A stretch of 64,000 bases of DNA. Source: an uncultured Flavobacteriaceae bacterium (lineage in GTDB: Bacteria > Bacteroidota > Bacteroidia > Flavobacteriales > Flavobacteriaceae). This document shows positions 1-64,000 of this stretch, piece by piece; within the stretch, counting starts at the first letter, position 1, and each line of letters starts with the position of its first letter. A program made the position numbers and the translations under genes. The stretch lies in the NCBI GenBank assembly GCA_947500445.1, contig CANMSB010000003.1:124001-188000 (forward strand). Direction: 5' to 3'. A model generated the notes under the pieces. It worked only from the letters and a program-made list of their open reading frames with translations, had not been told where the DNA came from and ran no database searches.

Positions 1-467
1 TCCGCCAATACTTTTGTGCTAACGAATTCTTGTGGAACAACATTTTCCATATAGAAAACCCTTTTTTTGTTCAGGAAAGAATTCGTTCGCTTTGGGGAAT
101 ACCTGATATAGTTTTTGGGAACGATACTTACATACAGATAATGTTGGGTTCGTAAAAATGAGCGTTCATTGAAATGGAATTCATTCGCCCGTTCCAAAAA
201 ATCGCCCTGTAATCTTCCCTTGATCGGTCGGTAGGTTTCCGCAAAGAAAAAATCTTGCTTGTGGAGTAAAGTGTTCGGCCCTAAAATATCTATGATGTTA
301 AAGAACAATTCGTTTAGTTGAACATACTCTGAACCGTCCAAAGTGAAAACTTCGGGAAGTTCCAATTTTAAGGGTATGGTCACACAACCCTTTTCTTTGG
401 CTATCAACGAACGGCGTTCGTACCCATAGATGGGAAAGGCATCGTAAAGGGCTAGTTGTTTTTCCAT
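1..467 (-). CDS. traG: TraG-family conjugation ATPase (VirB4-like), N-terminal part
   Basis: The frame is open from an ATG at 465-467 to the window edge, giving about 155 residues; the rest, including the ATPase core, lies outside. The visible part (starts MEKQLALYDAFPIYGYERR, then TIPLKLELPEVFTLDG) matches the N-terminal domain of TraG proteins of Bacteroidetes conjugative elements, the VirB4-type ATPases that power assembly of the mating channel at the inner membrane. It overlaps the stop of the upstream traF by 16 bases, so the two are translationally coupled in an operon traE-traF-traG. No Walker motifs can be checked because they lie off the window. Assignment rests on the N-terminal pattern plus the diagnostic neighbours. 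Confidence 0.85.
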   Translation of the reverse strand, partial: MEKQLALYDAFPIYGYERRSLIAKEKGCVTIPLKLELPEVFTLDGSEYVQLNELFFNIIDILGPNTLLHKQDFFFAETYRPIKGRLQGDFLERANEFHFNERSFLRTQHYLYVSIVPKNYIRYSPKRTNSFLNKKRVFYMENVVPQEFVSTKVLA

Positions 468-775
468 ACTAGAAGTGTTTCAAATGAATTGGATACTTTA
501 ATGGAATTCGGTCTTTGGGCATCAGCCAATTTTTTCACAAAGCCCTTTGCCCCATAGGTTTTGGAATAAAACATCAGAATCGCAAATACCACCAAGATTA
601 AAAGGGTCGTAATCAGTAGCGCCAAAGCGGTGGGGATGATAGTCGATAGTCCAAGCCCGATAATGATACAGGCAAGCCCCAAATAAATACAGTAGTTGAT
701 ATAGACTGCCTTTAGGCCCAAGAAGAGCACTTCTTTTTGAAGCCCCTTTTTAATATGTAGGTACTCCTGTTCCAT
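452..775 (-). CDS. traF: Conjugative transposon protein TraF (DUF4133)
   Basis: A 107-residue protein with two long hydrophobic helices close together (roughly residues 24-45 and 47-70) and a hydrophilic C-terminus. Length, two-helix layout and position between TraE-like and TraG-like genes fit the DUF4133/TraF family, thought to be a VirB3-like inner-membrane part of the mating apparatus. It starts 18 bases after the traE stop and overlaps traG by 16 bases. The basic stretch after the second helix (YSKTYGAKGFVKKLADAQRP) resembles the family's conserved region. Function is inferred from family and operon position. Confidence 0.85.
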   Translation of the reverse strand: MEQEYLHIKKGLQKEVLFLGLKAVYINYCIYLGLACIIIGLGLSTIIPTALALLITTLLILVVFAILMFYSKTYGAKGFVKKLADAQRPNSIKVSNSFETLLVWKNN

Positions 776-793
776 AACAAAAGGTATTGCGTG

Positions 794-1111
794 TTAGGAA
801 CGGATGCTATCGCCTACGGCCAGAAGAATAAAGAAGAGCGCAATACCGATAATCGTATTGCCGACCTTCTTTGTAAGATCACTTTGTTGCTCTCTTAAAT
901 AGAGGTAGACCAACGAACCGATGATTACGGAAACACCAGCTATGGTCTTTACGACCCCGACAATACTGTCGGCAATGCTTTCGGCCTCACTTTCGGTCTT
1001 TTGGAATTCGCTGACCAGTTCGTTGAGTTGCGAGAAGAGGTCAGTCGGAACAAATAGGATCAACAATAAAAGTAATAGGAATTCTTTAGGATTCGGGGTC
1101 GGCGGATTCAT
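794..1111 (-). CDS. traE: Conjugative transposon protein TraE (DUF4134)
   Basis: A 105-residue protein if the internal ATG at 1111 is used (MNPPTPNPKEFLLLLLLI); a longer frame from 1153 would add 14 residues and overlap the upstream gene more. It begins with a hydrophobic signal-like segment, has a short soluble part (QLNELVSEFQKTESEAES), then two membrane helices with the pattern of DUF4134/TraE, a VirB2-like pilin-type component. It overlaps the preceding small gene by 26 bases, so the unit is compactly arranged. The predicted start decides whether the signal segment sits at the N-terminus, which favours 1111. Confidence 0.82.
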   Translation of the reverse strand: MNPPTPNPKEFLLLLLLILFVPTDLFSQLNELVSEFQKTESEAESIADSIVGVVKTIAGVSVIIGSLVYLYLREQQSDLTKKVGNTIIGIALFFILLAVGDSIRS

Positions 1112-1442
1112 CGTCCACGGAATCCTTGCTACGGATAACTTTGAGTTTTTCATGCTTTTTACGAGTTAAGGAATTTATATCATCTTCATCAGATGAACCC
1201 TTTTTAAAAGCATCCAGTAGCTTGGAATTATTTTCTGTGTCCTCTACTACCTGGTCGAGTATATCTTCCAAATCGGTTTGTTCAAATGATGTATTATTTA
1301 CAAATATATCATTATTTTGCAAATATGAATCATTCGAAGCATCTTTTTTTTCTTTTGGGTCTTTTTTAATTTTCAAGACCCAGAAGACATACCCATAATA
1401 GAGTATGGCCAAACCGATTAGAATTTTCCAGTAGAAGTTCAA
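1086..1442 (-). CDS. Small membrane-anchored protein at the head of the tra operon
   Basis: A 118-residue protein with one N-terminal transmembrane helix (about residues 5-22, WKILIGLAILYYGYVFWVL) followed by a long charged, serine- and asparagine-rich tail. I do not recognise a named family, though small anchored proteins of this layout precede traE in flavobacterial ICEs. It is the first gene of the minus-strand tra operon. A perfect 12-base palindrome, TCTTTGCAAAGA at 1453-1464, lies 10 bases upstream of its ATG and could be an operator or part of the promoter. The tail has no visible catalytic motif. Confidence 0.6.
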   Translation of the reverse strand: MNFYWKILIGLAILYYGYVFWVLKIKKDPKEKKDASNDSYLQNNDIFVNNTSFEQTDLEDILDQVVEDTENNSKLLDAFKKGSSDEDDINSLTRKKHEKLKVIRSKDSVDDESADPES

Positions 1443-1684
1443 TGTTATATTGTCTTTGCAAAGAGAACGGCCACTAGACCTTTATCTCAACCTTACTACA
1501 ACGAAAATTGGCCGTTTTTCTTGTATCGTTCAAAGTATTGTCAATTTCTTTCTCTCCCCTTTTCCTGCGGAAGTTTGAAAATCCTACACTCCAAGCCGAC
1601 CCGAGCGGCCGACCTTCGCCCGCTCGCTTTCGGGAGGCTTTCCGTTCCAGTTTTTCAAACACCCTCGGAAACGCGCATAAACAC

Positions 1685-1710
1685 AAGACGGCGAAAAAAG
1701 TCGCCGCCTT
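1685..1710. repeat. 10-bp hairpin in the tra/mob intergenic region
   Basis: Arms AAGACGGCGA (1685-1694) and TCGCCGCCTT (1701-1710) pair with one mismatch around a six-base A-rich loop. A T-rich stretch follows on the plus strand, so it could terminate a short plus transcript, but no plus-strand gene precedes it. It may equally be part of the transfer-origin region. Confidence 0.45.
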
Positions 1711-1899
1711 GCATTTATTTTTTCCATGCTAGGGATGGTTTGAATACCTATTTATCAAAGTATAAAACAACCTTTTCACTACTATTATCCAAAAGTAATC
1801 CGCACACAAAATTTATCATTTATTTTCATCTGTTTTCATGTAGTATTTTCATGTAAAATACTGATTATTAAATAGATAAGATTCATTCTGTTTTTCTAT

Positions 1900-1980
1900 A
1901 TTTATCCGCAGGGGCGGATAGCAAGTTATATTTTAAGTGCCTTAAAATGACTACTTCTGACGAAGTGAAAATGAATAAAA
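1900..1980 (+). other. Probable oriT upstream of mobA
   Basis: Two hairpins lie in tandem just before mobA: ATCCGC (1904-1909) with GCGGAT (1914-1919) around AGGG, and TTTTAAG (1931-1937) with CTTAAAA (1941-1947) around TGC. The second is flanked by partly symmetric bases. Placement directly upstream of the relaxosome accessory and relaxase genes is where Bacteroidetes mobilisable elements carry oriT. The nick site itself is not identified. Confidence 0.5.
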
Positions 1981-2003
1981 TCTGAAAAAGCCTGTACTGA
2001 TCG

Positions 2004-2390
2004 ATGCGTAAAAAAGCGGGAAGAAAACCATTAGGGAAACATAAAAGAGAGCATACGGTTAACCTGCGATTCAATGATACCGAAATGAAGTCTATCAAAA
2101 TATTATTGGAATCCTACAATCTGGATTTCGAAAAAAGAGGGGTATTGGGGCCTTTTTTGAGGAGATTGATATTGCAGGATAAAGCGGTCGTCGAAACCCA
2201 GATTTCAGATTCAATTTCAAACCTGACCTATCAAATTAACAAAATCGGAACCAACATCAATCAACTGGTAAAAGTCGCCAATTACAAGAATTTGAGAAGT
2301 CCGAACTCAAAATTGGAACTGGAAATGCATAAATCAAATGAACTGATGGGAAAGATTTTTTGGCTTTTGGATGAAAAAAAGAATAGATGA
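2004..2390 (+). CDS. mobA: Relaxosome accessory protein (MobA/MobC-like)
   Basis: A 128-residue protein with a very basic N-terminus (MRKKAGRKPLGKHKREHTVN), a ribbon-helix-helix-like segment (LRFNDTEMKSIKILLESY) and the family signature around residues 73-90 (YQINKIGTNINQLVKVANY), typical of small mobilisation proteins that bind oriT and recruit the relaxase. It is followed by the relaxase with a four-base ATGA overlap, so the pair is translationally coupled. The symbol follows the Bacteroides conjugative transposon convention (mobA accessory, mobB relaxase, mobC coupling protein). Confidence 0.85.
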   Translation: MRKKAGRKPLGKHKREHTVNLRFNDTEMKSIKILLESYNLDFEKRGVLGPFLRRLILQDKAVVETQISDSISNLTYQINKIGTNINQLVKVANYKNLRSPNSKLELEMHKSNELMGKIFWLLDEKKNR

Positions 2391-4678
2391 TCGCACGAAT
2401 TTTATATCGCGAAAGTGTACATGGTGTTATTAATTATGTGTTCGGAAAGACCAAAATCCGCGTGCTTGGATATCAAAATACCTATTCTAAAACCGATACC
2501 ACCCAAGAACAATTCACTAGGATTTTACACCATTTGGGTGGTCGCCATGAATCACAAAAGCGCTATGTACATATTTCGCTAAATCTGCCTCATGGCGAAA
2601 AATTGAACGATTCAGATTTCTATGAACTCTCCAAAAACTATATGGAAAATATGGGCTATGGGGAACAGCCTTTTGTGGTAGTACGTCATTTCGATACACA
2701 ACATCAACACGTTCATATCGTGTCCACCACGGTAAAAGAAAATGGTAATTTAATAGACCTTTCCCATGACTTTAGACGTAATGTAGCCACCCAGAAATAT
2801 CTGGAACAACGGTTCGGGTTGTCGCCATCCCCTGAAACAAAATCCAGCAGGGAACTACCGCTTTATCGTCTGCCTGAAATCAAAAAAGACGACACTAATG
2901 GTGTGAAGTTTTATATTCAGGACATTTTGAACAGTACCCTACAGAAGCACAAGGTGCGCAGTTTTAAAGAACTTGCGCAGTTGGTGGCACCCTATCATAT
3001 TGTGGTAAAACCGACAAAAAATCGTTCAGGCCGTATCGGTGTTTCCTATGGAATAGCCATTGACAATGGCTATAAATCGCGATTTATCGATGGATATAGA
3101 GTCCACCCTAGATTGAGCGGGCCAAAACTACAGGCTATTTTCAAAAGGCAGTCGCAATCAAAGGTATTGCCCATGCACAGAAAACGACTGGAAAAACAGC
3201 TGATGACAACCTTTCAACTTTTTAAAAGCATACATCCAGAAGACCTCCCCCATATTTTAAAGTCGTACCAAAAAATCGATGCCAAGATTCGATATAATGA
3301 CGATGGCAAGCCGTTGGATTTTACAATTTTCGACAAATCCGGATATGTTTTTAACAGCCAAGAAATTAATTCTCAGTTGGGTTTTAAGGCTAATTCTGTG
3401 CTAATTGATAACGGAAAGGGTGCCAAAACCGAACTGGATGTAAGGAGCAACCAAATAGCTTTGGAAGTAAGGAAGCTGATTAAAAATGCTTTTTACACCG
3501 CTTATTTGAACGGCTATAAAGAAGGTTTGCTCTCAGAGTTTGTCCGAAACAAAAGGCTCAATGAATTGTTACCTATTATCCGTTCTTCGGAGCGTTTTGT
3601 TTTTTTAAATACCTATCTACAGCGAAATTCAACATTCTTAGCGTCTCTGATTCGGTCGGAATTCGAGCAAACGCAGCGTGCGATTTATGTGTCCGAAAGT
3701 AAAAAAGAAGTTGAAGTGCTACATCAGAAAGCTTTCTTGATCCAAAAAATTCTCGGCAAAGGTCTTTTTGATGTTACGTCAGATAAGGCCATTGTTTTTG
3801 AACTTTTACAAAGTCTTGGGGTAAAATATGTTCGGGGCCATATTGCATATCTTAATTCCAACAAGCATCAAAGTCCTTTGGCACTTCCCAACTTCACGCT
3901 GCCCGAAACTTCGAATTCCTATGTCTCTACTGGATTTATAAGTCAAAATGAAAAGGTACTTAATGCCCTGGTCAATAACGTGCCCTTTAAGGAGGCTAGT
4001 ATAAATGGAAGCGCTTTTTTCCTTCCGATAATCTTTCCGAGGCTGTACGGCACAATGTCCGATAAACACCGCCAAACTTTTGAGGAATTTAGTTTAAGAG
4101 CCTATCAGGAAACTGCGGAAAAACTGCATGTCCCCTTTGAAAAGTCGGCCAAGGATTATATTCGATTGTTCAATGCCAAGGGGTTTTACTTTGTACAAAA
4201 AGAAAACAAGCTGCACTTGCACTCCATTTATTCGAAGTTTCCTGTGGGAGTGCCACTCGCACCGAAAACCCAAAAATATCTTTTAGCCACAAAAGATCTG
4301 GATAACATACTTAATGATCAACGAACGATACTTGATAAGATAACAAGCCAAGGACAAGGCCACCTCAAAAATTTATGGGTTTCTTACCTGATTGAAAAGC
4401 AATTGTACGACAAGGCCGCCTTTATGATCGCCAATGAAGTTGTTCGACCGAACCTGTCCCAAGAGATTCTGAAATTTCATATGGAAAACGGGCTTCGAGA
4501 GAAAATACTTGTCGCCAATAATCAAAAAGTAAATGCCAAACACGCACGTCTTTTGAGAAGGAGCGTGTATGCTTTTAGCTCGTTGCTAGGCAAATCCAGC
4601 TATCGCGAAGAAGAGGTTTTTAATGGTTTCCGGGATGAGTTAACGGATTATGGGAAGTACAAGAGTAATTTTATTTGA
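2387..4678 (+). CDS. mobB: Relaxase (MobB, MobA/VirD2 family)
   Basis: A 763-residue relaxase that would nick oriT and lead the transferred strand into the recipient. The N-terminal domain shows the family pattern: HISLNLPHG near residues 62-70 and the metal-binding histidine motif HFDTQHQHVHIVS at 101-113 with His106, His108 and His110. The catalytic tyrosine cannot be fixed by eye; Tyr residues occur near the N-terminus. The rest, about 600 residues, is unlike short Bacteroides relaxases and has no motif I recognise, so an extra C-terminal domain is present. The gene overlaps mobA by four bases. Downstream begins the AT-rich defence cargo. Confidence 0.9.
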   Translation: MIARILYRESVHGVINYVFGKTKIRVLGYQNTYSKTDTTQEQFTRILHHLGGRHESQKRYVHISLNLPHGEKLNDSDFYELSKNYMENMGYGEQPFVVVRHFDTQHQHVHIVSTTVKENGNLIDLSHDFRRNVATQKYLEQRFGLSPSPETKSSRELPLYRLPEIKKDDTNGVKFYIQDILNSTLQKHKVRSFKELAQLVAPYHIVVKPTKNRSGRIGVSYGIAIDNGYKSRFIDGYRVHPRLSGPKLQAIFKRQSQSKVLPMHRKRLEKQLMTTFQLFKSIHPEDLPHILKSYQKIDAKIRYNDDGKPLDFTIFDKSGYVFNSQEINSQLGFKANSVLIDNGKGAKTELDVRSNQIALEVRKLIKNAFYTAYLNGYKEGLLSEFVRNKRLNELLPIIRSSERFVFLNTYLQRNSTFLASLIRSEFEQTQRAIYVSESKKEVEVLHQKAFLIQKILGKGLFDVTSDKAIVFELLQSLGVKYVRGHIAYLNSNKHQSPLALPNFTLPETSNSYVSTGFISQNEKVLNALVNNVPFKEASINGSAFFLPIIFPRLYGTMSDKHRQTFEEFSLRAYQETAEKLHVPFEKSAKDYIRLFNAKGFYFVQKENKLHLHSIYSKFPVGVPLAPKTQKYLLATKDLDNILNDQRTILDKITSQGQGHLKNLWVSYLIEKQLYDKAAFMIANEVVRPNLSQEILKFHMENGLREKILVANNQKVNAKHARLLRRSVYAFSSLLGKSSYREEEVFNGFRDELTDYGKYKSNFI

Positions 4679-4730
4679 ATATTTGAATAGCACTTTACTA
4701 AGAATTCTTCATAAACCTGTCTTGTTATCG

Positions 4731-4762
4731 ACTCTTTGCAAAAAGCGGATTTTGTAAAGAGT
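4731..4762. repeat. 13-bp palindrome with TGTAAAGAGT half-sites (left edge of defence cargo)
   Basis: ACTCTTTGCAAAA (4731-4743) and TTTTGTAAAGAGT (4750-4762) pair with one mismatch around AGCGGA. A further TGTAAAGAGTT occurs at 4830-4840. The same half-site recurs in palindromes at 11298-11328 and 11801-11833 on the other side of the cargo. Confidence 0.7.
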
Positions 4763-4840
4763 TCTGCTTTTCTAAAGTATAGTTCGTAGGGTTCAACTGC
4801 AATCCTGAAACTATGTCCGATTGGCATTATGTAAAGAGTT

Positions 4841-5038
4841 GTGAATAACGAAAATAGAACACAAATCAAAAGTATTTTTGATAGTTTTAATGCAGATTCC
4901 AAACATCAGATTTCACAAAAAGTCATCGAATGGTTCTCTGAATTGAAGCCGTATAAATTTGCCGTTCGAGAGCGTTGGATGGCGGAAAATTATAACATAG
5001 GTATTTTTGATCCCGTTAGTTTGGCGGTAGTGTTTTAA
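4841..5038 (+). CDS. Possible small hypothetical protein
   Basis: A 65-residue frame starting at GTG (NENRTQIKSIFDSFNAD) with plausible amphipathic composition and no recognised family. It begins immediately after a TGTAAAGAGTT repeat and lies between the relaxase and the Hachiman operon. The GTG start and lack of homology make this weak; it could be a remnant of a larger gene broken when cargo was exchanged here. Confidence 0.3.
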   Translation: MNNENRTQIKSIFDSFNADSKHQISQKVIEWFSELKPYKFAVRERWMAENYNIGIFDPVSLAVVF

Positions 5039-5314
5039 TATTTGGAGAAGTGAAAACCATATTAAATGGTTTTTTTCTTAAAGTATAAAAAGCCTCTAAG
5101 GACTTATAACAACAGATAAATCTTACATTAATCCGGTTATAGTTGAGATTATTTTCTTACAAAAAAATTAAAACTGTATTTTTAACTCCCCTCTTCTAAT
5201 TCATGCAAAGTGTTACGGGAAACCACAAAGTCAGCTGGTTTATTTTCGTTAATTATGATCAAAATTGATTTTTAACTACTGAATCTACAAAAGATCTAAG
5301 AATTCATACATAGC

Positions 5315-6202
5315 ATGGAGGAGTTGTTATCACACACAAAAAGCTTAATAAATCATGTTTATTGGTTTAAACAAGAGTTTGATATTGAGCCAAAGAAAGA
5401 ACATATTGGTTCATCGATTCAGTGGACAGATATTGCAGACAGAAAAAATGATTTTCTACAGGAACTAGTAAATACTGTGGTAAGTTGGGTATATGGTCGA
5501 GCTAAAAGTAAAAAAATTTTAGACGAAAGATTAAAGGTAGTTAGTGGAGACCATGGTAACGCATATAGTTTTCTTACTAACCAAGCCTTTTCAAAATTTA
5601 GACCAGGACATCCACAAGGCCAATTTGGGGAATTACTATTATTTAATTTTATCCAATTCTTCTTTGAAGCTGTTCCGCTTTTGAGAAAACAAAGAATAAC
5701 AACATCCATTGGACATGAAAGATTTGGTGCTGATGCGGTTCATTTCAAGAAAACAACGAAAAATAACATAATCATTCTTGGAGAATCAAAATGTTATAAG
5801 AGTGATTATAGGTTTAAAGCTGCATTTGAAAATTCGCTAAACAGCATAGTAAATACGGTTCAGAATTTTAATCAAGAATTGGATTTATATATCTATGATG
5901 ATTTTATTGAACCTGAACTTGAAGAAGTAGCAGTTAAATATAAAACCAACGAACTTGAGGACGTAAAATTTGAAATGGTTTGTTTGATAGCTTATAACGA
6001 AAAGAAGGCCATTGACGGTAAAAATGAGACGGAAATTAAAAATTCCATAAAAACTATTATAGAAGAACGTTTCCAAAGTATAGACTCAAAAAAATTTATT
6101 GGAATCGATGACAGAATATTGGAAAGAATCAACTATATAGTTTTCCCCATTTGGCAGTTAGACAACTTATTGGAAAATTTTGAAAATAGAGTTGGAATAT
6201 GA
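5315..6202 (+). CDS. hamA: Hachiman effector HamA (DUF1837 nuclease)
   Basis: A 295-residue protein of the DUF1837/HamA family, the nuclease subunit of the Hachiman anti-phage system. A PD-(D/E)xK-like active site is visible: Glu106 in GQFGE, Asp140 in GADAVH, and Glu157-x-Lys159 in ILGESK. Known HamA proteins bind HamB and cut DNA when the helicase meets aberrant or phage DNA. The next gene, hamB, overlaps by four bases (ATGATG start region), so they are co-translated. The start at 5315 is the first ATG of the frame. Base composition is clearly more AT-rich than the ICE backbone, suggesting separate acquisition. Confidence 0.88.
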   Translation: MEELLSHTKSLINHVYWFKQEFDIEPKKEHIGSSIQWTDIADRKNDFLQELVNTVVSWVYGRAKSKKILDERLKVVSGDHGNAYSFLTNQAFSKFRPGHPQGQFGELLLFNFIQFFFEAVPLLRKQRITTSIGHERFGADAVHFKKTTKNNIIILGESKCYKSDYRFKAAFENSLNSIVNTVQNFNQELDLYIYDDFIEPELEEVAVKYKTNELEDVKFEMVCLIAYNEKKAIDGKNETEIKNSIKTIIEERFQSIDSKKFIGIDDRILERINYIVFPIWQLDNLLENFENRVGI

Positions 6203-8724
6203 TGAAGTTAGCTGAATCTGATAGTAATATTTTGAGAGAATTACTCAATATAGAACATTTGGCTATTGCACGGCAAATAGGGTTTATTAGCAGTAACAAT
6301 ATGTCTATTGATGAAAATTTACTTATCAGAACTGTTGGAATGCTTGATAGATTATCGAGGGTCAACAAACAAAGGGCTAAGAAAATAGTCGTAACAGCTT
6401 CTGCTATTCTATGGACATATAAAGATGAAACTTGGAAAGGACTAAGGGATTATTTGGTGCTAATTTTATCAAGAGCGGGATTTCCACCGTCAGCGGTTAT
6501 GATTGACGAAACATATAGTCATGAAACCCCAATTTTTTCAGGTTTATATAGTTTATTGAATGAGTTTAATATTACTATCCATCAACTTAAATATGAAATC
6601 TACATTGGTAGCCAAAAATTTTTAGTTACTGGCTTTCAAAAAAATGTTTGGGATAAGCTTTCAAAGCTAAAACTACTTGGTATTTCTGCTCCAACATCTG
6701 CCGGAAAATCTTTTATTATTCTTTTAAAGGCTATTGAAACCATCCTAAATCGAGAGGGTAATATTATATATATTGTTCCGACATTGAGTTTGGTAGCACA
6801 AGTTTCAGCAGACTTCAACCAACAATTGAAAAACTTCAATATTAAAAATTACAGAGTTGCAACAACTTATAGCTCAAGTGATTTAATTGGTTATCGAATT
6901 TATGTTATGACACAAGAGAAGGCTATATCAGCATTTTCCCAGTCAGACCAGCCATATCAAAATGTCAGAATGCTGGTTGTCGATGAAATTCAGAATATTG
7001 AAAAAGTAGCGAACGAGAATGACCAAAGGGCAAAAACCCTTTATGACACATTGATGGAGTTTAGGCATACTTGTGAGCCAGACCTGACTATAATATCTGG
7101 GCCAAGAGTGGAAGGATTAAAACAATTGGGTATTGATATATTTAATCAACAAGACGCTGATGAAGAAAAAACTAAGGACTCTCCAGTAGCTAGTATTACC
7201 TATGCTATTTCAAAAACCAAAAAAAATTATTTATTCAATCAGTATACGGACATACTTGAACAACCCAATAGAATACCTATTTCAAATGATTCAATTATTG
7301 CAGATTATGGTCTTTCTCAGTACAGAGAAAAATTTATATTCTATCTGGCTTCATTTTTGAAAAATCTCGGAGCTAATTCACGTAATATTATTTTTTCTCC
7401 CACTACAAGACAAGCTAGGAAAACTGCATTAGAACTTTCTAAAATTAATGACCTACTTGATTTAGACGAAAAAACAATAAGCTTGGTGAGTTATTTGAAA
7501 GAAACTGTTCATAACAATTATGATATGTGCGAATCAATTCCAAGAGGATTTGTCTATCATCATGGAAAAACACCTACACATGTACGAGCTGTAATCGAAA
7601 GAGCAGTAAAGGATAAGTTGATTCCAAATGTAGTCTGTACAACTACTTTAATGCAGGGGGTAAATTTACCAGCCCAAAATGTGATTTTAAGAAACCCAGA
7701 TTTAGCTATTAGGAAGCGTGAAGGATCAAAACCAAAACTGACTGATTACGAAATTGCAAATTTACGAGGGAGAGCCGGAAGGCTATTAAAGGACTTTATT
7801 GGAAGAACTTTTGTGTTGGAAGAAGATTCCTTTGAGAGAAGTGATGAACAAATTGAATTGTTTCCTGAAATAGAGAAGCAATTAAATTCTGGTTACGGTG
7901 AAAAGTATAACAATTTTAAATCTGAAATTAAACAAGGGCTTGAAAAAAATACAACCTTAAATGATGGTAACAAAGAATACGCTTTTCTAATGACCTATAT
8001 TCGCCAGACTGTGCTAAAACATGGAGATGATAGTTCTACAAGGTTGAAAGCTGTTGGAATTGACCTAGAAGAAGAATTGCTTTCAGAAGTTCTTCAAATA
8101 ACTAGTAAATTAGAAGTTTCCAAAGAAGTTTGTTTTAAAAACAGATACTGGGACCCAATTGACTTAGAAGTTTTATATGCGCTCAGCAACACAGTTTATA
8201 TTCCTAAAACAGTCGCTGAACAAAATATAGAAAATTCATTACTGGATATCTTAACCTTTATGCAAAATAAATTCCCTGATTATTACAATAAATATTTTGG
8301 CTTAGATACTAATTTACTTTTTACTGTATGTATAAGTGCCAAAGAATGGATGAAAGAAAAACCTCTTAAAGAAATTCTTAATAGTAGTTATTTTGATTCT
8401 GCCGATAAAGTGGAAGACAGGATTTCACTTTTGCAAAACAAAATATCTTACGGTTTACCAATGTTATTAAAGCCCTTGTATGATATAAAAGCTCCTGACA
8501 ACATGTTTTTGCGTTTCATTGAAATTGGAGCTTATATGCCCATTACTAGAAAAATGATTGAACTCAATATACCCAGAGAAACTGCAATTTATTTTAATGC
8601 AGAATTTTTTGAACAAACTGAAAATCAACTAGATGATATTGAAACCTTGATTATTAAAAGATTAAGGAAAGTAAAAGATTCTATTGATTACTGGCGCAGA
8701 ATACAAATAGACGGAATTGTGTAG
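6199..8724 (+). CDS. hamB: Hachiman helicase HamB
   Basis: An 841-residue superfamily 2 helicase. Motif I is APTSAGKS at 164-171, motif II is DEIQ at 262-265, motif V is TTTLMQGVNLPA at 481-492 and motif VI is NLRGRAGR at 521-528. This Ski2/HelQ-like set is the form found in HamB. It would survey DNA and restrain or release HamA. The gene overlaps hamA by four bases; either of two adjacent ATG codons (6199 or 6202) could be the start. It is followed after 31 bases by a third gene on the same strand, which is unusual for Hachiman. Confidence 0.88.
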   Translation: MMKLAESDSNILRELLNIEHLAIARQIGFISSNNMSIDENLLIRTVGMLDRLSRVNKQRAKKIVVTASAILWTYKDETWKGLRDYLVLILSRAGFPPSAVMIDETYSHETPIFSGLYSLLNEFNITIHQLKYEIYIGSQKFLVTGFQKNVWDKLSKLKLLGISAPTSAGKSFIILLKAIETILNREGNIIYIVPTLSLVAQVSADFNQQLKNFNIKNYRVATTYSSSDLIGYRIYVMTQEKAISAFSQSDQPYQNVRMLVVDEIQNIEKVANENDQRAKTLYDTLMEFRHTCEPDLTIISGPRVEGLKQLGIDIFNQQDADEEKTKDSPVASITYAISKTKKNYLFNQYTDILEQPNRIPISNDSIIADYGLSQYREKFIFYLASFLKNLGANSRNIIFSPTTRQARKTALELSKINDLLDLDEKTISLVSYLKETVHNNYDMCESIPRGFVYHHGKTPTHVRAVIERAVKDKLIPNVVCTTTLMQGVNLPAQNVILRNPDLAIRKREGSKPKLTDYEIANLRGRAGRLLKDFIGRTFVLEEDSFERSDEQIELFPEIEKQLNSGYGEKYNNFKSEIKQGLEKNTTLNDGNKEYAFLMTYIRQTVLKHGDDSSTRLKAVGIDLEEELLSEVLQITSKLEVSKEVCFKNRYWDPIDLEVLYALSNTVYIPKTVAEQNIENSLLDILTFMQNKFPDYYNKYFGLDTNLLFTVCISAKEWMKEKPLKEILNSSYFDSADKVEDRISLLQNKISYGLPMLLKPLYDIKAPDNMFLRFIEIGAYMPITRKMIELNIPRETAIYFNAEFFEQTENQLDDIETLIIKRLRKVKDSIDYWRRIQIDGIV

Positions 8725-8755
8725 CTTTTATTTACAATCAAGACCATAACTAAAA

Positions 8756-10018
8756 ATGAAAAAAAGAACAGAGGGAGCTTGGATTATTCATCACACTAAG
8801 AAAATTCAAAATGTTACCCAAGCAACAGATTTTGAAGATATTGAAGTAGCTGGGAAATGTGGACTTTTTCTTTCGAATTTAGCTGCTTCGAACGAAAATA
8901 GCACCTTAAATAAGATACAAGTTGACGCTATCGCTAAAGCTTCAAGTATTAAAAAGGTAGAACTGGTTACCTTAAAAGAAACTTTGAAAAACTCTAAATT
9001 GATTGATACTTCCAAAGATGGGTCAATATCCGTATTGGGAATTACGACATCTAGTGTTTTAGATCATACATCTGATATTTTTAAGGAAAGTAATGCCAAT
9101 AATTTTCAAAAAGCAGCTCTTGAACTAACAAACTATACTTCGGATCAACCGGTAGAAGAATCTCACCTAAAAGAATACATTTCTGATACATACAAATTGG
9201 ACAATACTCTAAACGATAGCCTTTTTGATCAAGTAGAAGATATCAGATTAATTGATTATGAAGATTTCGATGATGAAAAACTCTATTTCAACGGAAATTT
9301 ATTTAAAAAGGATGTACTTGAAAAAACCAATAAAGTATTAAGCACTCTAAGCTCCGAGGAAATTAGAAAAATAACTGACCTTGATGCAATTTTGACCTCG
9401 GAAGGATGCGTTACCCTAGGTACCGCCTCCAAAATTTTGGGGGAAACCCTACTTTCAAAAATGCATTCTATTGCCATGTATGATTTCAATGAAGTTAGTA
9501 ACAGCAAGCATTCTAAAGTCTTCTTAACTAAACCATCGTCTTTTTCAAAATTTGGCAACCCATTTGAAGAAGATGCCTTGGATCTTGCAAAAGCGTTTAT
9601 AGCTTCCTTAATGTATGGAATGAAAATTAGCACTTTTGGGCGAGGAAAAATTAAAGGCCGTCAAATGTTGGAATATACCCTGAAAAAATTACTTAGAGGA
9701 GAAAGGGTCGGTCCATGCACCGCAATAGGCCAGGACTATCAAGTTTTAGAGATAAAAAGAGTTGTCAAATTAGATAGAAGTACAGTTTATCCTGGAAGAT
9801 ATTTTATGCGTTTACTAAAGTTTGATATTGGACAATTAGCCCTAGAAGTTTTTCAAAAAGGGGATATAACTGAACAAACTACTTTAGAAACCAATGTAAC
9901 TAGTTCAAGCGCTTCCATTTATAACGGACCAGAAAAAACTCGTATGAAAATGAGACGGAAGAAGGATACATCTAAGAATCTTAATATAGGAGAACTACTA
10001 AAAACTATGCGAAACTAA
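8756..10018 (+). CDS. Unknown third gene of the Hachiman-containing operon
   Basis: A 420-residue protein with no family I recognise. Residues about 52-95 look like a winged-helix unit (helix, KKVELVTLKETLKNSKLID, then a short strand pair), and the C-terminus is strongly basic (RMKMRRKKD), both suggestive of nucleic-acid binding. The middle is acidic (DYEDFDDEKLYFNG). It starts 31 bases after hamB and its stop codon shares one base with the start of the next gene, so it is almost certainly part of the same transcript. It may be an adaptor or sensor for the neighbouring nuclease-like protein; that is inference only. Confidence 0.75.
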   Translation: MKKRTEGAWIIHHTKKIQNVTQATDFEDIEVAGKCGLFLSNLAASNENSTLNKIQVDAIAKASSIKKVELVTLKETLKNSKLIDTSKDGSISVLGITTSSVLDHTSDIFKESNANNFQKAALELTNYTSDQPVEESHLKEYISDTYKLDNTLNDSLFDQVEDIRLIDYEDFDDEKLYFNGNLFKKDVLEKTNKVLSTLSSEEIRKITDLDAILTSEGCVTLGTASKILGETLLSKMHSIAMYDFNEVSNSKHSKVFLTKPSSFSKFGNPFEEDALDLAKAFIASLMYGMKISTFGRGKIKGRQMLEYTLKKLLRGERVGPCTAIGQDYQVLEIKRVVKLDRSTVYPGRYFMRLLKFDIGQLALEVFQKGDITEQTTLETNVTSSSASIYNGPEKTRMKMRRKKDTSKNLNIGELLKTMRN

Positions 10019-11040
10019 TGGCTAAACAAGCAGAATTGTTTAAGGGCGAGTTAATGGAGGAAAAATTAAGAATGTATTTTCTTAATAACGGTTATTATGT
10101 TGTTCGAGGGATAAAATATGAATTTGAGGGTAACGAAATAACAGATATCGACTTGTTCCTTTATGGTCGAAGTTCCGGTCTTTCAAGAGAGCGTATAAAT
10201 GTTGACATAAAAAACAAAAGGATACCAAAAGCATTTGAACGAATTCTATGGACAAATGGTCTTCAAAGGCTTCTTGGTTTTGATAAGTGTGTTGTCGCTA
10301 CTTCTGATACACGGGAAACTATTAGAAATTATGGGCTAATGCATGACACAATGGTTTTGAATGGAAATTTTCTTCAAAAACTTAACTATGAAATATCCAA
10401 AAGGATTAGTGAAGAAGATTTATATAATATTCTGTCAAAGCATAAAAGTTATAAAACCTATAGAAATCAGAGCTGGAAATCACTTTACGAAACCTCAAAG
10501 ACCAGATTAATTAATGAGCTTGATTTTAGCGGATTTAATTCTTCATTAATACACCTTAGATACTTTTTAAACAAATGCTTCGATCAACAAAAAAAAGCAA
10601 CTGCACTTAGAATGTCCTATGCAATTCTATCACATAGCTTACTTATTCTTGACTATGTATTAAAAGATATCGCATTTCTAGAACCAACTCTTCGACAAGA
10701 TAATTTGAAGAATGGCCTTAAATACGGAAATCTTGGAAGAGAGGGTGTACACAGAACGATTGACATGGCCGTGAAAATGACAGGATCTAAAGTATCCGCT
10801 AATCAAATAAAAAAGACTTTAGAGACTGATGATATCAATATTTTAGTAGAATTCTTCTCAAAAGTGGAAACGATAAAGAACGTTTTTGGATGGGCCATTC
10901 AACTTGAAGAATTATCATTTAACAAAAATTTTATAAATCCCAATGAGATTTCCCCAGCATTGCAGGGAGTTCTTGCATTATTTTTAGATTACTTTGAAAT
11001 CAAAAGGACAAGTTTTTTCAATCAATTTAATCAATTATAG
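10018..11040 (+). CDS. PD-(D/E)xK nuclease-like protein, fourth gene of the defence operon
   Basis: A 340-residue protein whose first 100 residues fit a restriction-endonuclease-like core: Glu11 or Glu14 in the first helix, Asp45 in EITDIDLFLYG, and Asp63-x-Lys65 in INVDIKNK, followed by a strand and helix (GFDKCVVATSDT) as in many Mrr/RecB-like nucleases. The remaining 240 residues are helical with no recognised domain. Its start overlaps the third gene's stop by one base. It is the last gene of the operon. A second predicted nuclease next to HamA is not part of the standard two-gene Hachiman layout. Confidence 0.72.
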   Translation: MAKQAELFKGELMEEKLRMYFLNNGYYVVRGIKYEFEGNEITDIDLFLYGRSSGLSRERINVDIKNKRIPKAFERILWTNGLQRLLGFDKCVVATSDTRETIRNYGLMHDTMVLNGNFLQKLNYEISKRISEEDLYNILSKHKSYKTYRNQSWKSLYETSKTRLINELDFSGFNSSLIHLRYFLNKCFDQQKKATALRMSYAILSHSLLILDYVLKDIAFLEPTLRQDNLKNGLKYGNLGREGVHRTIDMAVKMTGSKVSANQIKKTLETDDINILVEFFSKVETIKNVFGWAIQLEELSFNKNFINPNEISPALQGVLALFLDYFEIKRTSFFNQFNQL

Positions 11041-11093
11041 CTGACGTAAATTGTCCTTTTAGATAACGATTATTTTTAATCAATAGAAAGCTA

Positions 11094-11336
11094 TTAAGTA
11101 AGAATTAGCCAAAGAAAAAGACTTCGTAGTAATTTGATGCTTTTCTGAACTTCATCAATCTCCTTGACTTTAGAAACATACTTTTCAACGATCATACAGT
11201 TTTGCAATATATGCAATGGGATTTTGTCTCCTGAAATATTAACAAAGGAATGAAGTGATAAATGCATAGTGATTTTCTTATTTCTTCCTGTTGGATTTTT
11301 TTGTAAAAAACTAAGACTCTTTACAGAATGAACCAT
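11094..11336 (-). CDS. Possible small hypothetical protein or gene remnant
   Basis: An 80-residue frame on the minus strand with an ATG start and a hydrophobic end (SLFLWLILT). No family is recognised. Its first codons overlap the imperfect palindrome at 11298-11328. It may be a leftover of an earlier cargo gene. The surrounding 11041-11366 interval shows no other feature. Confidence 0.3.
   Translation of the reverse strand: MVHSVKSLSFLQKNPTGRNKKITMHLSLHSFVNISGDKIPLHILQNCMIVEKYVSKVKEIDEVQKSIKLLRSLFLWLILT
11298..11328. repeat. Imperfect palindrome with TGTAAA / TTTACA half-sites
   Basis: TTTTGTAAAAAACT and ACTCTTTACAGAA form an imperfect inverted pair around a short centre. The right arm GACTCTTTACA (11315-11325) matches the half-site of the palindromes at 4731-4762 and 11801-11833. 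Confidence 0.5.
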
Positions 11337-11402
11337 TTATAAATAGTTTAATACATAGCAGTAATTTTGTTATCTTCCTTCAAAGTTCAAATAAAGGATG
11401 GT

Positions 11403-11639
11403 ATGGGTATCTATGAATTCAATATTTTAAGCGAACGCGATAAATATGACACTGTATTTACCCAAGGGCAATTCGTCGATACCATTGCAGAAGATAGAAC
11501 AAAATATGTGCTTTATTCCATATCTTATTTTTGGGTAGAAGTTCAATACGACGCCTTGAATAATAAGATAATTGGTATTTCCGGCTTTGTAGCAGGCAAA
11601 AGTTTAAATCGATACAGTAATGTTCCCAAAAGTATTTGA
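11403..11639 (+). CDS. Conserved-type small hypothetical protein
   Basis: A 78-residue protein from the ATG at 11403 (MGIYEFNILSERDKYDTVF); a TTG at 11367 would add 12 residues. The pattern of an F-x-Q-G-x-F motif followed by YVLYSISYFWVEVQYDALNN and a closing helix resembles small beta-rich hypothetical proteins often found beside restriction or defence genes in Bacteroidetes. I know no function for them. A 44-residue frame follows seven bases after its stop, suggesting a two-gene unit. Confidence 0.6.
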   Translation: MGIYEFNILSERDKYDTVFTQGQFVDTIAEDRTKYVLYSISYFWVEVQYDALNNKIIGISGFVAGKSLNRYSNVPKSI

Positions 11640-11646
11640 TCGAATT

Positions 11647-11781
11647 ATGGCCAAGAAAAAACTACCCAGATGGTTGAGAATAATTCGTTACAATCTAAAT
11701 TGTATTTGGTACCATGTACTCATGCCGGTAGGAATGCCAGAAGATGAATTTTCAAAACAATTCAAATCCAAGTCTAAATAA
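11647..11781 (+). CDS. Very small basic protein (44 aa)
   Basis: A 44-residue frame beginning MAKKKLPRWLRIIRYN with a WYHVLMPVGMPEDEF segment and a basic tail. It starts seven bases after the preceding small gene on the same strand, which supports translation as a pair. No family is recognised. It is followed within 20 bases by the palindrome at 11801-11833. Confidence 0.45.
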   Translation: MAKKKLPRWLRIIRYNLNCIWYHVLMPVGMPEDEFSKQFKSKSK

Positions 11782-11800
11782 ACGATACTCTGTTTTTGTA

Positions 11801-11833
11801 AACTCTTTACAGATGCACCTTCTGTAAAAAGTT
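11801..11833. repeat. 13-bp palindrome with AACTCTTTACA half-sites (right edge of defence cargo)
   Basis: AACTCTTTACAGA (11801-11813) and TCTGTAAAAAGTT (11821-11833) are inverted copies with one mismatch around a seven-base loop. It lies between the cargo genes and the 3' end of the DUF1016 gene and shares its half-site with the left-edge palindrome at 4731-4762. Confidence 0.7.
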
Positions 11834-11857
11834 CAAATTAAAACTACAAGAATTTTG

Positions 11858-12847
11858 CTAGTTGGCTTCCTCCAACTGTCTTATTATCTCCTGCCATTTT
11901 TCCTTTAATAGCTGCTTGTCGGGCAATTGGGTTTTATAATCCGCCACTAAGGTGGGCGATAAACTGCGGCTCAAGGCATATTCCACTACGGTATCATCCT
12001 TTCCCTTACAGAGTAGAATGCCTAAACTGGGGTTTTCATTTGGGGTCTTTATATCCCTGTCCAATGCTTCCAAATAAAAATTAAGCTGACCTAAAAACTC
12101 GGGCTTGAATTTTTCTATTTTCAGTTCAATGGCTACCATACATTGAAGGGTTCTGTGGTAGAACAACAAATCGATGGCAAAATCCTGATTTCCCACCTGC
12201 AAGGGATATTCTTCGCCCATAAAGGCAAAATCCCTTCCGAATTCCAATAAAAATTTGCTGATGTTCTGTGTTATTTTGACCCTCAGCTCATTCTCGGAAT
12301 GTGTGTGGGGTAGTTGCAACATTTCCAGAACGTAGGTGTCCTTAAAAATGCTGGTAATATCTTGTGAAAATTCTCTCGACAGTGTTGAGAGTTTTGTGAT
12401 GCCCAACATGACCCGCTCGTAATAGGAGCTGTTTATCTGGCGTTCCAAGTCCCGGAAGGACAAGCGTTCCTTTATAGTCAGTTTGATATAAAACTCCTTC
12501 TCTTCATCACTTTTGGTCGCCGATACTATGGCCATATTGTGCGACCATGGAATTTCTCTCAACAGCGTTGAGAGTCTTTTGCTGCCCTTGTAGGTTTCAT
12601 AAAATTGTTTCATCCGCCACAAATTTTGGGATGAAAACCCTTTGGTATTGGGCTGAACGGTCTTTATATAAGCGGCCAGCTCGTTCACAACCGATTTTCC
12701 CCAATTAGCCTCGTTGACCTGCTCGTGAACGTACTTCCCTATTTGCCAATACAGGTCTATAATCTCCGTATTTACTTTTTGAAAAGCACGTTGCTTCGAC
12801 TTTTCAATTAATTGGATGATATGTTCAAACTGGGATTGTAGTTTCAT
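11858..12847 (-). CDS. DUF1016 / YhcG-family PD-(D/E)xK nuclease
   Basis: A 329-residue protein of the YhcG/DUF1016 family. The N-terminal half holds the family's helical region (DLYWQIGKYVHEQV, then PNTKGFSSQNLWRMKQFYE), and the C-terminal half is a nuclease fold with Asp in FAIDLLFYH and Glu-x-Lys in VAIELKIEKF. The family occurs widely near restriction and defence loci; its exact role is not settled. It begins 10 bases after the HTH gene, which itself overlaps mobC, so a putative defence nuclease is co-transcribed with the conjugation coupling protein. Confidence 0.88.
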   Translation of the reverse strand: MKLQSQFEHIIQLIEKSKQRAFQKVNTEIIDLYWQIGKYVHEQVNEANWGKSVVNELAAYIKTVQPNTKGFSSQNLWRMKQFYETYKGSKRLSTLLREIPWSHNMAIVSATKSDEEKEFYIKLTIKERLSFRDLERQINSSYYERVMLGITKLSTLSREFSQDITSIFKDTYVLEMLQLPHTHSENELRVKITQNISKFLLEFGRDFAFMGEEYPLQVGNQDFAIDLLFYHRTLQCMVAIELKIEKFKPEFLGQLNFYLEALDRDIKTPNENPSLGILLCKGKDDTVVEYALSRSLSPTLVADYKTQLPDKQLLKEKWQEIIRQLEEAN

Positions 12848-12857
12848 GATGAAACGT

Positions 12858-13259
12858 TCAAATCTTCGCTTTAAACTCCGTCAAAGCGGCGACCACTGCA
12901 TGCTCCATTTCCTTATAGGAATCCTGAACATCGGACTGGTAGACCAAATTGTCCCCGATGTTCTGTTTGGGTATGAACTCGTTGTCGGGCAACAAGATCC
13001 ACATGGGATTATATCCCAGACTGTGGTAGAACAGAATGGCCTTCATGGTCAACACCGATATCGTGCCCCTTTCGATATTGATCAATGAATTGTAATCGAC
13101 ACCTAAACTTTCGGCCACATTTTTGGCGGAAAACCGACTAAAACGCTTGTCTTTGGCGTCATCGTTCTTTTTCAGTTCCAACCTGATTTTCTTCAACCGT
13201 TTACCGATAAACGTAAAATCCTTGATGGTAGCGTTCTGTAGTTCTTCTATATTTTTCAT
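12858..13259 (-). CDS. Helix-turn-helix regulator
   Basis: A 133-residue protein with a central Xre-like helix-turn-helix (FSAKNVAESLGVDYNSLINIE followed by an ERGTIS turn, roughly residues 44-68) and a short C-terminal helix. Its start overlaps the mobC stop by four bases (ATGA), and the DUF1016 nuclease follows 10 bases later. It likely controls the nuclease or the transfer operon; autoregulation is typical for such proteins but no operator is evident here because the promoter would be upstream of mobC or inside it. Confidence 0.78.
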   Translation of the reverse strand: MKNIEELQNATIKDFTFIGKRLKKIRLELKKNDDAKDKRFSRFSAKNVAESLGVDYNSLINIERGTISVLTMKAILFYHSLGYNPMWILLPDNEFIPKQNIGDNLVYQSDVQDSYKEMEHAVVAALTEFKAKI

Positions 13260-15751
13260 GTGCTCTGAATTTCTACGGGATAAGAGGAATAATAGCTATT
13301 GTCATCGTCGTTATCATTGTCGAACAAGCGTTTTTCCCCATTGGTATCGTTTTCATCAAAAGTAGGTTTTTCTGTAGAATCAGCAGTTGCTAGATGTTGG
13401 GTATAGTGATAGGCAACTTCACGTTCTTGGTTTATGGCCTCATCGACTTCATCATTGATTTTCGCCTTGTCAAAGATCGAAGATTCAAGATGTTCCCCTG
13501 TTATTTCATAATATTCGTTGCGAACCAAATCGTCGATATCCTGTAGCACGTTCATGAAGTTTTCGTTTAAAATACTGTCGATTTCCTTTTGGACGAACCT
13601 ACGATTGACCAAATGGTAGGTAAAGTTTTCCAGATTCCGGTGTATGTTGCTTCCGTTTCTTAGCTCATGGATTTCTTGCAAATGGTCGAAAAGCTGCAAC
13701 TCCTTGACAAATGCCATAAAATTGTCCTTCTCTTCTTGGTTATCATAATGTTTGCCGGCAAAATCGTCGAGGTAGGTATTATAGAAATCGATATAATCGA
13801 CCTGCCCGCAATCCAATTGCGCAATGGTGTCGTAAAAGTTTAATTTTTTCAATGACCGCATCATTTCAAGCACCAGTTCGTCGTGATTGTCCAAGGTAAA
13901 GTCGTTGATAATAGGCATGTCATGATTTCCCTGAATCTTTTTTGATTCCATATTGGGCTTGATAAGCCCATAGCACAGTTTGTTCTTTATCGGGTATTCG
14001 AACGTATCGGCAACAATACCGCCGAAATATCCTGTGGACATTGATGTAATCTTACTTTTCGGTAGTAGCTCTTGCATGGCGGTACTGATGTTGGTGGTCG
14101 TATCATTTCGGGAAATGGTCTTCGCTTGTTTTTCTTGATGGATCTTCCCGAAAATCTCACTGACCCGCCTAGCGGTTTCCCCTTTGGCCGCGCCACTAAA
14201 GACATTGGAACAATTATCGAAAATGACCTCTGCCAGTTCCTTGCCATAGTCGGCGATCAATTGGGTGATGCTCTGTATGCCCAGAATCGTCGCCACGTAA
14301 TGTGAACGGCCGGTATCGATGATTTTACGCAGGCCCATAATAAAAATCGTGGGGAGTTCGTCCAATATCAGGCCTAAAGGCCGCCCTCCCGGCTTGTTTA
14401 CGACTTGAAGAATTTTGTTGATGTAAAGTCCGATGGGAGCCGAATAGATTTCCGAACGGTCTGGATTGTTCTGGATACATAGAATCTTCGGCTTTTTGGG
14501 ATTGTTCAAATCCAACTGGAAATCGTTGCCCGTCATGATGTAAAAGATTTCCTTATTGGCCAACATGGAAAGGGAAATCTGGGCACTTGCCGTTTGTCCG
14601 GCCAACTGTTGTACGGCTTCACGTTCCAAGGCATCCTTAAATGGAATCATCAGGCTTCGTACCTCGACATCTTCCAGCATAATATGCAACAGGTATTCGA
14701 TATTTACCGTGGACAGAATGATGACATGGGGCAAAGTGCAAATGTTGATGCCCCTTTCTTCGGACTTTTTCTTCAAGTACCAAATCAATCCCGAGACAAA
14801 GCTGATGGCACTTTTGGAAAAGAAATCATTGCGTTTGATCCATTCCCTGTTTAAATTTTTCATGATAATGGTAGCCGCATCCGAGGCGTCCGTCTGGCTT
14901 TTCAACAAATACGGATTGATGGGATTGCAGCGGTGCGATTTTTCCACGTTATCAAAGCAAATCACGTAGAAATCGGGCAATAAGGCCAGTTTTTCAGGAC
15001 TGTTTTTTAGCTGTTCCTTTTTGCGCAACCAATAATTATAAGTGATTTTGCTCAACGTATCGAACTTGAAATCATAGATTAGTAACGTGAACAGCTTACT
15101 AATCAATTGTTCTATAATCTCCTCTATCAAAGCGAACGATTTTCCGCTACCGGGAGTACCTATTATCAGTAAAGCCCTAAACAGGTTGACGAAATTTATC
15201 CAACCTTTTCGGATTTTCTTCTTGTATCGATATTTATAGGGGATGTTTACGGAATAGGGCGTATCGATACGTTCTTCCATCTGTAAGAACGTTTCGTTCT
15301 CTTCGTTGAACGGGTCTTTCTTTGATGGGTTCGTAAAGTTCATGACCTGAAATAAATGGACGGCACCGGAGAGCGAAAAAAGAAACCCGGGAAAATACAT
15401 ACTCAGCGAACCCCAAATTCGTTGTAATGTGTCAAAAGCAAAAGCATCGGAGAGCAATAGCAACGAGCAGCCCAGCGCATAAATGGCCAGTCCTTTGCCA
15501 AACGATTTTCCCTCCATCTTTTTAGGGTTGTATATCATTACCGAACCTGTAATTACCATCAGAAGTAATACCCTGCTATAAAAGGGTCGTCTCAAAAGTT
15601 CAAATTGGGCAAGGAACTTATAGCTCATTTCGGCAAGGTTGCCTCCCAAACCATGGTAGCGCATCAAACCATAATAGTCCAAGAAGCCGATGGCCGTGAA
15701 TAATGCCGTGGAAATGAGCATGGCTGAAAAGGCCATCTTTCGATCGTTCAT
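13256..15751 (-). CDS. mobC: Type IV coupling protein MobC (VirD4/TraG-like)
   Basis: An 831-residue coupling protein that links the relaxosome to the mating channel at the inner membrane. About four hydrophobic segments lie in the first 135 residues, then the ATPase domain with Walker A GTPGSGKS at 198-205 and Walker B LILDELPTIF at 461-470. The C-terminal 180 residues are acidic and low in complexity, likely a substrate-docking tail. The start at 15751 lies nine bases after a copy of the ATATTCCTTAACTCACTC-type leader shared with two other ICE genes. Downstream genes for an HTH protein and a DUF1016 nuclease are coupled to it. Confidence 0.92.
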   Translation of the reverse strand: MNDRKMAFSAMLISTALFTAIGFLDYYGLMRYHGLGGNLAEMSYKFLAQFELLRRPFYSRVLLLMVITGSVMIYNPKKMEGKSFGKGLAIYALGCSLLLLSDAFAFDTLQRIWGSLSMYFPGFLFSLSGAVHLFQVMNFTNPSKKDPFNEENETFLQMEERIDTPYSVNIPYKYRYKKKIRKGWINFVNLFRALLIIGTPGSGKSFALIEEIIEQLISKLFTLLIYDFKFDTLSKITYNYWLRKKEQLKNSPEKLALLPDFYVICFDNVEKSHRCNPINPYLLKSQTDASDAATIIMKNLNREWIKRNDFFSKSAISFVSGLIWYLKKKSEERGINICTLPHVIILSTVNIEYLLHIMLEDVEVRSLMIPFKDALEREAVQQLAGQTASAQISLSMLANKEIFYIMTGNDFQLDLNNPKKPKILCIQNNPDRSEIYSAPIGLYINKILQVVNKPGGRPLGLILDELPTIFIMGLRKIIDTGRSHYVATILGIQSITQLIADYGKELAEVIFDNCSNVFSGAAKGETARRVSEIFGKIHQEKQAKTISRNDTTTNISTAMQELLPKSKITSMSTGYFGGIVADTFEYPIKNKLCYGLIKPNMESKKIQGNHDMPIINDFTLDNHDELVLEMMRSLKKLNFYDTIAQLDCGQVDYIDFYNTYLDDFAGKHYDNQEEKDNFMAFVKELQLFDHLQEIHELRNGSNIHRNLENFTYHLVNRRFVQKEIDSILNENFMNVLQDIDDLVRNEYYEITGEHLESSIFDKAKINDEVDEAINQEREVAYHYTQHLATADSTEKPTFDENDTNGEKRLFDNDNDDDNSYYSSYPVEIQST

Positions 15752-15759
15752 AATATTTA

Positions 15760-15777
15760 GAGTGAGTTAACGAATAT
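15760..15777 (-). promoter_or_regulatory. Shared ICE leader motif upstream of mobC
   Basis: On the minus strand this reads ATATTCGTTAACTCACTC and ends nine bases before the mobC ATG. Near-identical sequences precede the DUF3945-like gene (18468-18554) and the methylase-helicase gene (21981-21998). Function is unknown; its fixed closeness to start codons suggests a translation or transcription control element. Confidence 0.6.
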
Positions 15778-15788
15778 TGGTTTGGTAC

Positions 15789-16037
15789 TTAGGAGAACAT
15801 CCGTTCTTTCCATTCATCCAAGATGATGGATGATGCAATGGAAAATGAGGACTCGTATTCCCTGATATGGTCAATGGTTTTGTCCATTAAAAGACTAGCT
15901 TGTTCGTTTATAAAACTTCCATAAGTATCCGCTTTTTGCAACCGGTGCTTTAGCTCCATATCGTTCTCTTCGATCAGGGCATCCAACACATCTACATAAT
16001 ATTGGTTGTCCTGTAATTCTTCTGATAATGCTTCCAT
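15789..16037 (-). CDS. Small hypothetical protein
   Basis: An 82-residue, mostly helical acidic protein (MEALSEELQDNQYYVDVLD) ending in ILDEWKERMFS. No family is recognised with confidence. It starts two bases before the stop of the upstream primase-like gene and ends 37 bases before the mobC start, so it belongs to the same operon. Confidence 0.6.
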   Translation of the reverse strand: MEALSEELQDNQYYVDVLDALIEENDMELKHRLQKADTYGSFINEQASLLMDKTIDHIREYESSFSIASSIILDEWKERMFS

Positions 16038-16039
16038 AT

Positions 16040-17575
16040 TTATGATATTGAAAGTGTTCTTTTGATTTTGATTTTCCTTGTAATGTTTTTGGTCTTAGTT
16101 CTGATGTTTGTTTTCCGAAAGTGCTTATGTATTGCCGTAAAAGGAATGAGGTACGTATGTTTCAAACCAAAATCGCATTCGACGCCATTTCTTTTTATCG
16201 CTACGATGACGCCTTGGTTCGTAGCTCCTTCCGGGCCTGTTTCGGTTTTTAGCTCAATTTTGTCCCCAATTTTCATGCGACCTGGTACTACCTTCGATGA
16301 GATTGTAAAACTATTCTTTTTGGATTCCCTCAGATCCTCGTTCCAATCTTTTCCGTTGGATTTATGGATTGCGAACTTGAACGACAAATACAGCTTGCCC
16401 ATGGTTTCAAGAATCGGTTTGGATGGAGTATTCTGTTTGCCTTTCAGCTTGTCCAAGGAGAATTCCAAGACGAGCTTATCGGAAAAAGCGATGGATTTGA
16501 CCGTACTTACGGGAAGGCCATTCGATTCGGCATTGGATATCAAATTAGCCTCGATAGAGTTTTTATCCTGGGCTATCCTTTTTCTATGGGACTCCACATA
16601 GTGAGCCGTTAAGGTTATAGTACCCTGCTTAAAAGTATACTCAATATATACATTTGAATGGTTTCGGTTCACAAGTGATGAGAGCACTTTGATGTCGAAT
16701 TCCTGACCTACCCTATCATTGTCCATTACGGAGATCAAACCTACTTTTTTGTTCCCGAGGTAGGGTTGCGTAAGTTGGGCGAAAAAAGCCAGTTTTTCGG
16801 GATATATACTTCCGCCAAAGGAAATATAAAAGTTTTCGGGTCTTCCATGAAGTTCGTGATACGAAAGTAGATCAATGGCACTTTCTCCAAAAATGATGTT
16901 TTTAGGGTTCGGAATCGGCTTTGAATAGAACAGAAACCGGTCTTTTTTGTTCAGCGTCAGCCGAAACTTTTTAATTTGTTTTTCCCTTCGGTCAAAATAG
17001 GGTTTGTTGTAAAGGATATAGTTTTTTGCGTTTCCATTAAGGTCATATTTCGGGAAGGCGATGTTGCCGATTTTCCCGCCGTTATCCCTGATGTGAAAGG
17101 CATTGAATATCCTTCCTGTGAAAAGTCCATCGGTAAGTGTCGTCTCGGACAACCCTCTTTCCTGAACCAAGTAATCCGTTTTTTGTAAGGGTACGATATT
17201 GTAGTTTTCTTCTAAGCTCTTCGAGCTTTTGGCCTTTTTGGGAATTGTCAATGACGATTCCCCCAATGCATAGGTGCGGTCTATAATTTCCAAGCCGGAT
17301 TTTACGGTCTGGTAAAAATTATCATGTTGTCTTCTGAGGAATTTAAAAAAAAGTCCCTTATCGGTAGAATCACTACGATTGAAATAGGTCACGGGATTTC
17401 TACTAATATTTAGGACCAAACGGTCCTCCTCATTGCCGAATTCAAGCGAACCGGCACTTTTTTTCAGCAATTTGTACCCCAAATGGTTTAGATAGGCCGG
17501 AAAATCGACATCCGTATTGATCTGGGCGATCAATCGTTTGTAATAGGCTATATTTTCGGAATAAGGCAGTTGCAT
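16040..17575 (-). CDS. Toprim/DUF3991-type primase-like ICE protein
   Basis: A 511-residue protein if the ATG at 17575 is used (MQLPYSENIAYYKRLIAQIN); the frame extends 21 residues further to 17638. It has the arrangement of DnaG-like toprim proteins on Bacteroidetes conjugative elements: an N-terminal region with NISRNPVTYFNR, a central GNIAFPKYDLNGNAKNY segment and a toprim-like part (NIIFGESAIDLLSYHEL, later LISVMDNDRVGQEFD) with the expected Glu and Asp-x-Asp residues. It may prime the complementary strand after transfer. It lies just downstream of the DUF3945-like gene. The C-terminus is very basic. Confidence 0.75.
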   Translation of the reverse strand: MQLPYSENIAYYKRLIAQINTDVDFPAYLNHLGYKLLKKSAGSLEFGNEEDRLVLNISRNPVTYFNRSDSTDKGLFFKFLRRQHDNFYQTVKSGLEIIDRTYALGESSLTIPKKAKSSKSLEENYNIVPLQKTDYLVQERGLSETTLTDGLFTGRIFNAFHIRDNGGKIGNIAFPKYDLNGNAKNYILYNKPYFDRREKQIKKFRLTLNKKDRFLFYSKPIPNPKNIIFGESAIDLLSYHELHGRPENFYISFGGSIYPEKLAFFAQLTQPYLGNKKVGLISVMDNDRVGQEFDIKVLSSLVNRNHSNVYIEYTFKQGTITLTAHYVESHRKRIAQDKNSIEANLISNAESNGLPVSTVKSIAFSDKLVLEFSLDKLKGKQNTPSKPILETMGKLYLSFKFAIHKSNGKDWNEDLRESKKNSFTISSKVVPGRMKIGDKIELKTETGPEGATNQGVIVAIKRNGVECDFGLKHTYLIPFTAIHKHFRKTNIRTKTKNITRKIKIKRTLSIS

Positions 17576-17641
17576 TTTCAATTGGATTAAAATGGCCGAT
17601 ATAAAATGTACATCGGCCATTTCGGATAGTATGATCAAAAG

Positions 17642-18466
17642 TTACAGGCTTAATCCCTGGTTAACTCTTTTCCTTTTTTTTTCGCCGACCGTAACGGCAC
17701 TTCTGACCTCCATTTTGTTCATCTTCGATTGTTCTACGGATTTGGTAATGAACTTTTCGGCCCTTGGGCTATAGCTTACCAAATAGGTCTTTTTCCCTTT
17801 TTTTGTGTCTATCGTGATTTCAGGTTCCAAGCCTTTATTGATGGCATCCGCCTGTTGCGGGGTTAATTTTTGCCCATAAAAATAAGTGTTGGCCGTCAAT
17901 GCCGATTTGGTTCGGATGTCGTTCAACTTCGGTTCGTAATAGGCCAGCTTGGTAAATGTTTCCCCGTTCGTACTTGAACCCATAAAGGAAATTGTCTGCC
18001 CGTCCTTGACCATAGTATCGAACTCGGCCTGCGTAAAGTGGTGGTTATAGGCTTTGGCCTGTTCGAGTTTTACCGGCTCGTTGCGTTTTATCTGCACATC
18101 CAATTTTGAACCGGAGGTAGAGCTATAAAGCATCTGAACCATTTTTACGCTTTCCCGCATTTTACCATCGTTGATGTATGATGAGGAGTGAAGGTATTCC
18201 CTGCCTTGGATAATGGCATCTTGAATGTTCTCCGGCAATTTGTCAAAACTGACATAGGCACCTTCCAATCGTTCCTTGGCATCACCGACCGCGAATTGCT
18301 GGGCGGGGAATTTTTGAAATTCAAGGTATTTGCTGCCCTTTTCGATCTCGAATGAAAGATTGTCGTTCGTTTTGACCTTGAAGGTCTGGCCATCTTCGGA
18401 GACGGCAGTTCCTTTTTGCCATACTTGGTTGATCTTTACAAAGACCTTTTCTACTTGTTTTTCCAT
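17642..18466 (-). CDS. DUF3945-like ICE protein
   Basis: A 274-residue protein with repeated short segments seen in DUF3945/DUF4099 proteins of Bacteroidetes conjugative elements, such as DGQTISFMGSSTNGETFTKL and TANTYFYGQKLTPQQADAIN, and a basic C-terminus (KKRKRVNQ). The role is unknown; the family sits with topoisomerase or primase genes in ICEs. Its ATG at 18466 directly follows a split copy of the shared leader motif. The primase-like gene begins within about 70 bases downstream, consistent with an operon. Confidence 0.7.
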   Translation of the reverse strand: MEKQVEKVFVKINQVWQKGTAVSEDGQTFKVKTNDNLSFEIEKGSKYLEFQKFPAQQFAVGDAKERLEGAYVSFDKLPENIQDAIIQGREYLHSSSYINDGKMRESVKMVQMLYSSTSGSKLDVQIKRNEPVKLEQAKAYNHHFTQAEFDTMVKDGQTISFMGSSTNGETFTKLAYYEPKLNDIRTKSALTANTYFYGQKLTPQQADAINKGLEPEITIDTKKGKKTYLVSYSPRAEKFITKSVEQSKMNKMEVRSAVTVGEKKRKRVNQGLSL

Positions 18467-18467
18467 T

Positions 18468-18554
18468 GTGAGTGATTTTAATTGTTAAGGAATATGAATT
18501 TGTTTAATTTTGAATAACTTTCAAATCAGGAGTGATTTGTGAGTTAAGGAATAT
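18468..18554 (-). promoter_or_regulatory. Shared ICE leader motif, two copies upstream of the DUF3945-like gene
   Basis: On the minus strand a copy ATATTCCTTAACTCAC lies at 18554-18539 and a second, split by an insertion, runs ATATTCCTTAA (18495-18485) then TCACTCACA, ending at the ATG. They match the elements before mobC and before the methylase-helicase gene. Confidence 0.6.
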
Positions 18555-18587
18555 TACGGAAAGAGAGGGGGAGCCCTCTTTTTCCAT

Positions 18588-19811
18588 TTATAGTGCTATT
18601 CTGTAATCCTTCAACTGCACCTCCTTTCCCTTTAACGAAATACTTTGAGTCGATTCCCATTCCAGGTACCAATTGGGCTGTACGGGTTTCAGTATATCTA
18701 TGGTTTTGTTCAAATAGTTCTTGTAATAGGACCATACAAAAAACTTGATGGCGTTGACCTCCAAGGGAATCCGGACTTTAATTTGTTCATTCTCCTTTGC
18801 GACCATGATACTTTGTTCATTGATGCGGTTCTGGTCGATAACCTTGTTGTATTTCAAAAAGCTTTTAGCCAAACCCTGATTGAAGTTCTTCGTGCCATTA
18901 AAGAAATTCAGGAACGATTTCTCGTCGCCCATACGGAAACGTACCAAGATATCCTGTTCCCTGACCGATAGCTTAAAATTGGATTCGTCCATAAAGGATA
19001 TGAAGTTCAAATCGCGCAAATAGCCCTTTATTTTTTTCTCGCCTGTAAATGAGAGAATGAGTTTTTTGACCTTGACGGATTGCTGTATTTGGAACAGGAT
19101 TTTGGTGGTTTCATAGTTGATGGCACCGAGGGCGAGATAAATGACATTTTCCAATCGGAACTTTTTATGGAAAGCCAATGCCTCTTTCGGGTCTTTAAAG
19201 ACGACAAGCCATTCAATAGTGTCGGGAATTTTGGAATACCAAAGGGAGTTTTTTGCTGAAGATTCTTTATAAGGGGCAGTTTCGTGGGCATTGTCCACAA
19301 AAAAGCCGCAGTTCTCGTTTTGAAGATTATACAACGGGAACAGTACTTGGCCTTCTTCGTCTTCAAATATGCTGCCTTTAAAGGGTCCCATTTGCGCTAT
19401 ATCGCTATATAAGCCCTCTTTTCTGGCACGTAACGGGAACGAATAAGAATGAAAATGGTTATAATCCTTGGCGACCTTTTCCATTCTTGGATTCCCGCTA
19501 GTAATCAACAGTTCTTGGCTTTCCAAGACCTTTTGATAAAAGGCATCCACTTTGTCCCAAACGGTTTCCTTGTTCGACCCTTCGATTTTTGAGACATGCT
19601 GGATAATCAAATGGGAAGCCGATAATTTCATCTCCGGAAGTTGCACTTTATAGAACAGATATCCAACGTTCGTTAGTATGACTACACAGGTCTCCTTGTT
19701 ACGGGTATAGATGCAATGTGTTCTTTCGGTCATTGAACAGGTATAACCCAAACGCTCCAAGAGTTTTGGTAGATGAATGCGATGATCTTCTGTCAGCCAT
19801 GTATTGATCAT
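18588..19811 (-). CDS. Primase-related ICE protein
   Basis: A 407-residue protein that resembles the toprim-type gene at 16040-17575 in layout: an N-terminal part with a short zinc-free fold, a central LFPLYNLQNENCGFFVDN segment like the FPKYDLNGNAKNY region of the other, and a toprim-like strand (WLVVFKDPKEALAFH, later KKLILSFTGEKKIKGYLRDL). The conserved Asp-x-Asp of toprim is not clear, so it may be a degenerate relative. It is transcribed away from the M23 peptidase gene across a 63-base divergent promoter region. Confidence 0.6.
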   Translation of the reverse strand: MINTWLTEDHRIHLPKLLERLGYTCSMTERTHCIYTRNKETCVVILTNVGYLFYKVQLPEMKLSASHLIIQHVSKIEGSNKETVWDKVDAFYQKVLESQELLITSGNPRMEKVAKDYNHFHSYSFPLRARKEGLYSDIAQMGPFKGSIFEDEEGQVLFPLYNLQNENCGFFVDNAHETAPYKESSAKNSLWYSKIPDTIEWLVVFKDPKEALAFHKKFRLENVIYLALGAINYETTKILFQIQQSVKVKKLILSFTGEKKIKGYLRDLNFISFMDESNFKLSVREQDILVRFRMGDEKSFLNFFNGTKNFNQGLAKSFLKYNKVIDQNRINEQSIMVAKENEQIKVRIPLEVNAIKFFVWSYYKNYLNKTIDILKPVQPNWYLEWESTQSISLKGKEVQLKDYRIAL

Positions 19812-19847
19812 ATTCTGTATATTTCTTTCATATTTGTAAATAAAATA

Positions 19848-19875
19848 TATATTTGCATATAATACAGCAAATATA
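19848..19875. promoter_or_regulatory. Divergent promoter with a perfect 9-bp inverted repeat
   Basis: TATATTTGC (19848-19856) and GCAAATATA (19867-19875) are perfect inverted copies separated by 10 bases. Each arm contains TATATTTG, matching the Bacteroidetes -7 consensus TAnnTTTG, one facing the M23 peptidase gene and one facing the minus-strand gene at 19811. No good -33 element was found at the usual distance on either side. The symmetry could also be a repressor operator overlapping both promoters. The predicted plus-strand leader would be only about a dozen bases. Confidence 0.5.
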
Positions 19876-20690
19876 TGAAAAGTTTTGAAATAGCAACATT
19901 TTTTAGAAAAAATAGCTCTTTTTGGCCCCTAAAGAGCTTACAGTCAGTTTCTAAGAAACAGGTTGGATCTATTGGCTTCTTACTGTTGTTGACCCTTTTT
20001 TATGTAAACAGTCCTATTACCAAGGTATGGAATGACAGTTTGGAAGAAACTACAATTGCCATGGACGGTTATGGAAAACAGCTTGGGTCCAACTTAAATT
20101 CCACAGCAAATGACACCGTTGTACGCAACAGAGAGCGCGAAAAATTACTGCGGAATATCGAGGAGAAGTTGGTCGCCTATCTATACCAGATACCGGATTA
20201 CTCCTATTTCCCGGCATTGGAAACGTATTTGGAATATGCCCCGATGATATTGGAACAGATTCCCTCAACGGTTCCATTGGAAAAAGGGGACTATTGGCTC
20301 TCCAGCGAATATGGGTTACGGAAACATCCTATTTCACAAAAAAAGAGAAAACATTTCGGTATCGATTTGGCCGCCACTTCCGATAAATATGTTTATGCCT
20401 CGGCATCGGGAACCGTGCTATCCATTGCCCATTCCCAAAAAGGATATGGTACCCATATCATTATCAAACACCGTTTCGGCTTTGAGACCCTTTATGGCCA
20501 TTTGAACAAGGTGCTGGTCAGCGAAGGGCAAACCGTGGCCCAACATGAACTTATAGCAACGGTAGGCAATAGCGGTAGTTCAACAGGATTTCATCTGCAT
20601 TATGAGGTGGTCAAAAATGGGATAAAGATTGATCCCATGTACTCATTGAACCTAAAAAGAAGAATCTATAAAAACCTTTTCCGAAAATAA
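19875..20690 (+). CDS. M23-family metallopeptidase of the ICE
   Basis: A 271-residue membrane-anchored peptidase: one transmembrane helix at about 31-46, a coiled stretch, then a LytM/M23 domain with His160 and Asp164 (HFGID) and the HLHYE motif at 240-244 providing the other zinc ligands. The usual role in conjugative elements is local opening of peptidoglycan for the mating channel. The catalytic residues appear complete. It starts the plus-strand operon that continues with the 424-residue gene six bases downstream. Confidence 0.88.
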   Translation: MKSFEIATFFRKNSSFWPLKSLQSVSKKQVGSIGFLLLLTLFYVNSPITKVWNDSLEETTIAMDGYGKQLGSNLNSTANDTVVRNREREKLLRNIEEKLVAYLYQIPDYSYFPALETYLEYAPMILEQIPSTVPLEKGDYWLSSEYGLRKHPISQKKRKHFGIDLAATSDKYVYASASGTVLSIAHSQKGYGTHIIIKHRFGFETLYGHLNKVLVSEGQTVAQHELIATVGNSGSSTGFHLHYEVVKNGIKIDPMYSLNLKRRIYKNLFRK

Positions 20691-20696
20691 CGCGAT

Positions 20697-21971
20697 ATGG
20701 AACAGAAGAAAAAGAATATTCGAAACTCGTTCAGGAAAGCCAATAGCATTGTACACACCTTAAAGAATCTGTACGATAAAGCTGCCGATGTCGATTTCAG
20801 GGAATTTGAGATTATGGAATATGGCGATACCGAACGCGAAAACCTTACCGATCTCAAAAGGCTGAATTATCTTAAAAAATTGCAATTGGCCCGAAACGGA
20901 TATATCGGTGCCGACCTCAAAAAGCAACTGGCGCAACAAAAGGAAAAGCGGCGATTGCTGGACCGCAATGCCAGAATCATGCCTATTGGATGTCTCAAGA
21001 TCATGGATGGGGAAGTGCTTCGTGTACAAGTACAGTTAGGCTATGAACGCGACCAAACGACCTTCAGCTTGGCCTATACGACCCATGAAAACATACCGAA
21101 ATGGAGAAATCTCGACCTATCGGAATTGGTGCAGTTTACGTCCCGTATCCACCCCGACCAAATGGACAATCTACGACTGGAACATTCGCATTCGGGTAAC
21201 GAACTGACCCCTCTGCAAAAAATAGCGGATATAAAGCAGGTTTATGAAACATACAACCAATGTGTTTCGCAAGTCTTCCACGGTAATAAATATTTTACAA
21301 AAAGCATCCTAGACCCGAACGAGGCGCTACTTGAGAATCCGGAATTGTACATTGGCAAACAGTTCCGGTTAGCGTTCCAAGAAAAGCCTGTTTTGATCGC
21401 GACCTTATCGGAAGCCAATCGCCATTACCTGTCGTTTCAGTCCTTTTTGAAAACGGCACCGAAATCGGAAACCCATTATTTTACTATGGGGGAATTCAAA
21501 CAACTTTTCATGGATAGCCAAATCGAGATGATCGCCCATCTAAAGCACGATCTAAGACTTGGCGTGAAGGACGGCATACTCCATATTGGCCGAAACCTTA
21601 CGGACCCGCCGAGACCTTCGATTCATTGGGACAGGTACGATGACATCATAAAGACTTCGGAATTGCCTATGAAGGTCAAGTACTATCTCTGTAAACAGGT
21701 CATCATGAACAAGAACTTTGTCATAGAAAAGGGTGCCGTCTATCTCGAATCGCATGGCAAGAAGGCGTTTCTTAAAAAGCATTACAGAACAGGTAAGTGG
21801 CATTTTGCCGAAATAAGAAAACCTTCCGAGGAACTGCACTTTAGGCCGATTACCCCAGAAGCTTTGAAATATATCCGGCAACAGTATTCCCAAAGCAAAG
21901 ATTTTGGGACCATTGAAAGTCGGGTAATAGATAACACTCCCAGAAGAACCATAAACCAGATTCGACAATAG
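20697..21971 (+). CDS. Hypothetical ICE protein (424 aa)
   Basis: A soluble, basic protein with an N-terminal helical region (NSIVHTLKNLYDKAADVDF), a central stretch with no clear motif and a C-terminus rich in basic and aromatic residues (HYRTGKWHFAEIRKP). No family is recognised. It follows the M23 gene by six bases and precedes the methylase-helicase gene by 31 bases, so it is probably part of the same transcript. Presence between two conserved ICE genes suggests a backbone role. Confidence 0.7.
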   Translation: MEQKKKNIRNSFRKANSIVHTLKNLYDKAADVDFREFEIMEYGDTERENLTDLKRLNYLKKLQLARNGYIGADLKKQLAQQKEKRRLLDRNARIMPIGCLKIMDGEVLRVQVQLGYERDQTTFSLAYTTHENIPKWRNLDLSELVQFTSRIHPDQMDNLRLEHSHSGNELTPLQKIADIKQVYETYNQCVSQVFHGNKYFTKSILDPNEALLENPELYIGKQFRLAFQEKPVLIATLSEANRHYLSFQSFLKTAPKSETHYFTMGEFKQLFMDSQIEMIAHLKHDLRLGVKDGILHIGRNLTDPPRPSIHWDRYDDIIKTSELPMKVKYYLCKQVIMNKNFVIEKGAVYLESHGKKAFLKKHYRTGKWHFAEIRKPSEELHFRPITPEALKYIRQQYSQSKDFGTIESRVIDNTPRRTINQIRQ

Positions 21972-21980
21972 CACACACCG

Positions 21981-21998
21981 ATATTCCTTAACTCACTC
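21981..21998 (+). promoter_or_regulatory. Shared ICE leader motif upstream of the methylase-helicase gene
   Basis: ATATTCCTTAACTCACTC ends four bases before the ATG at 22003. It is the best copy of the element also found before mobC and before the DUF3945-like gene, here in plus orientation. All copies keep the same orientation relative to their gene. Confidence 0.65.
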
Positions 21999-22002
21999 AC
22001 TC

Positions 22003-25000
22003 ATGAAATACTCCAAAAGAAAGTATCTGGACTTTATGGTCCGGACAATAGATGCACTTCATAGCCCGGAAACAGCGCCCCATTTTTTTATCAATAATCC
22101 CGGTTTCGGAAGCATTTTCGATATCCTAAAAAACAGTTCCTATCGCGCTGAATTCATTGAAAAACTTGATGAACATTTTGGTGCAGACTATTCACGGACC
22201 ATCATCAACAGTCTTAAAAGCGGGTCGCTCAATTCGTTCTACACGCCCGATCCCATTGTAAATGCGTTGACCGACTATGTAAAAAACCTAAGCCATTTTG
22301 AGCCTAAGACGATATTGGAGCCAAGTGCGGGCAATGGTACCTTTATACGTTCGTTGGCAAAAGTTTTCCCCGCTGCCAAATTTACCGCCTTTGAAAAGGA
22401 AATCCTGACGGTGCGCATTCTGGAGCATAATTTCAAGTTCAAAAAGAATGTCACGATTTATGGTGTTCCGTTTGAGAATCTTTCCCAGACCGATGCAACG
22501 AAAAAATATGATTTGGTCATTAGCAATATTCCTTTTGGAGCGAATAGAATTTTCGATCCAGAACTTATGGGACATCCGTTACGGACCGGGATTTCCAAAA
22601 ACATCCACTCCTATTTTATCCATAAAAGTCTTGAATGTCTTAAGCCATCCGGGATTTCGGTATTGCTATGCACCAAGAATTTTATGGACAAGACAAAATA
22701 TATCCCCATTAGGGAGCATTTATTAAAGCGCAATAATTTTATTGGCGGGGTTCGTTTGCCTGATTCCACTTTTGCCCAGGAAAACACGGCGATCGTAACC
22801 GATATTTTGGTTTTTCAAAACAACCAACAAATCGAAACCACCATTGAACAAATAAGTGTCAATGAATTATTTTCAAAAAGTTCGGAACGGCAGATAGGCG
22901 AAAATGCCGTTCAGATAAGCGATTACTTTTCTGAATTTCCCGAGCGGGTTCTTGGTGCGATCGAGGAAGGTGGAATGTACAATAATCTGGACTACACCGT
23001 CACAACCCAAAAGAATCTTGCCACCATAGCCTATGAAATAACCGATTCCCTAAGCAAATTCGTTATCCAGCCTAAAATGCAACGTGGGCAAAGTGTTCTG
23101 ACTGCGCTTGCCCCAACTGAAAAAGTTACAAAAACAAAAGTTCAAAGTACCGCGGATATTTCTTCAAACACCCACAAACTCAAACCGGGTAATCTGATTA
23201 TCAAACAACAAAAGGTTTACAAAATCGATGCCGAACAGCAGTTGGAACTGTTGGTTACGAAACCCAAGGAATTCGATAGGATTTCAAAAATCGTTGCGCT
23301 TCGCGACACCTATTTCAAGTTGCGAGATGCCCCTAAAGAGGAAGCCACCAAAATAAAGGACGAACTGGATTACCAATACGACGCCTTCCATTTTCAATAT
23401 GGACGTCTGAACGATAAACCAAATTATGCCTTTGCGACCTTGGATATACAAGGCCCCTTGATTTTGGGACTGGAAAAACCAAAAGACGGCGTTTTTATCA
23501 AGTCCGATATTTTCGATAGATCAATTCCTTTGAAAAAGGTCGAGAAAATCGCCGAGGAAATCCCAAAAAAGTTACCCCTTGAAGACGCTATCTACTATTC
23601 CCTGAACAAATACAATCGCATTGATATTCCGGCCCTGGTGGCTGCAACGCAAATAGCAGCGGAAGAGCTGATCAAAGATGCGTTGGACAGGCAACTTTTG
23701 TTCTTAAACCCAACGGAAAATAGATGGGAGTTGGCTCCCAGATTTATTTTCCTTTCGGGAACCATTTACAAAAAAATAAATGCCTATCGGAAAAATGATT
23801 TTGGGAAATTTCAATCCTATGTGGACAAATCCTATATCGACCGAACGGTTTTGTCCTTGGAAAAGGTCAGGCCGCCGATGACCCCTTTTGAGGATTTGGA
23901 CATCAAACTGCACGAGCCTTGGTTCCCCCTTGAATACACCCAGGCATTTATTTACGAAACCTATGGCACGACCGCTTATATCGCCTACAATGACAGTACA
24001 TCAAAGTACATGGTCAAAATTGAGAAGGCGGATTATGAGTATATCAAAAAATTCAGCGTTCAATCGGAACATCGGTACTACGGTTTCAAGGAAATTTTGG
24101 AAGGCGCATTGAATTCGACCATTCCCTATATATCAAAAGGCTCAAAACAATACAAGCGAACGGACAAGGCCAAAATGCAGGAAATACGCATCAAGTTCGA
24201 CTTGCTATATAAGGAATTCAATGCGTACATCATCGGCAAGCCGGAAATCAAAGACCGTCTGGAACGTATTTTTTACGATACCTATGATGCCCAAGTACAT
24301 CCCAAATATGACGGCGATTATCTTCGGTTCGAGGGGCTGCGTCATTTTATCCCTTACAAGAGCCAAAAGGACACCGTTGCCGGTATTCTTGTAAACCAAG
24401 GTCTTTTGGTCAATAAGGAAGTAGGTTTCGGCAAGACCTTGGATATGGCGTTAACGACCCAAAAACTGAAAGAACTTGGCCTGTCGAAAAAAACCTTGGT
24501 CATCGGTCTGCGTTCCACCGTCGTTCAATTGGAACGTGAATTACTGAACGCCTTCCCCATGATGAATCTACTCGTGGCGCATGATAAGGCCGTTAGCGGA
24601 TCGGCTAAAAGGAATGCCTTTTTCAAGAAGATCAAGAACGGCTCGCACGATGTGGTACTTATGAGCCATGATACGTTCAAGTTCATCCCGCAGTCCCCTG
24701 AAATTATCCACGAGATCATCTCGGAGGAATTGGCCAATCTCAACCGTGATCTGAGCGTCATCTACGATGATAAATACAATGTCGGAAAAAGGGTTTTGAA
24801 AGGGCTGGAGCAAAGAAGGGAGAATTTGAAAGCGACCTTGCAACAGGTGTTTTTCCAGATTAAAAGCAAACAGAGTGACATCGTGGATTTTGAACAAATG
24901 GGTTTCGAGCATATCATGGTCGATGAATCGCACAAGTTCAAGAACCTGATGTATACGACCCGCCACAATCGGGTTGCGGGGTTGAATACCTCACAAGGAT

Positions 25001-26916
25001 CCGAAAGGAGCAAAAATCTGTTGGTAGCCATACGGACTTTACAGCGTGCAAAAGCACGGGACTTTCAGACCACCTTTCTATCGGGTACGCCCATATCCAA
25101 TTCCATTACCGAGGTCTATGTACTGTTCAAGTATTTGATTCCGCATCGCATGGAACAGATGAACATAACATCCTTTGACCAATGGGCGCAGGTGTTCGCC
25201 AATAAGTCCTACGAATTCGAACCTACGGTTTCAGGTGATTATAAGGTGCGGGAACGCTTCCGGTCGTTCAAAAAAATGAAATTGCTGTCTTCCTTGTACA
25301 ACGAGATATCGATTATCGTCAACGGGGCTACACACCAAATCGATAGGCCTAAAATGCAATTGGATGTGCATACCCTAAAACCCACACCTGCACAGTTGGC
25401 CTATTTTGATCAAATAAAGGAGTTTCTAAGAACAGGGGATAGCAGCCTTTTGTATGGGAATAAAAATTATACCGAAGACCAAAAAAGTGCCCTGTCATTG
25501 ATTGCCTTGCACCACATGCGCAATGCTTCCATAGACCCCAGAATGCTGAGCCAAGACTTGGAAGATCCGGGCGAGGCCAAGTTGCGGACCATTGCATCCG
25601 AAGTCTATAAGACTTATACCGAAACAGCTTCTTTTAAGGGTACACAGGCCATCTTTTCAGACTTGGGCGTACCCAAGGAAAACTTTAATATTTATGATGA
25701 ACTAAAACGTATCCTGACGGAAGAATTCGGTATTCCCAATAATGAGGTGGTATATATCCATGATTTTAAGACGGATACAAAGCGACTGGAATGTTTTAAA
25801 GAGGTCAATGCGGGAAACTATCGGGTCATTATCGGTTCTACTGAAAAACTGGGTACTGGCACCAATATTCAGGAACGTTTGGTGCGTATCCATCATGTGG
25901 ATATTCCGTATCGGCCAACGGACATCGACCAACGCAACGGAAGGGGCGTGCGCAAGGGAAATGTGGGTGCCAAACAATACCATGACAATAAAGTGGTAGT
26001 GTCCTTTTATATTGTCGAGAACTGTACCGATGCCTTGATGCTCAATAACGTGAACATTAAAAAGAACTTCATCGAACAATTGACCAACGGCACCATTCAG
26101 TTCAATAGACTGGATATGGGGCCGGTCAACGATGAAGGTTCAATCGATTATAAAACCTTGCTGGCCGTTGCCAAAAACGACCCCCTATATCTCGAAAAGG
26201 AAGAACTAAGCAAAGAACTGGACGAACTGGAATTGGAAAAATCCATTTTCAAAAAAAATCGCTTGGATGCCAAAAACAATATATCGTTCTATGAAACCGA
26301 ACTTTCAAGAACCGATAAGACCATTACCAAACTTGAAAATGATATTCCACTTTGGAAAAGCATTGCTAATAAAAAAGATTACTTGTCAAAATTAAGTGAG
26401 GTCTTATCTCAACCTTCTTCCGACCCCATAATGCTGGGCGAACATCTTGAAATTCAGTTACAGGCTTTAAGAACAAAAAAGGGCGAACATGTCATCATCG
26501 CGATTGGGAATGCAAATTTGATGCTTCATGTTGAAGATGCGACCAACCACCAATTGCTGGTAGTTACTCCGAATGCTTCCTATGGCTATGGTTCCAAAAG
26601 AATCGTAAAGAATTGGCACAGTCTGGCCGATTACATGTATAATGCCTTGTCCAAAATCCCAAAGACATTAAATACCCAAAAAGAATTGGCAGTCGAATAT
26701 AAGAAATCCATTAAGGCCAATCAAAAAGTGTTGGAACTCCACTTTGACAAAACGGAAAAGTTGGAGTTGGTGCAAAAGAGGCTCGTTGAAATCAATGCAG
26801 ATCTGGATGAAAAATACGACGCGGAACCAGAGGAAAAAGAGGTAAAAAAAGAGACTTCGATTGCAAAAGCCGAATCATTGCGTGAGGTTCGTAAATCCCA
26901 AGGTGTTTCTTTATAA
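22003..26916 (+). CDS. Giant N6-adenine methylase-helicase fusion of the ICE
   Basis: A 1637-residue protein. The N-terminus carries a DNA methyltransferase fold: motif I EPSAGNGTF at 106-114 and motif IV NIPFG at 175-179, where most N6-adenine enzymes have NPPF/Y. A helicase follows, with GFGKT near 807, DESHKFKN near 974, SGTPISNS near 1028 and a motif VI-like QRNGRGVRKGN near 1308. A coiled-coil region (1390-1460) ends the protein. Such fusions are common on Bacteroidetes conjugative elements and may protect or remodel incoming DNA. Only the methylase's altered motif IV is odd; it may be inactive as a methylase. Confidence 0.85.
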   Translation: MKYSKRKYLDFMVRTIDALHSPETAPHFFINNPGFGSIFDILKNSSYRAEFIEKLDEHFGADYSRTIINSLKSGSLNSFYTPDPIVNALTDYVKNLSHFEPKTILEPSAGNGTFIRSLAKVFPAAKFTAFEKEILTVRILEHNFKFKKNVTIYGVPFENLSQTDATKKYDLVISNIPFGANRIFDPELMGHPLRTGISKNIHSYFIHKSLECLKPSGISVLLCTKNFMDKTKYIPIREHLLKRNNFIGGVRLPDSTFAQENTAIVTDILVFQNNQQIETTIEQISVNELFSKSSERQIGENAVQISDYFSEFPERVLGAIEEGGMYNNLDYTVTTQKNLATIAYEITDSLSKFVIQPKMQRGQSVLTALAPTEKVTKTKVQSTADISSNTHKLKPGNLIIKQQKVYKIDAEQQLELLVTKPKEFDRISKIVALRDTYFKLRDAPKEEATKIKDELDYQYDAFHFQYGRLNDKPNYAFATLDIQGPLILGLEKPKDGVFIKSDIFDRSIPLKKVEKIAEEIPKKLPLEDAIYYSLNKYNRIDIPALVAATQIAAEELIKDALDRQLLFLNPTENRWELAPRFIFLSGTIYKKINAYRKNDFGKFQSYVDKSYIDRTVLSLEKVRPPMTPFEDLDIKLHEPWFPLEYTQAFIYETYGTTAYIAYNDSTSKYMVKIEKADYEYIKKFSVQSEHRYYGFKEILEGALNSTIPYISKGSKQYKRTDKAKMQEIRIKFDLLYKEFNAYIIGKPEIKDRLERIFYDTYDAQVHPKYDGDYLRFEGLRHFIPYKSQKDTVAGILVNQGLLVNKEVGFGKTLDMALTTQKLKELGLSKKTLVIGLRSTVVQLERELLNAFPMMNLLVAHDKAVSGSAKRNAFFKKIKNGSHDVVLMSHDTFKFIPQSPEIIHEIISEELANLNRDLSVIYDDKYNVGKRVLKGLEQRRENLKATLQQVFFQIKSKQSDIVDFEQMGFEHIMVDESHKFKNLMYTTRHNRVAGLNTSQGSERSKNLLVAIRTLQRAKARDFQTTFLSGTPISNSITEVYVLFKYLIPHRMEQMNITSFDQWAQVFANKSYEFEPTVSGDYKVRERFRSFKKMKLLSSLYNEISIIVNGATHQIDRPKMQLDVHTLKPTPAQLAYFDQIKEFLRTGDSSLLYGNKNYTEDQKSALSLIALHHMRNASIDPRMLSQDLEDPGEAKLRTIASEVYKTYTETASFKGTQAIFSDLGVPKENFNIYDELKRILTEEFGIPNNEVVYIHDFKTDTKRLECFKEVNAGNYRVIIGSTEKLGTGTNIQERLVRIHHVDIPYRPTDIDQRNGRGVRKGNVGAKQYHDNKVVVSFYIVENCTDALMLNNVNIKKNFIEQLTNGTIQFNRLDMGPVNDEGSIDYKTLLAVAKNDPLYLEKEELSKELDELELEKSIFKKNRLDAKNNISFYETELSRTDKTITKLENDIPLWKSIANKKDYLSKLSEVLSQPSSDPIMLGEHLEIQLQALRTKKGEHVIIAIGNANLMLHVEDATNHQLLVVTPNASYGYGSKRIVKNWHSLADYMYNALSKIPKTLNTQKELAVEYKKSIKANQKVLELHFDKTEKLELVQKRLVEINADLDEKYDAEPEEKEVKKETSIAKAESLREVRKSQGVSL

Positions 26917-26922
26917 GTTTTT

Positions 26923-27062
26923 GGGCGTTGGCCGGGCTATCCGCTATATCGCCCTTGCGGACCCCAAGGTTTCGTAAGTCTTGAAAGAGCTCCGCTGTCG
27001 CTTTTCAAGACAACGAACCCTAAGGGGGCCACTGCGGTCGATGCCGCTGGTATCCCTAACGC
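26923..27062. repeat. 140-bp imperfect palindrome between backbone and photosensory cargo
   Basis: The segment starts GGGCGTTGG and ends CCCTAACGC, with an inner stem GTCTTGAAA (26978-26986) / TTTCAAGAC (27003-27011) that extends outward through GGTTTCG and CGAACC. It resembles, from memory, GGGCGTT...AACGC repeats scattered through Bacteroidetes mobile DNA. The gap 26917-27246 holds nothing else recognisable except an inverted pair AAGAACAAA / TTTTGTTCTT at about 27122-27171 and a repeated AAGTATCTTT. Confidence 0.55.
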
Positions 27063-27246
27063 TAAAAATTTTAAATATAGGGTTAGCTCTGATTTTCCCG
27101 TGCCGAAAAACCTTCTTTTAAAAGAACAAACTTGTAAAATTGAAAACCCAATTTAGTATCGGTTTTGTTCTTATAAAGTATCTTTAGGGAAAATCCTTTG
27201 GTGAAATTTAAGTATCTTTCCTTTTCGTAATATCCTAATAGCTAAT

Positions 27247-29430
27247 TTGGCCTCTAGAAAATCTAAATTATATCCCGGAGAAGTCACCTTGACGAATTGT
27301 GACCTTGAGCCCATACACCTTATAAATCGCTCCCAGTCTCATGGAGTACTACTAATATGCAATCCTTCGGACAAGCTAATTACAGGCTTTAGTTCGAATG
27401 GCCCAGACCTGTTTCACGAACTGGAGAGATCCGAACTGCCCCTAAAAATCAATCAGATTCTTGACGACAAGATAATTCATGCGATTTTCGAGGATATACC
27501 AAGTGAGGGCGCAAACTTTAAAAAATGTTTGATAGGCAACGTCCCGCACGTTGTAATCTATCACTGTTCCGGCGAAACGCTAATACTTGAGTTCGAGCCA
27601 TTGAACGATGATATAGATCCTGTACTACAACAAATCGAGCTGTCCCATATTTTCTCGGTCCTCAATCGTTCCACAAGAGTACAGGACATGTGCGATAAAG
27701 CGGCGAAGCTCATACGCGACTTTGCTGGCTACGATCGTGTAATGATCTACAAATTCGATGAGCATTGGAACGGAGAGGTTGTCTCTGAAAGTAAGCAGGC
27801 GAAGTTAGAATCCTGGTTGGGCCTGCGGTATCCGGCGACCGATATACCCAGTCAGGCGCGGGCATTGTTCCTCCGGCAAGGGGTACGAATCATTTCGGAC
27901 GTTTCGGACCAGACCCAAAGTTTGAAAAATCTCGGTAACGAAGATATCGACTTTAGCCTTAGCGAACTTAGGGCGGTATCTCCCATCCATATAGAATATC
28001 TCACCAACATGAAGGTCGCGGCGACCATGACGGCGGCCATCGTATTCGATGAAGATTTATGGGGCCTAGTGGCCTGCCATCATTATAGCCCAAGGTTTAT
28101 CGATTATTTCAAAAGGATGTCCTGTAAGTTCCTTACCCAGGTCTTTTCCAACCAACTTGGTCTAAGGTCCACAAATACCAATTTGGAAAAGATGAACCGT
28201 TCCAATACGGTTCGCGCCAAGATAATCGAGAGGATTAGTGCGCATCGAAATATACAAGTAGGACTTTCTAAGGCGTCCGGCGATCTGTTGTCATTGAACG
28301 AGTCCAGTGGTGGAGCGGTGTACTTCGATGACGAACTTTCCACCTTCGGAGATGCTCCCGACGAAATCAAGATACTCAACCTATTTAATTGGCTTAGAAA
28401 ATCAAGTCCGGGAGATACTTTTCTTACGGAAAACTTGGAAGGTGTATTCAGTAAGGGGGCAGAAATCAAATCGAACGTCTCCGGTGTCCTTTGTGTCTTT
28501 CTTTCCTCAGAACGAAACGATGCCATCCTATGGTTTAAACCTGAGCGGATCAAAATTGTCGAGTGGGGCGGGAATCCAGAAAAATCGGTCAACGAGGAAG
28601 GAGGTCGCCTTAGTCCCCGTAAATCCTTTGATGCTTGGAAAGCTGAACAATCAGGGCATTCGGAACCTTGGGAAGATTACGAAATCGCCTCTGCGAAAGC
28701 ACTTAAAGATCACCTTTCGGATATTATTCTAAAGAAATACGATGAAATGTTGAGACTGAACAAGAAACTGGAATCCGTGAATAACGAACTGGAGTCTTTC
28801 AGTTACAGTGTTTCCCATGACCTGCGGGCGCCGCTCCGGGGAATTTCGGGATTCTCCCAGATCTTACTTGAAAAGTATTACGATGCTTTGGACGATTTCG
28901 GCAAGAGCGCCTTGGAGACCATCGCCAGTTCAAGTACCAAAATGAACAGTCTAATAGATGATATCCTATCCTTTTCGGGACTGGGGAAGAAAAGTACCGA
29001 ACTTTCCACATTTGAGATGGTGGATCTGGTAAAGGAGGTGTTGGAATATCTCAAGGCGAATGAATTCTACAAAAGCACATCGATAACCGTCGAAAAGGAG
29101 CTCGGTAGCTTGACAGGAGATAGATCAATGATTTTCCAACTTATGAACAATTTACTTAGCAATGCACTAAAGTACTCTGCTAAGCAGTCAAATCCCGAGG
29201 TTCATATCGGACGGGAGCAAAAGGCTTTCTATGTAAGGGACAATGGAATAGGTTTTGATAAAGCCCACTCCAAGAAAATTTTCGGAGTGTTCAAGAGATT
29301 GGTCAGTGACGAATATGAAGGTTCTGGTATCGGACTGGCCATATCAAAACGGGTAATCGAAAAACACCATGGGCGTATATGGGTCGAGAGCGAACCCGGA
29401 AAAGGCACTACCTTTTATTTTACAATTTGA
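27247..29430 (+). CDS. bphP: Bacteriophytochrome histidine kinase
   Basis: A 727-residue red/far-red photoreceptor kinase. PAS: LTNCDLEPIHL carries Cys18, the usual biliverdin attachment residue. GAF: LGLRYPATDIPSQAR with Asp199, SPIHIEYLTNM with His248, and ACHH at 276-279, all chromophore-pocket residues of canonical bacteriophytochromes. PHY: a tongue with WGGNP and PRKSF (about 440-461). Kinase: phospho-acceptor His524 in SVSHDLRAP, N-box LLSNAL near 636-641, G-boxes DNGIGF (665-670) and GSGIGLA (692-698). The start is TTG at 27247; a stop lies in frame at 27202. A response regulator and heme oxygenase follow at once. Confidence 0.93.
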   Translation: MASRKSKLYPGEVTLTNCDLEPIHLINRSQSHGVLLICNPSDKLITGFSSNGPDLFHELERSELPLKINQILDDKIIHAIFEDIPSEGANFKKCLIGNVPHVVIYHCSGETLILEFEPLNDDIDPVLQQIELSHIFSVLNRSTRVQDMCDKAAKLIRDFAGYDRVMIYKFDEHWNGEVVSESKQAKLESWLGLRYPATDIPSQARALFLRQGVRIISDVSDQTQSLKNLGNEDIDFSLSELRAVSPIHIEYLTNMKVAATMTAAIVFDEDLWGLVACHHYSPRFIDYFKRMSCKFLTQVFSNQLGLRSTNTNLEKMNRSNTVRAKIIERISAHRNIQVGLSKASGDLLSLNESSGGAVYFDDELSTFGDAPDEIKILNLFNWLRKSSPGDTFLTENLEGVFSKGAEIKSNVSGVLCVFLSSERNDAILWFKPERIKIVEWGGNPEKSVNEEGGRLSPRKSFDAWKAEQSGHSEPWEDYEIASAKALKDHLSDIILKKYDEMLRLNKKLESVNNELESFSYSVSHDLRAPLRGISGFSQILLEKYYDALDDFGKSALETIASSSTKMNSLIDDILSFSGLGKKSTELSTFEMVDLVKEVLEYLKANEFYKSTSITVEKELGSLTGDRSMIFQLMNNLLSNALKYSAKQSNPEVHIGREQKAFYVRDNGIGFDKAHSKKIFGVFKRLVSDEYEGSGIGLAISKRVIEKHHGRIWVESEPGKGTTFYFTI

Positions 29431-29440
29431 TAAGCTGCCA

Positions 29441-29854
29441 ATGCAAAGACCCTATATACTCTCCATTGAAGACGACAAGAACGATATAGCCCTAATGCAG
29501 TTTGCCATGTCGGAACTCGATTCGACATATCACATGGAATTTCTTACAGACGGTATCTCGGCAACAGCTTTTTTCAATTCCGATGCTTTTAAGAACAACC
29601 CTCCGACATTGATTCTATTGGATATCAACCTTCCCGGAATCAACGGTTTGGAAGTTTTGAAAAAATATCGAGGGACATCTTCGCAGCCACAAGTCCCTGT
29701 GGTGGTTATGAGCTCCTCGGACAGGGACGACGAGATAAGGCAGAGCTACTCATTGGGGGCCAATAGCTATATCGAAAAACCCAGGGACCTGAACGATCTG
29801 AGGGGCAAGTTGGAATTGATGACCAAATATTGGATGGAGACCAATAAATTATGA
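29441..29854 (+). CDS. Single-domain response regulator, phytochrome partner
   Basis: A 137-residue receiver from the ATG at 29441 (MQRPYILSIEDD), ten bases after the kinase stop; an upstream in-frame start at 29369 would overlap the kinase. Acidic pocket Asp11/Asp12, phosphorylation site Asp61 in LLDINLPG, Ser91 and Lys113 (IEKP) are all in place. It has no output domain, as in Rcp1-type partners of phytochromes, so it would act by binding another protein. Its stop overlaps the start of the heme oxygenase gene by four bases. Confidence 0.9.
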   Translation: MQRPYILSIEDDKNDIALMQFAMSELDSTYHMEFLTDGISATAFFNSDAFKNNPPTLILLDINLPGINGLEVLKKYRGTSSQPQVPVVVMSSSDRDDEIRQSYSLGANSYIEKPRDLNDLRGKLELMTKYWMETNKL

Positions 29855-30420
29855 TGGCAATGGAGCTAACGGAATATTTGAAGAAGCACACAATGGAGAT
29901 TCATCGGGAAACCGAGCGGAAAAGTATCGCAAGGAATATCATGAACGGCCGGATTACGATGGAGGACTATGGAATTCATCTAAAGCGGTTACATTATGCA
30001 TATAGCACGGTCGAGGCCGCTTGTGAGGATTTTGTTCAGGATCGTCCACACCATCCCGTTCACGAATTTCTCGATACGGGAAATACAGCTCTTCTAAGAA
30101 AGGACATCCATTCCCTTGACGCTACCTATGCTTATCAGGCAAAGAGCTCTTATAAAATATCTTCCTTATCGGAACTGGTCGGTGCACTGTATGTAACGCT
30201 TGGATCCGGATTAGGCGGTCTTTTGATAGCAAAACGCTTGAAATCATGTCATGGGCTAACATTGGAAAAACATAATTTTTATTCGGGTAAAAATAACAAG
30301 GTCCTAGAAAATTGGAAAGATTTCAAAAAAATCATAAATTCCAGTGACACTCTTGTTGAAAAGAGAGATCAAGTCCTTGGGTCCGCCATAAGTACCTTCG
30401 GACTTTTCGCATCGAAGTAA
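29851..30420 (+). CDS. bphO: Biliverdin-producing heme oxygenase (BphO-type)
   Basis: A 189-residue heme oxygenase that would open heme to biliverdin, the chromophore needed by the phytochrome upstream. The proximal haem ligand is His18 in KKHTMEIHRETE, and the distal-helix glycine motif is GSGLGGLL near 129-136, both as in bacterial BphO. Tight coupling to the response regulator (ATGA overlap) makes a three-gene light-sensing operon: kinase, receiver, pigment synthesis. Start: the first of two nearby ATG codons is used here; the second is three codons later. Confidence 0.88.
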   Translation: MMAMELTEYLKKHTMEIHRETERKSIARNIMNGRITMEDYGIHLKRLHYAYSTVEAACEDFVQDRPHHPVHEFLDTGNTALLRKDIHSLDATYAYQAKSSYKISSLSELVGALYVTLGSGLGGLLIAKRLKSCHGLTLEKHNFYSGKNNKVLENWKDFKKIINSSDTLVEKRDQVLGSAISTFGLFASK

Positions 30421-30539
30421 CGGTTTAGAAGATTTTTGATTAGTCAATAGACTATATAATTAATTGAAAACAAGCATAATATACATCGATTAATCATTAT
30501 CTTTAACTCAATTGCGATTTTCAGAACAATATTGTTGAA

Positions 30540-31601
30540 ATGGGGAAAACTATTTTTATCGAGGATGATACCACCGGAGGATTAATGAGGAAGCTGGCCC
30601 TTGAGTTAGGAACCGACCTCATTGAGAAGGATTACGAGTACATCTGTAGTTTTCCCCAAGAGATGGGCTCTGGGTATATCAAAGTTTCGAGCTTTCCCAA
30701 CGATATCACTGTTACGGAGATTTCTGGAATCTTTTCCCGCGAACTTATTTTGGGATTAAAGAAAAAGGACGATTATTCCATCAAGATGACCTTCAACCTG
30801 TCCAATCCCATAGGATATCGGGTAAGCTCCGAAGACACCTTGGAAATGCACCGTTTTGATAGTACATTCCACGCCGCCGCACAGGGCGAAAGCGGATACC
30901 CATCATATCTATTGGATAAAAATACTCCTATTTCTCTTTTTATATTGAACATCCACGGAAATGAATTCCTGAAGAAATTGGAGGAGAACAGCTCTAACGG
31001 GGAGTTGGGCATAACGGTATTCATCAAGCCTACCGGCTCTAAAAAAAGTCTTGTTTCGAAAAGTAGCTTTACCCTTAAATTGCACGAGTTGATTAAAAAC
31101 TTTATTTCCAACGATTATGCCGGCCCAATGCGTTTTATTTACAAAGAGGCTAGGGTGAACGAAATATTGATAGAGCGTATTCGACAATACATAGATGATC
31201 TAGGTCGGAACAAGATTCCGTTACTTAGGAAATCCACTTTACGTGCAATAGAGGAGGCCACCCGTATCATAGCTGAAAATTTGGATACCAAAAAGACCAT
31301 CAAGGACATTGCCAGCGAGGTAGGTCTTTCACAGCATACACTTCAGTCGGGGTTTCAACATCAGTTCGGGTGTTCCGTAAACGAGTTTATTACCAACCTC
31401 AAATTAAAGAAAGGTGCGGAGCTATTGGAAAGGTCGGATTTGAATATAAGCGAGATAACCTACGAGCTCGGTATAAATAGTAAAAGCTACTTTGCAAAAC
31501 GATTTTACGAGCGATACGGTATCAATCCCAGTGAGTACAGAAAATTATTCAGGGCTGGTAGCGGAACTATGGAATTGTCCCAAACAAATGGAGATAAGTA
31601 A
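30540..31601 (+). CDS. AraC-family regulator of the photosensory island
   Basis: A 353-residue protein with an N-terminal domain without a recognised sensor name and a C-terminal AraC double helix-turn-helix (about 236-338; IKDIASEVGLSQHTLQSGFQ, then ISEITYELGINSKSYFAKRF). The N-terminal domain shares layout with that of the AraC-BLUF protein at 33093-34550 (a G-x-G-x-I strand, then a strand with an ExSxxFSRE-like turn), so they look like paralogues. No BLUF is attached here. A receiver protein follows after six bases. TATCTTTA at 30499 resembles a -7 element but no -33 was found. Confidence 0.85.
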   Translation: MGKTIFIEDDTTGGLMRKLALELGTDLIEKDYEYICSFPQEMGSGYIKVSSFPNDITVTEISGIFSRELILGLKKKDDYSIKMTFNLSNPIGYRVSSEDTLEMHRFDSTFHAAAQGESGYPSYLLDKNTPISLFILNIHGNEFLKKLEENSSNGELGITVFIKPTGSKKSLVSKSSFTLKLHELIKNFISNDYAGPMRFIYKEARVNEILIERIRQYIDDLGRNKIPLLRKSTLRAIEEATRIIAENLDTKKTIKDIASEVGLSQHTLQSGFQHQFGCSVNEFITNLKLKKGAELLERSDLNISEITYELGINSKSYFAKRFYERYGINPSEYRKLFRAGSGTMELSQTNGDK

Positions 31602-31607
31602 ATACAT

Positions 31608-32183
31608 ATGGAAATCAAGATACTAATAGTAGAAGATGTGCCAACGGATGCAAAATTTTTGGAACTGGAGGTGCTAAAGTACAATGCGGACGCGGACATA
31701 CAAGTTACCAATTCCATTGAGGGTTTGAAAGCCTCGTTGAACGACTTTCGACCCAATGTAATATTAAGCGATTTCGACCTACGAAGTTTTACGGCATTCG
31801 AGGTTCTGGAAATCCTTAAGAATCATACTACAAGTATCCCTTGCATAATCGTCACCGGGGTGATAAACGATGAGGAGACAGTTGCTCGATTGGTATTGAA
31901 CGGTGCAGTCGGTTTTATTCAAAAGAAGGACCTCTCACATATAAGGCTCAGTCTTCGCAGAGTCCTCGAAAATCTCGACCATTCTTTCTCCAGCAATTTC
32001 GAGACGTACGAAGGAAAATTGAAAATGTTGTTCAAATTGCGCGAAATGCAGTTCGATTTGAAGCGGTTATCCTTGGACTTGCCAGAATTGGGCGAATTTC
32101 AGGGCGAGTTCTCAACCTTTGCAGAAGAGATGATGATTGACATTCAGAAAAGCTATGAAGGCCTCCCGCTTTTAAAAAGATAG
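31608..32183 (+). CDS. Receiver-domain protein with helical extension
   Basis: A 191-residue protein: a receiver domain (acidic pair Glu9-Asp10, phospho-acceptor Asp55 in LSDFDL, lysine in GFIQKKD) followed by about 60 residues predicted helical with no HTH or enzyme motif. It lies six bases after the AraC gene and so is probably co-transcribed. Its likely donor is the phytochrome kinase, which has no other kinase gene nearby; that link is inference. Confidence 0.85.
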   Translation: MEIKILIVEDVPTDAKFLELEVLKYNADADIQVTNSIEGLKASLNDFRPNVILSDFDLRSFTAFEVLEILKNHTTSIPCIIVTGVINDEETVARLVLNGAVGFIQKKDLSHIRLSLRRVLENLDHSFSSNFETYEGKLKMLFKLREMQFDLKRLSLDLPELGEFQGEFSTFAEEMMIDIQKSYEGLPLLKR

Positions 32184-32199
32184 GCCAAAAACCTATATA

Positions 32200-32919
32200 T
32201 CACGACTTAAAGAAAAAAGAGTTCCACTTAGGCTGAGCCTGTTCATCCGATGAAGATTCGAACATACTGGCATAGGTTATACCGTTAGCAAAAAGATCCG
32301 TGGGAATACTGTTGGCGACCAATTTAGCTACAAGGTTCTCATGCTGGTAAATGCCCAGACCATAGTCGTTCCTGTTCAACCAGTTGTCGACGCAAACATC
32401 TTCAACGATGACGGGAATCTGGGTAGATGAGTTCATGAAAGGTTTAATACATTCAGATCTGGTAGTCAATAAAAGGGCAACCGTCAAGAATCCGTCGTCC
32501 GTTCGGTTGCATATACCTGCAAGATAGAAGGGGACCTGACCTGGCAAGCCTAAATGATACGTATAACAATCCCCTCTACTTACATAGGAGGTATAAAATC
32601 CCGTCACCGGTATCAAACAACGGCGATCGACCAGCGAGTCTGCCCACCAGAGATCTTCTGAGATATTTCTTTCCTCATAGAATAGGGAAGGTGCATCCTT
32701 TTGAAAAGTGTTCCATTGCCTACCATAGTTTTCCGGTAATAGTCCCCACAGTGCAGGCTGCAGGGTATGGCGTTCGTCTCTAGTGATTGCCAAGACGTTG
32801 CTTTCTTCGGTACCATTAATAATATCGCATGGACTGTATAGATGTGGATGCTTTATTTGAACGGAAAATATATTTTCCAATTCCTCAGCGCCGGCGGTAC
32901 AGCTTAAATTCTGAAGCAT
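32200..32919 (-). CDS. SRAP-fold protein with degenerate active site
   Basis: A 239-residue relative of SOS response-associated peptidases (YedK/HMCES), which crosslink to abasic sites in single-stranded DNA. The fold is recognisable (PALWGLLPENYG, then RRCLIPVTGFY, then IPVIVEDVCVDNWL), but the catalytic set is gone: position 2 is Leu instead of Cys (normal start MCGR), the GFYEW glutamate is Thr110, and the histidine of the H-x-x-M/I-P-V motif is replaced in SSTQIPV. Such a protein should not form the usual DNA crosslink. It is convergent with the receiver gene and lies 173 bases from the AraC-BLUF gene. Confidence 0.75.
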   Translation of the reverse strand: MLQNLSCTAGAEELENIFSVQIKHPHLYSPCDIINGTEESNVLAITRDERHTLQPALWGLLPENYGRQWNTFQKDAPSLFYEERNISEDLWWADSLVDRRCLIPVTGFYTSYVSRGDCYTYHLGLPGQVPFYLAGICNRTDDGFLTVALLLTTRSECIKPFMNSSTQIPVIVEDVCVDNWLNRNDYGLGIYQHENLVAKLVANSIPTDLFANGITYASMFESSSDEQAQPKWNSFFFKS

Positions 32920-33092
32920 AGGGAATTATTTTAATGTAATTACGCAATTCTGCAATCGTTTTTGGAACAGTATTAATCTGAATGAGAACACTATTGCTAC
33001 GGTTTCAAAACTAAATCCTTGGTTAGACTTAGCTATTCAGTTGACAATCATGAAACTAACATCCTTCTTGAACGTTCAAAATCGTAGCTCCT

Positions 33093-34550
33093 TTATAGCC
33101 TGCTTTCAGCATTTGCTAATAATACATTTCGTACCTTTTTCCATAGACTTTCCGAGACCATTGCACCATTTTGGATGTCACCGACCAAAGGTCCTAGGTC
33201 AATCTCGTTCGTATTCCCCTCGGCCTTCGTCCTTAACAGTCCCTTATCGCTGAGCAGCGCCAATGACCAATCTGCGAAATGTCTTTTTGGCTTGAATCCT
33301 TTATAGATAATATTAACGTCGCTGTGCCGCCCATCCCTATGGATGTTATCATAAAGTTGCAGAATATCCTTTTTCGGCCCTTCGATAATCTGGAAGAAAA
33401 TTTTTCTATGATAAATTAAACAACCAGTAATGTCAAAGTTAGGATTCATACTCCTTGCGGTTGTTACCAAATCCTCGATATCCTCCTCCAGTATCGTACT
33501 ATTGGCCATTGATCTATACGTAATTTCATACAAGGTCGTACCATTATCGTGGGATTCCTTATAAGAACTCGGAAGCACCCCGAAGTAATCGAAGAAAATC
33601 TTTGAAAAATAACTTCTACTGGAATATCCTACCCTGTAGCAGACTTCGCTTACGGACAGATCCGTGCTATGTATCAACTCTTTGGCAAATTCCATTCGCA
33701 GGCTTGAAATGTATTCATTTACGCTATATCCATATAGAAATCGCATACCGGTCTGCAATTTCTTCGGCGACATGCCAAAATGCTTTGAAATATCCTCTAT
33801 GGTAACCTTGCCGTTCAAATTGCTTTGCACGTAATCGCCCAAATTCGTCAGTTTGGAAAGTTCCTTTTTGGTAAGGTTGGGCTGAAAACTGTTGGTCTGA
33901 TTGTTATGGTCATGAGCCTCGATTTGTGAGGCTAGCATGTTCATTACCGCACCTTCAGTTAGCAATTGCCCGACTACATCGGTCCGTTTATTGCGCACGA
34001 TTATTCTTGCATACGTTCCCGTCCTGGCATCTATATTGCCGAAATAACGGTAAGACGAATCACCTTCGAAAGATCCGAACAGGTCACTGAGATTGGAGGC
34101 CAGTCGCCTTTTTGACTTGGCACGGCTTTTGGCCAGGAGCACGGGATTTACGATAAGGTAACAGCATTCATATTTAGTTCCTCCGGGAAGAACGAATTCC
34201 GACTCCTTTGAGGGTTCGCCGGCAATAATGAAATTCTGTCCTTGGCTGATTTCACGATATTCTTCCTCCCCAAGGAACTTTTGCAACTGGTGACCTTTGA
34301 CGTTATAGCCAAAATAGTATGGTCGTTGATCAGAGAACAAAAGGTTAAACTTATACTCGTTCACAAAAGTTACGTCGTATATCCACGCAGTAAGTCCGGG
34401 AATCATTTCATAGAGCCTGATGGTACCTCTACCAAATTTATTGTCAAAAGTCAATTTGGTCGCGCCATGGCTCTCCATGAGTTCCGCATCCAGATGGACC
34501 GCGAATTGACGCAGCATATCCAAGGGGCTTCTCTCATATATATTGTCCAT
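33093..34550 (-). CDS. AraC-BLUF fusion, predicted blue-light-responsive regulator
   Basis: A 485-residue protein with three parts: an N-terminal domain like that of the AraC regulator at 30540, an AraC double helix-turn-helix (about 229-332; IEDISKHFGMSPKKLQTGM, then VSEVCYRVGYSSRSYFSKI), and a C-terminal BLUF domain (340-434). The flavin-site residues are complete: Tyr345, Asn369, Gln387 and Trp428, with spacings 24, 18 and 41 that equal those of AppA (Tyr21, Asn45, Gln63, Trp104). The position matching AppA Met106 is Leu430. Light on the flavin could directly alter DNA binding, a one-component photoregulator. The 50 residues after the BLUF match nothing known to me. Confidence 0.88.
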   Translation of the reverse strand: MDNIYERSPLDMLRQFAVHLDAELMESHGATKLTFDNKFGRGTIRLYEMIPGLTAWIYDVTFVNEYKFNLLFSDQRPYYFGYNVKGHQLQKFLGEEEYREISQGQNFIIAGEPSKESEFVLPGGTKYECCYLIVNPVLLAKSRAKSKRRLASNLSDLFGSFEGDSSYRYFGNIDARTGTYARIIVRNKRTDVVGQLLTEGAVMNMLASQIEAHDHNNQTNSFQPNLTKKELSKLTNLGDYVQSNLNGKVTIEDISKHFGMSPKKLQTGMRFLYGYSVNEYISSLRMEFAKELIHSTDLSVSEVCYRVGYSSRSYFSKIFFDYFGVLPSSYKESHDNGTTLYEITYRSMANSTILEEDIEDLVTTARSMNPNFDITGCLIYHRKIFFQIIEGPKKDILQLYDNIHRDGRHSDVNIIYKGFKPKRHFADWSLALLSDKGLLRTKAEGNTNEIDLGPLVGDIQNGAMVSESLWKKVRNVLLANAESRL

Positions 34551-35011
34551 TCTTTTTTAGGGCAAATTTAAATTACGAGGTAAGTTGGAGAGAACACTAT
34601 TGAATCGGATTATGACAATTTTGGTGCAGTTTCGTTTTTAATTAAACCAGCGAGCTAGGTATGGCCGATTCTTTATTCTCTTTTCAACACTAATAATTAA
34701 AACGATTTTTCAAATAGGCAAACGAGCAGCATGCTCTAGCTTATGCTAAAATCTTTAGAATTAATGTGTCAATGGAAAAGATTTACAGTTCTGGAAATCG
34801 GCCTTTTTAAGAAACCACTTTTATAAATCGTTGAACCTTTCCTCAGAGTGTCCCAAACTTGGTCTTTTTTAGTAGTATCGTTAATTCACCTTTTACGGCA
34901 CTGTTTTTCACTAAATCCTTAATTTATAAATATTAAAAGCGCTTAGGCTAACCAAATCGAAGCCTAGCTTTAAAATACACAGCTAAAAAATTGATTTGAG
35001 TCATAGAATCC

Positions 35012-35034
35012 AGCGCCCTATCGGGCGCTTTTTT
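35012..35034 (+). terminator. Intrinsic terminator without an upstream gene
   Basis: AGCGCCC (35012-35018) and GGGCGCT (35023-35029) form a perfect 7-bp stem around TATC, followed by a run of T. No plus-strand coding gene ends within several hundred bases upstream, since the neighbouring gene is on the minus strand. Confidence 0.8.
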
Positions 35035-35129
35035 GTGGATAGGGGGAAGGAAGAAAAGGGCGGATTTTCGCCTGATTTTACGAGGATTCCCACAGGTACG
35101 GGCGTATCTTGGAAGAGAGTTAAGGAAGG

Positions 35130-35166
35130 AGCGGGGCAAATTAATTGGTGTATACCAAGCCCCGCT
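35130..35166. repeat. Composite hairpin upstream of PRTRC E
   Basis: AGCGGGGC (35130-35137) pairs with GCCCCGCT (35159-35166), and an inner TTGGT/ACCAA stem closes a GTAT loop. It ends 37 bases before the PRTRC E start and is followed by TTTTAAATAATTTTTTT, so it may attenuate or regulate the PRTRC operon. Confidence 0.6.
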
Positions 35167-35203
35167 TTTAAATAATTTTTTTAGAACTATAAATACCGTT
35201 ACA

Positions 35204-35692
35204 ATGACAGACTTTTTTTCAACATTACGGCAAACGGGTATCGAACAATTTGGCATCAGTATTTCCTTTAATGAGGATACTGTAAACGTATCCGTATTGC
35301 CCAAATCGAGTGCCAAGGACAAGGCACTCCAATCCTTAAAACCACTTACCATGAGAGGGAATATACAGGAAGTGGACGAGAAGTTTTTTCAAATTCTTCA
35401 AAAACCAATGGACAAAACAAAAACCCTTTTTCGCAACACCGTTGCTTTTGAACAGACCCTAGCCAAGACCGAACAAAAGACGCAACAGGCAAAAAAGAAG
35501 AAAGAATCCGCTTCCAAAAAGGCGACCGAGTTAAAGCAACTTTTGAAGGCAACCGACTTTAACCCCATGACCGACCACAAAAAGGCAACGGACATCGCCA
35601 ATGATATTTTGAAGATCGACCCGAACCATAAGGATGCCAAAAAGGTCGTAAAGGATATGAAGGTTTATGAATCCCCTAAACTATTTACATAA
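35204..35692 (+). CDS. PRTRC system protein E
   Basis: A 162-residue protein from the ATG at 35204 (MTDFFSTLRQTGIEQFGIS); the longer open frame upstream runs through the hairpin and is not coding. The N-terminal domain with FNEDTVNVSVLPKSSAKDK and LKPLTMRGN matches PRTRC protein E, followed by a charged, lysine-rich coiled stretch. PRTRC genes are conserved together on plasmids and ICEs; their biochemical job is unknown. The stop overlaps the start of protein C by one base. Confidence 0.85.
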   Translation: MTDFFSTLRQTGIEQFGISISFNEDTVNVSVLPKSSAKDKALQSLKPLTMRGNIQEVDEKFFQILQKPMDKTKTLFRNTVAFEQTLAKTEQKTQQAKKKKESASKKATELKQLLKATDFNPMTDHKKATDIANDILKIDPNHKDAKKVVKDMKVYESPKLFT

Positions 35693-35910
35693 TGGAAGTA
35701 GCAAGCATTGCACGTAAGTTCATCTATCAAAACGGCAACAACAACTCCATTGAGTTGGACGATATTGACGACGGCATGACCCATGAACAGGTCATGGAAC
35801 ACTATTCCCATTTATACGCTGATCTGACCAATGCCAATATTATGGACAAGGGCATTGTTAATGGTTTCCATGAAATCCATTTTAAGACCTTGGCGGGTAC
35901 AAAAGGATAG
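35692..35910 (+). CDS. PRTRC system protein C
   Basis: A 72-residue protein with the family pattern of PRTRC protein C: ARKFIYQNGNNNSIELDD at the start, then GMTHEQVMEHYSHLYADLTNA. It shares one base with the end of the preceding gene. Its function is not known; it is always found with the ThiF-like and B proteins, as here. Confidence 0.88.
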   Translation: MEVASIARKFIYQNGNNNSIELDDIDDGMTHEQVMEHYSHLYADLTNANIMDKGIVNGFHEIHFKTLAGTKG

Positions 35911-35916
35911 GTCGAT

Positions 35917-36094
35917 GAATGTAGATGAATTTATAAGACAAAAACCATGGAAGCCCAAGCCACAACTCAGCATACCACAAGAACAGAAAGAATTTCACGC
36001 CCGATTGTTCAAAGCGGTACAACAAACCCATTTCAAGGGCGGAACTCGCAGACCGAAGGTTTTACAGCCCAAAGTTTTTCCCTTTCTAACCTAA
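35917..36094 (+). CDS. Possible small PRTRC-operon protein overlapping the next frame
   Basis: A 59-residue frame starting MNVDEFIRQKPWKPKPQLS, six bases after PRTRC C. It overlaps in another frame the first 148 bases of the 345-residue gene. Its composition (FHARLFKAVQQTHFKGG) looks more protein-like than the alternative frame over the same bases, whose N-terminus is low in complexity. Either this is a small gene, or the true start of the next gene lies further downstream, or there is a frameshift. Not resolved. Confidence 0.4.
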
Positions 36095-36984
36095 CCATAT
36101 CCCCGATACTTTCCCATTCGATATTGGACGAATTGGGTGTTGACCTTCGCGAACTCGCTCAATTGATGGTAGACGTAACAAATCGTTTTTCAGGGGATAT
36201 ATCCACTTGGAAATTAGAACCGTTGGATAGTTATGAGGATTTGATTTTAAGATGTGCCTATCGGTTACGGGAAAGGGCAAGAATAGACCATATTGGGATC
36301 GTACAGGACGCTGGACTACGACTGATTTTAAAACGCTATATCGGAAGAAGGGGAACGGTGTATTGTATTCCCTTACGTCCGATATTTCGGTTGAAATGGA
36401 AGAACCCTACCCTTTTTCATATCCTGTTATCCTTTGTGAAGGAATTGCCATATATAGGTTTGTTTCAGACCAACGAATCCCGTGTTGATTGGATATGGCA
36501 GTTTCTTTTTGAGGAAGAGGTGTACCAAAACAAGAACGGGAAGGTATTCTCTCAAAATCACTCCGTAAAGTTCTTTGGTCGATACGAAACCATATTTAGC
36601 GAATATACTCCACGGGATTGGAGAATTTTGGTTTCGAAGTACCGACCAAGAAAACCGTTGCACAAAAAAATAAAGCAACTGCTATTGAGAGCCGATACCA
36701 TTGATTTTAATCTACCCTTCCGTCTAAGTATCACGGAGCAACATGAAAGTTTATTCAACCATTCGGAGTCTTTCCTCATAATTGACGATGAGGATAGCGA
36801 GTTTACAGGCTCCTACATTGAAATGCTCAACGAATGTTCCAATGAATACGACATCATTTCGGCATACGAGCATACCATAGCCGACAAAGAAAACATAGAG
36901 CCTTTCAAAAATGACACACGCTACCAACTTAATAGATTGGAAGAATTTCTATCCGAAATGAACCAACTTCTAAGAAAATTCTAA
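35947..36984 (+). CDS. PRTRC-associated protein (possibly PRTRC protein F)
   Basis: A 345-residue protein between PRTRC C and B. The order and size fit PRTRC protein F, but I cannot confirm it by motif. The first 40-50 residues (from MEAQATTQHTTRTERISRP) are low-complexity and overlap another open frame, so the real start may be later. The body holds ILDELGVDLRELAQLMVDVT, a run of aromatic and basic residues, and an acidic C-terminus. It ends two bases before PRTRC B. Confidence 0.6.
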   Translation: MEAQATTQHTTRTERISRPIVQSGTTNPFQGRNSQTEGFTAQSFSLSNLTISPILSHSILDELGVDLRELAQLMVDVTNRFSGDISTWKLEPLDSYEDLILRCAYRLRERARIDHIGIVQDAGLRLILKRYIGRRGTVYCIPLRPIFRLKWKNPTLFHILLSFVKELPYIGLFQTNESRVDWIWQFLFEEEVYQNKNGKVFSQNHSVKFFGRYETIFSEYTPRDWRILVSKYRPRKPLHKKIKQLLLRADTIDFNLPFRLSITEQHESLFNHSESFLIIDDEDSEFTGSYIEMLNECSNEYDIISAYEHTIADKENIEPFKNDTRYQLNRLEEFLSEMNQLLRKF

Positions 36985-36986
36985 AC

Positions 36987-37694
36987 ATGGAACACATAAC
37001 CATTTTACAAGCCGACGAACACTATCTACCCAAGTTTGCCATCGTCGGTTATTCCCAAGATCAAGACTATTATAACCAAGGACATTACTTTTCATATCAC
37101 AACATCGTTGGAGAGAAATTAACAGCAGGAATGCCTTTGACCAAGGATACTGCCCGAAACATCTTTAACTGTTTGGAAGGCAATCTGATAAAGTTCCGTT
37201 TTAAGGGAATGTTGCCTAAAAACCTTATCTACTTCGATTTCAAGGGAAGCCTTCAACTGGTCTGGTATATACATCCAAAACAGCATACCATGTATTTCGA
37301 TACCAATACAGGAATCGTTTCGGGAAAATACCCATTGCCAAAGTTGCTGTTTAAACTTGAAGGAAATACTATTAGAGTGTTTGCTCTTCTTCGAAAGGAT
37401 AGTCTGAACGAATCGACCCCGATTTATAACGCACCGCTACTCAATGTAAATGGGCATGGCAAAGTCTGTATGGGTAGTGCTTCAATGGAGTATGACGGTT
37501 TTGAATATTACGAGGACATCATGGGTTTTGTGGAACAGCAATTTTTTCGCTCGGTCTTTACGGCAACCCATCACAACCGCATCGCAAACGGAAACATTGT
37601 GGCTATTATGAAACAAAATTTGGAGAAACCATTCTTTGACGATGGATTGTTGATCGCAAACAAACTGACCTTAAAAGACCTTTATGAAGACTAG
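36987..37694 (+). CDS. PRTRC system protein B
   Basis: A 235-residue protein with the PRTRC B pattern: MLPKNLIYFDFKGSLQLVWY, then IHPKQHTMYFD and the late segment YNAPLLNVNGHGKVCMGSA. Function is unknown. It starts two bases after the preceding gene and overlaps the ThiF gene by 11 bases, so all PRTRC genes here form a single operon. Confidence 0.9.
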   Translation: MEHITILQADEHYLPKFAIVGYSQDQDYYNQGHYFSYHNIVGEKLTAGMPLTKDTARNIFNCLEGNLIKFRFKGMLPKNLIYFDFKGSLQLVWYIHPKQHTMYFDTNTGIVSGKYPLPKLLFKLEGNTIRVFALLRKDSLNESTPIYNAPLLNVNGHGKVCMGSASMEYDGFEYYEDIMGFVEQQFFRSVFTATHHNRIANGNIVAIMKQNLEKPFFDDGLLIANKLTLKDLYED

Positions 37695-38463
37695 GATACA
37701 CTTTGCGCCTAACTACTTCTATAACCCGACACACCCCATTACGATTGCTTTGATCGGAGTTGGGGGAACGGGTTCATTACTATTGGCAAGATTGGCTAGA
37801 ATCGATTATGCGCTACGTCAAGTAGGACATCCAGGACTGCACATCATCGCCTATGATTCCGATATAGTCGAACCAAACAATATAGGGAGACAATTGTACA
37901 CTAGTGCCGATGTTGGGGAGTACAAAGTGGTCAATGCCGTCAACAAGGTTAACATGGCATTTGGTCTGCAATGGCAAGGTATTCCGATGGACGCTCTCCC
38001 TGATGGCGAAGATATTAGGGCAAATATCATAATCACTTGTGTTGACAATGCCAATTTTCGGGTACAGCTTGCAAAATCGCTACAATATCCGTACAAAGGT
38101 TCTGAATACAATACTATGTTTTATTGGTTGGATTTGGGCAACAGTAGAAATACAGGGCAATTTGTTCTAGGAACGCTTTTCAATGAGGAACGTAAAATAG
38201 AAAGAGAGGACTTTGAACAGGTCGAAAAACTCAAAAATATCATCGATTTCTTCCCCGATTTGGATGCCTATGACACACTTACTTTACAAGGCGCAGGATG
38301 CACTTATTCCGATAAACTAAATGCACAGTCACTGTTCATTAACGACGTCTTGGTCGCCCATGCTTCCGACTGTTTGTTTCGTTTGTTATACCACAAACAG
38401 ATTCAAAAACACGGGGCATTCGTGAATCTAGAATCAGGCAGGGTAAATTCAATCTTGGTCTAA
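37684..38463 (+). CDS. PRTRC ThiF-family protein (E1-like)
   Basis: A 259-residue protein with the nucleotide-binding glycine motif of the ThiF/MoeB/E1 superfamily, LIGVGGTGSLLLARLAR at about 20-36, and the downstream YDSDIVEPNNIGRQLY segment containing the conserved Asp and Arg. E1-like proteins adenylate a small protein's C-terminus; whether the PRTRC set does so is unknown. It is the last gene of the ICE operon, ending about 180 bases before the tRNA gene. No PRTRC A or ParB gene is visible in the window. Confidence 0.88.
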   Translation: MKTRIHFAPNYFYNPTHPITIALIGVGGTGSLLLARLARIDYALRQVGHPGLHIIAYDSDIVEPNNIGRQLYTSADVGEYKVVNAVNKVNMAFGLQWQGIPMDALPDGEDIRANIIITCVDNANFRVQLAKSLQYPYKGSEYNTMFYWLDLGNSRNTGQFVLGTLFNEERKIEREDFEQVEKLKNIIDFFPDLDAYDTLTLQGAGCTYSDKLNAQSLFINDVLVAHASDCLFRLLYHKQIQKHGAFVNLESGRVNSILV

Positions 38464-38606
38464 AATTAGAGGCATGAATTTTAAAACAAGTCATTCAGTA
38501 CACATCAACCAAAAAGATTGTTCGAGTATTTGTCCAGTTACCTATAATTTGGAAAGACAATTCAAAGTTTCAAATGTTGTACGTATGTTGTACGGATTGA
38601 AAATAA

Positions 38607-38631
38607 AAGGCTTCCAAAAAATTTGGAAGCC
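38607..38631 (-). terminator. Terminator downstream of tRNA-Arg
   Basis: AGGCTTCCAAA (38607-38617) and TTTGGAAGCCT (38621-38631) make an 11-bp stem; on the minus strand TTTTATTTT follows. It lies 16 bases after the 3' end of the complete tRNA and would end that transcript and perhaps also the convergent PRTRC operon. Confidence 0.8.
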
Positions 38632-38646
38632 TATCAAAAAAATCAG

Positions 38647-38720
38647 TGATCGCGACAGGATTCGAACCTGTGACCGTCCGCTTAGAAGGCGGATGCTCTA
38701 TCCAGCTGAGCTACGCGACC
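38647..38720 (-). tRNA. tRNA-Arg (anticodon TCT)
   Basis: A complete 74-nt tRNA read on the minus strand from GGTCGCG at 38720 to CGCGATCA at 38647. The acceptor stem pairs GGTCGCG with CGCGATC (one G-U), the anticodon arm is TCCGC-CTTCTAA-GCGGA, giving TCT, and the T-loop GTTCGAATC is present. The ICE genes lie on its 3' side, the usual integration pattern for tyrosine-recombinase elements. Confidence 0.97.
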
Positions 38721-38760
38721 TAAATTTTTTAGTTCATTTTTTTCATTTTTCAAAGTACAA

Positions 38761-38810
38761 CGGCCACCTGCTTAGAAGGCAGATGCTCTATCCAGCTGAG
38801 CTACGCGACC
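38761..38810 (-). pseudogene. Truncated tRNA-Arg (5' 50 nt only)
   Basis: Read on the minus strand from 38810, the first 29 bases are identical to the complete tRNA-Arg, and the TTCTAA anticodon loop is kept. The anticodon stem differs by a compensatory pair (CTGC/GCAG instead of CCGC/GCGG), so it descends from an independent functional copy. Homology ends after the anticodon arm; no T-arm or acceptor 3' strand follows. It lies 40 bases upstream of the intact gene on the same transcript. CGAAGTTA at 38829-38836 gives TAACTTCG on the minus strand, a plausible -7 element. Confidence 0.85.
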
Positions 38811-38821
38811 ATTTTTTTAAA

Positions 38822-39381
38822 TGAGCGGCGAAGTTACTAAAAATAATGGATTTTTGAAGAAAAGTACCTGTAGTATTTTTTAGCCCATCTCTAGTTTGAA
38901 AGGCCTATGTCGAACGATTATCCTGCAAATCACTGCTCTTTCGGATGATTAAAAAAAAATGATCGTTACCAAATTATTAAGCTATTGTTTTTAAACGGAT
39001 GATAGCATCTGCAACGGGCTTTTTTTACGTATCTCTCATGCATAAGATATTAGAAATGTAATTTTTTTTATGAGTAGTAGGGTTTTTCCAAAACTTAGCT
39101 GTTATATGAAGTATTGCTGTTTATAAATCGTTTATTCTTAGTTAATATGTAAAAGACCATCATGCATCTATTTTTCAGATAACAAGCGGATTTTTTAAAG
39201 CCGTAGTCCGAAAAACAGATGGGACTAAGTTCAAAAGTATTGAAAGCTTCGTTTTTCTAGCATTAATTTAATTCTATTGTAGTTCGTAGATTTTACCGAA
39301 CAGTTAAACGAAAATATCATTTTTGACTTAGTTTCCGTGGCGATCTTAACTTAACTTTGATTTGAACACTATCCTCCGAAA
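38822..39381. other. Intergenic region between tRNA-Arg and the polysaccharide locus
   Basis: AT-rich, with no open frame worth reporting. The left end probably holds the tRNA promoter. TAACTTTG at 39352-39359, 23 bases before the next gene, fits the Bacteroidetes -7 consensus TAnnTTTG, but no -33 element is found at the usual distance. No repeat or RNA gene is apparent. Confidence 0.5.
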
Positions 39382-40524
39382 ATGCTTGATTTAGAAACTG
39401 TGAGTAATGCACTCTCTAATACGAAAGTGCTTTGTTTGTTGGCCTTTATACTGGCCTATTTCATTTCTGTCCGAACCTATCCTGTAATCATTTATCTTAG
39501 TAGGAAGAAAAACCTAATGGATGACCCAGAAGGTCGGAGCTCCCATAGTTTAAGAACGCCGACCTTAGGTGGTGTGGGACTGTTCATAACCTTTTCAGTG
39601 ACCTTAATTCTGATGGGGATATTTGCGGATTTGACCCAAGAAAGCCTGATTAAACTATTGTCGATACTCGGGGGAGTAATTATATTACTCTTTTTAGGTA
39701 TCAAGGATGATTTGATAGAGCTCTCTCCCAAAAAGAAACTGATGGGACAGTTTTTGTCCTCTATGATAGTAGTGACGATGGCCGATGCAAGGATTGAAGG
39801 ACTTTTTGGATTGTTTGGAATTGGTGAAATACCATACTTTCTGTCGATTAGCTTATCAATACTGGTATTCATTTTTATCATCAATGCGTTCAATCTTATC
39901 GATGGTATCGATGGTTTGGCAGGTTCTGTAGGAACCCTTGCCAGTTTGGTTTTAGGCGCGTTCTTTATATTTAGCGGGAATGTTTTAATGGCCTTGGTTT
40001 CGGTGATTATCATCGCAGGGCTTGTCGGCTTTCTAACCTATAACCTTTCGGAAAAAGAAAATAAAAAATTGTTCATGGGCGATAGTGGTTCTATGTTCAT
40101 CGGTTTTCTTCTTGCCTACCAGATAGTTAGTTTTCTGGGGTTGTACGAAGCCACGCAGCCTTCCTTTATGGTTCCCCATCCATTAATTTTGGTTTTGGCG
40201 GTACTGACCTACCCATTACTGGATACCTGCCGGGTGGTTGTAATACGCCTCATGTTGGGAAAAAACCCTTTAAGTGCCGATAAAAACCACATTCATCATA
40301 GATTGGTCTACCTAGGTCTTTCGCACAAACAAGCTACCATTCTGATTATCTTTATAAATGCCTTGATCATTGCTTCAACTTTTTTAATGGGTGGTATTTA
40401 TTTACATGTTCAGTTATATATCGTTGCCATTGTCTTTCCAATAGTTGTCCTTTCACCGTTCCTGATGGATTTAAAAAGTGGACGACTTACCTTTACCGGT
40501 TTAAAATTGTTCGGTAAATCATAG
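39382..40524 (+). CDS. Polyprenyl-phosphate GlcNAc-1-phosphate transferase family (WecA/TagO-like)
   Basis: A 380-residue integral membrane enzyme with about ten helices. Family motifs are present: DDPEGRSSHSLRTPTLGGVG (about 47-66), KDDLIELSPKKKLMGQ with the catalytic aspartates near 112-113, NAFNLIDGIDGLAG (about 170-183) and MGDSGSMFIGF near 233. It would transfer a sugar-1-phosphate, probably N-acetylhexosamine, from UDP to undecaprenyl phosphate, the first step of the polysaccharide repeat made by the genes that follow. HIHHR near 307-311 is the usual basic loop. Confidence 0.9.
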   Translation: MLDLETVSNALSNTKVLCLLAFILAYFISVRTYPVIIYLSRKKNLMDDPEGRSSHSLRTPTLGGVGLFITFSVTLILMGIFADLTQESLIKLLSILGGVIILLFLGIKDDLIELSPKKKLMGQFLSSMIVVTMADARIEGLFGLFGIGEIPYFLSISLSILVFIFIINAFNLIDGIDGLAGSVGTLASLVLGAFFIFSGNVLMALVSVIIIAGLVGFLTYNLSEKENKKLFMGDSGSMFIGFLLAYQIVSFLGLYEATQPSFMVPHPLILVLAVLTYPLLDTCRVVVIRLMLGKNPLSADKNHIHHRLVYLGLSHKQATILIIFINALIIASTFLMGGIYLHVQLYIVAIVFPIVVLSPFLMDLKSGRLTFTGLKLFGKS

Positions 40525-40611
40525 AAATTCAGCTAAAACCTGATTGTCCTGTTTCTTAAGAAGTAAGCGCATTCTTGAAAATTGGGTGTAATTTTCTATT
40601 AATTTTAAAGG

Positions 40612-41880
40612 GTGAATCAATTGAAGCGACTGTTGACGAAATTAAGATCTCCTGAGGTATTTAAATTGGTCAGTGTTTTTGTAGATCAATTTTTCATGAG
40701 TTTGAGTACGTTGCTGACATCCATCGTATTGGCACGAACCTATGATAAGCTCGCATATGCCGACATTGTGCTTTTGTTCTCTATAAATATCTTCATATTA
40801 GGGTTTCAAAGTTCGATTATCTCAAAGCCCTATGCCATAAATTTGAACGATGCGATATCCAAAAAAGAAAACAACGAATACTTTCATTTTAGCGTATTGT
40901 TAAAGCTGCTTTTTAATTTTCTCATCGTTCTGGTATTTCCATTTATTTTTTTCTTAAGCTTTGACGCCTTCAGTTTTAGCAAACTATGCTTGTTTCTGGC
41001 TTATATTATTTCGCATGGTACATACTTTTTTGTTCGGGAAGTACTTTTAAGCGAAAGAAAGACTAAACAGAACTTGGTTTATGGATTGCTGTGCTCCACT
41101 GGTATTATTACGCTTTTAATATTCATTTACCTAAAGGGTATTAAGGAAGTATCGTTTTTTTTGATCTCCGCCTCAGCGATCTATGTTGTTTTGTTTTTGA
41201 TATATGCCTCATATACCATACGTTTCAAACTATTCTCATTTTCAAGGTTTGGCCTTTTTTTTCGCAGAAATTGGCAAGTAGGGAGTTGGATGTTGGGATC
41301 GAACGTATTCTTTTTTCTTAGTTCTAGCATATATCCGTGGATTCTGCTGTATTGTGATTTAAAAGTTGAAATAGCGATTTTAGGGGTGTTGATGAGCGTT
41401 GGGAGTATTATAAACCCCATTCTTACAGCTCTTAGTGCATATCTCTTGCCATTCTTTGTGAAATTTAACGGAAATTATAAAAAATTGAAACACATGGCGT
41501 TCAATTGGACGAAAGTGTTTATTGGTTTGTCCTTGTTGCTTCTTTTGGTGGGAGGGTTTTACGGACAAGAAATAATTGTGTTGATGTTCGGAAAAAAGTA
41601 CGCCGGTTTGGGACTGATTGCATTTTTTCCCTTTTTGGTGCAAGCGATCAACGTGAGTTTTCAACCGATGAAAATTACGTTGAATGCAATCAAAAGAACC
41701 GATATCAATTTTTGGATTTTAGTTCCCAGAAGTGTTATTGCTATTTTTTTAGGCTATGTTTTGGTACAAAACTTCGGCCTTGTTGGAGTTTTTTACACTA
41801 TGATCATAGAAAATACTTTTTACCAAATTTTGAATTTTGCGCTATATCGGAAAATTTTAAATGTAAGTCCGAATGACTGA
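40612..41880 (+). CDS. wzx: Polysaccharide flippase (Wzx-like)
   Basis: A 422-residue membrane protein with about 12 hydrophobic segments, basic loops, and the N-terminal layout of the polysaccharide transporter family. It would move the lipid-linked repeat unit across the inner membrane. The start is GTG at 40612, preceded by AAAGG; a stop is in frame just upstream at 40606. It lies between the initiating transferase and a Wzy-like polymerase, as in other Wzx/Wzy clusters. Assignment rests on topology and context, not on a signature motif. Confidence 0.75.
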   Translation: MNQLKRLLTKLRSPEVFKLVSVFVDQFFMSLSTLLTSIVLARTYDKLAYADIVLLFSINIFILGFQSSIISKPYAINLNDAISKKENNEYFHFSVLLKLLFNFLIVLVFPFIFFLSFDAFSFSKLCLFLAYIISHGTYFFVREVLLSERKTKQNLVYGLLCSTGIITLLIFIYLKGIKEVSFFLISASAIYVVLFLIYASYTIRFKLFSFSRFGLFFRRNWQVGSWMLGSNVFFFLSSSIYPWILLYCDLKVEIAILGVLMSVGSIINPILTALSAYLLPFFVKFNGNYKKLKHMAFNWTKVFIGLSLLLLLVGGFYGQEIIVLMFGKKYAGLGLIAFFPFLVQAINVSFQPMKITLNAIKRTDINFWILVPRSVIAIFLGYVLVQNFGLVGVFYTMIIENTFYQILNFALYRKILNVSPND

Positions 41881-41934
41881 TATAATGATTTTAAATGGAG
41901 AAAAGCCCGAGCAGCAGGGCGTTACATTTTTTTT

Positions 41935-43137
41935 ATGAGAAGAAAGCTTCCCCATATTCTACTATCGCTGTTCGTTACTTTTTTGGTGATGAACGTGGTT
42001 ACTTTTGATGCCAATATTTTTTTGGTAGGGAAGTATGGTAAATTGGTACTGGCCTCTATTGGTATCGTTCTTTTGGAAAAGGATTTAAAAGGCTTCTTTT
42101 TTTTCGTTAGAAAAAACATATTGATCGTTCTTTTTTGGATTCTTTGTTTGCTGTTTACGGGCAATAGAATTTTGAGCGAAGGCATGAATACGGAGCTTTT
42201 GCAATCCAATGTACTTTTTATTTTTTTTATATACTTCTGTTATTTACTGGTCACTTCTTTTAAAAAAGTCTACCACAATCCCGCCTATCATTTTTTTAAA
42301 ACGCTAGCAAATACATTGACCATCAATTTTGTTTTTTGGACGTTGGTCGCATTATTACTTTCTCTGGAACTATGGCACACGCTTGAGGATCGAACAGGTT
42401 TGGGAATGTTTTACGGTAGTTATGTTCAGTTTGGTATTTTTTCGTGTGTTGCGGCGGTTACACATTTCATGGTGGTGAAATTTACTTCGGTAAAGAAAAG
42501 CAAAATGTACTTTGTACTGTTTCTGTTTTACGCCTGTTTGGTGGTTCTCACAAACTCTAGAAATGCACAGATTATTACGTTATTGGTCGTACTCTTAAGT
42601 TTTTTGCCCTATTTGAAAAAAGTAGCGCTTCGCAATATATACATCATAGTACTTGCGTTATTGTTAGTCGGAATCAACCTTTTTTCGCAGGGATTTTTAC
42701 TGGACGACAACGTTTCACAGGTGACAACGGGTCGAAATTGGATTTGGTATTATGTGTTTGAACATTATCAAACGAATTCTGTTTTTCTAGGTGAAGGTAT
42801 TTTTGGTCTGAACGATACCATACTCAATGAGAATATCAGTTCCAATTATTACTTTCAAAGATTGGACTTTCTATATTTTCACTCTTCCTACATTGAAGTG
42901 TTCTCGGCCGCCGGTCTTCTAGGACTGATTTTTTTCGTGCTGTATATTATGAAGTCTTTAAAAGAAAGGAAAAATTTAGATCTTGTGGTATTGCTAATAG
43001 CAATTGTTGCCGGAGGATTTTTTGAAAGTTTTCTTGTACAGCCTACCATCCTCACCTCTTTCTTATTTTGGTGTTTGATCGTACAAACACCGAAAATAGA
43101 AAAAAAAGTAATCGTAAAATCCAACCCAGTTATATGA
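41935..43137 (+). CDS. O-antigen polymerase/ligase-like membrane protein (Wzy-like)
   Basis: A 400-residue membrane protein with about ten helices and a large periplasmic loop near 250-300 (VSQVTTGRNWIWYYVFEHYQ, HSSYIEVFSAAGLLGLIF), the layout of O-antigen ligase/polymerase proteins (Wzy_C). The R-x-x-W and late H-x-x-Y-x-E features are present. It would polymerise the repeat units outside the inner membrane. Its stop overlaps the next gene's start by four bases (ATGA). Confidence 0.78.
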   Translation: MRRKLPHILLSLFVTFLVMNVVTFDANIFLVGKYGKLVLASIGIVLLEKDLKGFFFFVRKNILIVLFWILCLLFTGNRILSEGMNTELLQSNVLFIFFIYFCYLLVTSFKKVYHNPAYHFFKTLANTLTINFVFWTLVALLLSLELWHTLEDRTGLGMFYGSYVQFGIFSCVAAVTHFMVVKFTSVKKSKMYFVLFLFYACLVVLTNSRNAQIITLLVVLLSFLPYLKKVALRNIYIIVLALLLVGINLFSQGFLLDDNVSQVTTGRNWIWYYVFEHYQTNSVFLGEGIFGLNDTILNENISSNYYFQRLDFLYFHSSYIEVFSAAGLLGLIFFVLYIMKSLKERKNLDLVVLLIAIVAGGFFESFLVQPTILTSFLFWCLIVQTPKIEKKVIVKSNPVI

Positions 43138-44042
43138 ACGAACTAGCACCCATTGTTTTGTTTGTCTACAATCGACCATTGGAGACCAAAAGGGCGATTC
43201 TGTCACTTTCGTCAAATTATTTGGCAAAAGAGAGTGAGCTGTTCGTTTTTTCCGATGCGGCAAAAAACCCGAAAGCACGGGAAAGGGTGGACGAGGTAAG
43301 GGAATACCTAAAAACGGTTGATGGCTTTAGAAAAGTACATATAACAGAATCGGAGAAGAACAAGGGATTGGCCAAATCGGTCATTTCCGGAGTTTCAAAA
43401 GTGTTGGAAAATTATGAGAAGGTTATTGTATTAGAGGATGATTTGGTGACCTCAAAAAACTTTTTGGATTTTATGAACCAGGCATTAAACTTCTATAGCG
43501 ATAATAAAAATGTTATTTCCATTTCAGGCTATACCTTGGATTTACCTTCCTTAAAGGAAACGGACAAAGACTATTACGTATGCCTAAGGGCTTCGTCTTG
43601 GGGCTGGGGCATGTGGTCCGATAAATGGAATGCTATCGATTGGACGCTGTCCGATTATGGGCAGTTTTCCGGTAATCTTAAGGAGAGAAAAGAATTTGCG
43701 GCCATTTCTAGCGACTTGCCCCGGATGTTGAGAAATCAAAAGAACGGCAAAATTGATTCTTGGGCAATAAGGCTAACGTTTCATCAGTTTAGGAATAGAA
43801 TGATTTCTATATTCCCAACATCATCAAAACTCGTTAGTATAGGGATGAGTAAAGATGCGACGCATACCGTTGGGGTAACAAAATTCGACACCAAATTGGA
43901 TACCAGTAATAGACGGGAGTTTTCCTTTGATGATTCTCCTGAACGGAATGATAAATTGCTAAAGGATTTTAAAAGGTTTTTTTCGGTCAGACAAAGGATG
44001 TGGGATAAAATACTACGAATTATTGAACTGTTAAAACGATAA
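43134..44042 (+). CDS. Glycosyltransferase (first copy of a tandem pair)
   Basis: A 302-residue protein from the ATG at 43134 (MNELAPIVLFVYNRP), which overlaps the polymerase stop by four bases; the longer frame into the polymerase is not coding. It has a GT-A-type fold: N-terminal IVLFVYNRP, and VLEDDL (about 101-106) as the metal-binding DxD equivalent, then SWGWGMW and IDSWAIR. It is the same length as, and closely similar to, the gene at 44393-45301, so the two arose by duplication. It would add a sugar to the lipid-linked repeat. Confidence 0.85.
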   Translation: MNELAPIVLFVYNRPLETKRAILSLSSNYLAKESELFVFSDAAKNPKARERVDEVREYLKTVDGFRKVHITESEKNKGLAKSVISGVSKVLENYEKVIVLEDDLVTSKNFLDFMNQALNFYSDNKNVISISGYTLDLPSLKETDKDYYVCLRASSWGWGMWSDKWNAIDWTLSDYGQFSGNLKERKEFAAISSDLPRMLRNQKNGKIDSWAIRLTFHQFRNRMISIFPTSSKLVSIGMSKDATHTVGVTKFDTKLDTSNRREFSFDDSPERNDKLLKDFKRFFSVRQRMWDKILRIIELLKR

Positions 44043-44045
44043 AAT

Positions 44046-44311
44046 ATGCGCTTTAACTCTTGGCAGTTTCTTTTGACAAGTGCTGCGGTAGTTTATTGTA
44101 ACTCATGCCACATGTTGTATATGACGCTATTTTTGGCCTGGCCAGTTCTGGTATTTTTTATTGGTGTTTGAAAGATGATTTTAGGATTACAGTGTTTTAC
44201 AGTAGGTGTTTTGGGGTCTTTAGGGAAACGGAAAAGTTTGAACCTCGTAAGCTTATTAATAGTGATATTGAAAAGGAGTTTTTTTCCAAATTTCGTAGTC
44301 CGGTCCATTAG
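44046..44311 (+). pseudogene. Decayed 5' fragment of an MBOAT acyltransferase gene
   Basis: The first codons (MRFNSWQFLLTSAAVVY) mirror the start of the intact MBOAT gene at 45305 (MLFNSWQFIFLFSVTAVFY), including the base string CTTTAACTCTTGGCAGTTT. A stop comes after 41 codons at 44171 and further frames are broken, with only faint hydrophobic stretches to about 44311. It sits exactly after the first glycosyltransferase copy, as the intact gene sits after the second, so it is the remnant of a duplicated pair. Confidence 0.7.
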
Positions 44312-44392
44312 GCTTACTTCCTTTTTCTTTGGTTTATGATAGTATGAATGTTATAGGTAAAACATAAAAAACGTGAGTTTTAAAACGAAAAG

Positions 44393-45301
44393 ATGAGTGA
44401 ATTGGCCCCCATTGTAATATTTACCTATAATCGACTTCAAGAAATACGTCGAACTATTGATGCTTTGCAAAAAAACCATTTGGCAGGGCAAAGCAACGTT
44501 TATATTTTTTCAGATGGTGCAAAGAATTTGGGCGACGCAGAAAAAGTGACCGCTGTTCGGGAGTACCTGAAAACAATTGAAGGATTTGAAAAAATAACGA
44601 TTACCGAAGCCAAATCAAATATGGGCTTGGCCAATTCGATAATTGCTGGGGTGTCCAAGGTATTTGAGAATTACGATAAAATTATTGTTTTAGAAGATGA
44701 TTTAGTGAGTTCCAAGAATTTTCTTGATTTTATAAATCAAGCTCTTGATTTTTATGATAGTTCTGAAGAAATAATTTCCGTTTCAGGATATACACGAGAT
44801 TTACCTATTTTGCAAAATTACAAGAAGGATTACTATCTTGGTTATAGAGCATCATCTTTGGGGTGGGGAACATGGAAGAGCAGGTGGACCCAGGTTGATT
44901 GGGAGGTTGCAGACTATTTGGAATTTCGATCAAATAAAAAATTAAAAAGAAGAATGGCTCGAATAGGAAGCGATATGCCTGGAATGTTGAAAAACCAACA
45001 GGAAGGTGTAATCGATTCTTGGGCGATAAGATGGTGCTACCACCAGTTTAAATATGATCTCAAGTGTGTGTTTGCATCCACCTCTAAATTGAACCACATT
45101 GGTATAGATAACAATGCTACAAATGCGTCCAATGAGCTTCAGTTTTCAACTCCGTTGGACATTGGTGACAAAACGCAATTTCATTTTGATTTAAGGCCAA
45201 AAGTAGATTCTCAACTAGTAAAAGAATTCCGAAGCGCTTATTCGATTAAAAGTAGAACAAGAAATAGACTACGTAAAATTGTAAAAAAAACATTTGGTTA
45301 A
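44393..45301 (+). CDS. Glycosyltransferase (second copy of a tandem pair)
   Basis: A 302-residue GT-A-type transferase closely similar along its whole length to the copy at 43134-44042: ELAPIVIFTYNRLQEIRR, VLEDDLVSSKNFLDF, GWGTW and GVIDSWAIRW. It is more AT-rich than the first copy, which suggests the two have diverged for a while or came from different sources. It ends three bases before the intact MBOAT gene, implying coupled expression. Confidence 0.85.
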   Translation: MSELAPIVIFTYNRLQEIRRTIDALQKNHLAGQSNVYIFSDGAKNLGDAEKVTAVREYLKTIEGFEKITITEAKSNMGLANSIIAGVSKVFENYDKIIVLEDDLVSSKNFLDFINQALDFYDSSEEIISVSGYTRDLPILQNYKKDYYLGYRASSLGWGTWKSRWTQVDWEVADYLEFRSNKKLKRRMARIGSDMPGMLKNQQEGVIDSWAIRWCYHQFKYDLKCVFASTSKLNHIGIDNNATNASNELQFSTPLDIGDKTQFHFDLRPKVDSQLVKEFRSAYSIKSRTRNRLRKIVKKTFG

Positions 45302-45304
45302 GCT

Positions 45305-46738
45305 ATGCTCTTTAACTCTTGGCAGTTTATTTTTCTTTTCTCGGTAACGGCGGTGTTCTATTTTAACTCGCCCTACAGGTTGCGTATGCCCATACTATTG
45401 GTGAGTTCCTACATTTTTTACATGTACTGGCGATGGGATTTTGCAGTTATAATGCTCTTGGTATCGATAACGAACTATTTGGCGGGACGATTCATTGCTA
45501 ATGAAAAAAGTCGGATAAGAAAAAAACGGTGCCTTTTATTGGCAGTAGCCATTTCCTTGGTTCCCTTGTTTTACTTTAAATACGGTGATTTTTTCTTGGA
45601 AAACCTGAATGTACTTTTATCCGTTTCTTCCTCTGAAAAGCAATTTTCCTATTTGAACCTGGTACTGCCCGTGGGCATTTCGTTCTTTACGTTTCAAGCA
45701 CTAAGCTATTCGCTCGATGTATACTTTGGCAAGACTCCGGTGGAGAGAAATTTTGTACGATTTGGGGCATTTGTTGCATTTTTCCCCCAGTTGGTGGCCG
45801 GGCCGATCGAACGTTCGAGCAATTTACTTGAACAGCTCAAAGCACCCCGTCGTTTTAATAGAAACTACTTTTTACAAGGGAGCAAACTATTTGTTTGGGG
45901 CTTGTTCAAGAAGGTAGTGATCGCAGATCGTCTGGCGCTATATGTCGACAAGGTTTTTGAGTCTCCCGATGCGTATTCTGGTTTGACCCTGATTATTGCG
46001 ACACTGTTTTTCGCCTTTCAGATTTATTGTGACTTTAGCGGGTATTCCGATATGGCTATCGGAGCGGCGCGAATTTTGGGCTTTAAGCTAATGCAAAACT
46101 TCAATCTGCCCTATTTTTCAAAGTCAATTTCCGATTTCTGGAGAAGATGGCATATATCGCTTTCTTCATGGTTTGGAGATTACTTGTATAGACCTTTAGG
46201 GGGCAGTCGCGTTTCTTACATCAAATGGATCAGGAATATTCTATTGGTCTTCTTGGTAAGCGGTTTTTGGCATGGAGCAGCTTGGACCTTTATCATATGG
46301 GGCGGTTTACACGCGTTTTACTACTTTATGGAAAGCTGGGGAGATGTGTTTTTGAAGAGGGTAGGCAAAGTTGAATTGAAAAAGTCGATGGTTTATCGCA
46401 TTTTTAAAGTTGTCTCCGTGTTCGTTTCGGTATGTTATGCATGGATTTATTTTAGGGCAAACTCTCTGCAAGATGCGTTTTTGATTACGGAAAAGATTTT
46501 TACGGATTGGTCGCAAGGTTGGTTTTTTGGAGGCTCTACCGTAACATATGTACTTTCATGGTTCTTTATTATGTTATTGGTCATTGTCCAAATACTCCAA
46601 TACAAAGGCTATAGCTCCCTGTATTTTTCCAAGTCAAAGTTTCATCCAATAATCGAGTATGGTTGGACCGTCGTTTTGTTACTGGGAATCTCCTTGTTGG
46701 GGCTTTCCTCTAAATCGTTCATATACTTTCAATTCTAA
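45305..46738 (+). CDS. MBOAT-family O-acyltransferase (AlgI-like)
   Basis: A 477-residue membrane protein with about ten helices. The MBOAT signature is clear: SGFWHGAAWTFIIWGGLHA with the presumed catalytic His near 323 and a second His near 336, and earlier FPQLVAGPIERSSNL and NFNLPYFSKSISDFWRRWH. It would pass acetyl groups across the inner membrane to decorate the polysaccharide, together with the SGNH-like protein encoded nine bases downstream. Length matches AlgI/PatA-type proteins. Confidence 0.92.
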   Translation: MLFNSWQFIFLFSVTAVFYFNSPYRLRMPILLVSSYIFYMYWRWDFAVIMLLVSITNYLAGRFIANEKSRIRKKRCLLLAVAISLVPLFYFKYGDFFLENLNVLLSVSSSEKQFSYLNLVLPVGISFFTFQALSYSLDVYFGKTPVERNFVRFGAFVAFFPQLVAGPIERSSNLLEQLKAPRRFNRNYFLQGSKLFVWGLFKKVVIADRLALYVDKVFESPDAYSGLTLIIATLFFAFQIYCDFSGYSDMAIGAARILGFKLMQNFNLPYFSKSISDFWRRWHISLSSWFGDYLYRPLGGSRVSYIKWIRNILLVFLVSGFWHGAAWTFIIWGGLHAFYYFMESWGDVFLKRVGKVELKKSMVYRIFKVVSVFVSVCYAWIYFRANSLQDAFLITEKIFTDWSQGWFFGGSTVTYVLSWFFIMLLVIVQILQYKGYSSLYFSKSKFHPIIEYGWTVVLLLGISLLGLSSKSFIYFQF

Positions 46739-46747
46739 ATATAGAAA

Positions 46748-47686
46748 ATGATCGTTCAAGAAAATCATTCCATCAAGCTGCGACCTTTTTTAATAAGGGT
46801 TTTTGGCGTGCTCCTATTTTTCTTTGTATTGGACCTTGCAGCCGGGAAGTTTTTAGAGACAGGTCTTGAAAAGTACTATGGGCTGTATACGAACGCTCAA
46901 GTAGCGCTGGTAGGGCATTCCCACTTAATGTTGGGTGTCGATAAGGAAAAACTGGAGAAAGGAATAGGTATTTCGGTAGCCAAATATACCCGTGAAGGAG
47001 TAAATGTGCAGGATAGGAAAATTATGGTCGAGCAATTGGTCGACAGTAACAAAGAAGTTTCGACACTAATTTATGGGGTCGATGCGTGGTCTTTTACATC
47101 TGAGGGACTGAGCAAAAATAGTTACAGCCAGTTCTACCCATTCCTATATGCTTCCAAAATAAAGGAATTTATAAGGAACAACGCTTCCAAAACAGACTAT
47201 TGGACAAAACGGCTTATAAAGACATCAAGGTTCGATGAAACGTTGCTCAGTAGCGCAATCAGAGGCCATTTGGGAAAGTGGACTAACCTCAAGTACGGAA
47301 CGGTCAATATTGAAAACTTGCAGCGCAGTATCGGAAAAGAGGAGTTTAGGAAAATAAAAAATGATGCCAAGAGCATTGAAGAGTTTCAAAAGACGATGGA
47401 AATTGCGATCGAAAACAATATTGAAGTGATTTTACTATATGTCCCCACAATAGATTTGTTGCAAACCGCTCAACCAAGGGAGTTCAACCGAACCATTGCC
47501 ATTTTTGAAAAAATCGCTGCTGAAAATAAGGGAATCACCTTTTTAAACTGGCAAAGTCCCTGGTCGGAGAATTATGAATTGTTTTATGATCCTATACACC
47601 TTAATCCTAAAGGACAACGCGTTGTTACCGATTCTTTGATTACGTATTTGAAACAAAGGAATACCTTAAGCAGCGGTAAAAAATGA
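46748..47686 (+). CDS. SGNH-like acyltransferase partner of the MBOAT protein
   Basis: A 312-residue protein with an N-terminal membrane anchor (about 12-30) and a periplasmic domain with hallmarks of SGNH hydrolases: GHSHL near 57-61, where the Ser could be the nucleophile, and the closing D-x-x-H dyad in DPIHLNPKGQ (Asp281, His284). Such proteins take the acetyl group from the MBOAT protein and place it on the sugar, as AlgJ/AlgX or PatB do. Overlap of four bases with the next glycosyltransferase shows operon organisation. Confidence 0.75.
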   Translation: MIVQENHSIKLRPFLIRVFGVLLFFFVLDLAAGKFLETGLEKYYGLYTNAQVALVGHSHLMLGVDKEKLEKGIGISVAKYTREGVNVQDRKIMVEQLVDSNKEVSTLIYGVDAWSFTSEGLSKNSYSQFYPFLYASKIKEFIRNNASKTDYWTKRLIKTSRFDETLLSSAIRGHLGKWTNLKYGTVNIENLQRSIGKEEFRKIKNDAKSIEEFQKTMEIAIENNIEVILLYVPTIDLLQTAQPREFNRTIAIFEKIAAENKGITFLNWQSPWSENYELFYDPIHLNPKGQRVVTDSLITYLKQRNTLSSGKK

Positions 47687-48780
47687 AGAAGGTCCTGTAC
47701 ATACTGCATTATCCTCCTCCCATACACGGTGCTGCAATGGTAGGGAAGTATATCATGGAAAGCGAGTTGTTAAGATCTTCCTTTCGATCAAAATACCTGA
47801 ATCTTGGAACATCGAGAAGCGTTGTAGAAATAGGAAGCGGAGGTCTTGTAAAGCTCTACAGGTTTTTGAAACTGATTTTCCAGGTCGTATCGTATAAACT
47901 GTTTTACAGACCCGATTTGGTATACATGACCCCCGCAGTAAATCCGAAGGGTATTTACAAAGACTTTTTAATAGCGGTCTTGGTAAAGATGCTTGGAGGT
48001 AAATTGGTCTACCATTTGCATAACAAGGGCGTCGCCGATCATCAGCACAAAACAGTTTTAAATTTAGTTTACAAGTTTTTTTTCAGGGGGGCAAAGGTAA
48101 TCCTGTTATCAAAATCGTTATATCAGGATATTGAAAGGTATGTTCAGGAGAAAGATGTGCTTTATTGCCCCAATGGTATACCGAGATTGGAAGAATGTGA
48201 AACAGAAGAATATAAGAAAAAGGGCAAGCAGGAAATCAAGTTGTTGTTTTTATCCAATTTACTAAGGGCCAAAGGGGTGTTTACTTTGATCGGGGCTTTG
48301 GAAATTCTAAAAAATGAACAGTTGGACTTTGTGTGCCAATTTGTTGGAGGGTTTGGAGATATTACGGCTGTGGAATTTGACGATGCTGTTCGCAAACATA
48401 GGCTGGAAAGTTATGTACACTATGCGGGAAGCAAATATGGTAAGGAAAAAAGTGAAGCGTATAAGCAAGCGGATGTTTTTGTGTTTCCCTCACATAATGA
48501 AACATTTGGCTTGGTGAATTTGGAGGCGATGCAGTTTTCGTTACCAATCGTTTCCACAATGGAAGGGGGTATCCCGGACGTGGTCATTGAAGGTAAAACC
48601 GGTTTATTGGTACGATCGAACAATGTTACCGAGCTGGCCTCAAAACTAAAAGAGCTTATCCAGGATGAAAATTTGAGGGTGAAAATGGGTGAGGCAGGAA
48701 AAAAACGATACGAAACAACGTTTACGCTAGATGTTTTTGAGGAGAATTTGCGATCGATATTACTTGCATTGATGGTTTGA
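47683..48780 (+). CDS. Glycosyltransferase family 4
   Basis: A 365-residue retaining glycosyltransferase of the GT-B fold. N-terminal YILHYPPPIHGAAMVG is the typical glycine-rich acceptor loop; the donor-binding C-terminal half has FPSHNETFGLVNLEAMQ, the E-x7-E motif of GT4, and GGIPDVV. Its start overlaps the SGNH-like gene. The sugar and linkage cannot be told from sequence. Confidence 0.9.
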   Translation: MKKVLYILHYPPPIHGAAMVGKYIMESELLRSSFRSKYLNLGTSRSVVEIGSGGLVKLYRFLKLIFQVVSYKLFYRPDLVYMTPAVNPKGIYKDFLIAVLVKMLGGKLVYHLHNKGVADHQHKTVLNLVYKFFFRGAKVILLSKSLYQDIERYVQEKDVLYCPNGIPRLEECETEEYKKKGKQEIKLLFLSNLLRAKGVFTLIGALEILKNEQLDFVCQFVGGFGDITAVEFDDAVRKHRLESYVHYAGSKYGKEKSEAYKQADVFVFPSHNETFGLVNLEAMQFSLPIVSTMEGGIPDVVIEGKTGLLVRSNNVTELASKLKELIQDENLRVKMGEAGKKRYETTFTLDVFEENLRSILLALMV

Positions 48781-49459
48781 ACGGTTCAAGCTGGTACTTT
48801 TTCGAATAGCACTTTAAAAACTGAAAATAGGATATGTTTACGCAAAGGATAAAGGGATTATGAAAAGAAAGCAATGGCGCTTATTGTTCGTAATAAGTAT
48901 TTTTCAAGGTGACGGTAGCTTTGTCAATTGATGTTACATGCCAAAATTGGCTAAAGGATACATGGGTTTGAGAATGGACATTTCTAAGAAAAACATGGCG
49001 CCGGTATAAGTTAAAACTAGAATATTGTTGTAATGAATACGTTTTACCAATTGCACTATCGATTCTTGGAAACCAAATCCCTTGTTAGATCGTATTTAAT
49101 ACGATAATCACAAAAGGTTCCAGTTAAAGCCTAAAAATGGTTTCATAATATTGAAGATTTGTTTTTTGGAGGATAAGAAATAATTAGTGGAACATTAAGG
49201 CCCCGGTTTTTCAACCTGGGTAGACGGTGTTGGCCAAATGTATCGAACGCTTCAAAAATTACGGTTGCAATCCGTTTAGTGAATGTTTGTTTTTATGATT
49301 TTGTAAAGAAGGGTGATGCAGGTTTTAAGTTGTTAAGGAGTAATGTTTGCCTCAATGTTGGGGATATTGCGCTACATTTTTTGTTTCTATGGTTTCGAAC
49401 ATTGGAATGAACGATCGAGTAGATTTGAATTTAAAAGCTGAACATTTAAATATAAGCTT
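48781..49459. other. 680-base gap in the polysaccharide cluster
   Basis: Every frame has frequent stops. No terminator or repeat stands out. Its length and place, within an otherwise tightly packed operon, suggest a decayed gene, but no segment is recognisable enough to name. No promoter for the following gene could be assigned. Confidence 0.4.
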
Positions 49460-50191
49460 GTGTTTTTAGATACGATTATAAGAGATAAGGTTTATAAGGG
49501 GACTTTGGAAACCTTGGAGTTTCGTGGCGAGCCATGTGTGATCAATACGATCAATGCGCACTCGTACTGTGTGGCAAAATATGACCATGTATTTGCCAAT
49601 GCCTTAAAGCACTCCGATGTATTGTTGCCCGATGGTTTTAGTATCGTACTGGCCAATAAACTGTTATTCGGTAGTAAAATAGAAAAGATTGCCGGGGCCG
49701 ACATACACGCCCATTTATTGAAAATAGCGAACAACGAAAAAAAGCGGGTATTTTATTTGGGTGCTTCAACAACTACATTGGACTTAATTGAGGAGCGGAT
49801 AAAAAAGGAATTTCCAAATATTATCGTGAGCAGTTATTCCCCGCCTTTTAAAGCTTCTTTTTCCAAGGAGGATAGTACACAAATGATAGCTAAAGTAAAC
49901 GACTTTGCACCCGATTTTGTTTTTGTGGGTATGACCGCGCCAAAACAGGAAAAATGGGTACATGGGCAAGTTGACAAATTGAATGTGAAAGTGATCGCGC
50001 AAATCGGGGCCGTATTTGATTTTTTTGCGGGAACTGTACAACGTCCGAGCTCTTTTTGGCGAAATTTGGGCCTAGAGTGGTTGGTCCGGGCGGTACGTAG
50101 CCCAAGGTTGATAAGAAGAAACCTGACTTCCAATCCTAAATTTATTGCGGAAATGTTGAGCTTTAAATTTTTCAAGCGGGGAGTACTTTAA
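49460..50191 (+). CDS. WecG/TagA/CpsF-family glycosyltransferase
   Basis: A 243-residue GT26 protein. Motifs: LLPDGFSIVLANKL near 52-65, KIAGADIHAHLL, FYLGAS and APKQEKWVHGQ, which are the conserved blocks of the family. It would add the second sugar (often an N-acetylmannosamine-type residue) to a polyprenyl-linked primer, which fits the initiating transferase at 39382. The start is GTG at 49460; an in-frame stop lies at 49439, so few other choices exist. Confidence 0.9.
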   Translation: MFLDTIIRDKVYKGTLETLEFRGEPCVINTINAHSYCVAKYDHVFANALKHSDVLLPDGFSIVLANKLLFGSKIEKIAGADIHAHLLKIANNEKKRVFYLGASTTTLDLIEERIKKEFPNIIVSSYSPPFKASFSKEDSTQMIAKVNDFAPDFVFVGMTAPKQEKWVHGQVDKLNVKVIAQIGAVFDFFAGTVQRPSSFWRNLGLEWLVRAVRSPRLIRRNLTSNPKFIAEMLSFKFFKRGVL

Positions 50192-50213
50192 TAACAATAC
50201 TGAAAACCAAAAG

Positions 50214-52601
50214 ATGGAAGAGTCAAAATATATAGTTGATGCCAACGAAGAAGATTCCTTTGTACTTAAGGAAATGGTGTTTAAATACCTACAGTATTGG
50301 CCATGGTTCGTAATGGGCGCGGTACTTTCTTTGTTTGCTGGCTACCTGTACACCAGATATGCTCCGGTGCGTTACGCTACCATTGCAAAAATAAAAGTGA
50401 TCGGGGAAGAAAAGGAACTCGACATAACCAAAGATCCTTTGGCCGCGCTTAGTGGAGGTTCTAAAATAAATTTGGACAATGAAATCGAAATAATAAAGTC
50501 GTATCGCCTGTTAAGTCAGGTTGTGGAAGATTTAAAACTGGATATCATTTATAGGGAAATCGGGAAAATAAAGTCTACTACGACCTGGGAGGTTCCTTTC
50601 GAGGTAACCAAAAAAATTGCCGAGGACAGTATTAAAAACGGGTTGGGCTTTCAGATACGTTTGTCGGAGAGCGGTTTTCTTGTTACGGACTCCGAGGATG
50701 TAGAGTACACTATTCCGTATTCCGATGGAGAAGTGGCCCAAAACATCCCCTTTAAAATTGAATTAAATGAGAACACCAGTTTAAAGGACTATAAAGGAAT
50801 CGTTTACGGGATGGACCTTATTAAGAAAAAGGAGGCCTTTCAGCGCTTGTCCAACACCCTGGTAGTGGAGCCTACCAACAAAAAGAGTGAAATACTATCC
50901 TTGTCCATTCTTGGAGAAAGTGTTGAAAAGAACGAAGCGATCATCAATGCGGTCATCGCAAAATTTGATCAGGATGGTATTTTGGACCGTCAGTTGGTTT
51001 CTAAGAGGACTTTGGACTTTATTGATGAAAGGTTCGTGTATTTGTCAAAGGAATTGGATTCCATAGAATATGGAAAACAAGATTTCAAACAAAATAACAA
51101 TCTTTCCTATATAGAGGAAGATGCTACCATAGCACTTCAGCAAAAGTCCGAGGTGCAGCAGGAGGTCTTTAATTTGGAAACGCAGGTCTCCGTTTCCAAG
51201 CTTTTAAGAAGTACTGTCTTACAGGAGGCCGATTATGGTCTTATTCCTTCAGATATCGGGCTTGAAAACAGCAGTGTCAACAATTTGGTGAACAATTACA
51301 ACGAATTGGCCCTGGAACGGGAAAAATTGAAGACCAGCGTTGCAGAAAATCACCCTACCTTACTATCGCTAAACAGTCAACTCGAAAGGGTGAAGCAAAA
51401 TATCCTCAATACTGTAAGCGTATATCAGAAACAGCTTCAGATGACCCTGAGCCAAAGAAGAACGGAAAAGAGTATAGCAAGTTCTTTATTTTCAGGTTTG
51501 CCCGAAAAAGAAAAAATTCTAAGATCTATAGAAAGGCAGCAAAGTATAAAAGAGAACCTTTTCTTGCTATTGCTCCAAAAAAGGGAGGAAGCGGCGATTT
51601 CTTTTGCGGTTACGGCGCCCAGTATCAAAGTTGTGGATTATGGACTTACCGATAGCAAACCTGTTTCTCCCAAAAAGGTGAAAGTGTACCCCATAGCTTT
51701 GGGGATTGGTTTGGCACTACCATTCTTGGTGCTTTTCGGTGTTTTTTACTTGGATACAAAGGTGCATAACCGTGCCGATATCGAAAAGTTGAATCCGGAA
51801 ATACCCGTTTTGGTCGAAATTCCCTTTATAGAGGACGTTAAACTAATGGAATCCAATGACCGATCTATTCTTGGTGAATCGTTCAGAATTCTTAGTACGA
51901 ACATTAACTATCTGCTCCCTTCGGAGAACAAGGGGCCACGGGTGATCTACGTAACGTCTTCAATCAAAAATGAAGGTAAAACGCTTATGTCCTTGAATCT
52001 TTCGTTGGCCTATGCGAGTTTAAAGAAGAAAACATTGCTTATCGGTGCCGATCTAAGAAACCCGCAACTACATTCTTATTACCGGATAGATAAAAACTTG
52101 GTTGGTCTATCCAACTATTTAAATGGGGAGGAAGTAAAACTTCAAGACTGTATTTCAGACTTCAATAATGACCCTTATCATAAAATTTGTTACAGCGGAT
52201 ACATCCCGCCGAACCCCTCTCAACTATTGTCGAATGGATGTTTTGCAGAATTTATCGAGGAGGCCAAAAAGGAATTCGATTACATTATTGTCGACACCGC
52301 ACCGACCCTATTGGTAAGTGATACGCTGTTGATTTCGGATAAAGCGGATATGACGCTATTTGTAGTACGGGCGGGCTATACCGATAAAAGGCTTTTGGAG
52401 TTTTCCAAAGAGCTGAACAGCGATAAAAAGTTAAAAAACTTGGCATATGTGGTCAATAGTGTCGACTACGGCAAGTTTAAGGGATACAACTATGGATATG
52501 GCTACGGATACGGAGCCGAGCTTGAAGGAGAAAAATGGTATATCGAGGCTATTAAAAAGGGTACAGGAATTTTTTCCAAAGTAAAAAACAAATTTAAGTG
52601 A
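50214..52601 (+). CDS. wzc: Wzc-type polysaccharide co-polymerase and tyrosine autokinase
   Basis: A 795-residue protein that controls chain length and export. Wzz domain: N-terminal helix near 35-50, coiled periplasmic region, second helix near 495-515 with the preceding proline-rich PVSPKKVKVYP. Kinase: Walker A SSIKNEGKT near 581-589, Walker A' LLIGADLRNP near 606-615, Walker B YIIVDTAPTLLVSD near 690. The C-terminus has a tyrosine cluster (YNYGYGYGYG), the autophosphorylation site of BY-kinases. It starts 22 bases after the GT26 gene. No cognate phosphatase or outer-membrane Wza gene is visible in the window. Confidence 0.92.
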   Translation: MEESKYIVDANEEDSFVLKEMVFKYLQYWPWFVMGAVLSLFAGYLYTRYAPVRYATIAKIKVIGEEKELDITKDPLAALSGGSKINLDNEIEIIKSYRLLSQVVEDLKLDIIYREIGKIKSTTTWEVPFEVTKKIAEDSIKNGLGFQIRLSESGFLVTDSEDVEYTIPYSDGEVAQNIPFKIELNENTSLKDYKGIVYGMDLIKKKEAFQRLSNTLVVEPTNKKSEILSLSILGESVEKNEAIINAVIAKFDQDGILDRQLVSKRTLDFIDERFVYLSKELDSIEYGKQDFKQNNNLSYIEEDATIALQQKSEVQQEVFNLETQVSVSKLLRSTVLQEADYGLIPSDIGLENSSVNNLVNNYNELALEREKLKTSVAENHPTLLSLNSQLERVKQNILNTVSVYQKQLQMTLSQRRTEKSIASSLFSGLPEKEKILRSIERQQSIKENLFLLLLQKREEAAISFAVTAPSIKVVDYGLTDSKPVSPKKVKVYPIALGIGLALPFLVLFGVFYLDTKVHNRADIEKLNPEIPVLVEIPFIEDVKLMESNDRSILGESFRILSTNINYLLPSENKGPRVIYVTSSIKNEGKTLMSLNLSLAYASLKKKTLLIGADLRNPQLHSYYRIDKNLVGLSNYLNGEEVKLQDCISDFNNDPYHKICYSGYIPPNPSQLLSNGCFAEFIEEAKKEFDYIIVDTAPTLLVSDTLLISDKADMTLFVVRAGYTDKRLLEFSKELNSDKKLKNLAYVVNSVDYGKFKGYNYGYGYGYGAELEGEKWYIEAIKKGTGIFSKVKNKFK

Positions 52602-52949
52602 CCCGCTCGTGATGGACGCTGCTTAAAGTCGTTGAGCGCTGCCATAGAACGGGATTTTCTAAGAGTTTTGTATGGATGAGGTCAGAGAGGAAACACCTCA
52701 GGCTTCAACAGAATGGCGAACTTTGGTCATTGTCAAGGAACAACTTTTTGAAAGGCCATGGTGTCTTCGTTTTTACATCAATGGTTACCATATTGGGTGA
52801 TACCCGTGATGCGTATTCTTGAAAAATCAGGCAATTTCGGTAATCGACCAAAATGATGGTCCAAACGCGTATTTGGTTCCCAAAATCTTCTGGTGTTGGT
52901 AATGATTATTTTTTACATAGACCTATCTCATACAGCAAATAGTCAGGTT
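52602..52949. other. Intergenic region between convergent wzc and deacetylase genes
   Basis: No strong terminator and no convincing gene. A 42-codon frame at 52672-52800 is present but has no supporting context. Nothing else recognised. Confidence 0.4.
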
Positions 52950-53837
52950 TTAAGGAAACCAGACCTCGGGCAACAGTTTTTCCGCTAAAACTGGTTTTTT
53001 TGCTCCGCGTGAAATCAAGTAGTTTAGATGTGTTAACGCCCAGTTGGCACTAATTTGGTCCCTTCTTATCAGTAGTTCGGTCGTATCGATTTTATGTTCT
53101 GTTGGATGATGACAGCCTCTCATGGCCGAAGCACAAGAGGTATACCCTGTTTTGAAAACGAGGTCGAAAGCGGTTTTGGTAAAATCGGCGGCCCTTCCGA
53201 AAGGATAGGCAAAGTGGTTTATGGTTCCGCAGTATTCTTCCAATAATTCTTTAGATGCCATAAGGTCCCGTGTTACTTCAGGTACACCCATATTGCCCAT
53301 ATTAAGATGTTCCAGGGAATGAGAACCTATTTCATGGCCGTTTTTTAGAAGGTGTTCCACATCGTTCCAATCCAAAAATTCAATAGGGGGCATAAAAAGG
53401 CGTGTCGAACAAAAGTCCTTTGCTTTATCGTAAGATTTGATTCCAATAGAATTGGGGTTCAAGTAGAAAATGGTTTTTGCACCGTAACGTTCTAAAATTT
53501 TCGCAGCTTGGATGTTGTTTTTAAATCCGTCATCGGAACTCCAACAAATGTACGCCTGGTCAATGGTCCCATTTAAAATTTTTTCGACCGCTTCTGTGTG
53601 TGATATAAAAACATGGTGCTTTGCCAACCCGGCAACGAACTGTTCAAAAGTATCGACCTCATCTTCAAAAACATGATGAAAATAAAGAAATTGAATTCGC
53701 GGAATGCTCAGCAGTGTCTCATCAAAAAAGAACTGGTTCTTAATCGCAAGCGCATCAAGAGCCAATGTGCGGATTTCGTTTCTGGGCCTAAGCCCCCAGA
53801 ACTTTTTCAATTCGGAAAAATGAGTGGTATACTTCAT
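52950..53837 (-). CDS. Polysaccharide deacetylase family protein
   Basis: A 295-residue protein with the NodB-type motifs: CWSSDDGFKNN, where SSDDG replaces the usual TFDDG, and HEIGSHSLEHLNMG carrying the His pair that binds the metal (H-S-x-x-H). AYPFGR is a further family motif. No signal peptide is evident, so it may act in the cytoplasm. It would remove N-acetyl groups from the polysaccharide. It is on the opposite strand to the cluster. Confidence 0.85.
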   Translation of the reverse strand: MKYTTHFSELKKFWGLRPRNEIRTLALDALAIKNQFFFDETLLSIPRIQFLYFHHVFEDEVDTFEQFVAGLAKHHVFISHTEAVEKILNGTIDQAYICWSSDDGFKNNIQAAKILERYGAKTIFYLNPNSIGIKSYDKAKDFCSTRLFMPPIEFLDWNDVEHLLKNGHEIGSHSLEHLNMGNMGVPEVTRDLMASKELLEEYCGTINHFAYPFGRAADFTKTAFDLVFKTGYTSCASAMRGCHHPTEHKIDTTELLIRRDQISANWALTHLNYLISRGAKKPVLAEKLLPEVWFP

Positions 53838-54149
53838 TCAAACGGTACTACTGGCCCTCGATCAACTAAAAAAGAAGCCAAAATGGCGCTTCCTTAGGTT
53901 TATGGCCAACAAAAATAAAATTAATTAGTGTTTTACTCGGGATAATGAAAGAAAATCCGGCGATTCGGTTCAAACGCTCCGTTTTATATATTATGCTAGT
54001 GGAGACGAGGATGAAAAAACGGTGCTTTCTTGAGGTATCAAAAGTTTTAAAAGATTGGTGTTTTTTTAGTAGCTCAGTCGTATTTATTTTTGAATCAATA
54101 AGTTTGATTCAATCCAATATTCCAGAATGGGGAGGGCTTTTAATGGATA
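53838..54149. other. Intergenic region without recognised features
   Basis: The promoter of the deacetylase would lie in the left part. A weak inverted pair GAAGCC.../GGCGCTTC near 53870-53890 was seen. No gene is supported. Confidence 0.35.
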
Positions 54150-56282
54150 TCACCCCATCAAAATCTCCAACAACTGTATTGCGGCTTCCGGAATTTTGGT
54201 ACCTGGTCCAAATACGGCCACGGCACCGTTTTTAAATAGAAAATCATAGTCCTGTCGGGGAATAACGCCCCCTACGATGACCATAATATCCTCACGACCG
54301 TAGTCCTTTAAAATTTCAATGACTTTGGGTACTAGGGTCTTGTGTCCTCCCGCGAGGGAGGAAATCCCCAATACGTGTACATCGTTTTCTATGGCTTGGT
54401 TGGCCACTTCTTCCGGGGTTTGAAAAAGTGGGCCGATATCCACATCAAAACCCAGGTCGGCATAGCCCGTGGCCACCACCCGGGCACCACGATCATGACC
54501 GTCCTGTCCCATTTTGGCGATCAGGATACGCGGGCGTCGTCCTTCTTCGGCCGCAAAGGCATCGGCCAGGGCCTGTGCCTTTTGAAAAGCGGCATTGTTT
54601 TTACTTTCTTTGGAATACACTCCTGAAATCGTTTTAATATCGGCGGTATGCCTTCCAAAGGCTTTTTCCAGGGCAAGGCTGATTTCCCCCAGTGTGGCCT
54701 TGGCCCTTGCCGCCGCTATTGCTAAAGCTAACAAATTTCCATCGTTTTGCGGAGCGTTTGTTCCGTTTCCTTCGGTCGCATCTGGCGCTACGGTTTTTGG
54801 GTCTTCACTTATCTTCATTTTTGCCCTTGCCGCGGCTTCCAGCCTTTGTAGTGTTTGGGCGACCTGTGCCGGGTCTCTTTCGGTTTTGATCCGGTCTAAC
54901 CGTTCCAGTTGTTTTCGTCGTACGGCATTGTTGTCCACTTCTAAAATGACAAGGTCGTCCTCTTCCTCCAGCGCAAATTTGTTCACCCCGATAATGGGCG
55001 CCTCCCCCGTATCGATCCGCGCCTGTTTGCGTGCCGCGGCCTCCTCGATCCGCATTTTTGGGATACCGGCCTCAATGGCCTTAGTCATTCCGCCGAGTTC
55101 CTCTACTTCCTGGATCAATCGCCAGGCGTTTTGCACCAGGGTATCGGTCAGTTCCTCTACATGATAACTACCGGCCCAGGGGTCCACGGTTTTGGTGATT
55201 TTGGTCTCCTCCCGTAAAAAGAGCTGCGTTTCCCGTGCGATCCGTGCCGAAAAATCGGTAGGAAGGCCTATGGCCTCGTCCAGTGCATTGGTATGAAGGC
55301 TTTGGGTGCCCCCGAATACCGCTGCCGCGGCTTCAATGGTAGTACGGGCCACGTTGTTGAACGGGTCTTGTTCGGTCAGGCTCCAACCACTGGTTTGGCA
55401 ATGGGTACGTAACGAGAGCGACTTTTCGTTTTTGGGAGCGAACTGTCGCATCAGTTTGGCCCATAACAGACGCCCGGCGCGCAGCTTGGCAATTTCGGTA
55501 AAATGGTCCATACCAATGCCCCAGAAAAAGGACAGTCGCGGGGCAAAGCTGTCGATATCTAGCCCTGCGGCCAATCCGGTACGTACATATTCCAATCCGT
55601 CGGCGAGGGTATAGGCCAGTTCAATTTCGGCCGTGGCCCCCGCTTCGTGCATATGATAGCCCGAGATGCTGATGCTATTGAATCGCGGCATAAACTGGCT
55701 GGTGTATTCAAAAATGTCCGCTACGATCTGCATGGAGGGCGAGGGGGGGTAAATGTAGGTGTTGCGCACCATAAACTCCTTTAAAATATCGTTTTGTATG
55801 GTGCCGGAAAGCTGTTCGGGAGCGACACCCTGTTCCTCCGCCGCTACAATATAAAAGGCCATTATGGGCAAAACCGCCCCGTTCATGGTCATGGAAACCG
55901 ACATTTTATCCAATGGAATACTATCGAACAGGATGTTCATATCGGCAATGGAATCTATGGCAACACCGGCTTTGCCAACATCTCCCATCACCCGCTCGTG
56001 GTCGCTATCGTACCCGCGATGGGTGGGCAGGTCAAATGCGACCGAAAGACCCTTTTGGCCCGCCGCCAGGTTACGTCTGTAAAAAGCATTGCTTTCCTCG
56101 GCCGTGGAAAACCCCGCGTACTGCCGCACCGTCCAAGGGCGTTGCACGTACATGGTCGGATAGGGCCCCCTTAAAAAGGGCGGGAACCCCGCTGCAAAGG
56201 CCTCATGTTCGAACGGTCGGGGTTCCTGGCCGTTTTCGCCATCAAAAGATAGTTCCAGATGTTGTACGTCTTTACGTTTCAT
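54150..56282 (-). CDS. scpA: Methylmalonyl-CoA mutase, large subunit
   Basis: A 710-residue adenosylcobalamin enzyme that interconverts succinyl-CoA and (R)-methylmalonyl-CoA in propionate metabolism. Substrate domain: [20 protein letters not shown] near 34-53 and [20 protein letters not shown]. Cobalamin-binding C-terminal domain: [14 protein letters not shown] near 590-603 with the axial His, then [14 protein letters not shown] and [12 protein letters not shown]. All expected residues are present. The small-subunit gene lies 45 bases upstream on the same strand. Confidence 0.95.
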
Positions 56283-56327
56283 AAGCGGACCATGGTGGTT
56301 TTATCCTGTTTTAAAGGGAAATGGGCA

Positions 56328-57707
56328 TTATTGCTCTTGTTGTAATCGTTCCTGTTCCAAGGCTTCCGACAAGCGTTTGGGCACTAGGGGCGGTAGCAAC
56401 GTTTTGCGCGGTCTTTTTTGTACGAAAGGGTACACCTCCAATTCCCCTTTCATTCGTTCTTGTTGGGCTGCGTAGCGATTGGTGCCCACCAATAGTTCTT
56501 CTTCCGTATGAAAACGCTTTTGGGATTTTTGGGCGCTTTCAGCAATTTTTCTTTGAATGGTATGGTCGTTCAGTTGCTTTAAAAAGCCTCCGGAAGCTTC
56601 AATTTGTTTGAAAAGCAACAAGGCTTTTTCCGCCATTTGGCGTACGAGGGTCTCCAGGTAGTGGTTGCCAGCAACGGGATCGTAGGAGCCATCAAAAAAG
56701 CTTTCGTGCTTGAGCAGTAACAATTGGTTACGGGCAATACGATCCCCAAACGCGTTCCGTTTGTGATAAAGGGCATCATAAGGGCTATTGAACACGGTAT
56801 CGGCCCCGCCCAATATGGCCGACATGCACTCGGTGGTCGTACGCAACATATTGGTATTGTAGGCGTATACCGTTTTATTTCTTTTACTGGGTTCGGCGGT
56901 AATATGGCAATCTGCCGCTATGCCATAGTCCTTGGCCAATGTTCGCCACAGGAGGCGGAGCGCCCTAAATTTTGCGATCTCAAAAAAGTAATTGCCCCCA
57001 ATGGCCATACGGAAGGTAATTCGCCGCTCGGGGTGCCGTGCACTGCGCAACAAGTACTCGTTGGCGTGGGAAAGGGCATAGGCAAGTTCCTGCACTCTAT
57101 CCGCCCCCGAATTTTGGTAAAGTGCAGCGTCCACGGAAAACAGGCTACCGTTGAACTCCTTGGGTGCCGATGTGGCAATACCATCGCAAAATGCAAAATC
57201 CTTGTCCTTGCCGAAAAACCAATTCCCCTCTCGGGCCAAATTCCCAATAGGGTCCAACTGCAAATGCACTTGTGGAAATTGCTTTTGTGCGATTTCGGCT
57301 ATTTGTTGAATGGGTTCCTGTGATAAGGTATCAAAACTAAAATAAACGGATTTTAGCGCGGTAATGTTTTTAAGGAGTGCTTTCGCCGCAAGGGTCGTAT
57401 CGGCAACGGCAAAGCGTATGCTATCGATTCCTTTTGGGATCAGTTCCAGGGCCTTTTGGTTTCCTGTAAGCGCCTCGGTGACGGAAATGGTTTCCCCGAT
57501 GGACCAGGGCCGGGGAGCGGCCTTGAGAAGCCTTTGCCGGTCCTTATGATCTTCGTTACTGTAAAAAGGTTTCACTTTTATGCCTTCGGGAGATTCCCAT
57601 ACCAGGGTATCGTTATAGTCTGCACCTTTGAGCCCATACTGGATTTTTTGCTTCCAGGCCTTGGCCGAAACCGCATCGAAATCGTCAAATAGGGGAGAAG
57701 GTTCCAT
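56328..57707 (-). CDS. mutA: Methylmalonyl-CoA mutase, small subunit
   Basis: A 459-residue protein related to the substrate domain of the large subunit (WESPEGIKVKPFY, RITFRMAIGGNYFFEIAKFRA, AEPSKRNKTVYAYNTNMLRT) but with no cobalamin domain, as is normal for this non-catalytic subunit; the C-terminus ends in a coiled, basic helix. It is the first gene of a two-gene operon with the large subunit. Confidence 0.92.
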   Translation of the reverse strand: MEPSPLFDDFDAVSAKAWKQKIQYGLKGADYNDTLVWESPEGIKVKPFYSNEDHKDRQRLLKAAPRPWSIGETISVTEALTGNQKALELIPKGIDSIRFAVADTTLAAKALLKNITALKSVYFSFDTLSQEPIQQIAEIAQKQFPQVHLQLDPIGNLAREGNWFFGKDKDFAFCDGIATSAPKEFNGSLFSVDAALYQNSGADRVQELAYALSHANEYLLRSARHPERRITFRMAIGGNYFFEIAKFRALRLLWRTLAKDYGIAADCHITAEPSKRNKTVYAYNTNMLRTTTECMSAILGGADTVFNSPYDALYHKRNAFGDRIARNQLLLLKHESFFDGSYDPVAGNHYLETLVRQMAEKALLLFKQIEASGGFLKQLNDHTIQRKIAESAQKSQKRFHTEEELLVGTNRYAAQQERMKGELEVYPFVQKRPRKTLLPPLVPKRLSEALEQERLQQEQ

Positions 57708-58360
57708 GGTAAAAAGTTTGTGATGAAGATACGCTTTATAGCATAAATTTAGTCGGCCCGATCTGGGATTATTTCAAGGTGGTTTCCGTTTGGTAAGGAA
57801 GTCGTAAGCCTTCCGGGTCTCGTGTTTGAATTATCGGAGTATCCTGGGATAGCCATTTGTTTTACAGGGATATGGCTTGCTGCATGTAGGTTTGTATTAG
57901 GTTTTTTTGGAAGCCACGTTATACCAATGGCTAATTGGTATTATTACCCTTTTCGGTTTCAATTTTTCGTGCGCTGGCCTGGAAATGCGGTCGGGAAGCG
58001 ACTCCCTTACCATTGAAAGAAGTGCTTTGGTCGTTCACCGAAAAAAACGTGCTATTGACGGAAACAAGGTGGATTTGCAGAAAAGATTCCATTTACAAAA
58101 TGGAGCTCGGAAAAGCCGTTCGAAGACAAATACTTGCGGTTTAACGATTTCTTAACTTTTGTTACGGCCCACTATTGAAAAGTACGTTACTTTGATGTTT
58201 CACCCCTAAATCGAATGACCTATGCATGTTATGACCGTTACCCACTTCTTCTAACGTTTTATATCGTTACCAGCACTTTTACCGTTTTGCCGAGGGTCCC
58301 TATGGTCATACTTGGCAGGTGTCCGAATTCAAAAAAAATTAACCATAAACCAACATACGA
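57708..58360. other. Intergenic region between mutA and the surface protein gene
   Basis: Divergent promoter region with no convincing gene; short frames here have unlikely composition. It contains the palindrome at 57921-57941. TACTTTG at 58188-58194 resembles a -7 element for the downstream gene, with an unusually long leader. Confidence 0.45.
57921..57941. repeat. Small palindrome ATACCAAT / ATTGGTAT
   Basis: ATACCAAT (57921-57928) and ATTGGTAT (57934-57941) are perfect inverted copies around GGCTA. The same ATACCA terminal sequence bounds the large inverted repeat at 61231-61391. Confidence 0.6.
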
Positions 58361-61150
58361 ATGAAGAAAAACTACCTTAATGTTACCGTAAAAAGGCTTT
58401 TTGGCCTTATGGCGCTGTCGGCCTATCTGCCCATGATGGCGGCAGGCGTGACAAGTCCCGCCGAACCTGTACCTTACACCGATACTGCGGTCGGTGGATG
58501 TGAATATCCAATTTTGGAATCGCCAAGATGTTCCAATCAAAACGTAGCCCAGGTATGGTTGAAAAACAATGCCGAAAACTACTTTTCGACAGTGGAGACC
58601 GCTTCCTTTATAACTTATGATAACGGAACGGCCACATATTACGCTGTTGTTTCCAACGGTTCCGATACCGTAACGGTAGACCTGGTTTTTTCCGGGTATA
58701 CTACTGTTGCGCCACAGGATAGTCCAAAAGAAAATGAATGTACACCGCACAATACCGAGGATTGGGTGTATTGGACCACGTCCGAAGGCACGGTAACCTC
58801 CGAGGAGCATGGCACATACACCATTAGTCGCAAAGGCCCGGCCTTTCAATTGGGTGATGGTGCCGATGTGACCCGAGCTGGTTTTGGTGCTTCCGGATGG
58901 TTTTACATGGAAGGTGGCGATGGCTACTATACCACTGGTGATGTAAACATTCAATTGGGCAAATGTGAACGGCTATGTACGATAACGGTCGATGCGGGAG
59001 CGGATGTATCCCTATGCAGCGGCGAATCTGTAACCTTGACCGCTGCGGTGAAGGATGCTTCCCGTTGTGCCAGTGCCTGTGATTATACCATTGAAGAAAG
59101 CGCCAAGTGTGGAACAAATGGAGAAAATATTGAAGAGGTTTGGTTGGAAAACCCGATCGACAATCGTTTTGTTACCAGCAGTTCTTCCTTTGTAACCAAA
59201 ACCGATGGTACGGCAGCCTATTCCGCCGTAGGTTCCAATGGAACGGATACGGTAACGGTAGAACTTACATTTTCAGGATATACCGTAAGTCCTCCAATGG
59301 ATAGTCCCAAAGAAAACTGGTGTACTCCGCACGACACTTCCGACTGGGTGTATTATAGCACTACTACCGGTACCGTGGTATCGGAATTGCACGGCACATT
59401 TCAGGTGACCCGTAAAGGACCTGCCTTTCAGTTGGGCAATGGAGCCGATGTAACCCGTAACGGTTTTGGCGCTTCGGGATGGCTTATGCTGAGCGGTGGC
59501 GACGGTTATTATGAAAATGGTGATGTAAACGTAAAATTGGGCGACTGTACCCCAATCGATTTTGAAGAGACCATGGAATGGGTATGGACGACCGAAGATG
59601 GGAATATCGTAGGGGAAGCCAATACCCCGACCATTACGGTAGACCAAAGCGGAACCTATAAGGTGGTCGCCTTGGACTGTGCGGATTGTGAAGCAATGGA
59701 TACCGTTACGGTGAGCCTGTCAGATCCACAGACCGGTATGTTGACGGCCACGGATGACAGAGTGTGTTTGGATGAAGAAATGATTATGATAAGCGCGCAA
59801 GCCGATGGTACCGCAAAGGTGCCTGCCGATTATATACAAGGGTATGTATTGACCAAAGGGGACGCGTTAACGGTTCGGGCCTTATCGGACGTTCCCGAGT
59901 TTAAGGTCAGCGAAATAGGGAAGTATACCATTCATACTTTCGTATATCCCAATACCTTTGATCCGGCGACGGTGATCGTGTTTGGCCAGACTACAGGTTT
60001 TGAAGTGAACGCCCTGTTGCGACAGGGAGGGGGCGATATTTGCGCCGTCCTTGATGTAGCCGGTGCCGAGATCAACGTAACGGGAACCCTACTTATAGGC
60101 GACTATGTATGGGTAGATACCGACCGCGATGGCATACAGGATGCGAACGAAAACGGACGCAATGCCGTTACGGTAAGCCTATTTAGCTGCGAAGGTGAAG
60201 CCATAGATCGAACGGTTACCGTTACCGATAGCAACGGTAATGATGGCTACTACAGTTTTGAGGTGTGCCCAGGTTCGTATTACATCGTTTTTGACGATGT
60301 TCCGGAAAACTATTCGTTTACCGAGCAAAGTGCCGGGGGAGATTCCTTATTGGACTCCAATGTCAATGCCCAAGGTACTACGGACTGTTTTACGGTGACC
60401 GATGGGGATGATGTAAGCATCGATGCCGGCTTGACCACAACTTGTCCACAATTGGAAGTACAGTATAAAATCCGTCCGCGTGATACCGATGGTATTTATA
60501 CTCCGGGCAACGAAACCGCCGCCTGTTTGGGTGATGCGTTGATCATTCGTTTGGTGATGCCCGGAGATGGCGTAACCTACGAAGATGCCTCTCTTTTCAC
60601 CGATTGGGTATTTACCTATGAACTTGTAAACGGTGGAGTGTCCGTACGTGGAAAAGCGGAAGAACCGCTCAATAACTATGTTGCTCGATATGGTTTGCAG
60701 GAAAATGATTTTGGAACCTATCGCATCAGTTGGGTAAGTCCCGACGGATGTACCGGTTCCGATGAGTTCGTGCTCAATTTCCCGGATGCCGGTTGTAATG
60801 CCGATGGTATTCGTTCGAACGCTACCAATAAGGTGGCTACGGTATTCCCTATGCCGGCAAAAAGCGGTAGTACGGTACAGGTGATCATCAACACCGATAC
60901 CGGATCGTTCGCATCCGAAACAACTTTGGGTACCGCTTTAAAGGCGGCATTGCCCGCGAAGGGAGAAGAAGTGCGTTTGAGTCTATACGAATTGAATTCA
61001 GGACGTTTGGTACACCGGCCGCGAACGGTAACCATTAGCAAAGGACAGGATATGGTTCCTTACGCACTCGATCAGCTTGCCACGGGAGTATATATTCTTA
61101 AGGCAGAAGGCAACAGTTGGACCGATACCAAACAGTTGATCGTCGAATAA
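58361..61150 (+). CDS. Large T9SS-exported surface protein with duplicated modules
   Basis: A 929-residue secreted protein. Signal peptide at 1-28 (RLFGLMALSAYLPMMAAG). Two similar cysteine-containing modules lie at about 47-202 and 240-396, each ending with KGPAFQLG, G-A-D-V-T-R, G-F-G-A-S-G-W and G-G-D-G-Y-Y. The second copy sits inside an Ig-like repeat whose halves are ADVSLCSGESVTL (214-226) and TITVDQSGTYKV (about 423-434). An SdrD B-like domain follows at about 575-690 (VWVDTDRDGIQDANENG). The last 90 residues are a type A T9SS sorting domain (VFPMPAKSG, LSLYELNSG, GVYILKAEG). Role: probably adhesion or gliding-related surface structure; not specified. Confidence 0.85.
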   Translation: MKKNYLNVTVKRLFGLMALSAYLPMMAAGVTSPAEPVPYTDTAVGGCEYPILESPRCSNQNVAQVWLKNNAENYFSTVETASFITYDNGTATYYAVVSNGSDTVTVDLVFSGYTTVAPQDSPKENECTPHNTEDWVYWTTSEGTVTSEEHGTYTISRKGPAFQLGDGADVTRAGFGASGWFYMEGGDGYYTTGDVNIQLGKCERLCTITVDAGADVSLCSGESVTLTAAVKDASRCASACDYTIEESAKCGTNGENIEEVWLENPIDNRFVTSSSSFVTKTDGTAAYSAVGSNGTDTVTVELTFSGYTVSPPMDSPKENWCTPHDTSDWVYYSTTTGTVVSELHGTFQVTRKGPAFQLGNGADVTRNGFGASGWLMLSGGDGYYENGDVNVKLGDCTPIDFEETMEWVWTTEDGNIVGEANTPTITVDQSGTYKVVALDCADCEAMDTVTVSLSDPQTGMLTATDDRVCLDEEMIMISAQADGTAKVPADYIQGYVLTKGDALTVRALSDVPEFKVSEIGKYTIHTFVYPNTFDPATVIVFGQTTGFEVNALLRQGGGDICAVLDVAGAEINVTGTLLIGDYVWVDTDRDGIQDANENGRNAVTVSLFSCEGEAIDRTVTVTDSNGNDGYYSFEVCPGSYYIVFDDVPENYSFTEQSAGGDSLLDSNVNAQGTTDCFTVTDGDDVSIDAGLTTTCPQLEVQYKIRPRDTDGIYTPGNETAACLGDALIIRLVMPGDGVTYEDASLFTDWVFTYELVNGGVSVRGKAEEPLNNYVARYGLQENDFGTYRISWVSPDGCTGSDEFVLNFPDAGCNADGIRSNATNKVATVFPMPAKSGSTVQVIINTDTGSFASETTLGTALKAALPAKGEEVRLSLYELNSGRLVHRPRTVTISKGQDMVPYALDQLATGVYILKAEGNSWTDTKQLIVE

Positions 61151-61174
61151 TACTAAAATGCCATAATGAAAAAG

Positions 61175-61211
61175 ACCGCCTAGACCCATAAAGGGTCGGG
61201 GCGGTTTTTTT
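61175..61211 (+). terminator. Intrinsic terminator of the surface protein gene
   Basis: ACCGCC...GACCC pairs with GGGTC...GGCGGT, with two-base bulges between the inner and outer stems, followed by seven T. It begins 25 bases after the stop codon. Confidence 0.85.
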
Positions 61212-61230
61212 GTTTTGAAGCCAGAGCGTA

Positions 61231-61391
61231 ATACCATTTCTGATATTAAATTACCCCTTAAAAATTGTTCTTTTCCGTGTATGCTTCAAAATAAAATCTA
61301 ACCATAGCTACTGCTATGCTTGGATTTTCTTTTTCGCCTACCCACAAAATCCCTGGTTTTTACTTGCGTATTTTAACATTAGAATTGGTAT
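61231..61391. repeat. 160-bp imperfect inverted repeat (REP/MITE-like element)
   Basis: The ends ATACCATTTCTGATATTAAA (61231-61250) and the inverse of 61372-61391 match at 17 of 20 bases. The centre folds at CCATAGC-TACT-GCTATG, and the arms stay complementary for at least another 20 bases (AAAATAAAATCTAAC with TTGGATTTTCTTTTT). The whole could form one long hairpin. No open frame is inside. The rest of the gap to 61813 has no gene or other feature I recognise. Confidence 0.65.
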
Positions 61392-61813
61392 ACCGCTTGT
61401 CCATAACAATATTGGTTTACTGTACGAGTACTACTTTTTGCTTAATACGCGCTCAAAACCACTGGTTTTTTTTCTCTTTTTCTGCCCTATGGGAACTATC
61501 TACAAGGCAAGGGGAAAAACCGATATGTTCTTCCCTTGGATTTCACTGCATCTTTGCCATGTAATTAAAAACAACATGTTTATGAGAGCAAAGCCCATTT
61601 CCATTTTCAACCTGATCACCCTTTTAAGTCGGCAAGTAAAAAGAACGACGCAAAGGAAGATTGATGAAACCGATTGCGAGACACATTTCCATCACGATTA
61701 TTACTGCGAAACCGCTAAGGCGATGGTTCCGTTTCGCTGAGCGATAGCAACTTTCAAAACAATAAAAACAAGTTCAACACTATTCATATTAACAATAAAA
61801 TAAACTAAAGATT

Positions 61814-62362
61814 ATGAGCAATTTCAAAGTACCAACAAGAGCAGAAGTAACCACCGATAACCAAGCTATTTTTGATCATTTGGAAAAAGCGGTCGGTTTT
61901 GTACCGAACCTTTTTGCGACTTACGCCTATTCGGAAAGCGCCCTTAAAAATTATTTGGACTTCTCCAATGCCAAAACGTCATTGAAAGCCAAAGAGAAAG
62001 AAGTAGTGAATTTGGCGGTGAGCCAGGTCAACAACTGCGAGTATTGCTTGGCGGCCCATACAGCGATTGCAAAAATGAACGGTTTTACCGATGCCGAAAT
62101 ATTGGAACTACGTTCCGGTAAGGCCACTTTTGACACTAAGTTGGATGCCTTGGCGAAACTTTCGAAAAATATTGTAGAGAATCGTGGAAGCACGGACGAG
62201 GTGGTATTACAAGGCTTTTTTGAAGCGGGTTGGACAAAGGAGAATTTGGTGGATACCATTTCGTTGGTAGGGGACAAAACGATTTCGAACTACCTGCACA
62301 AAACCACGTTGGTGCCAATCGACTTTCCGGCAGCGCCAATTTTGGAAGATACATTAGTGTAG
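61814..62362 (+). CDS. Carboxymuconolactone decarboxylase / AhpD-like protein
   Basis: A 182-residue protein of the AhpD-like fold with the redox motif NNCEYCLAAHTA: Cys75, Cys78 and His82. Proteins with this CxxC-xxxH motif are alkylhydroperoxidase-like peroxidase or disulphide reductase enzymes. N-terminal FDHLEKAVGFVPNLFATYA is the family's conserved first segment. It is followed by a bidirectional terminator and faces a convergent AraC gene, whose product may or may not regulate it. Confidence 0.9.
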   Translation: MSNFKVPTRAEVTTDNQAIFDHLEKAVGFVPNLFATYAYSESALKNYLDFSNAKTSLKAKEKEVVNLAVSQVNNCEYCLAAHTAIAKMNGFTDAEILELRSGKATFDTKLDALAKLSKNIVENRGSTDEVVLQGFFEAGWTKENLVDTISLVGDKTISNYLHKTTLVPIDFPAAPILEDTLV

Positions 62363-62387
62363 TTCCCCCGATGCTTGCCCTTGCCAG

Positions 62388-62412
62388 AAGCCCCGGACCG
62401 TTGTTCGGGGCT
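62388..62412. terminator. Bidirectional terminator between convergent genes
   Basis: AAGCCCCGGAC (62388-62398) pairs with GTTCGGGGCTT (62403-62413 region) with one mismatch around CGTT, followed by TTTA on the plus strand and preceded by a less T-rich stretch on the other. It ends the AhpD-like gene and the AraC gene. Confidence 0.75.
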
Positions 62413-62413
62413 T

Positions 62414-63319
62414 TTATGATAAGCGTTGTTTGTGTTTTTTTTTGAAGGTGGCCGGAGGTACTCCGGTCTGGTTCTTAAAAAATTTTGAAAAATGGGCCGC
62501 TTCGTTAAAACCGAGTTCATAACCGATTTCCTCCGCTGTTTTATCGGAATAAAAAAGAAGCCTTTTCGCTTCCAGCATAATACGTTCGTTAATGATTTTT
62601 AAAGGGGCCGAGTCGCCCGTTTTTTTGAAGAGGTTGGAAAGGGTCTTGGGCGATTTAAAAAGGAGTTCGGCATAATCGCTGACAGTATGTTTTTCCTTAA
62701 AATGCTGTTCCACTAAAACATGGTATTGGCGAACCAGGTCGTATTGTGGCGTTTGCAAAGGTGTTGCATGCTGGTCTTTTTTTATCATACGGGTAGCTTT
62801 GATCAACATTCGTTTGAGCAATACCCGCAACATTTCACCTTGAATGGCGTCCTTGGTCTCAAACTCTTCCCGAAACATAAAAAAGAGGGCCTCAAAGGAT
62901 TTTATTTCCTTTTCCGAAAGACTTACCACCGGGGGCAGTGACGACCCGAAAAAGAGAAAACCGTAACACGATACTTCCTGATCGTGATCCCGGATGCAGT
63001 AAAACTCCCGATTAAAAACAATGGCGAGCAGCCCGGAACCTTTTGTAAGCTCCATAATATTCAAAGGCGTACAAAAAACGACCTGATTTTTTAGGAGTTC
63101 CATCCGGTATCCGTCCACAATAATGGTGGTATCCCTCTCTTTGGCCCATAAAATTTTATAAAAACCTTTCTTTTCAAGCAATTGCATGGAAGGTTCGCAG
63201 CTGAAATTGGTCAGGGTGAATACACTTTCTTCTTTAGGGCTAATGTAATCGAGTTTCATCGCGTGGCTACCGTTTATAGTGTGCGGCAACCAGGGTTGCC
63301 GGCGTTTAAATTTTGGCAA
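62414..63319 (-). CDS. AraC-family transcriptional regulator
   Basis: A 301-residue regulator with an N-terminal cupin-like sensor (WAKERDTTIIVDGYRMELLKN) and a C-terminal double helix-turn-helix (about 195-297; VSDYAELLFKSPKTLSNLFK, then AEEIGYELGFNEAAHFSKFF, ending FKKKHKQR). This is the usual one-component type that responds to a small molecule. It is unrelated in its N-terminal part to the AraC proteins on the ICE. Confidence 0.88.
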   Translation of the reverse strand: MPKFKRRQPWLPHTINGSHAMKLDYISPKEESVFTLTNFSCEPSMQLLEKKGFYKILWAKERDTTIIVDGYRMELLKNQVVFCTPLNIMELTKGSGLLAIVFNREFYCIRDHDQEVSCYGFLFFGSSLPPVVSLSEKEIKSFEALFFMFREEFETKDAIQGEMLRVLLKRMLIKATRMIKKDQHATPLQTPQYDLVRQYHVLVEQHFKEKHTVSDYAELLFKSPKTLSNLFKKTGDSAPLKIINERIMLEAKRLLFYSDKTAEEIGYELGFNEAAHFSKFFKNQTGVPPATFKKKHKQRLS

Positions 63320-63463
63320 AGTACTAAAAAAGGGAATTGGTGTACCCGAAGTACATGCCCTTGTGATGTTTTTAACAGTGGTAAGCGTTTTTCCATCGAA
63401 TCTGAAACTGTTCCAATAATACCTTGTTTCCCATGAATTGATTGGAATACGGTCGAAGTCCCA

Positions 63464-64000
63464 CTAGAAGGTCTTTCCGTTTTTCGTTTCCAGGGCGACC
63501 TCTTTCTTTGCTTTAACGAATGCCGCTATCGTTCGTTCGATATCCTTTTCCGTAGTGGCCCAAGAACAAACGCTCACCCGTATGACCGTTTTTTGTTGCC
63601 AAACGGATCCGCCTACCCAGCATTCACCGGATTCTTGAATACGACCAATGATGCTTTTGGTGGTGTCGTCACTTTCCGTTCCGACCAAAACTTGATTGAA
63701 AACGACCTCGTTGATGATTTTAAAACCGTTTTCGGCCAACCCTTCCGCTAGCTGTAGCGCCCTATGGTGAAAGTTTGTTACCATGGTATCGATACCGGAT
63801 GTACCGAGATATTTCATGGTCGCCCATAACTCAATGGCCCTCGAACGTTTGGATAGTTCGGTCGTATACAGCAATGGGTCGCGTTGATCGCTATAGAGGA
63901 TGTATTCTCCCGTGGCCTGTAGGGCACTGATCAGGGCATCGGGATAACGGCATAGGATAATACCCGAATCGTAAGGGGTGTTCAAGGTTTTGTGTCCGTC
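63464..64000 (-). CDS. PLP-dependent decarboxylase (aromatic amino acid decarboxylase family), C-terminal part
   Basis: The frame is open from the window edge to the stop at 63464, giving about 178 residues; the N-terminal half lies outside. At the edge the sequence reads DGHKTLNTPYDSG, in which the Lys (codon 63991-63989) is the expected PLP-binding lysine of group II decarboxylases. SKRSRAIELWATMKYLG and the late VIRVSVCSWATTEKDIER are typical of the family. Substrate cannot be told from this part. It is divergent in sense to nothing nearby; the AraC gene lies 145 bases downstream on the same strand. Confidence 0.88.
   Translation of the reverse strand, partial: DGHKTLNTPYDSGIILCRYPDALISALQATGEYILYSDQRDPLLYTTELSKRSRAIELWATMKYLGTSGIDTMVTNFHHRALQLAEGLAENGFKIINEVVFNQVLVGTESDDTTKSIIGRIQESGECWVGGSVWQQKTVIRVSVCSWATTEKDIERTIAAFVKAKKEVALETKNGKTF

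Follow-up and report, generated by a model that had tools for sequence, protein, structure and literature searches.

The locus analysed here raises a simple question: when genes for sensing two colours of light travel inside a conjugative element, do they serve the element, its host or neither? The window, that is, the whole 64,000-bp stretch under study, contains a cassette of seven genes in the order BphP, RR1, BphO, AraC1, RR2, SRAP-like and AraC-BLUF (Table 1). An earlier note on this DNA had listed a phytochrome, a receiver, a heme oxygenase, an AraC gene, a second receiver and an AraC-BLUF gene between positions 27247 and 34550, and we recovered all of them, plus the SRAP-domain gene missing from that list. 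The receivers, the heme oxygenase, the AraC domains and the BLUF domain all score above the Pfam cut-offs. The cassette contains no output genes other than regulators, in agreement with the statement in that note that it carries no obvious ones of its own.

Table 1. Features of the cassette and of the surrounding element, in window coordinates.
Feature	Position	Strand	Evidence
MobC/NikA-like mobilisation protein, ICE backbone	2004..2390	+	Pfam MobC, 27.8 bits (cut-off 23.2)
MobB-type relaxase-like protein, ICE backbone	2387..4678	+	NCBIfam Bacteroid_MobB, E 1.4e-37; 130 bits (cut-off 400)
MobC/TraG-type coupling protein, ICE backbone	13256..15751	-	Pfam T4SS-DNA_transf and TraG-D_C, above cut-off
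Methylase-helicase, ICE backbone, left border of hotspot	22003..26916	+	Pfam Eco57I, SNF2, Helicase_C; 94% identical in G423 ICE
Photosensory cargo cassette, 7.8 kb	27063..34865		DNA missing from the G423 ICE backbone (94% identical)
BphP, biliverdin-type phytochrome histidine kinase (predicted)	27247..29430	+	Pfam PAS_2-GAF-PHY-HisKA-HATPase
RR1, single-domain receiver, 137 aa	29441..29854	+	Pfam Response_reg
BphO, heme oxygenase	29851..30420	+	Pfam Heme_oxygenase PF01126, 48 bits
AraC1, AraC-family regulator, chromosomal 'AraC a' group	30540..31601	+	Pfam HTH_18; 8-row group 100/100
RR2, receiver with C-terminal extension	31608..32183	+	Pfam Response_reg only
SRAP-like protein without Cys2 and active-site Glu (pseudo-SRAP)	32200..32919	-	Pfam SRAP, 51 bits; alignments
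AraC-BLUF: beta-barrel (cupin-like) domain, AraC HTH, C-terminal BLUF	33093..34550	-	Pfam; AlphaFold2 pLDDT 80.2; Foldseek
PRTRC protein E, ICE backbone, right border of hotspot	35204..35692	+	Pfam PRTRC_E; start from homologue alignment
PRTRC protein B-like, ICE backbone	36987..37694	+	Pfam Prok-E2_D; NCBIfam PRTRC_B below cut-off
PRTRC ThiF protein, ICE backbone	37684..38463	+	NCBIfam PRTRC_ThiF, 197 bits (cut-off 145)
Complete tRNA-Arg(TCT), ICE-borne, substitutes for the host gene split by the ICE	38646..38720	-	ARAGORN, Rfam, att analysis
attR core (38768-38779) and leftover 5' half of host tRNA-Arg	38768..38810	-	attL partner G000:C3:78448

Regarding the element, its att cores lie 84,320 bp apart inside a tRNA-Arg gene and delimit 84 kb of the source genome (G000:C3:78448-162768). 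The element extends outside the window on one side, and its right end falls at window position 38768. Joining the flanks gives a perfect 75-nt tRNA-Arg(TCT), i.e. a restorable empty site. A tyrosine integrase with three Pfam domains adjoins one end (C3:78621-79856). The T4SS genes TraM and DUF4138 were recognised by Pfam, with TrbL barely above its cut-off, while the TraG P-loop protein was scanned through its homologue in genome G423, to which the in-window part is 94% identical. The coupling protein also matches NCBIfam Bacteroid_MobC (E 9.6e-174, below the cut-off of that model), and homologues of PRTRC protein E align from residue 58 of its ORF. A scan for non-coding RNAs between 26500 and 39000 gave nothing besides the tRNA. 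By its anatomy the element is an ICE, of predicted mobility.

G423 belongs to another genus and carries an ICE 94% identical over four blocks, with no cassette and around 39 kb of other genes in its place. At the DNA level, homology to that ICE stops at 27062 and restarts at 34866, so the cassette is swappable cargo. A methylase-helicase match was present in 11 other genomes, and the gap between this gene and the PRTRC genes was fully covered in four of them (G423, G269, G057 and G428) and partly in G343. It holds other cargo in G269 and is nearly empty in two genomes, with 231 bp in G057 and some 0.7 kb in G428, and is thus a cargo hotspot. The combination of BphP, BphO and AraC-BLUF, which the earlier note had proposed to look for between methylase-helicase and PRTRC genes of other ICEs, occurs in none of these four. 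The description in that note of the genes as cargo of a conjugative element is, for its part, backed by the att sites, the integrase, the transfer genes and the hotspot comparison. We also considered a foreign base composition as a clue and discarded it: the G+C content of the cassette is 0.422, against 0.404-0.418 in three of four backbone blocks, with 0.348 in the integrase block and 0.414 in the host stretch to the right. Being close to most of the backbone and to the host, it is uninformative on origin.

BphP has the sequence features of a bacteriophytochrome (PAS-GAF-PHY, the Cys/Asp/His pocket and a histidine kinase), and is predicted to bind biliverdin and to undergo a photocycle. It matches a bacteriophytochrome in the PDB with an E-value of 2e-113, and Cys18, Asp199 and His248, which we take to be residues of the chromophore pocket, coincide with the same residues of the solved structure. 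Its start is uncertain, with in-frame TTG codons at 27247 and 27289; the ORF of its counterpart in G002, a genome of the same genus, starts about nine residues further in, at a point without a start codon in the window. For RR1 the most likely start is 29441 and not 29369, since the alignment with the 137-aa G002 homologue sets in at residue 25 of the ORF. Pfam detected no DNA-binding domain in RR1 or RR2. RR2 is 61% identical in G002, and the pair sits on a long stem (4.1) in the tree. BphO keeps one histidine column across all 21 aligned rows and is divergent, with 31-32% identity to the others and a long branch.

In the BphP tree, the ICE and G002 proteins were grouped (100/100) among relatives from phytochrome neighbourhoods. 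Of the 28 BphP places found, 20 of the 27 besides the window's own were covered as 16-kb neighbourhoods. RR2 and BphO were present in 18 of these 20, and a large ORF (1,194-1,339 aa), whose kinase end resembles that of BphP, adjoins BphP in 17; the one scanned has the domains CheB-CheR-PAS-HisKA-HATPase. An AraC match was found in none of the 20 (6.5 kb on each side). No large CheB-CheR-PAS kinase lies beside BphP between window positions 22003 and 35692, and the block of G002 and the DNA flanking it (L063) have none either. By these comparisons, the phytochrome half of the cassette (BphP, RR1, BphO and RR2) is a relative of a phytochrome operon of flavobacteria that consists of a large kinase, BphP, in some cases RR1, RR2 and BphO. 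The two share the BphP family and have receivers and heme oxygenase in one run. Unlike that operon, the cassette lacks the large kinase, has AraC1 inserted between BphO and RR2, shows long branches for RR2 and BphO, and is ICE cargo.

AraC-BLUF combines the BLUF domain (PF04940, 91 bits) with the conserved Tyr, Asn and Gln, as expected of a BLUF photoreceptor, which it is predicted to be. Tyr345, Asn369, Gln387 and Trp428, presumably functional residues of the BLUF pocket, are invariant in 11 out of 11 aligned homologues, the window's included. Foldseek with the model returned AraC-family and BLUF matches, AppA and PixD chains among those that agree in fold. The searches used two peptide patterns and, in another run, a strict limit of E <= 1e-80, so some AraC-BLUF proteins may have been missed. 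None of the 1,055 plasmid records with a match had one covering 80% of the protein, and among the best-ranked open-access literature matches we recognised none that deals with an AraC-BLUF protein from nature. The protein looks like the natural equivalent of the engineered BLADE, a blue-light-controlled AraC protein used as a tool (Romano et al. 2021, as described in the available text of PMC9614035 and PMC8766309). Both fuse a blue-light flavin sensor to an AraC DNA-binding domain, but the sensor of the synthetic BLADE is a LOV domain, whereas the cassette protein is a natural fusion with BLUF behind a complete two-domain AraC. BlsA, a short BLUF protein of Acinetobacter, alters by contact its affinity for effectors including AraC-like regulators, according to the accessible part of a review (PMC8508746); it is a separate protein, whereas BLUF and AraC are here one polypeptide. 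The portion available of another review (PMC4844311) gives HTH partners for LOV proteins, and the word 'AraC' does not occur in it.

The remaining genes lead to the host chromosome. A chromosomal locus with the order AraC-AraC-SRAP-AraC is kept in the genus, for which five of ten genomes were covered; three of these also have a short BLUF gene there. AraC1 groups with one AraC of this locus, and the SRAP-like protein, whose gene sits between RR2 and AraC-BLUF, resembles the SRAP of the locus more closely than it does canonical SRAPs. All seven SRAP-like proteins of the island type and the chromosomal locus have lost Cys2 and the active-site Glu, and both residues are kept in the two SRAPs that occupy the same hotspot in G423 and G269. 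In the accessible text of PMC9436759, Cys2 is the nucleophile of the SRAP/HMCES abasic-site shield, in which the active-site Glu also has roles. The cassette protein shares the SRAP Pfam domain with YedK/HMCES proteins and differs by the loss of both residues; by this measure it would not be a shield of that type, and it points to a SRAP-like subfamily without the residues of known chemistry, adjoining AraC regulators.

The full seven-gene block was found twice, in the ICE and, in identical order, in G002, the two BphPs being 57% identical. The G002 block lies 1.3 kb past a region syntenic with G000:C1:39-75 kb and adjoins the conserved AraC/SRAP/BLUF locus. G002 has no methylase-helicase match, and no PRTRC match within the 120 kb covered. 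It does have an ORF resembling a recombinase at some 9 kb from the block, and a weak match to a coupling protein at some 70 kb, so this block, too, may conceivably be mobile. The island described in the earlier note stands as ICE cargo, although it is not exclusive to the ICE. That note had named, as evidence against itself, fixation of the genes in the chromosomes of ICE-free relatives; the genes are not fixed, as a BphP of the cassette type occurs in two of the ten genomes of the genus, and the block was found in one genome free of these ICE markers.

Taken together, we favour, with a probability of roughly 0.55, a two-colour light-input module carried as ICE cargo, with outputs mainly on host chromosomal genes and not on ICE transfer. 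BphO would provide the biliverdin that BphP binds via Cys18, and red/far-red light would set the kinase activity of BphP toward RR1 and RR2. From gene order, RR2 may hand its state by contact to its neighbour AraC1, and the pseudo-SRAP may act by contact as a non-catalytic partner. AraC-BLUF would respond to blue light as a one-component transcription factor, with the BLUF domain behind the HTH shifting DNA binding or the dimer state. Most likely, then, blue light would regulate host genes directly via AraC-BLUF, and red/far-red light via BphP and AraC1, with putative targets lying most plausibly around the related AraC/SRAP/BLUF locus. More tentatively, the ICE might bring in an input layer, made up of the red/far-red phytochrome and the natural one-component AraC-BLUF factor, whose AraC and pseudo-SRAP outputs are paralogues of the recipient's own regulators. 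Its arrival would then place a regulon already present in the chromosome under two colours of light, the pseudo-SRAP being a non-enzymatic part of the switch. Since the light sensors are linked to gene switches that have their like in the host chromosome, light-responsive regulation may pass as cargo between bacteria.

No target gene or operator for the cassette AraC proteins was found with the one conserved AraC-type repeat tried. An upstream alignment of five genomes of the genus revealed a GTTAAT direct repeat with 21-bp spacing before the chromosomal AraC b. It was dropped as a cassette operator or regulon mark, its count in the window being at chance (14 matches against 16.9 expected); in L035, where 4.3 matches were expected, there were 2, including a perfect one, and the whole genome has 15 against 9 in a reversed control.

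One could object that the phytochrome operon and AraC-BLUF are unrelated photosensors travelling together, with separate targets and no joint output, and we hold this to be possible, if doubtful. BphP is absent as a neighbour at 12 of the 14 AraC-BLUF loci covered (the flank being short at L060, L064 and L065), which leaves room for the two colours to act separately, and the lack of AraC genes in all 20 phytochrome neighbourhoods points the same way. However, AraC1 lies within the phytochrome gene run, and the order of seven genes, AraC1 and pseudo-SRAP included, is kept in two genomes despite the divergence of their BphPs.

Light of two colours could also gate the excision or the transfer of the ICE, by way of the AraC proteins or of contacts between the phytochrome and other proteins. 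The earlier note had raised control of transfer; the cassette is indeed ICE-borne, and the part available of PMC9020721 places a BLUF gene from Acinetobacter nosocomialis close to putative conjugal genes. In Agrobacterium fabrum, conjugation is under the control of the phytochromes Agp1 and Agp2, with no evidence for transcriptional control in the accessible text of PMC8117939. In that bacterium the phytochromes act on transfer, whereas here the phytochrome is cargo alongside AraC genes. We consider light-gated transfer unlikely for the ICE, as none of the five backbone relatives tested, one of them 94% identical, has BphP (the same query did match in other genomes) or a full-length AraC-BLUF, the hotspot elsewhere holds other genes or nothing, and the same block exists in G002 without these ICE marker genes. 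A distant backbone relative (G219, 30%) has a BphP match, on a different contig from its methylase-helicase. The existence of a 94%-identical cassette-free ICE makes the effects of the cassette on transfer and on the host separable by experiment. That its genes are decaying passengers with no light function, as the divergence of BphO and its long branch might suggest, is very improbable, given that every frame is open, the pocket residues are kept and the base composition resembles most of the backbone.

The cassette exemplifies light sensing that is carried by an ICE as cargo, in a slot that is defined and has exchangeable content. Among the best-ranked open-access literature matches, none was recognised as describing phytochrome cargo in an ICE. 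A Leisingera caerulea plasmid (NZ_CP081079.1) has, like the cassette, a phytochrome with a heme oxygenase; it differs in being of non-mobilizable type, with a kinase annotated as HWE-type and no AraC-BLUF nearby. Among 72,556 plasmid records, 131 gave a BphP match, and 21 of these are predicted to be conjugative.

The photosensory cassette is a real feature of the window. It comprises a bacteriophytochrome (BphP), two receivers (RR1 and RR2), a heme oxygenase (BphO), the regulator AraC1, an SRAP-like gene (pseudo-SRAP) and AraC-BLUF, in the order given in the table below. The genes listed in the earlier note are all present, but the SRAP-like gene had been overlooked; the BphP residues named there (Cys18, Asp199 and His248) are correct in an alignment to a solved bacteriophytochrome. 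The start of RR1 was corrected because the homologue in G002, a genome of the same genus, aligns from ORF residue 25. Tyr, Asn, Gln and Trp are the residues that matter in BLUF domains, and in AraC-BLUF Tyr345, Asn369, Gln387 and Trp428 are invariant in all 11 aligned sequences. The AlphaFold2 model of this protein (11 sequences, mean pLDDT 80.2) has strands at 23-134 and helices; the AraC HTH region spans about 228-335, BLUF begins at 340, and there are further helices at the C-terminus. Foldseek matched it to AraC-family regulators and BLUF domains, and from these matches and the strands we read the predicted N-terminal barrel as ‘cupin-like’. TM-scores against whole AraC proteins were low (0.34-0.40 by target), so the domain placement is not reliably modelled.

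Features of the cassette, the ICE and related loci (window positions unless a contig or locus is named)
Feature	Position	Content
Window	G000:C3:124001-188000	
Cassette	27247-34550	BphP, RR1, BphO, AraC1, RR2 (+); SRAP-like gene, AraC-BLUF (-)
RR1, corrected start	29441	
Pseudo-SRAP	32200-32919 (-)	
Homology to G423 stops; restarts	27062; 34866	
Blocks 94% identical to G423		integrase; tra; mob to methylase-helicase; PRTRC to attR
att core CTGCTTAGAAGG	C3:78448; C3:162768	spacing 84,320 bp
45-bp repeat with tRNA-Arg 3' half	C3:78415	44/45
Intact tRNA-Arg	38646-38720	
Region of the ICE's own tRNA-Arg(TCT)	38646-38810	
YhcG/DUF1016 nuclease-family gene	11858-12847	
Left end of G423 ICE	G423:C6, ~1505.7 kb (L144 start)	
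Second cargo	L048 3883-14212 (G000:C3:87.9-98.2 kb)	porin, fumarate-reductase-like flavoprotein and iron-sulfur subunit, asparaginase, aspartase/fumarase-type lyase, DcuA/DcuB transporter, glutamate symporter
Further cargo	L049 2477-9059	RND pump gene, outer-membrane efflux protein
Chromosomal locus	G000:C1:39-75 kb	AraC-a, AraC-b, SRAP, AraC-c, short BLUF gene
GTTAAT direct repeat	L035 12260-12287	21-bp spacing
Tandem AraC-BLUF genes	G201, L158 9402-12500	

Judged by its anatomy, the element carrying the cassette is an ICE. The att core lies at both ends, and the host flanks, once joined, form a perfect 75-nt tRNA-Arg(TCT); together with the 5' half, the core is found at just two places in the whole genome, both inside the window. 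One anticodon-stem pair distinguishes the intact tRNA-Arg from the split host copy; the intact gene was therefore brought by the element, which interrupts the host gene in its anticodon region and replaces it with this complete copy. A tyrosine integrase adjoins attL, and the transfer genes found are TraG (domain scan done on the G423 homologue), TraM, DUF4138, a marginal TrbL, a coupling protein and a relaxase-like gene.

Regarding the backbone, a methylase-helicase match (E <= 1e-100) was found in 12 of 397 family genomes, the window's own counted. The nearest relative is in G423, a genome of another genus, whose ICE shares four blocks of 94% DNA identity with ours; homology is interrupted just outside the photosensory genes, and about 39 kb of other genes fill the G423 hotspot. 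That of G269 holds an SRAP with Cys2, an ADP-ribosylglycohydrolase, a UvrD-like helicase and a TIR protein, while those of G057 (231 bp) and G428 (about 0.7 kb) are nearly empty. The ICE ends, the transfer genes and this hotspot comparison give good support to the earlier claim that the cassette is ICE cargo. The left end of the G423 ICE matches our attL only from the end of the core and is without the tRNA 3' half present there; the right ends are the same. The YhcG/DUF1016 gene is 96% identical in the G423 ICE.

The earlier note also raised light control of ICE transfer. Conjugation controlled by phytochromes is described in Agrobacterium (PMC8117939), and BLUF near transfer genes has a precedent in Acinetobacter, where such a gene is described close to an AraC gene and to putative conjugal genes (PMC9020721). 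We searched five backbone relatives whole (G423, G269, G057, and G428 and G343, whose methylase-helicases are only 29-36% identical to the window's) and found BphP in none of them, nor any AraC-BLUF match covering both halves in full; one partial match spans model positions 217-391 with three stops. A 30% relative, G219, counts against this absence of sensors, as it has a BphP match, on a different contig from its methylase-helicase. Given the five relatives, control of transfer by the cassette is unlikely.

All seven cassette genes recur in G002 in the same order, with identities of 57% (BphP), 57% (RR1), 31% (BphO), 52% (AraC1), 61% (RR2), 47% (SRAP-like) and 48% (AraC-BLUF). G002 gave no methylase-helicase match at E <= 1e-20, and the 120 kb read there showed no PRTRC match. 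Past mobility is possible, given a putative tyrosine recombinase gene (judged by eye) about 9 kb from the block and, at about 70 kb, a weak (24%) match to the coupling protein. The block starts 1.3 kb past the region syntenic with the chromosomal locus of G000. Each of the five genomes read (G000, G001, G002, G003 and G009) has an AraC and SRAP cluster of this type, with a BLUF match in three of the stretches (all but G003 and G009); BphP of this type is found in 2 of 10 genomes of the genus. Pfam matches around the G000 locus are PLD, GH3, glycoside hydrolase 3, efflux proteins, topoisomerase IB, DUF2254, DUF2652, FMN reductase, aldehyde dehydrogenase and DUF2807, with DJ-1/PfpI additionally in G002, and the locus may be of a stress type. 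The GTTAAT repeat upstream of AraC-b, largely conserved across five genus genomes, is a candidate AraC operator.

The two halves of the cassette have different kin. BphP occurs in 27 of the 397 family genomes (E <= 1e-20); G002 is absent among the matches listed and was probably outside that draw. There are 27 BphP places besides the window's own, of which we read 20: an ORF of 1,194-1,339 aa with a BphP-like kinase end adjoins BphP in 17 (the one scanned is CheB-CheR-PAS-HisKA-HATPase), RR2 and BphO are present in 18 and RR1 in 8, and no AraC match lies within 6.5 kb on either side. The window and G002 BphPs are sisters (100/100) in the tree with relatives. For RR2, the stem leading to their pair is 4.1 changes per column long; the BphO branches are also long and are weakly supported (86/70). 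A change of partner would fit this pattern; a long-branch artefact fits too. A midpoint-rooted AraC tree of 37 rows puts the two island AraC1 proteins inside an eight-row group with chromosomal AraC-a proteins (100/100) and gathers the BLUF-bearing AraC proteins into one group (89/88). We infer a single origin of the fusion, from an AraC with a short BLUF neighbour of the kind seen in the chromosomal locus.

In seven of seven SRAP-like proteins (island, G002 block and five chromosomal loci), no Cys follows the shared Met and Thr replaces the active-site Glu; the true N-terminus is assumed, with upstream in-frame starts in three of the seven ORFs. Both residues are kept in the SRAPs that occupy the hotspot in G423 and G269 (two of two). 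The solved relative 2f20, a weak match (E 0.0035) from residue 54 on, has the same Glu-to-Thr change. Cys2 and Glu105 are described as the main residues in YedK crosslinking (PMC9436759); unlike YedK, pseudo-SRAP has neither Cys2 nor the active-site Glu, and the usual abasic-site chemistry is therefore unexpected. It may instead have a partner role. This subfamily adjoins AraC regulators in the window and in L035, L039, L040, L044, L046 and L047.

In the favoured reading, a two-colour light input would act on host genes: the BphP kinase would pass on phosphate, RR2 would contact AraC1, and BLUF would control the HTH in AraC-BLUF. The short BLUF protein BlsA acts by contact on effectors including AraC-like regulators, according to a review (PMC8508746), and BLADE is described as an engineered LOV-AraC (PMC9614035, PMC8766309). 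Against the favoured reading, searches of the window, L035 and the whole genome gave no operator signal, the full block is known in two examples only, and AraC-BLUF usually occurs without BphP. The search of genome contigs gave 12 AraC-BLUF loci, 10 of full length; among the 14 loci read, which add G009, G201 (two tandem genes), G500 and the window, the BphP module is present in two (window and G002). At E <= 1e-80, AraC-BLUF is found in 3 of 395 phylum genomes, the window's own counted.

Among 72,556 plasmid records, 131 have a BphP match (21 predicted conjugative), so a mobile phytochrome is in itself nothing new; AraC-BLUF reached 80% coverage in none of 1,055 plasmid records with a match. 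The combination is a new variation on components already known (phytochrome operon, BLUF regulator and ICE cargo). On the Leisingera caerulea plasmid NZ_CP081079.1 (L160), BphO-BphP adjoins genes annotated as CsbD, mechanosensitive channel and PLD N-terminal domain; this may be a further case of a phytochrome next to genes of a stress type. Finally, the same ICE has other cargo: the second, left of the window, looks like an asparagine/aspartate-to-fumarate respiration set, and the further one holds efflux genes.
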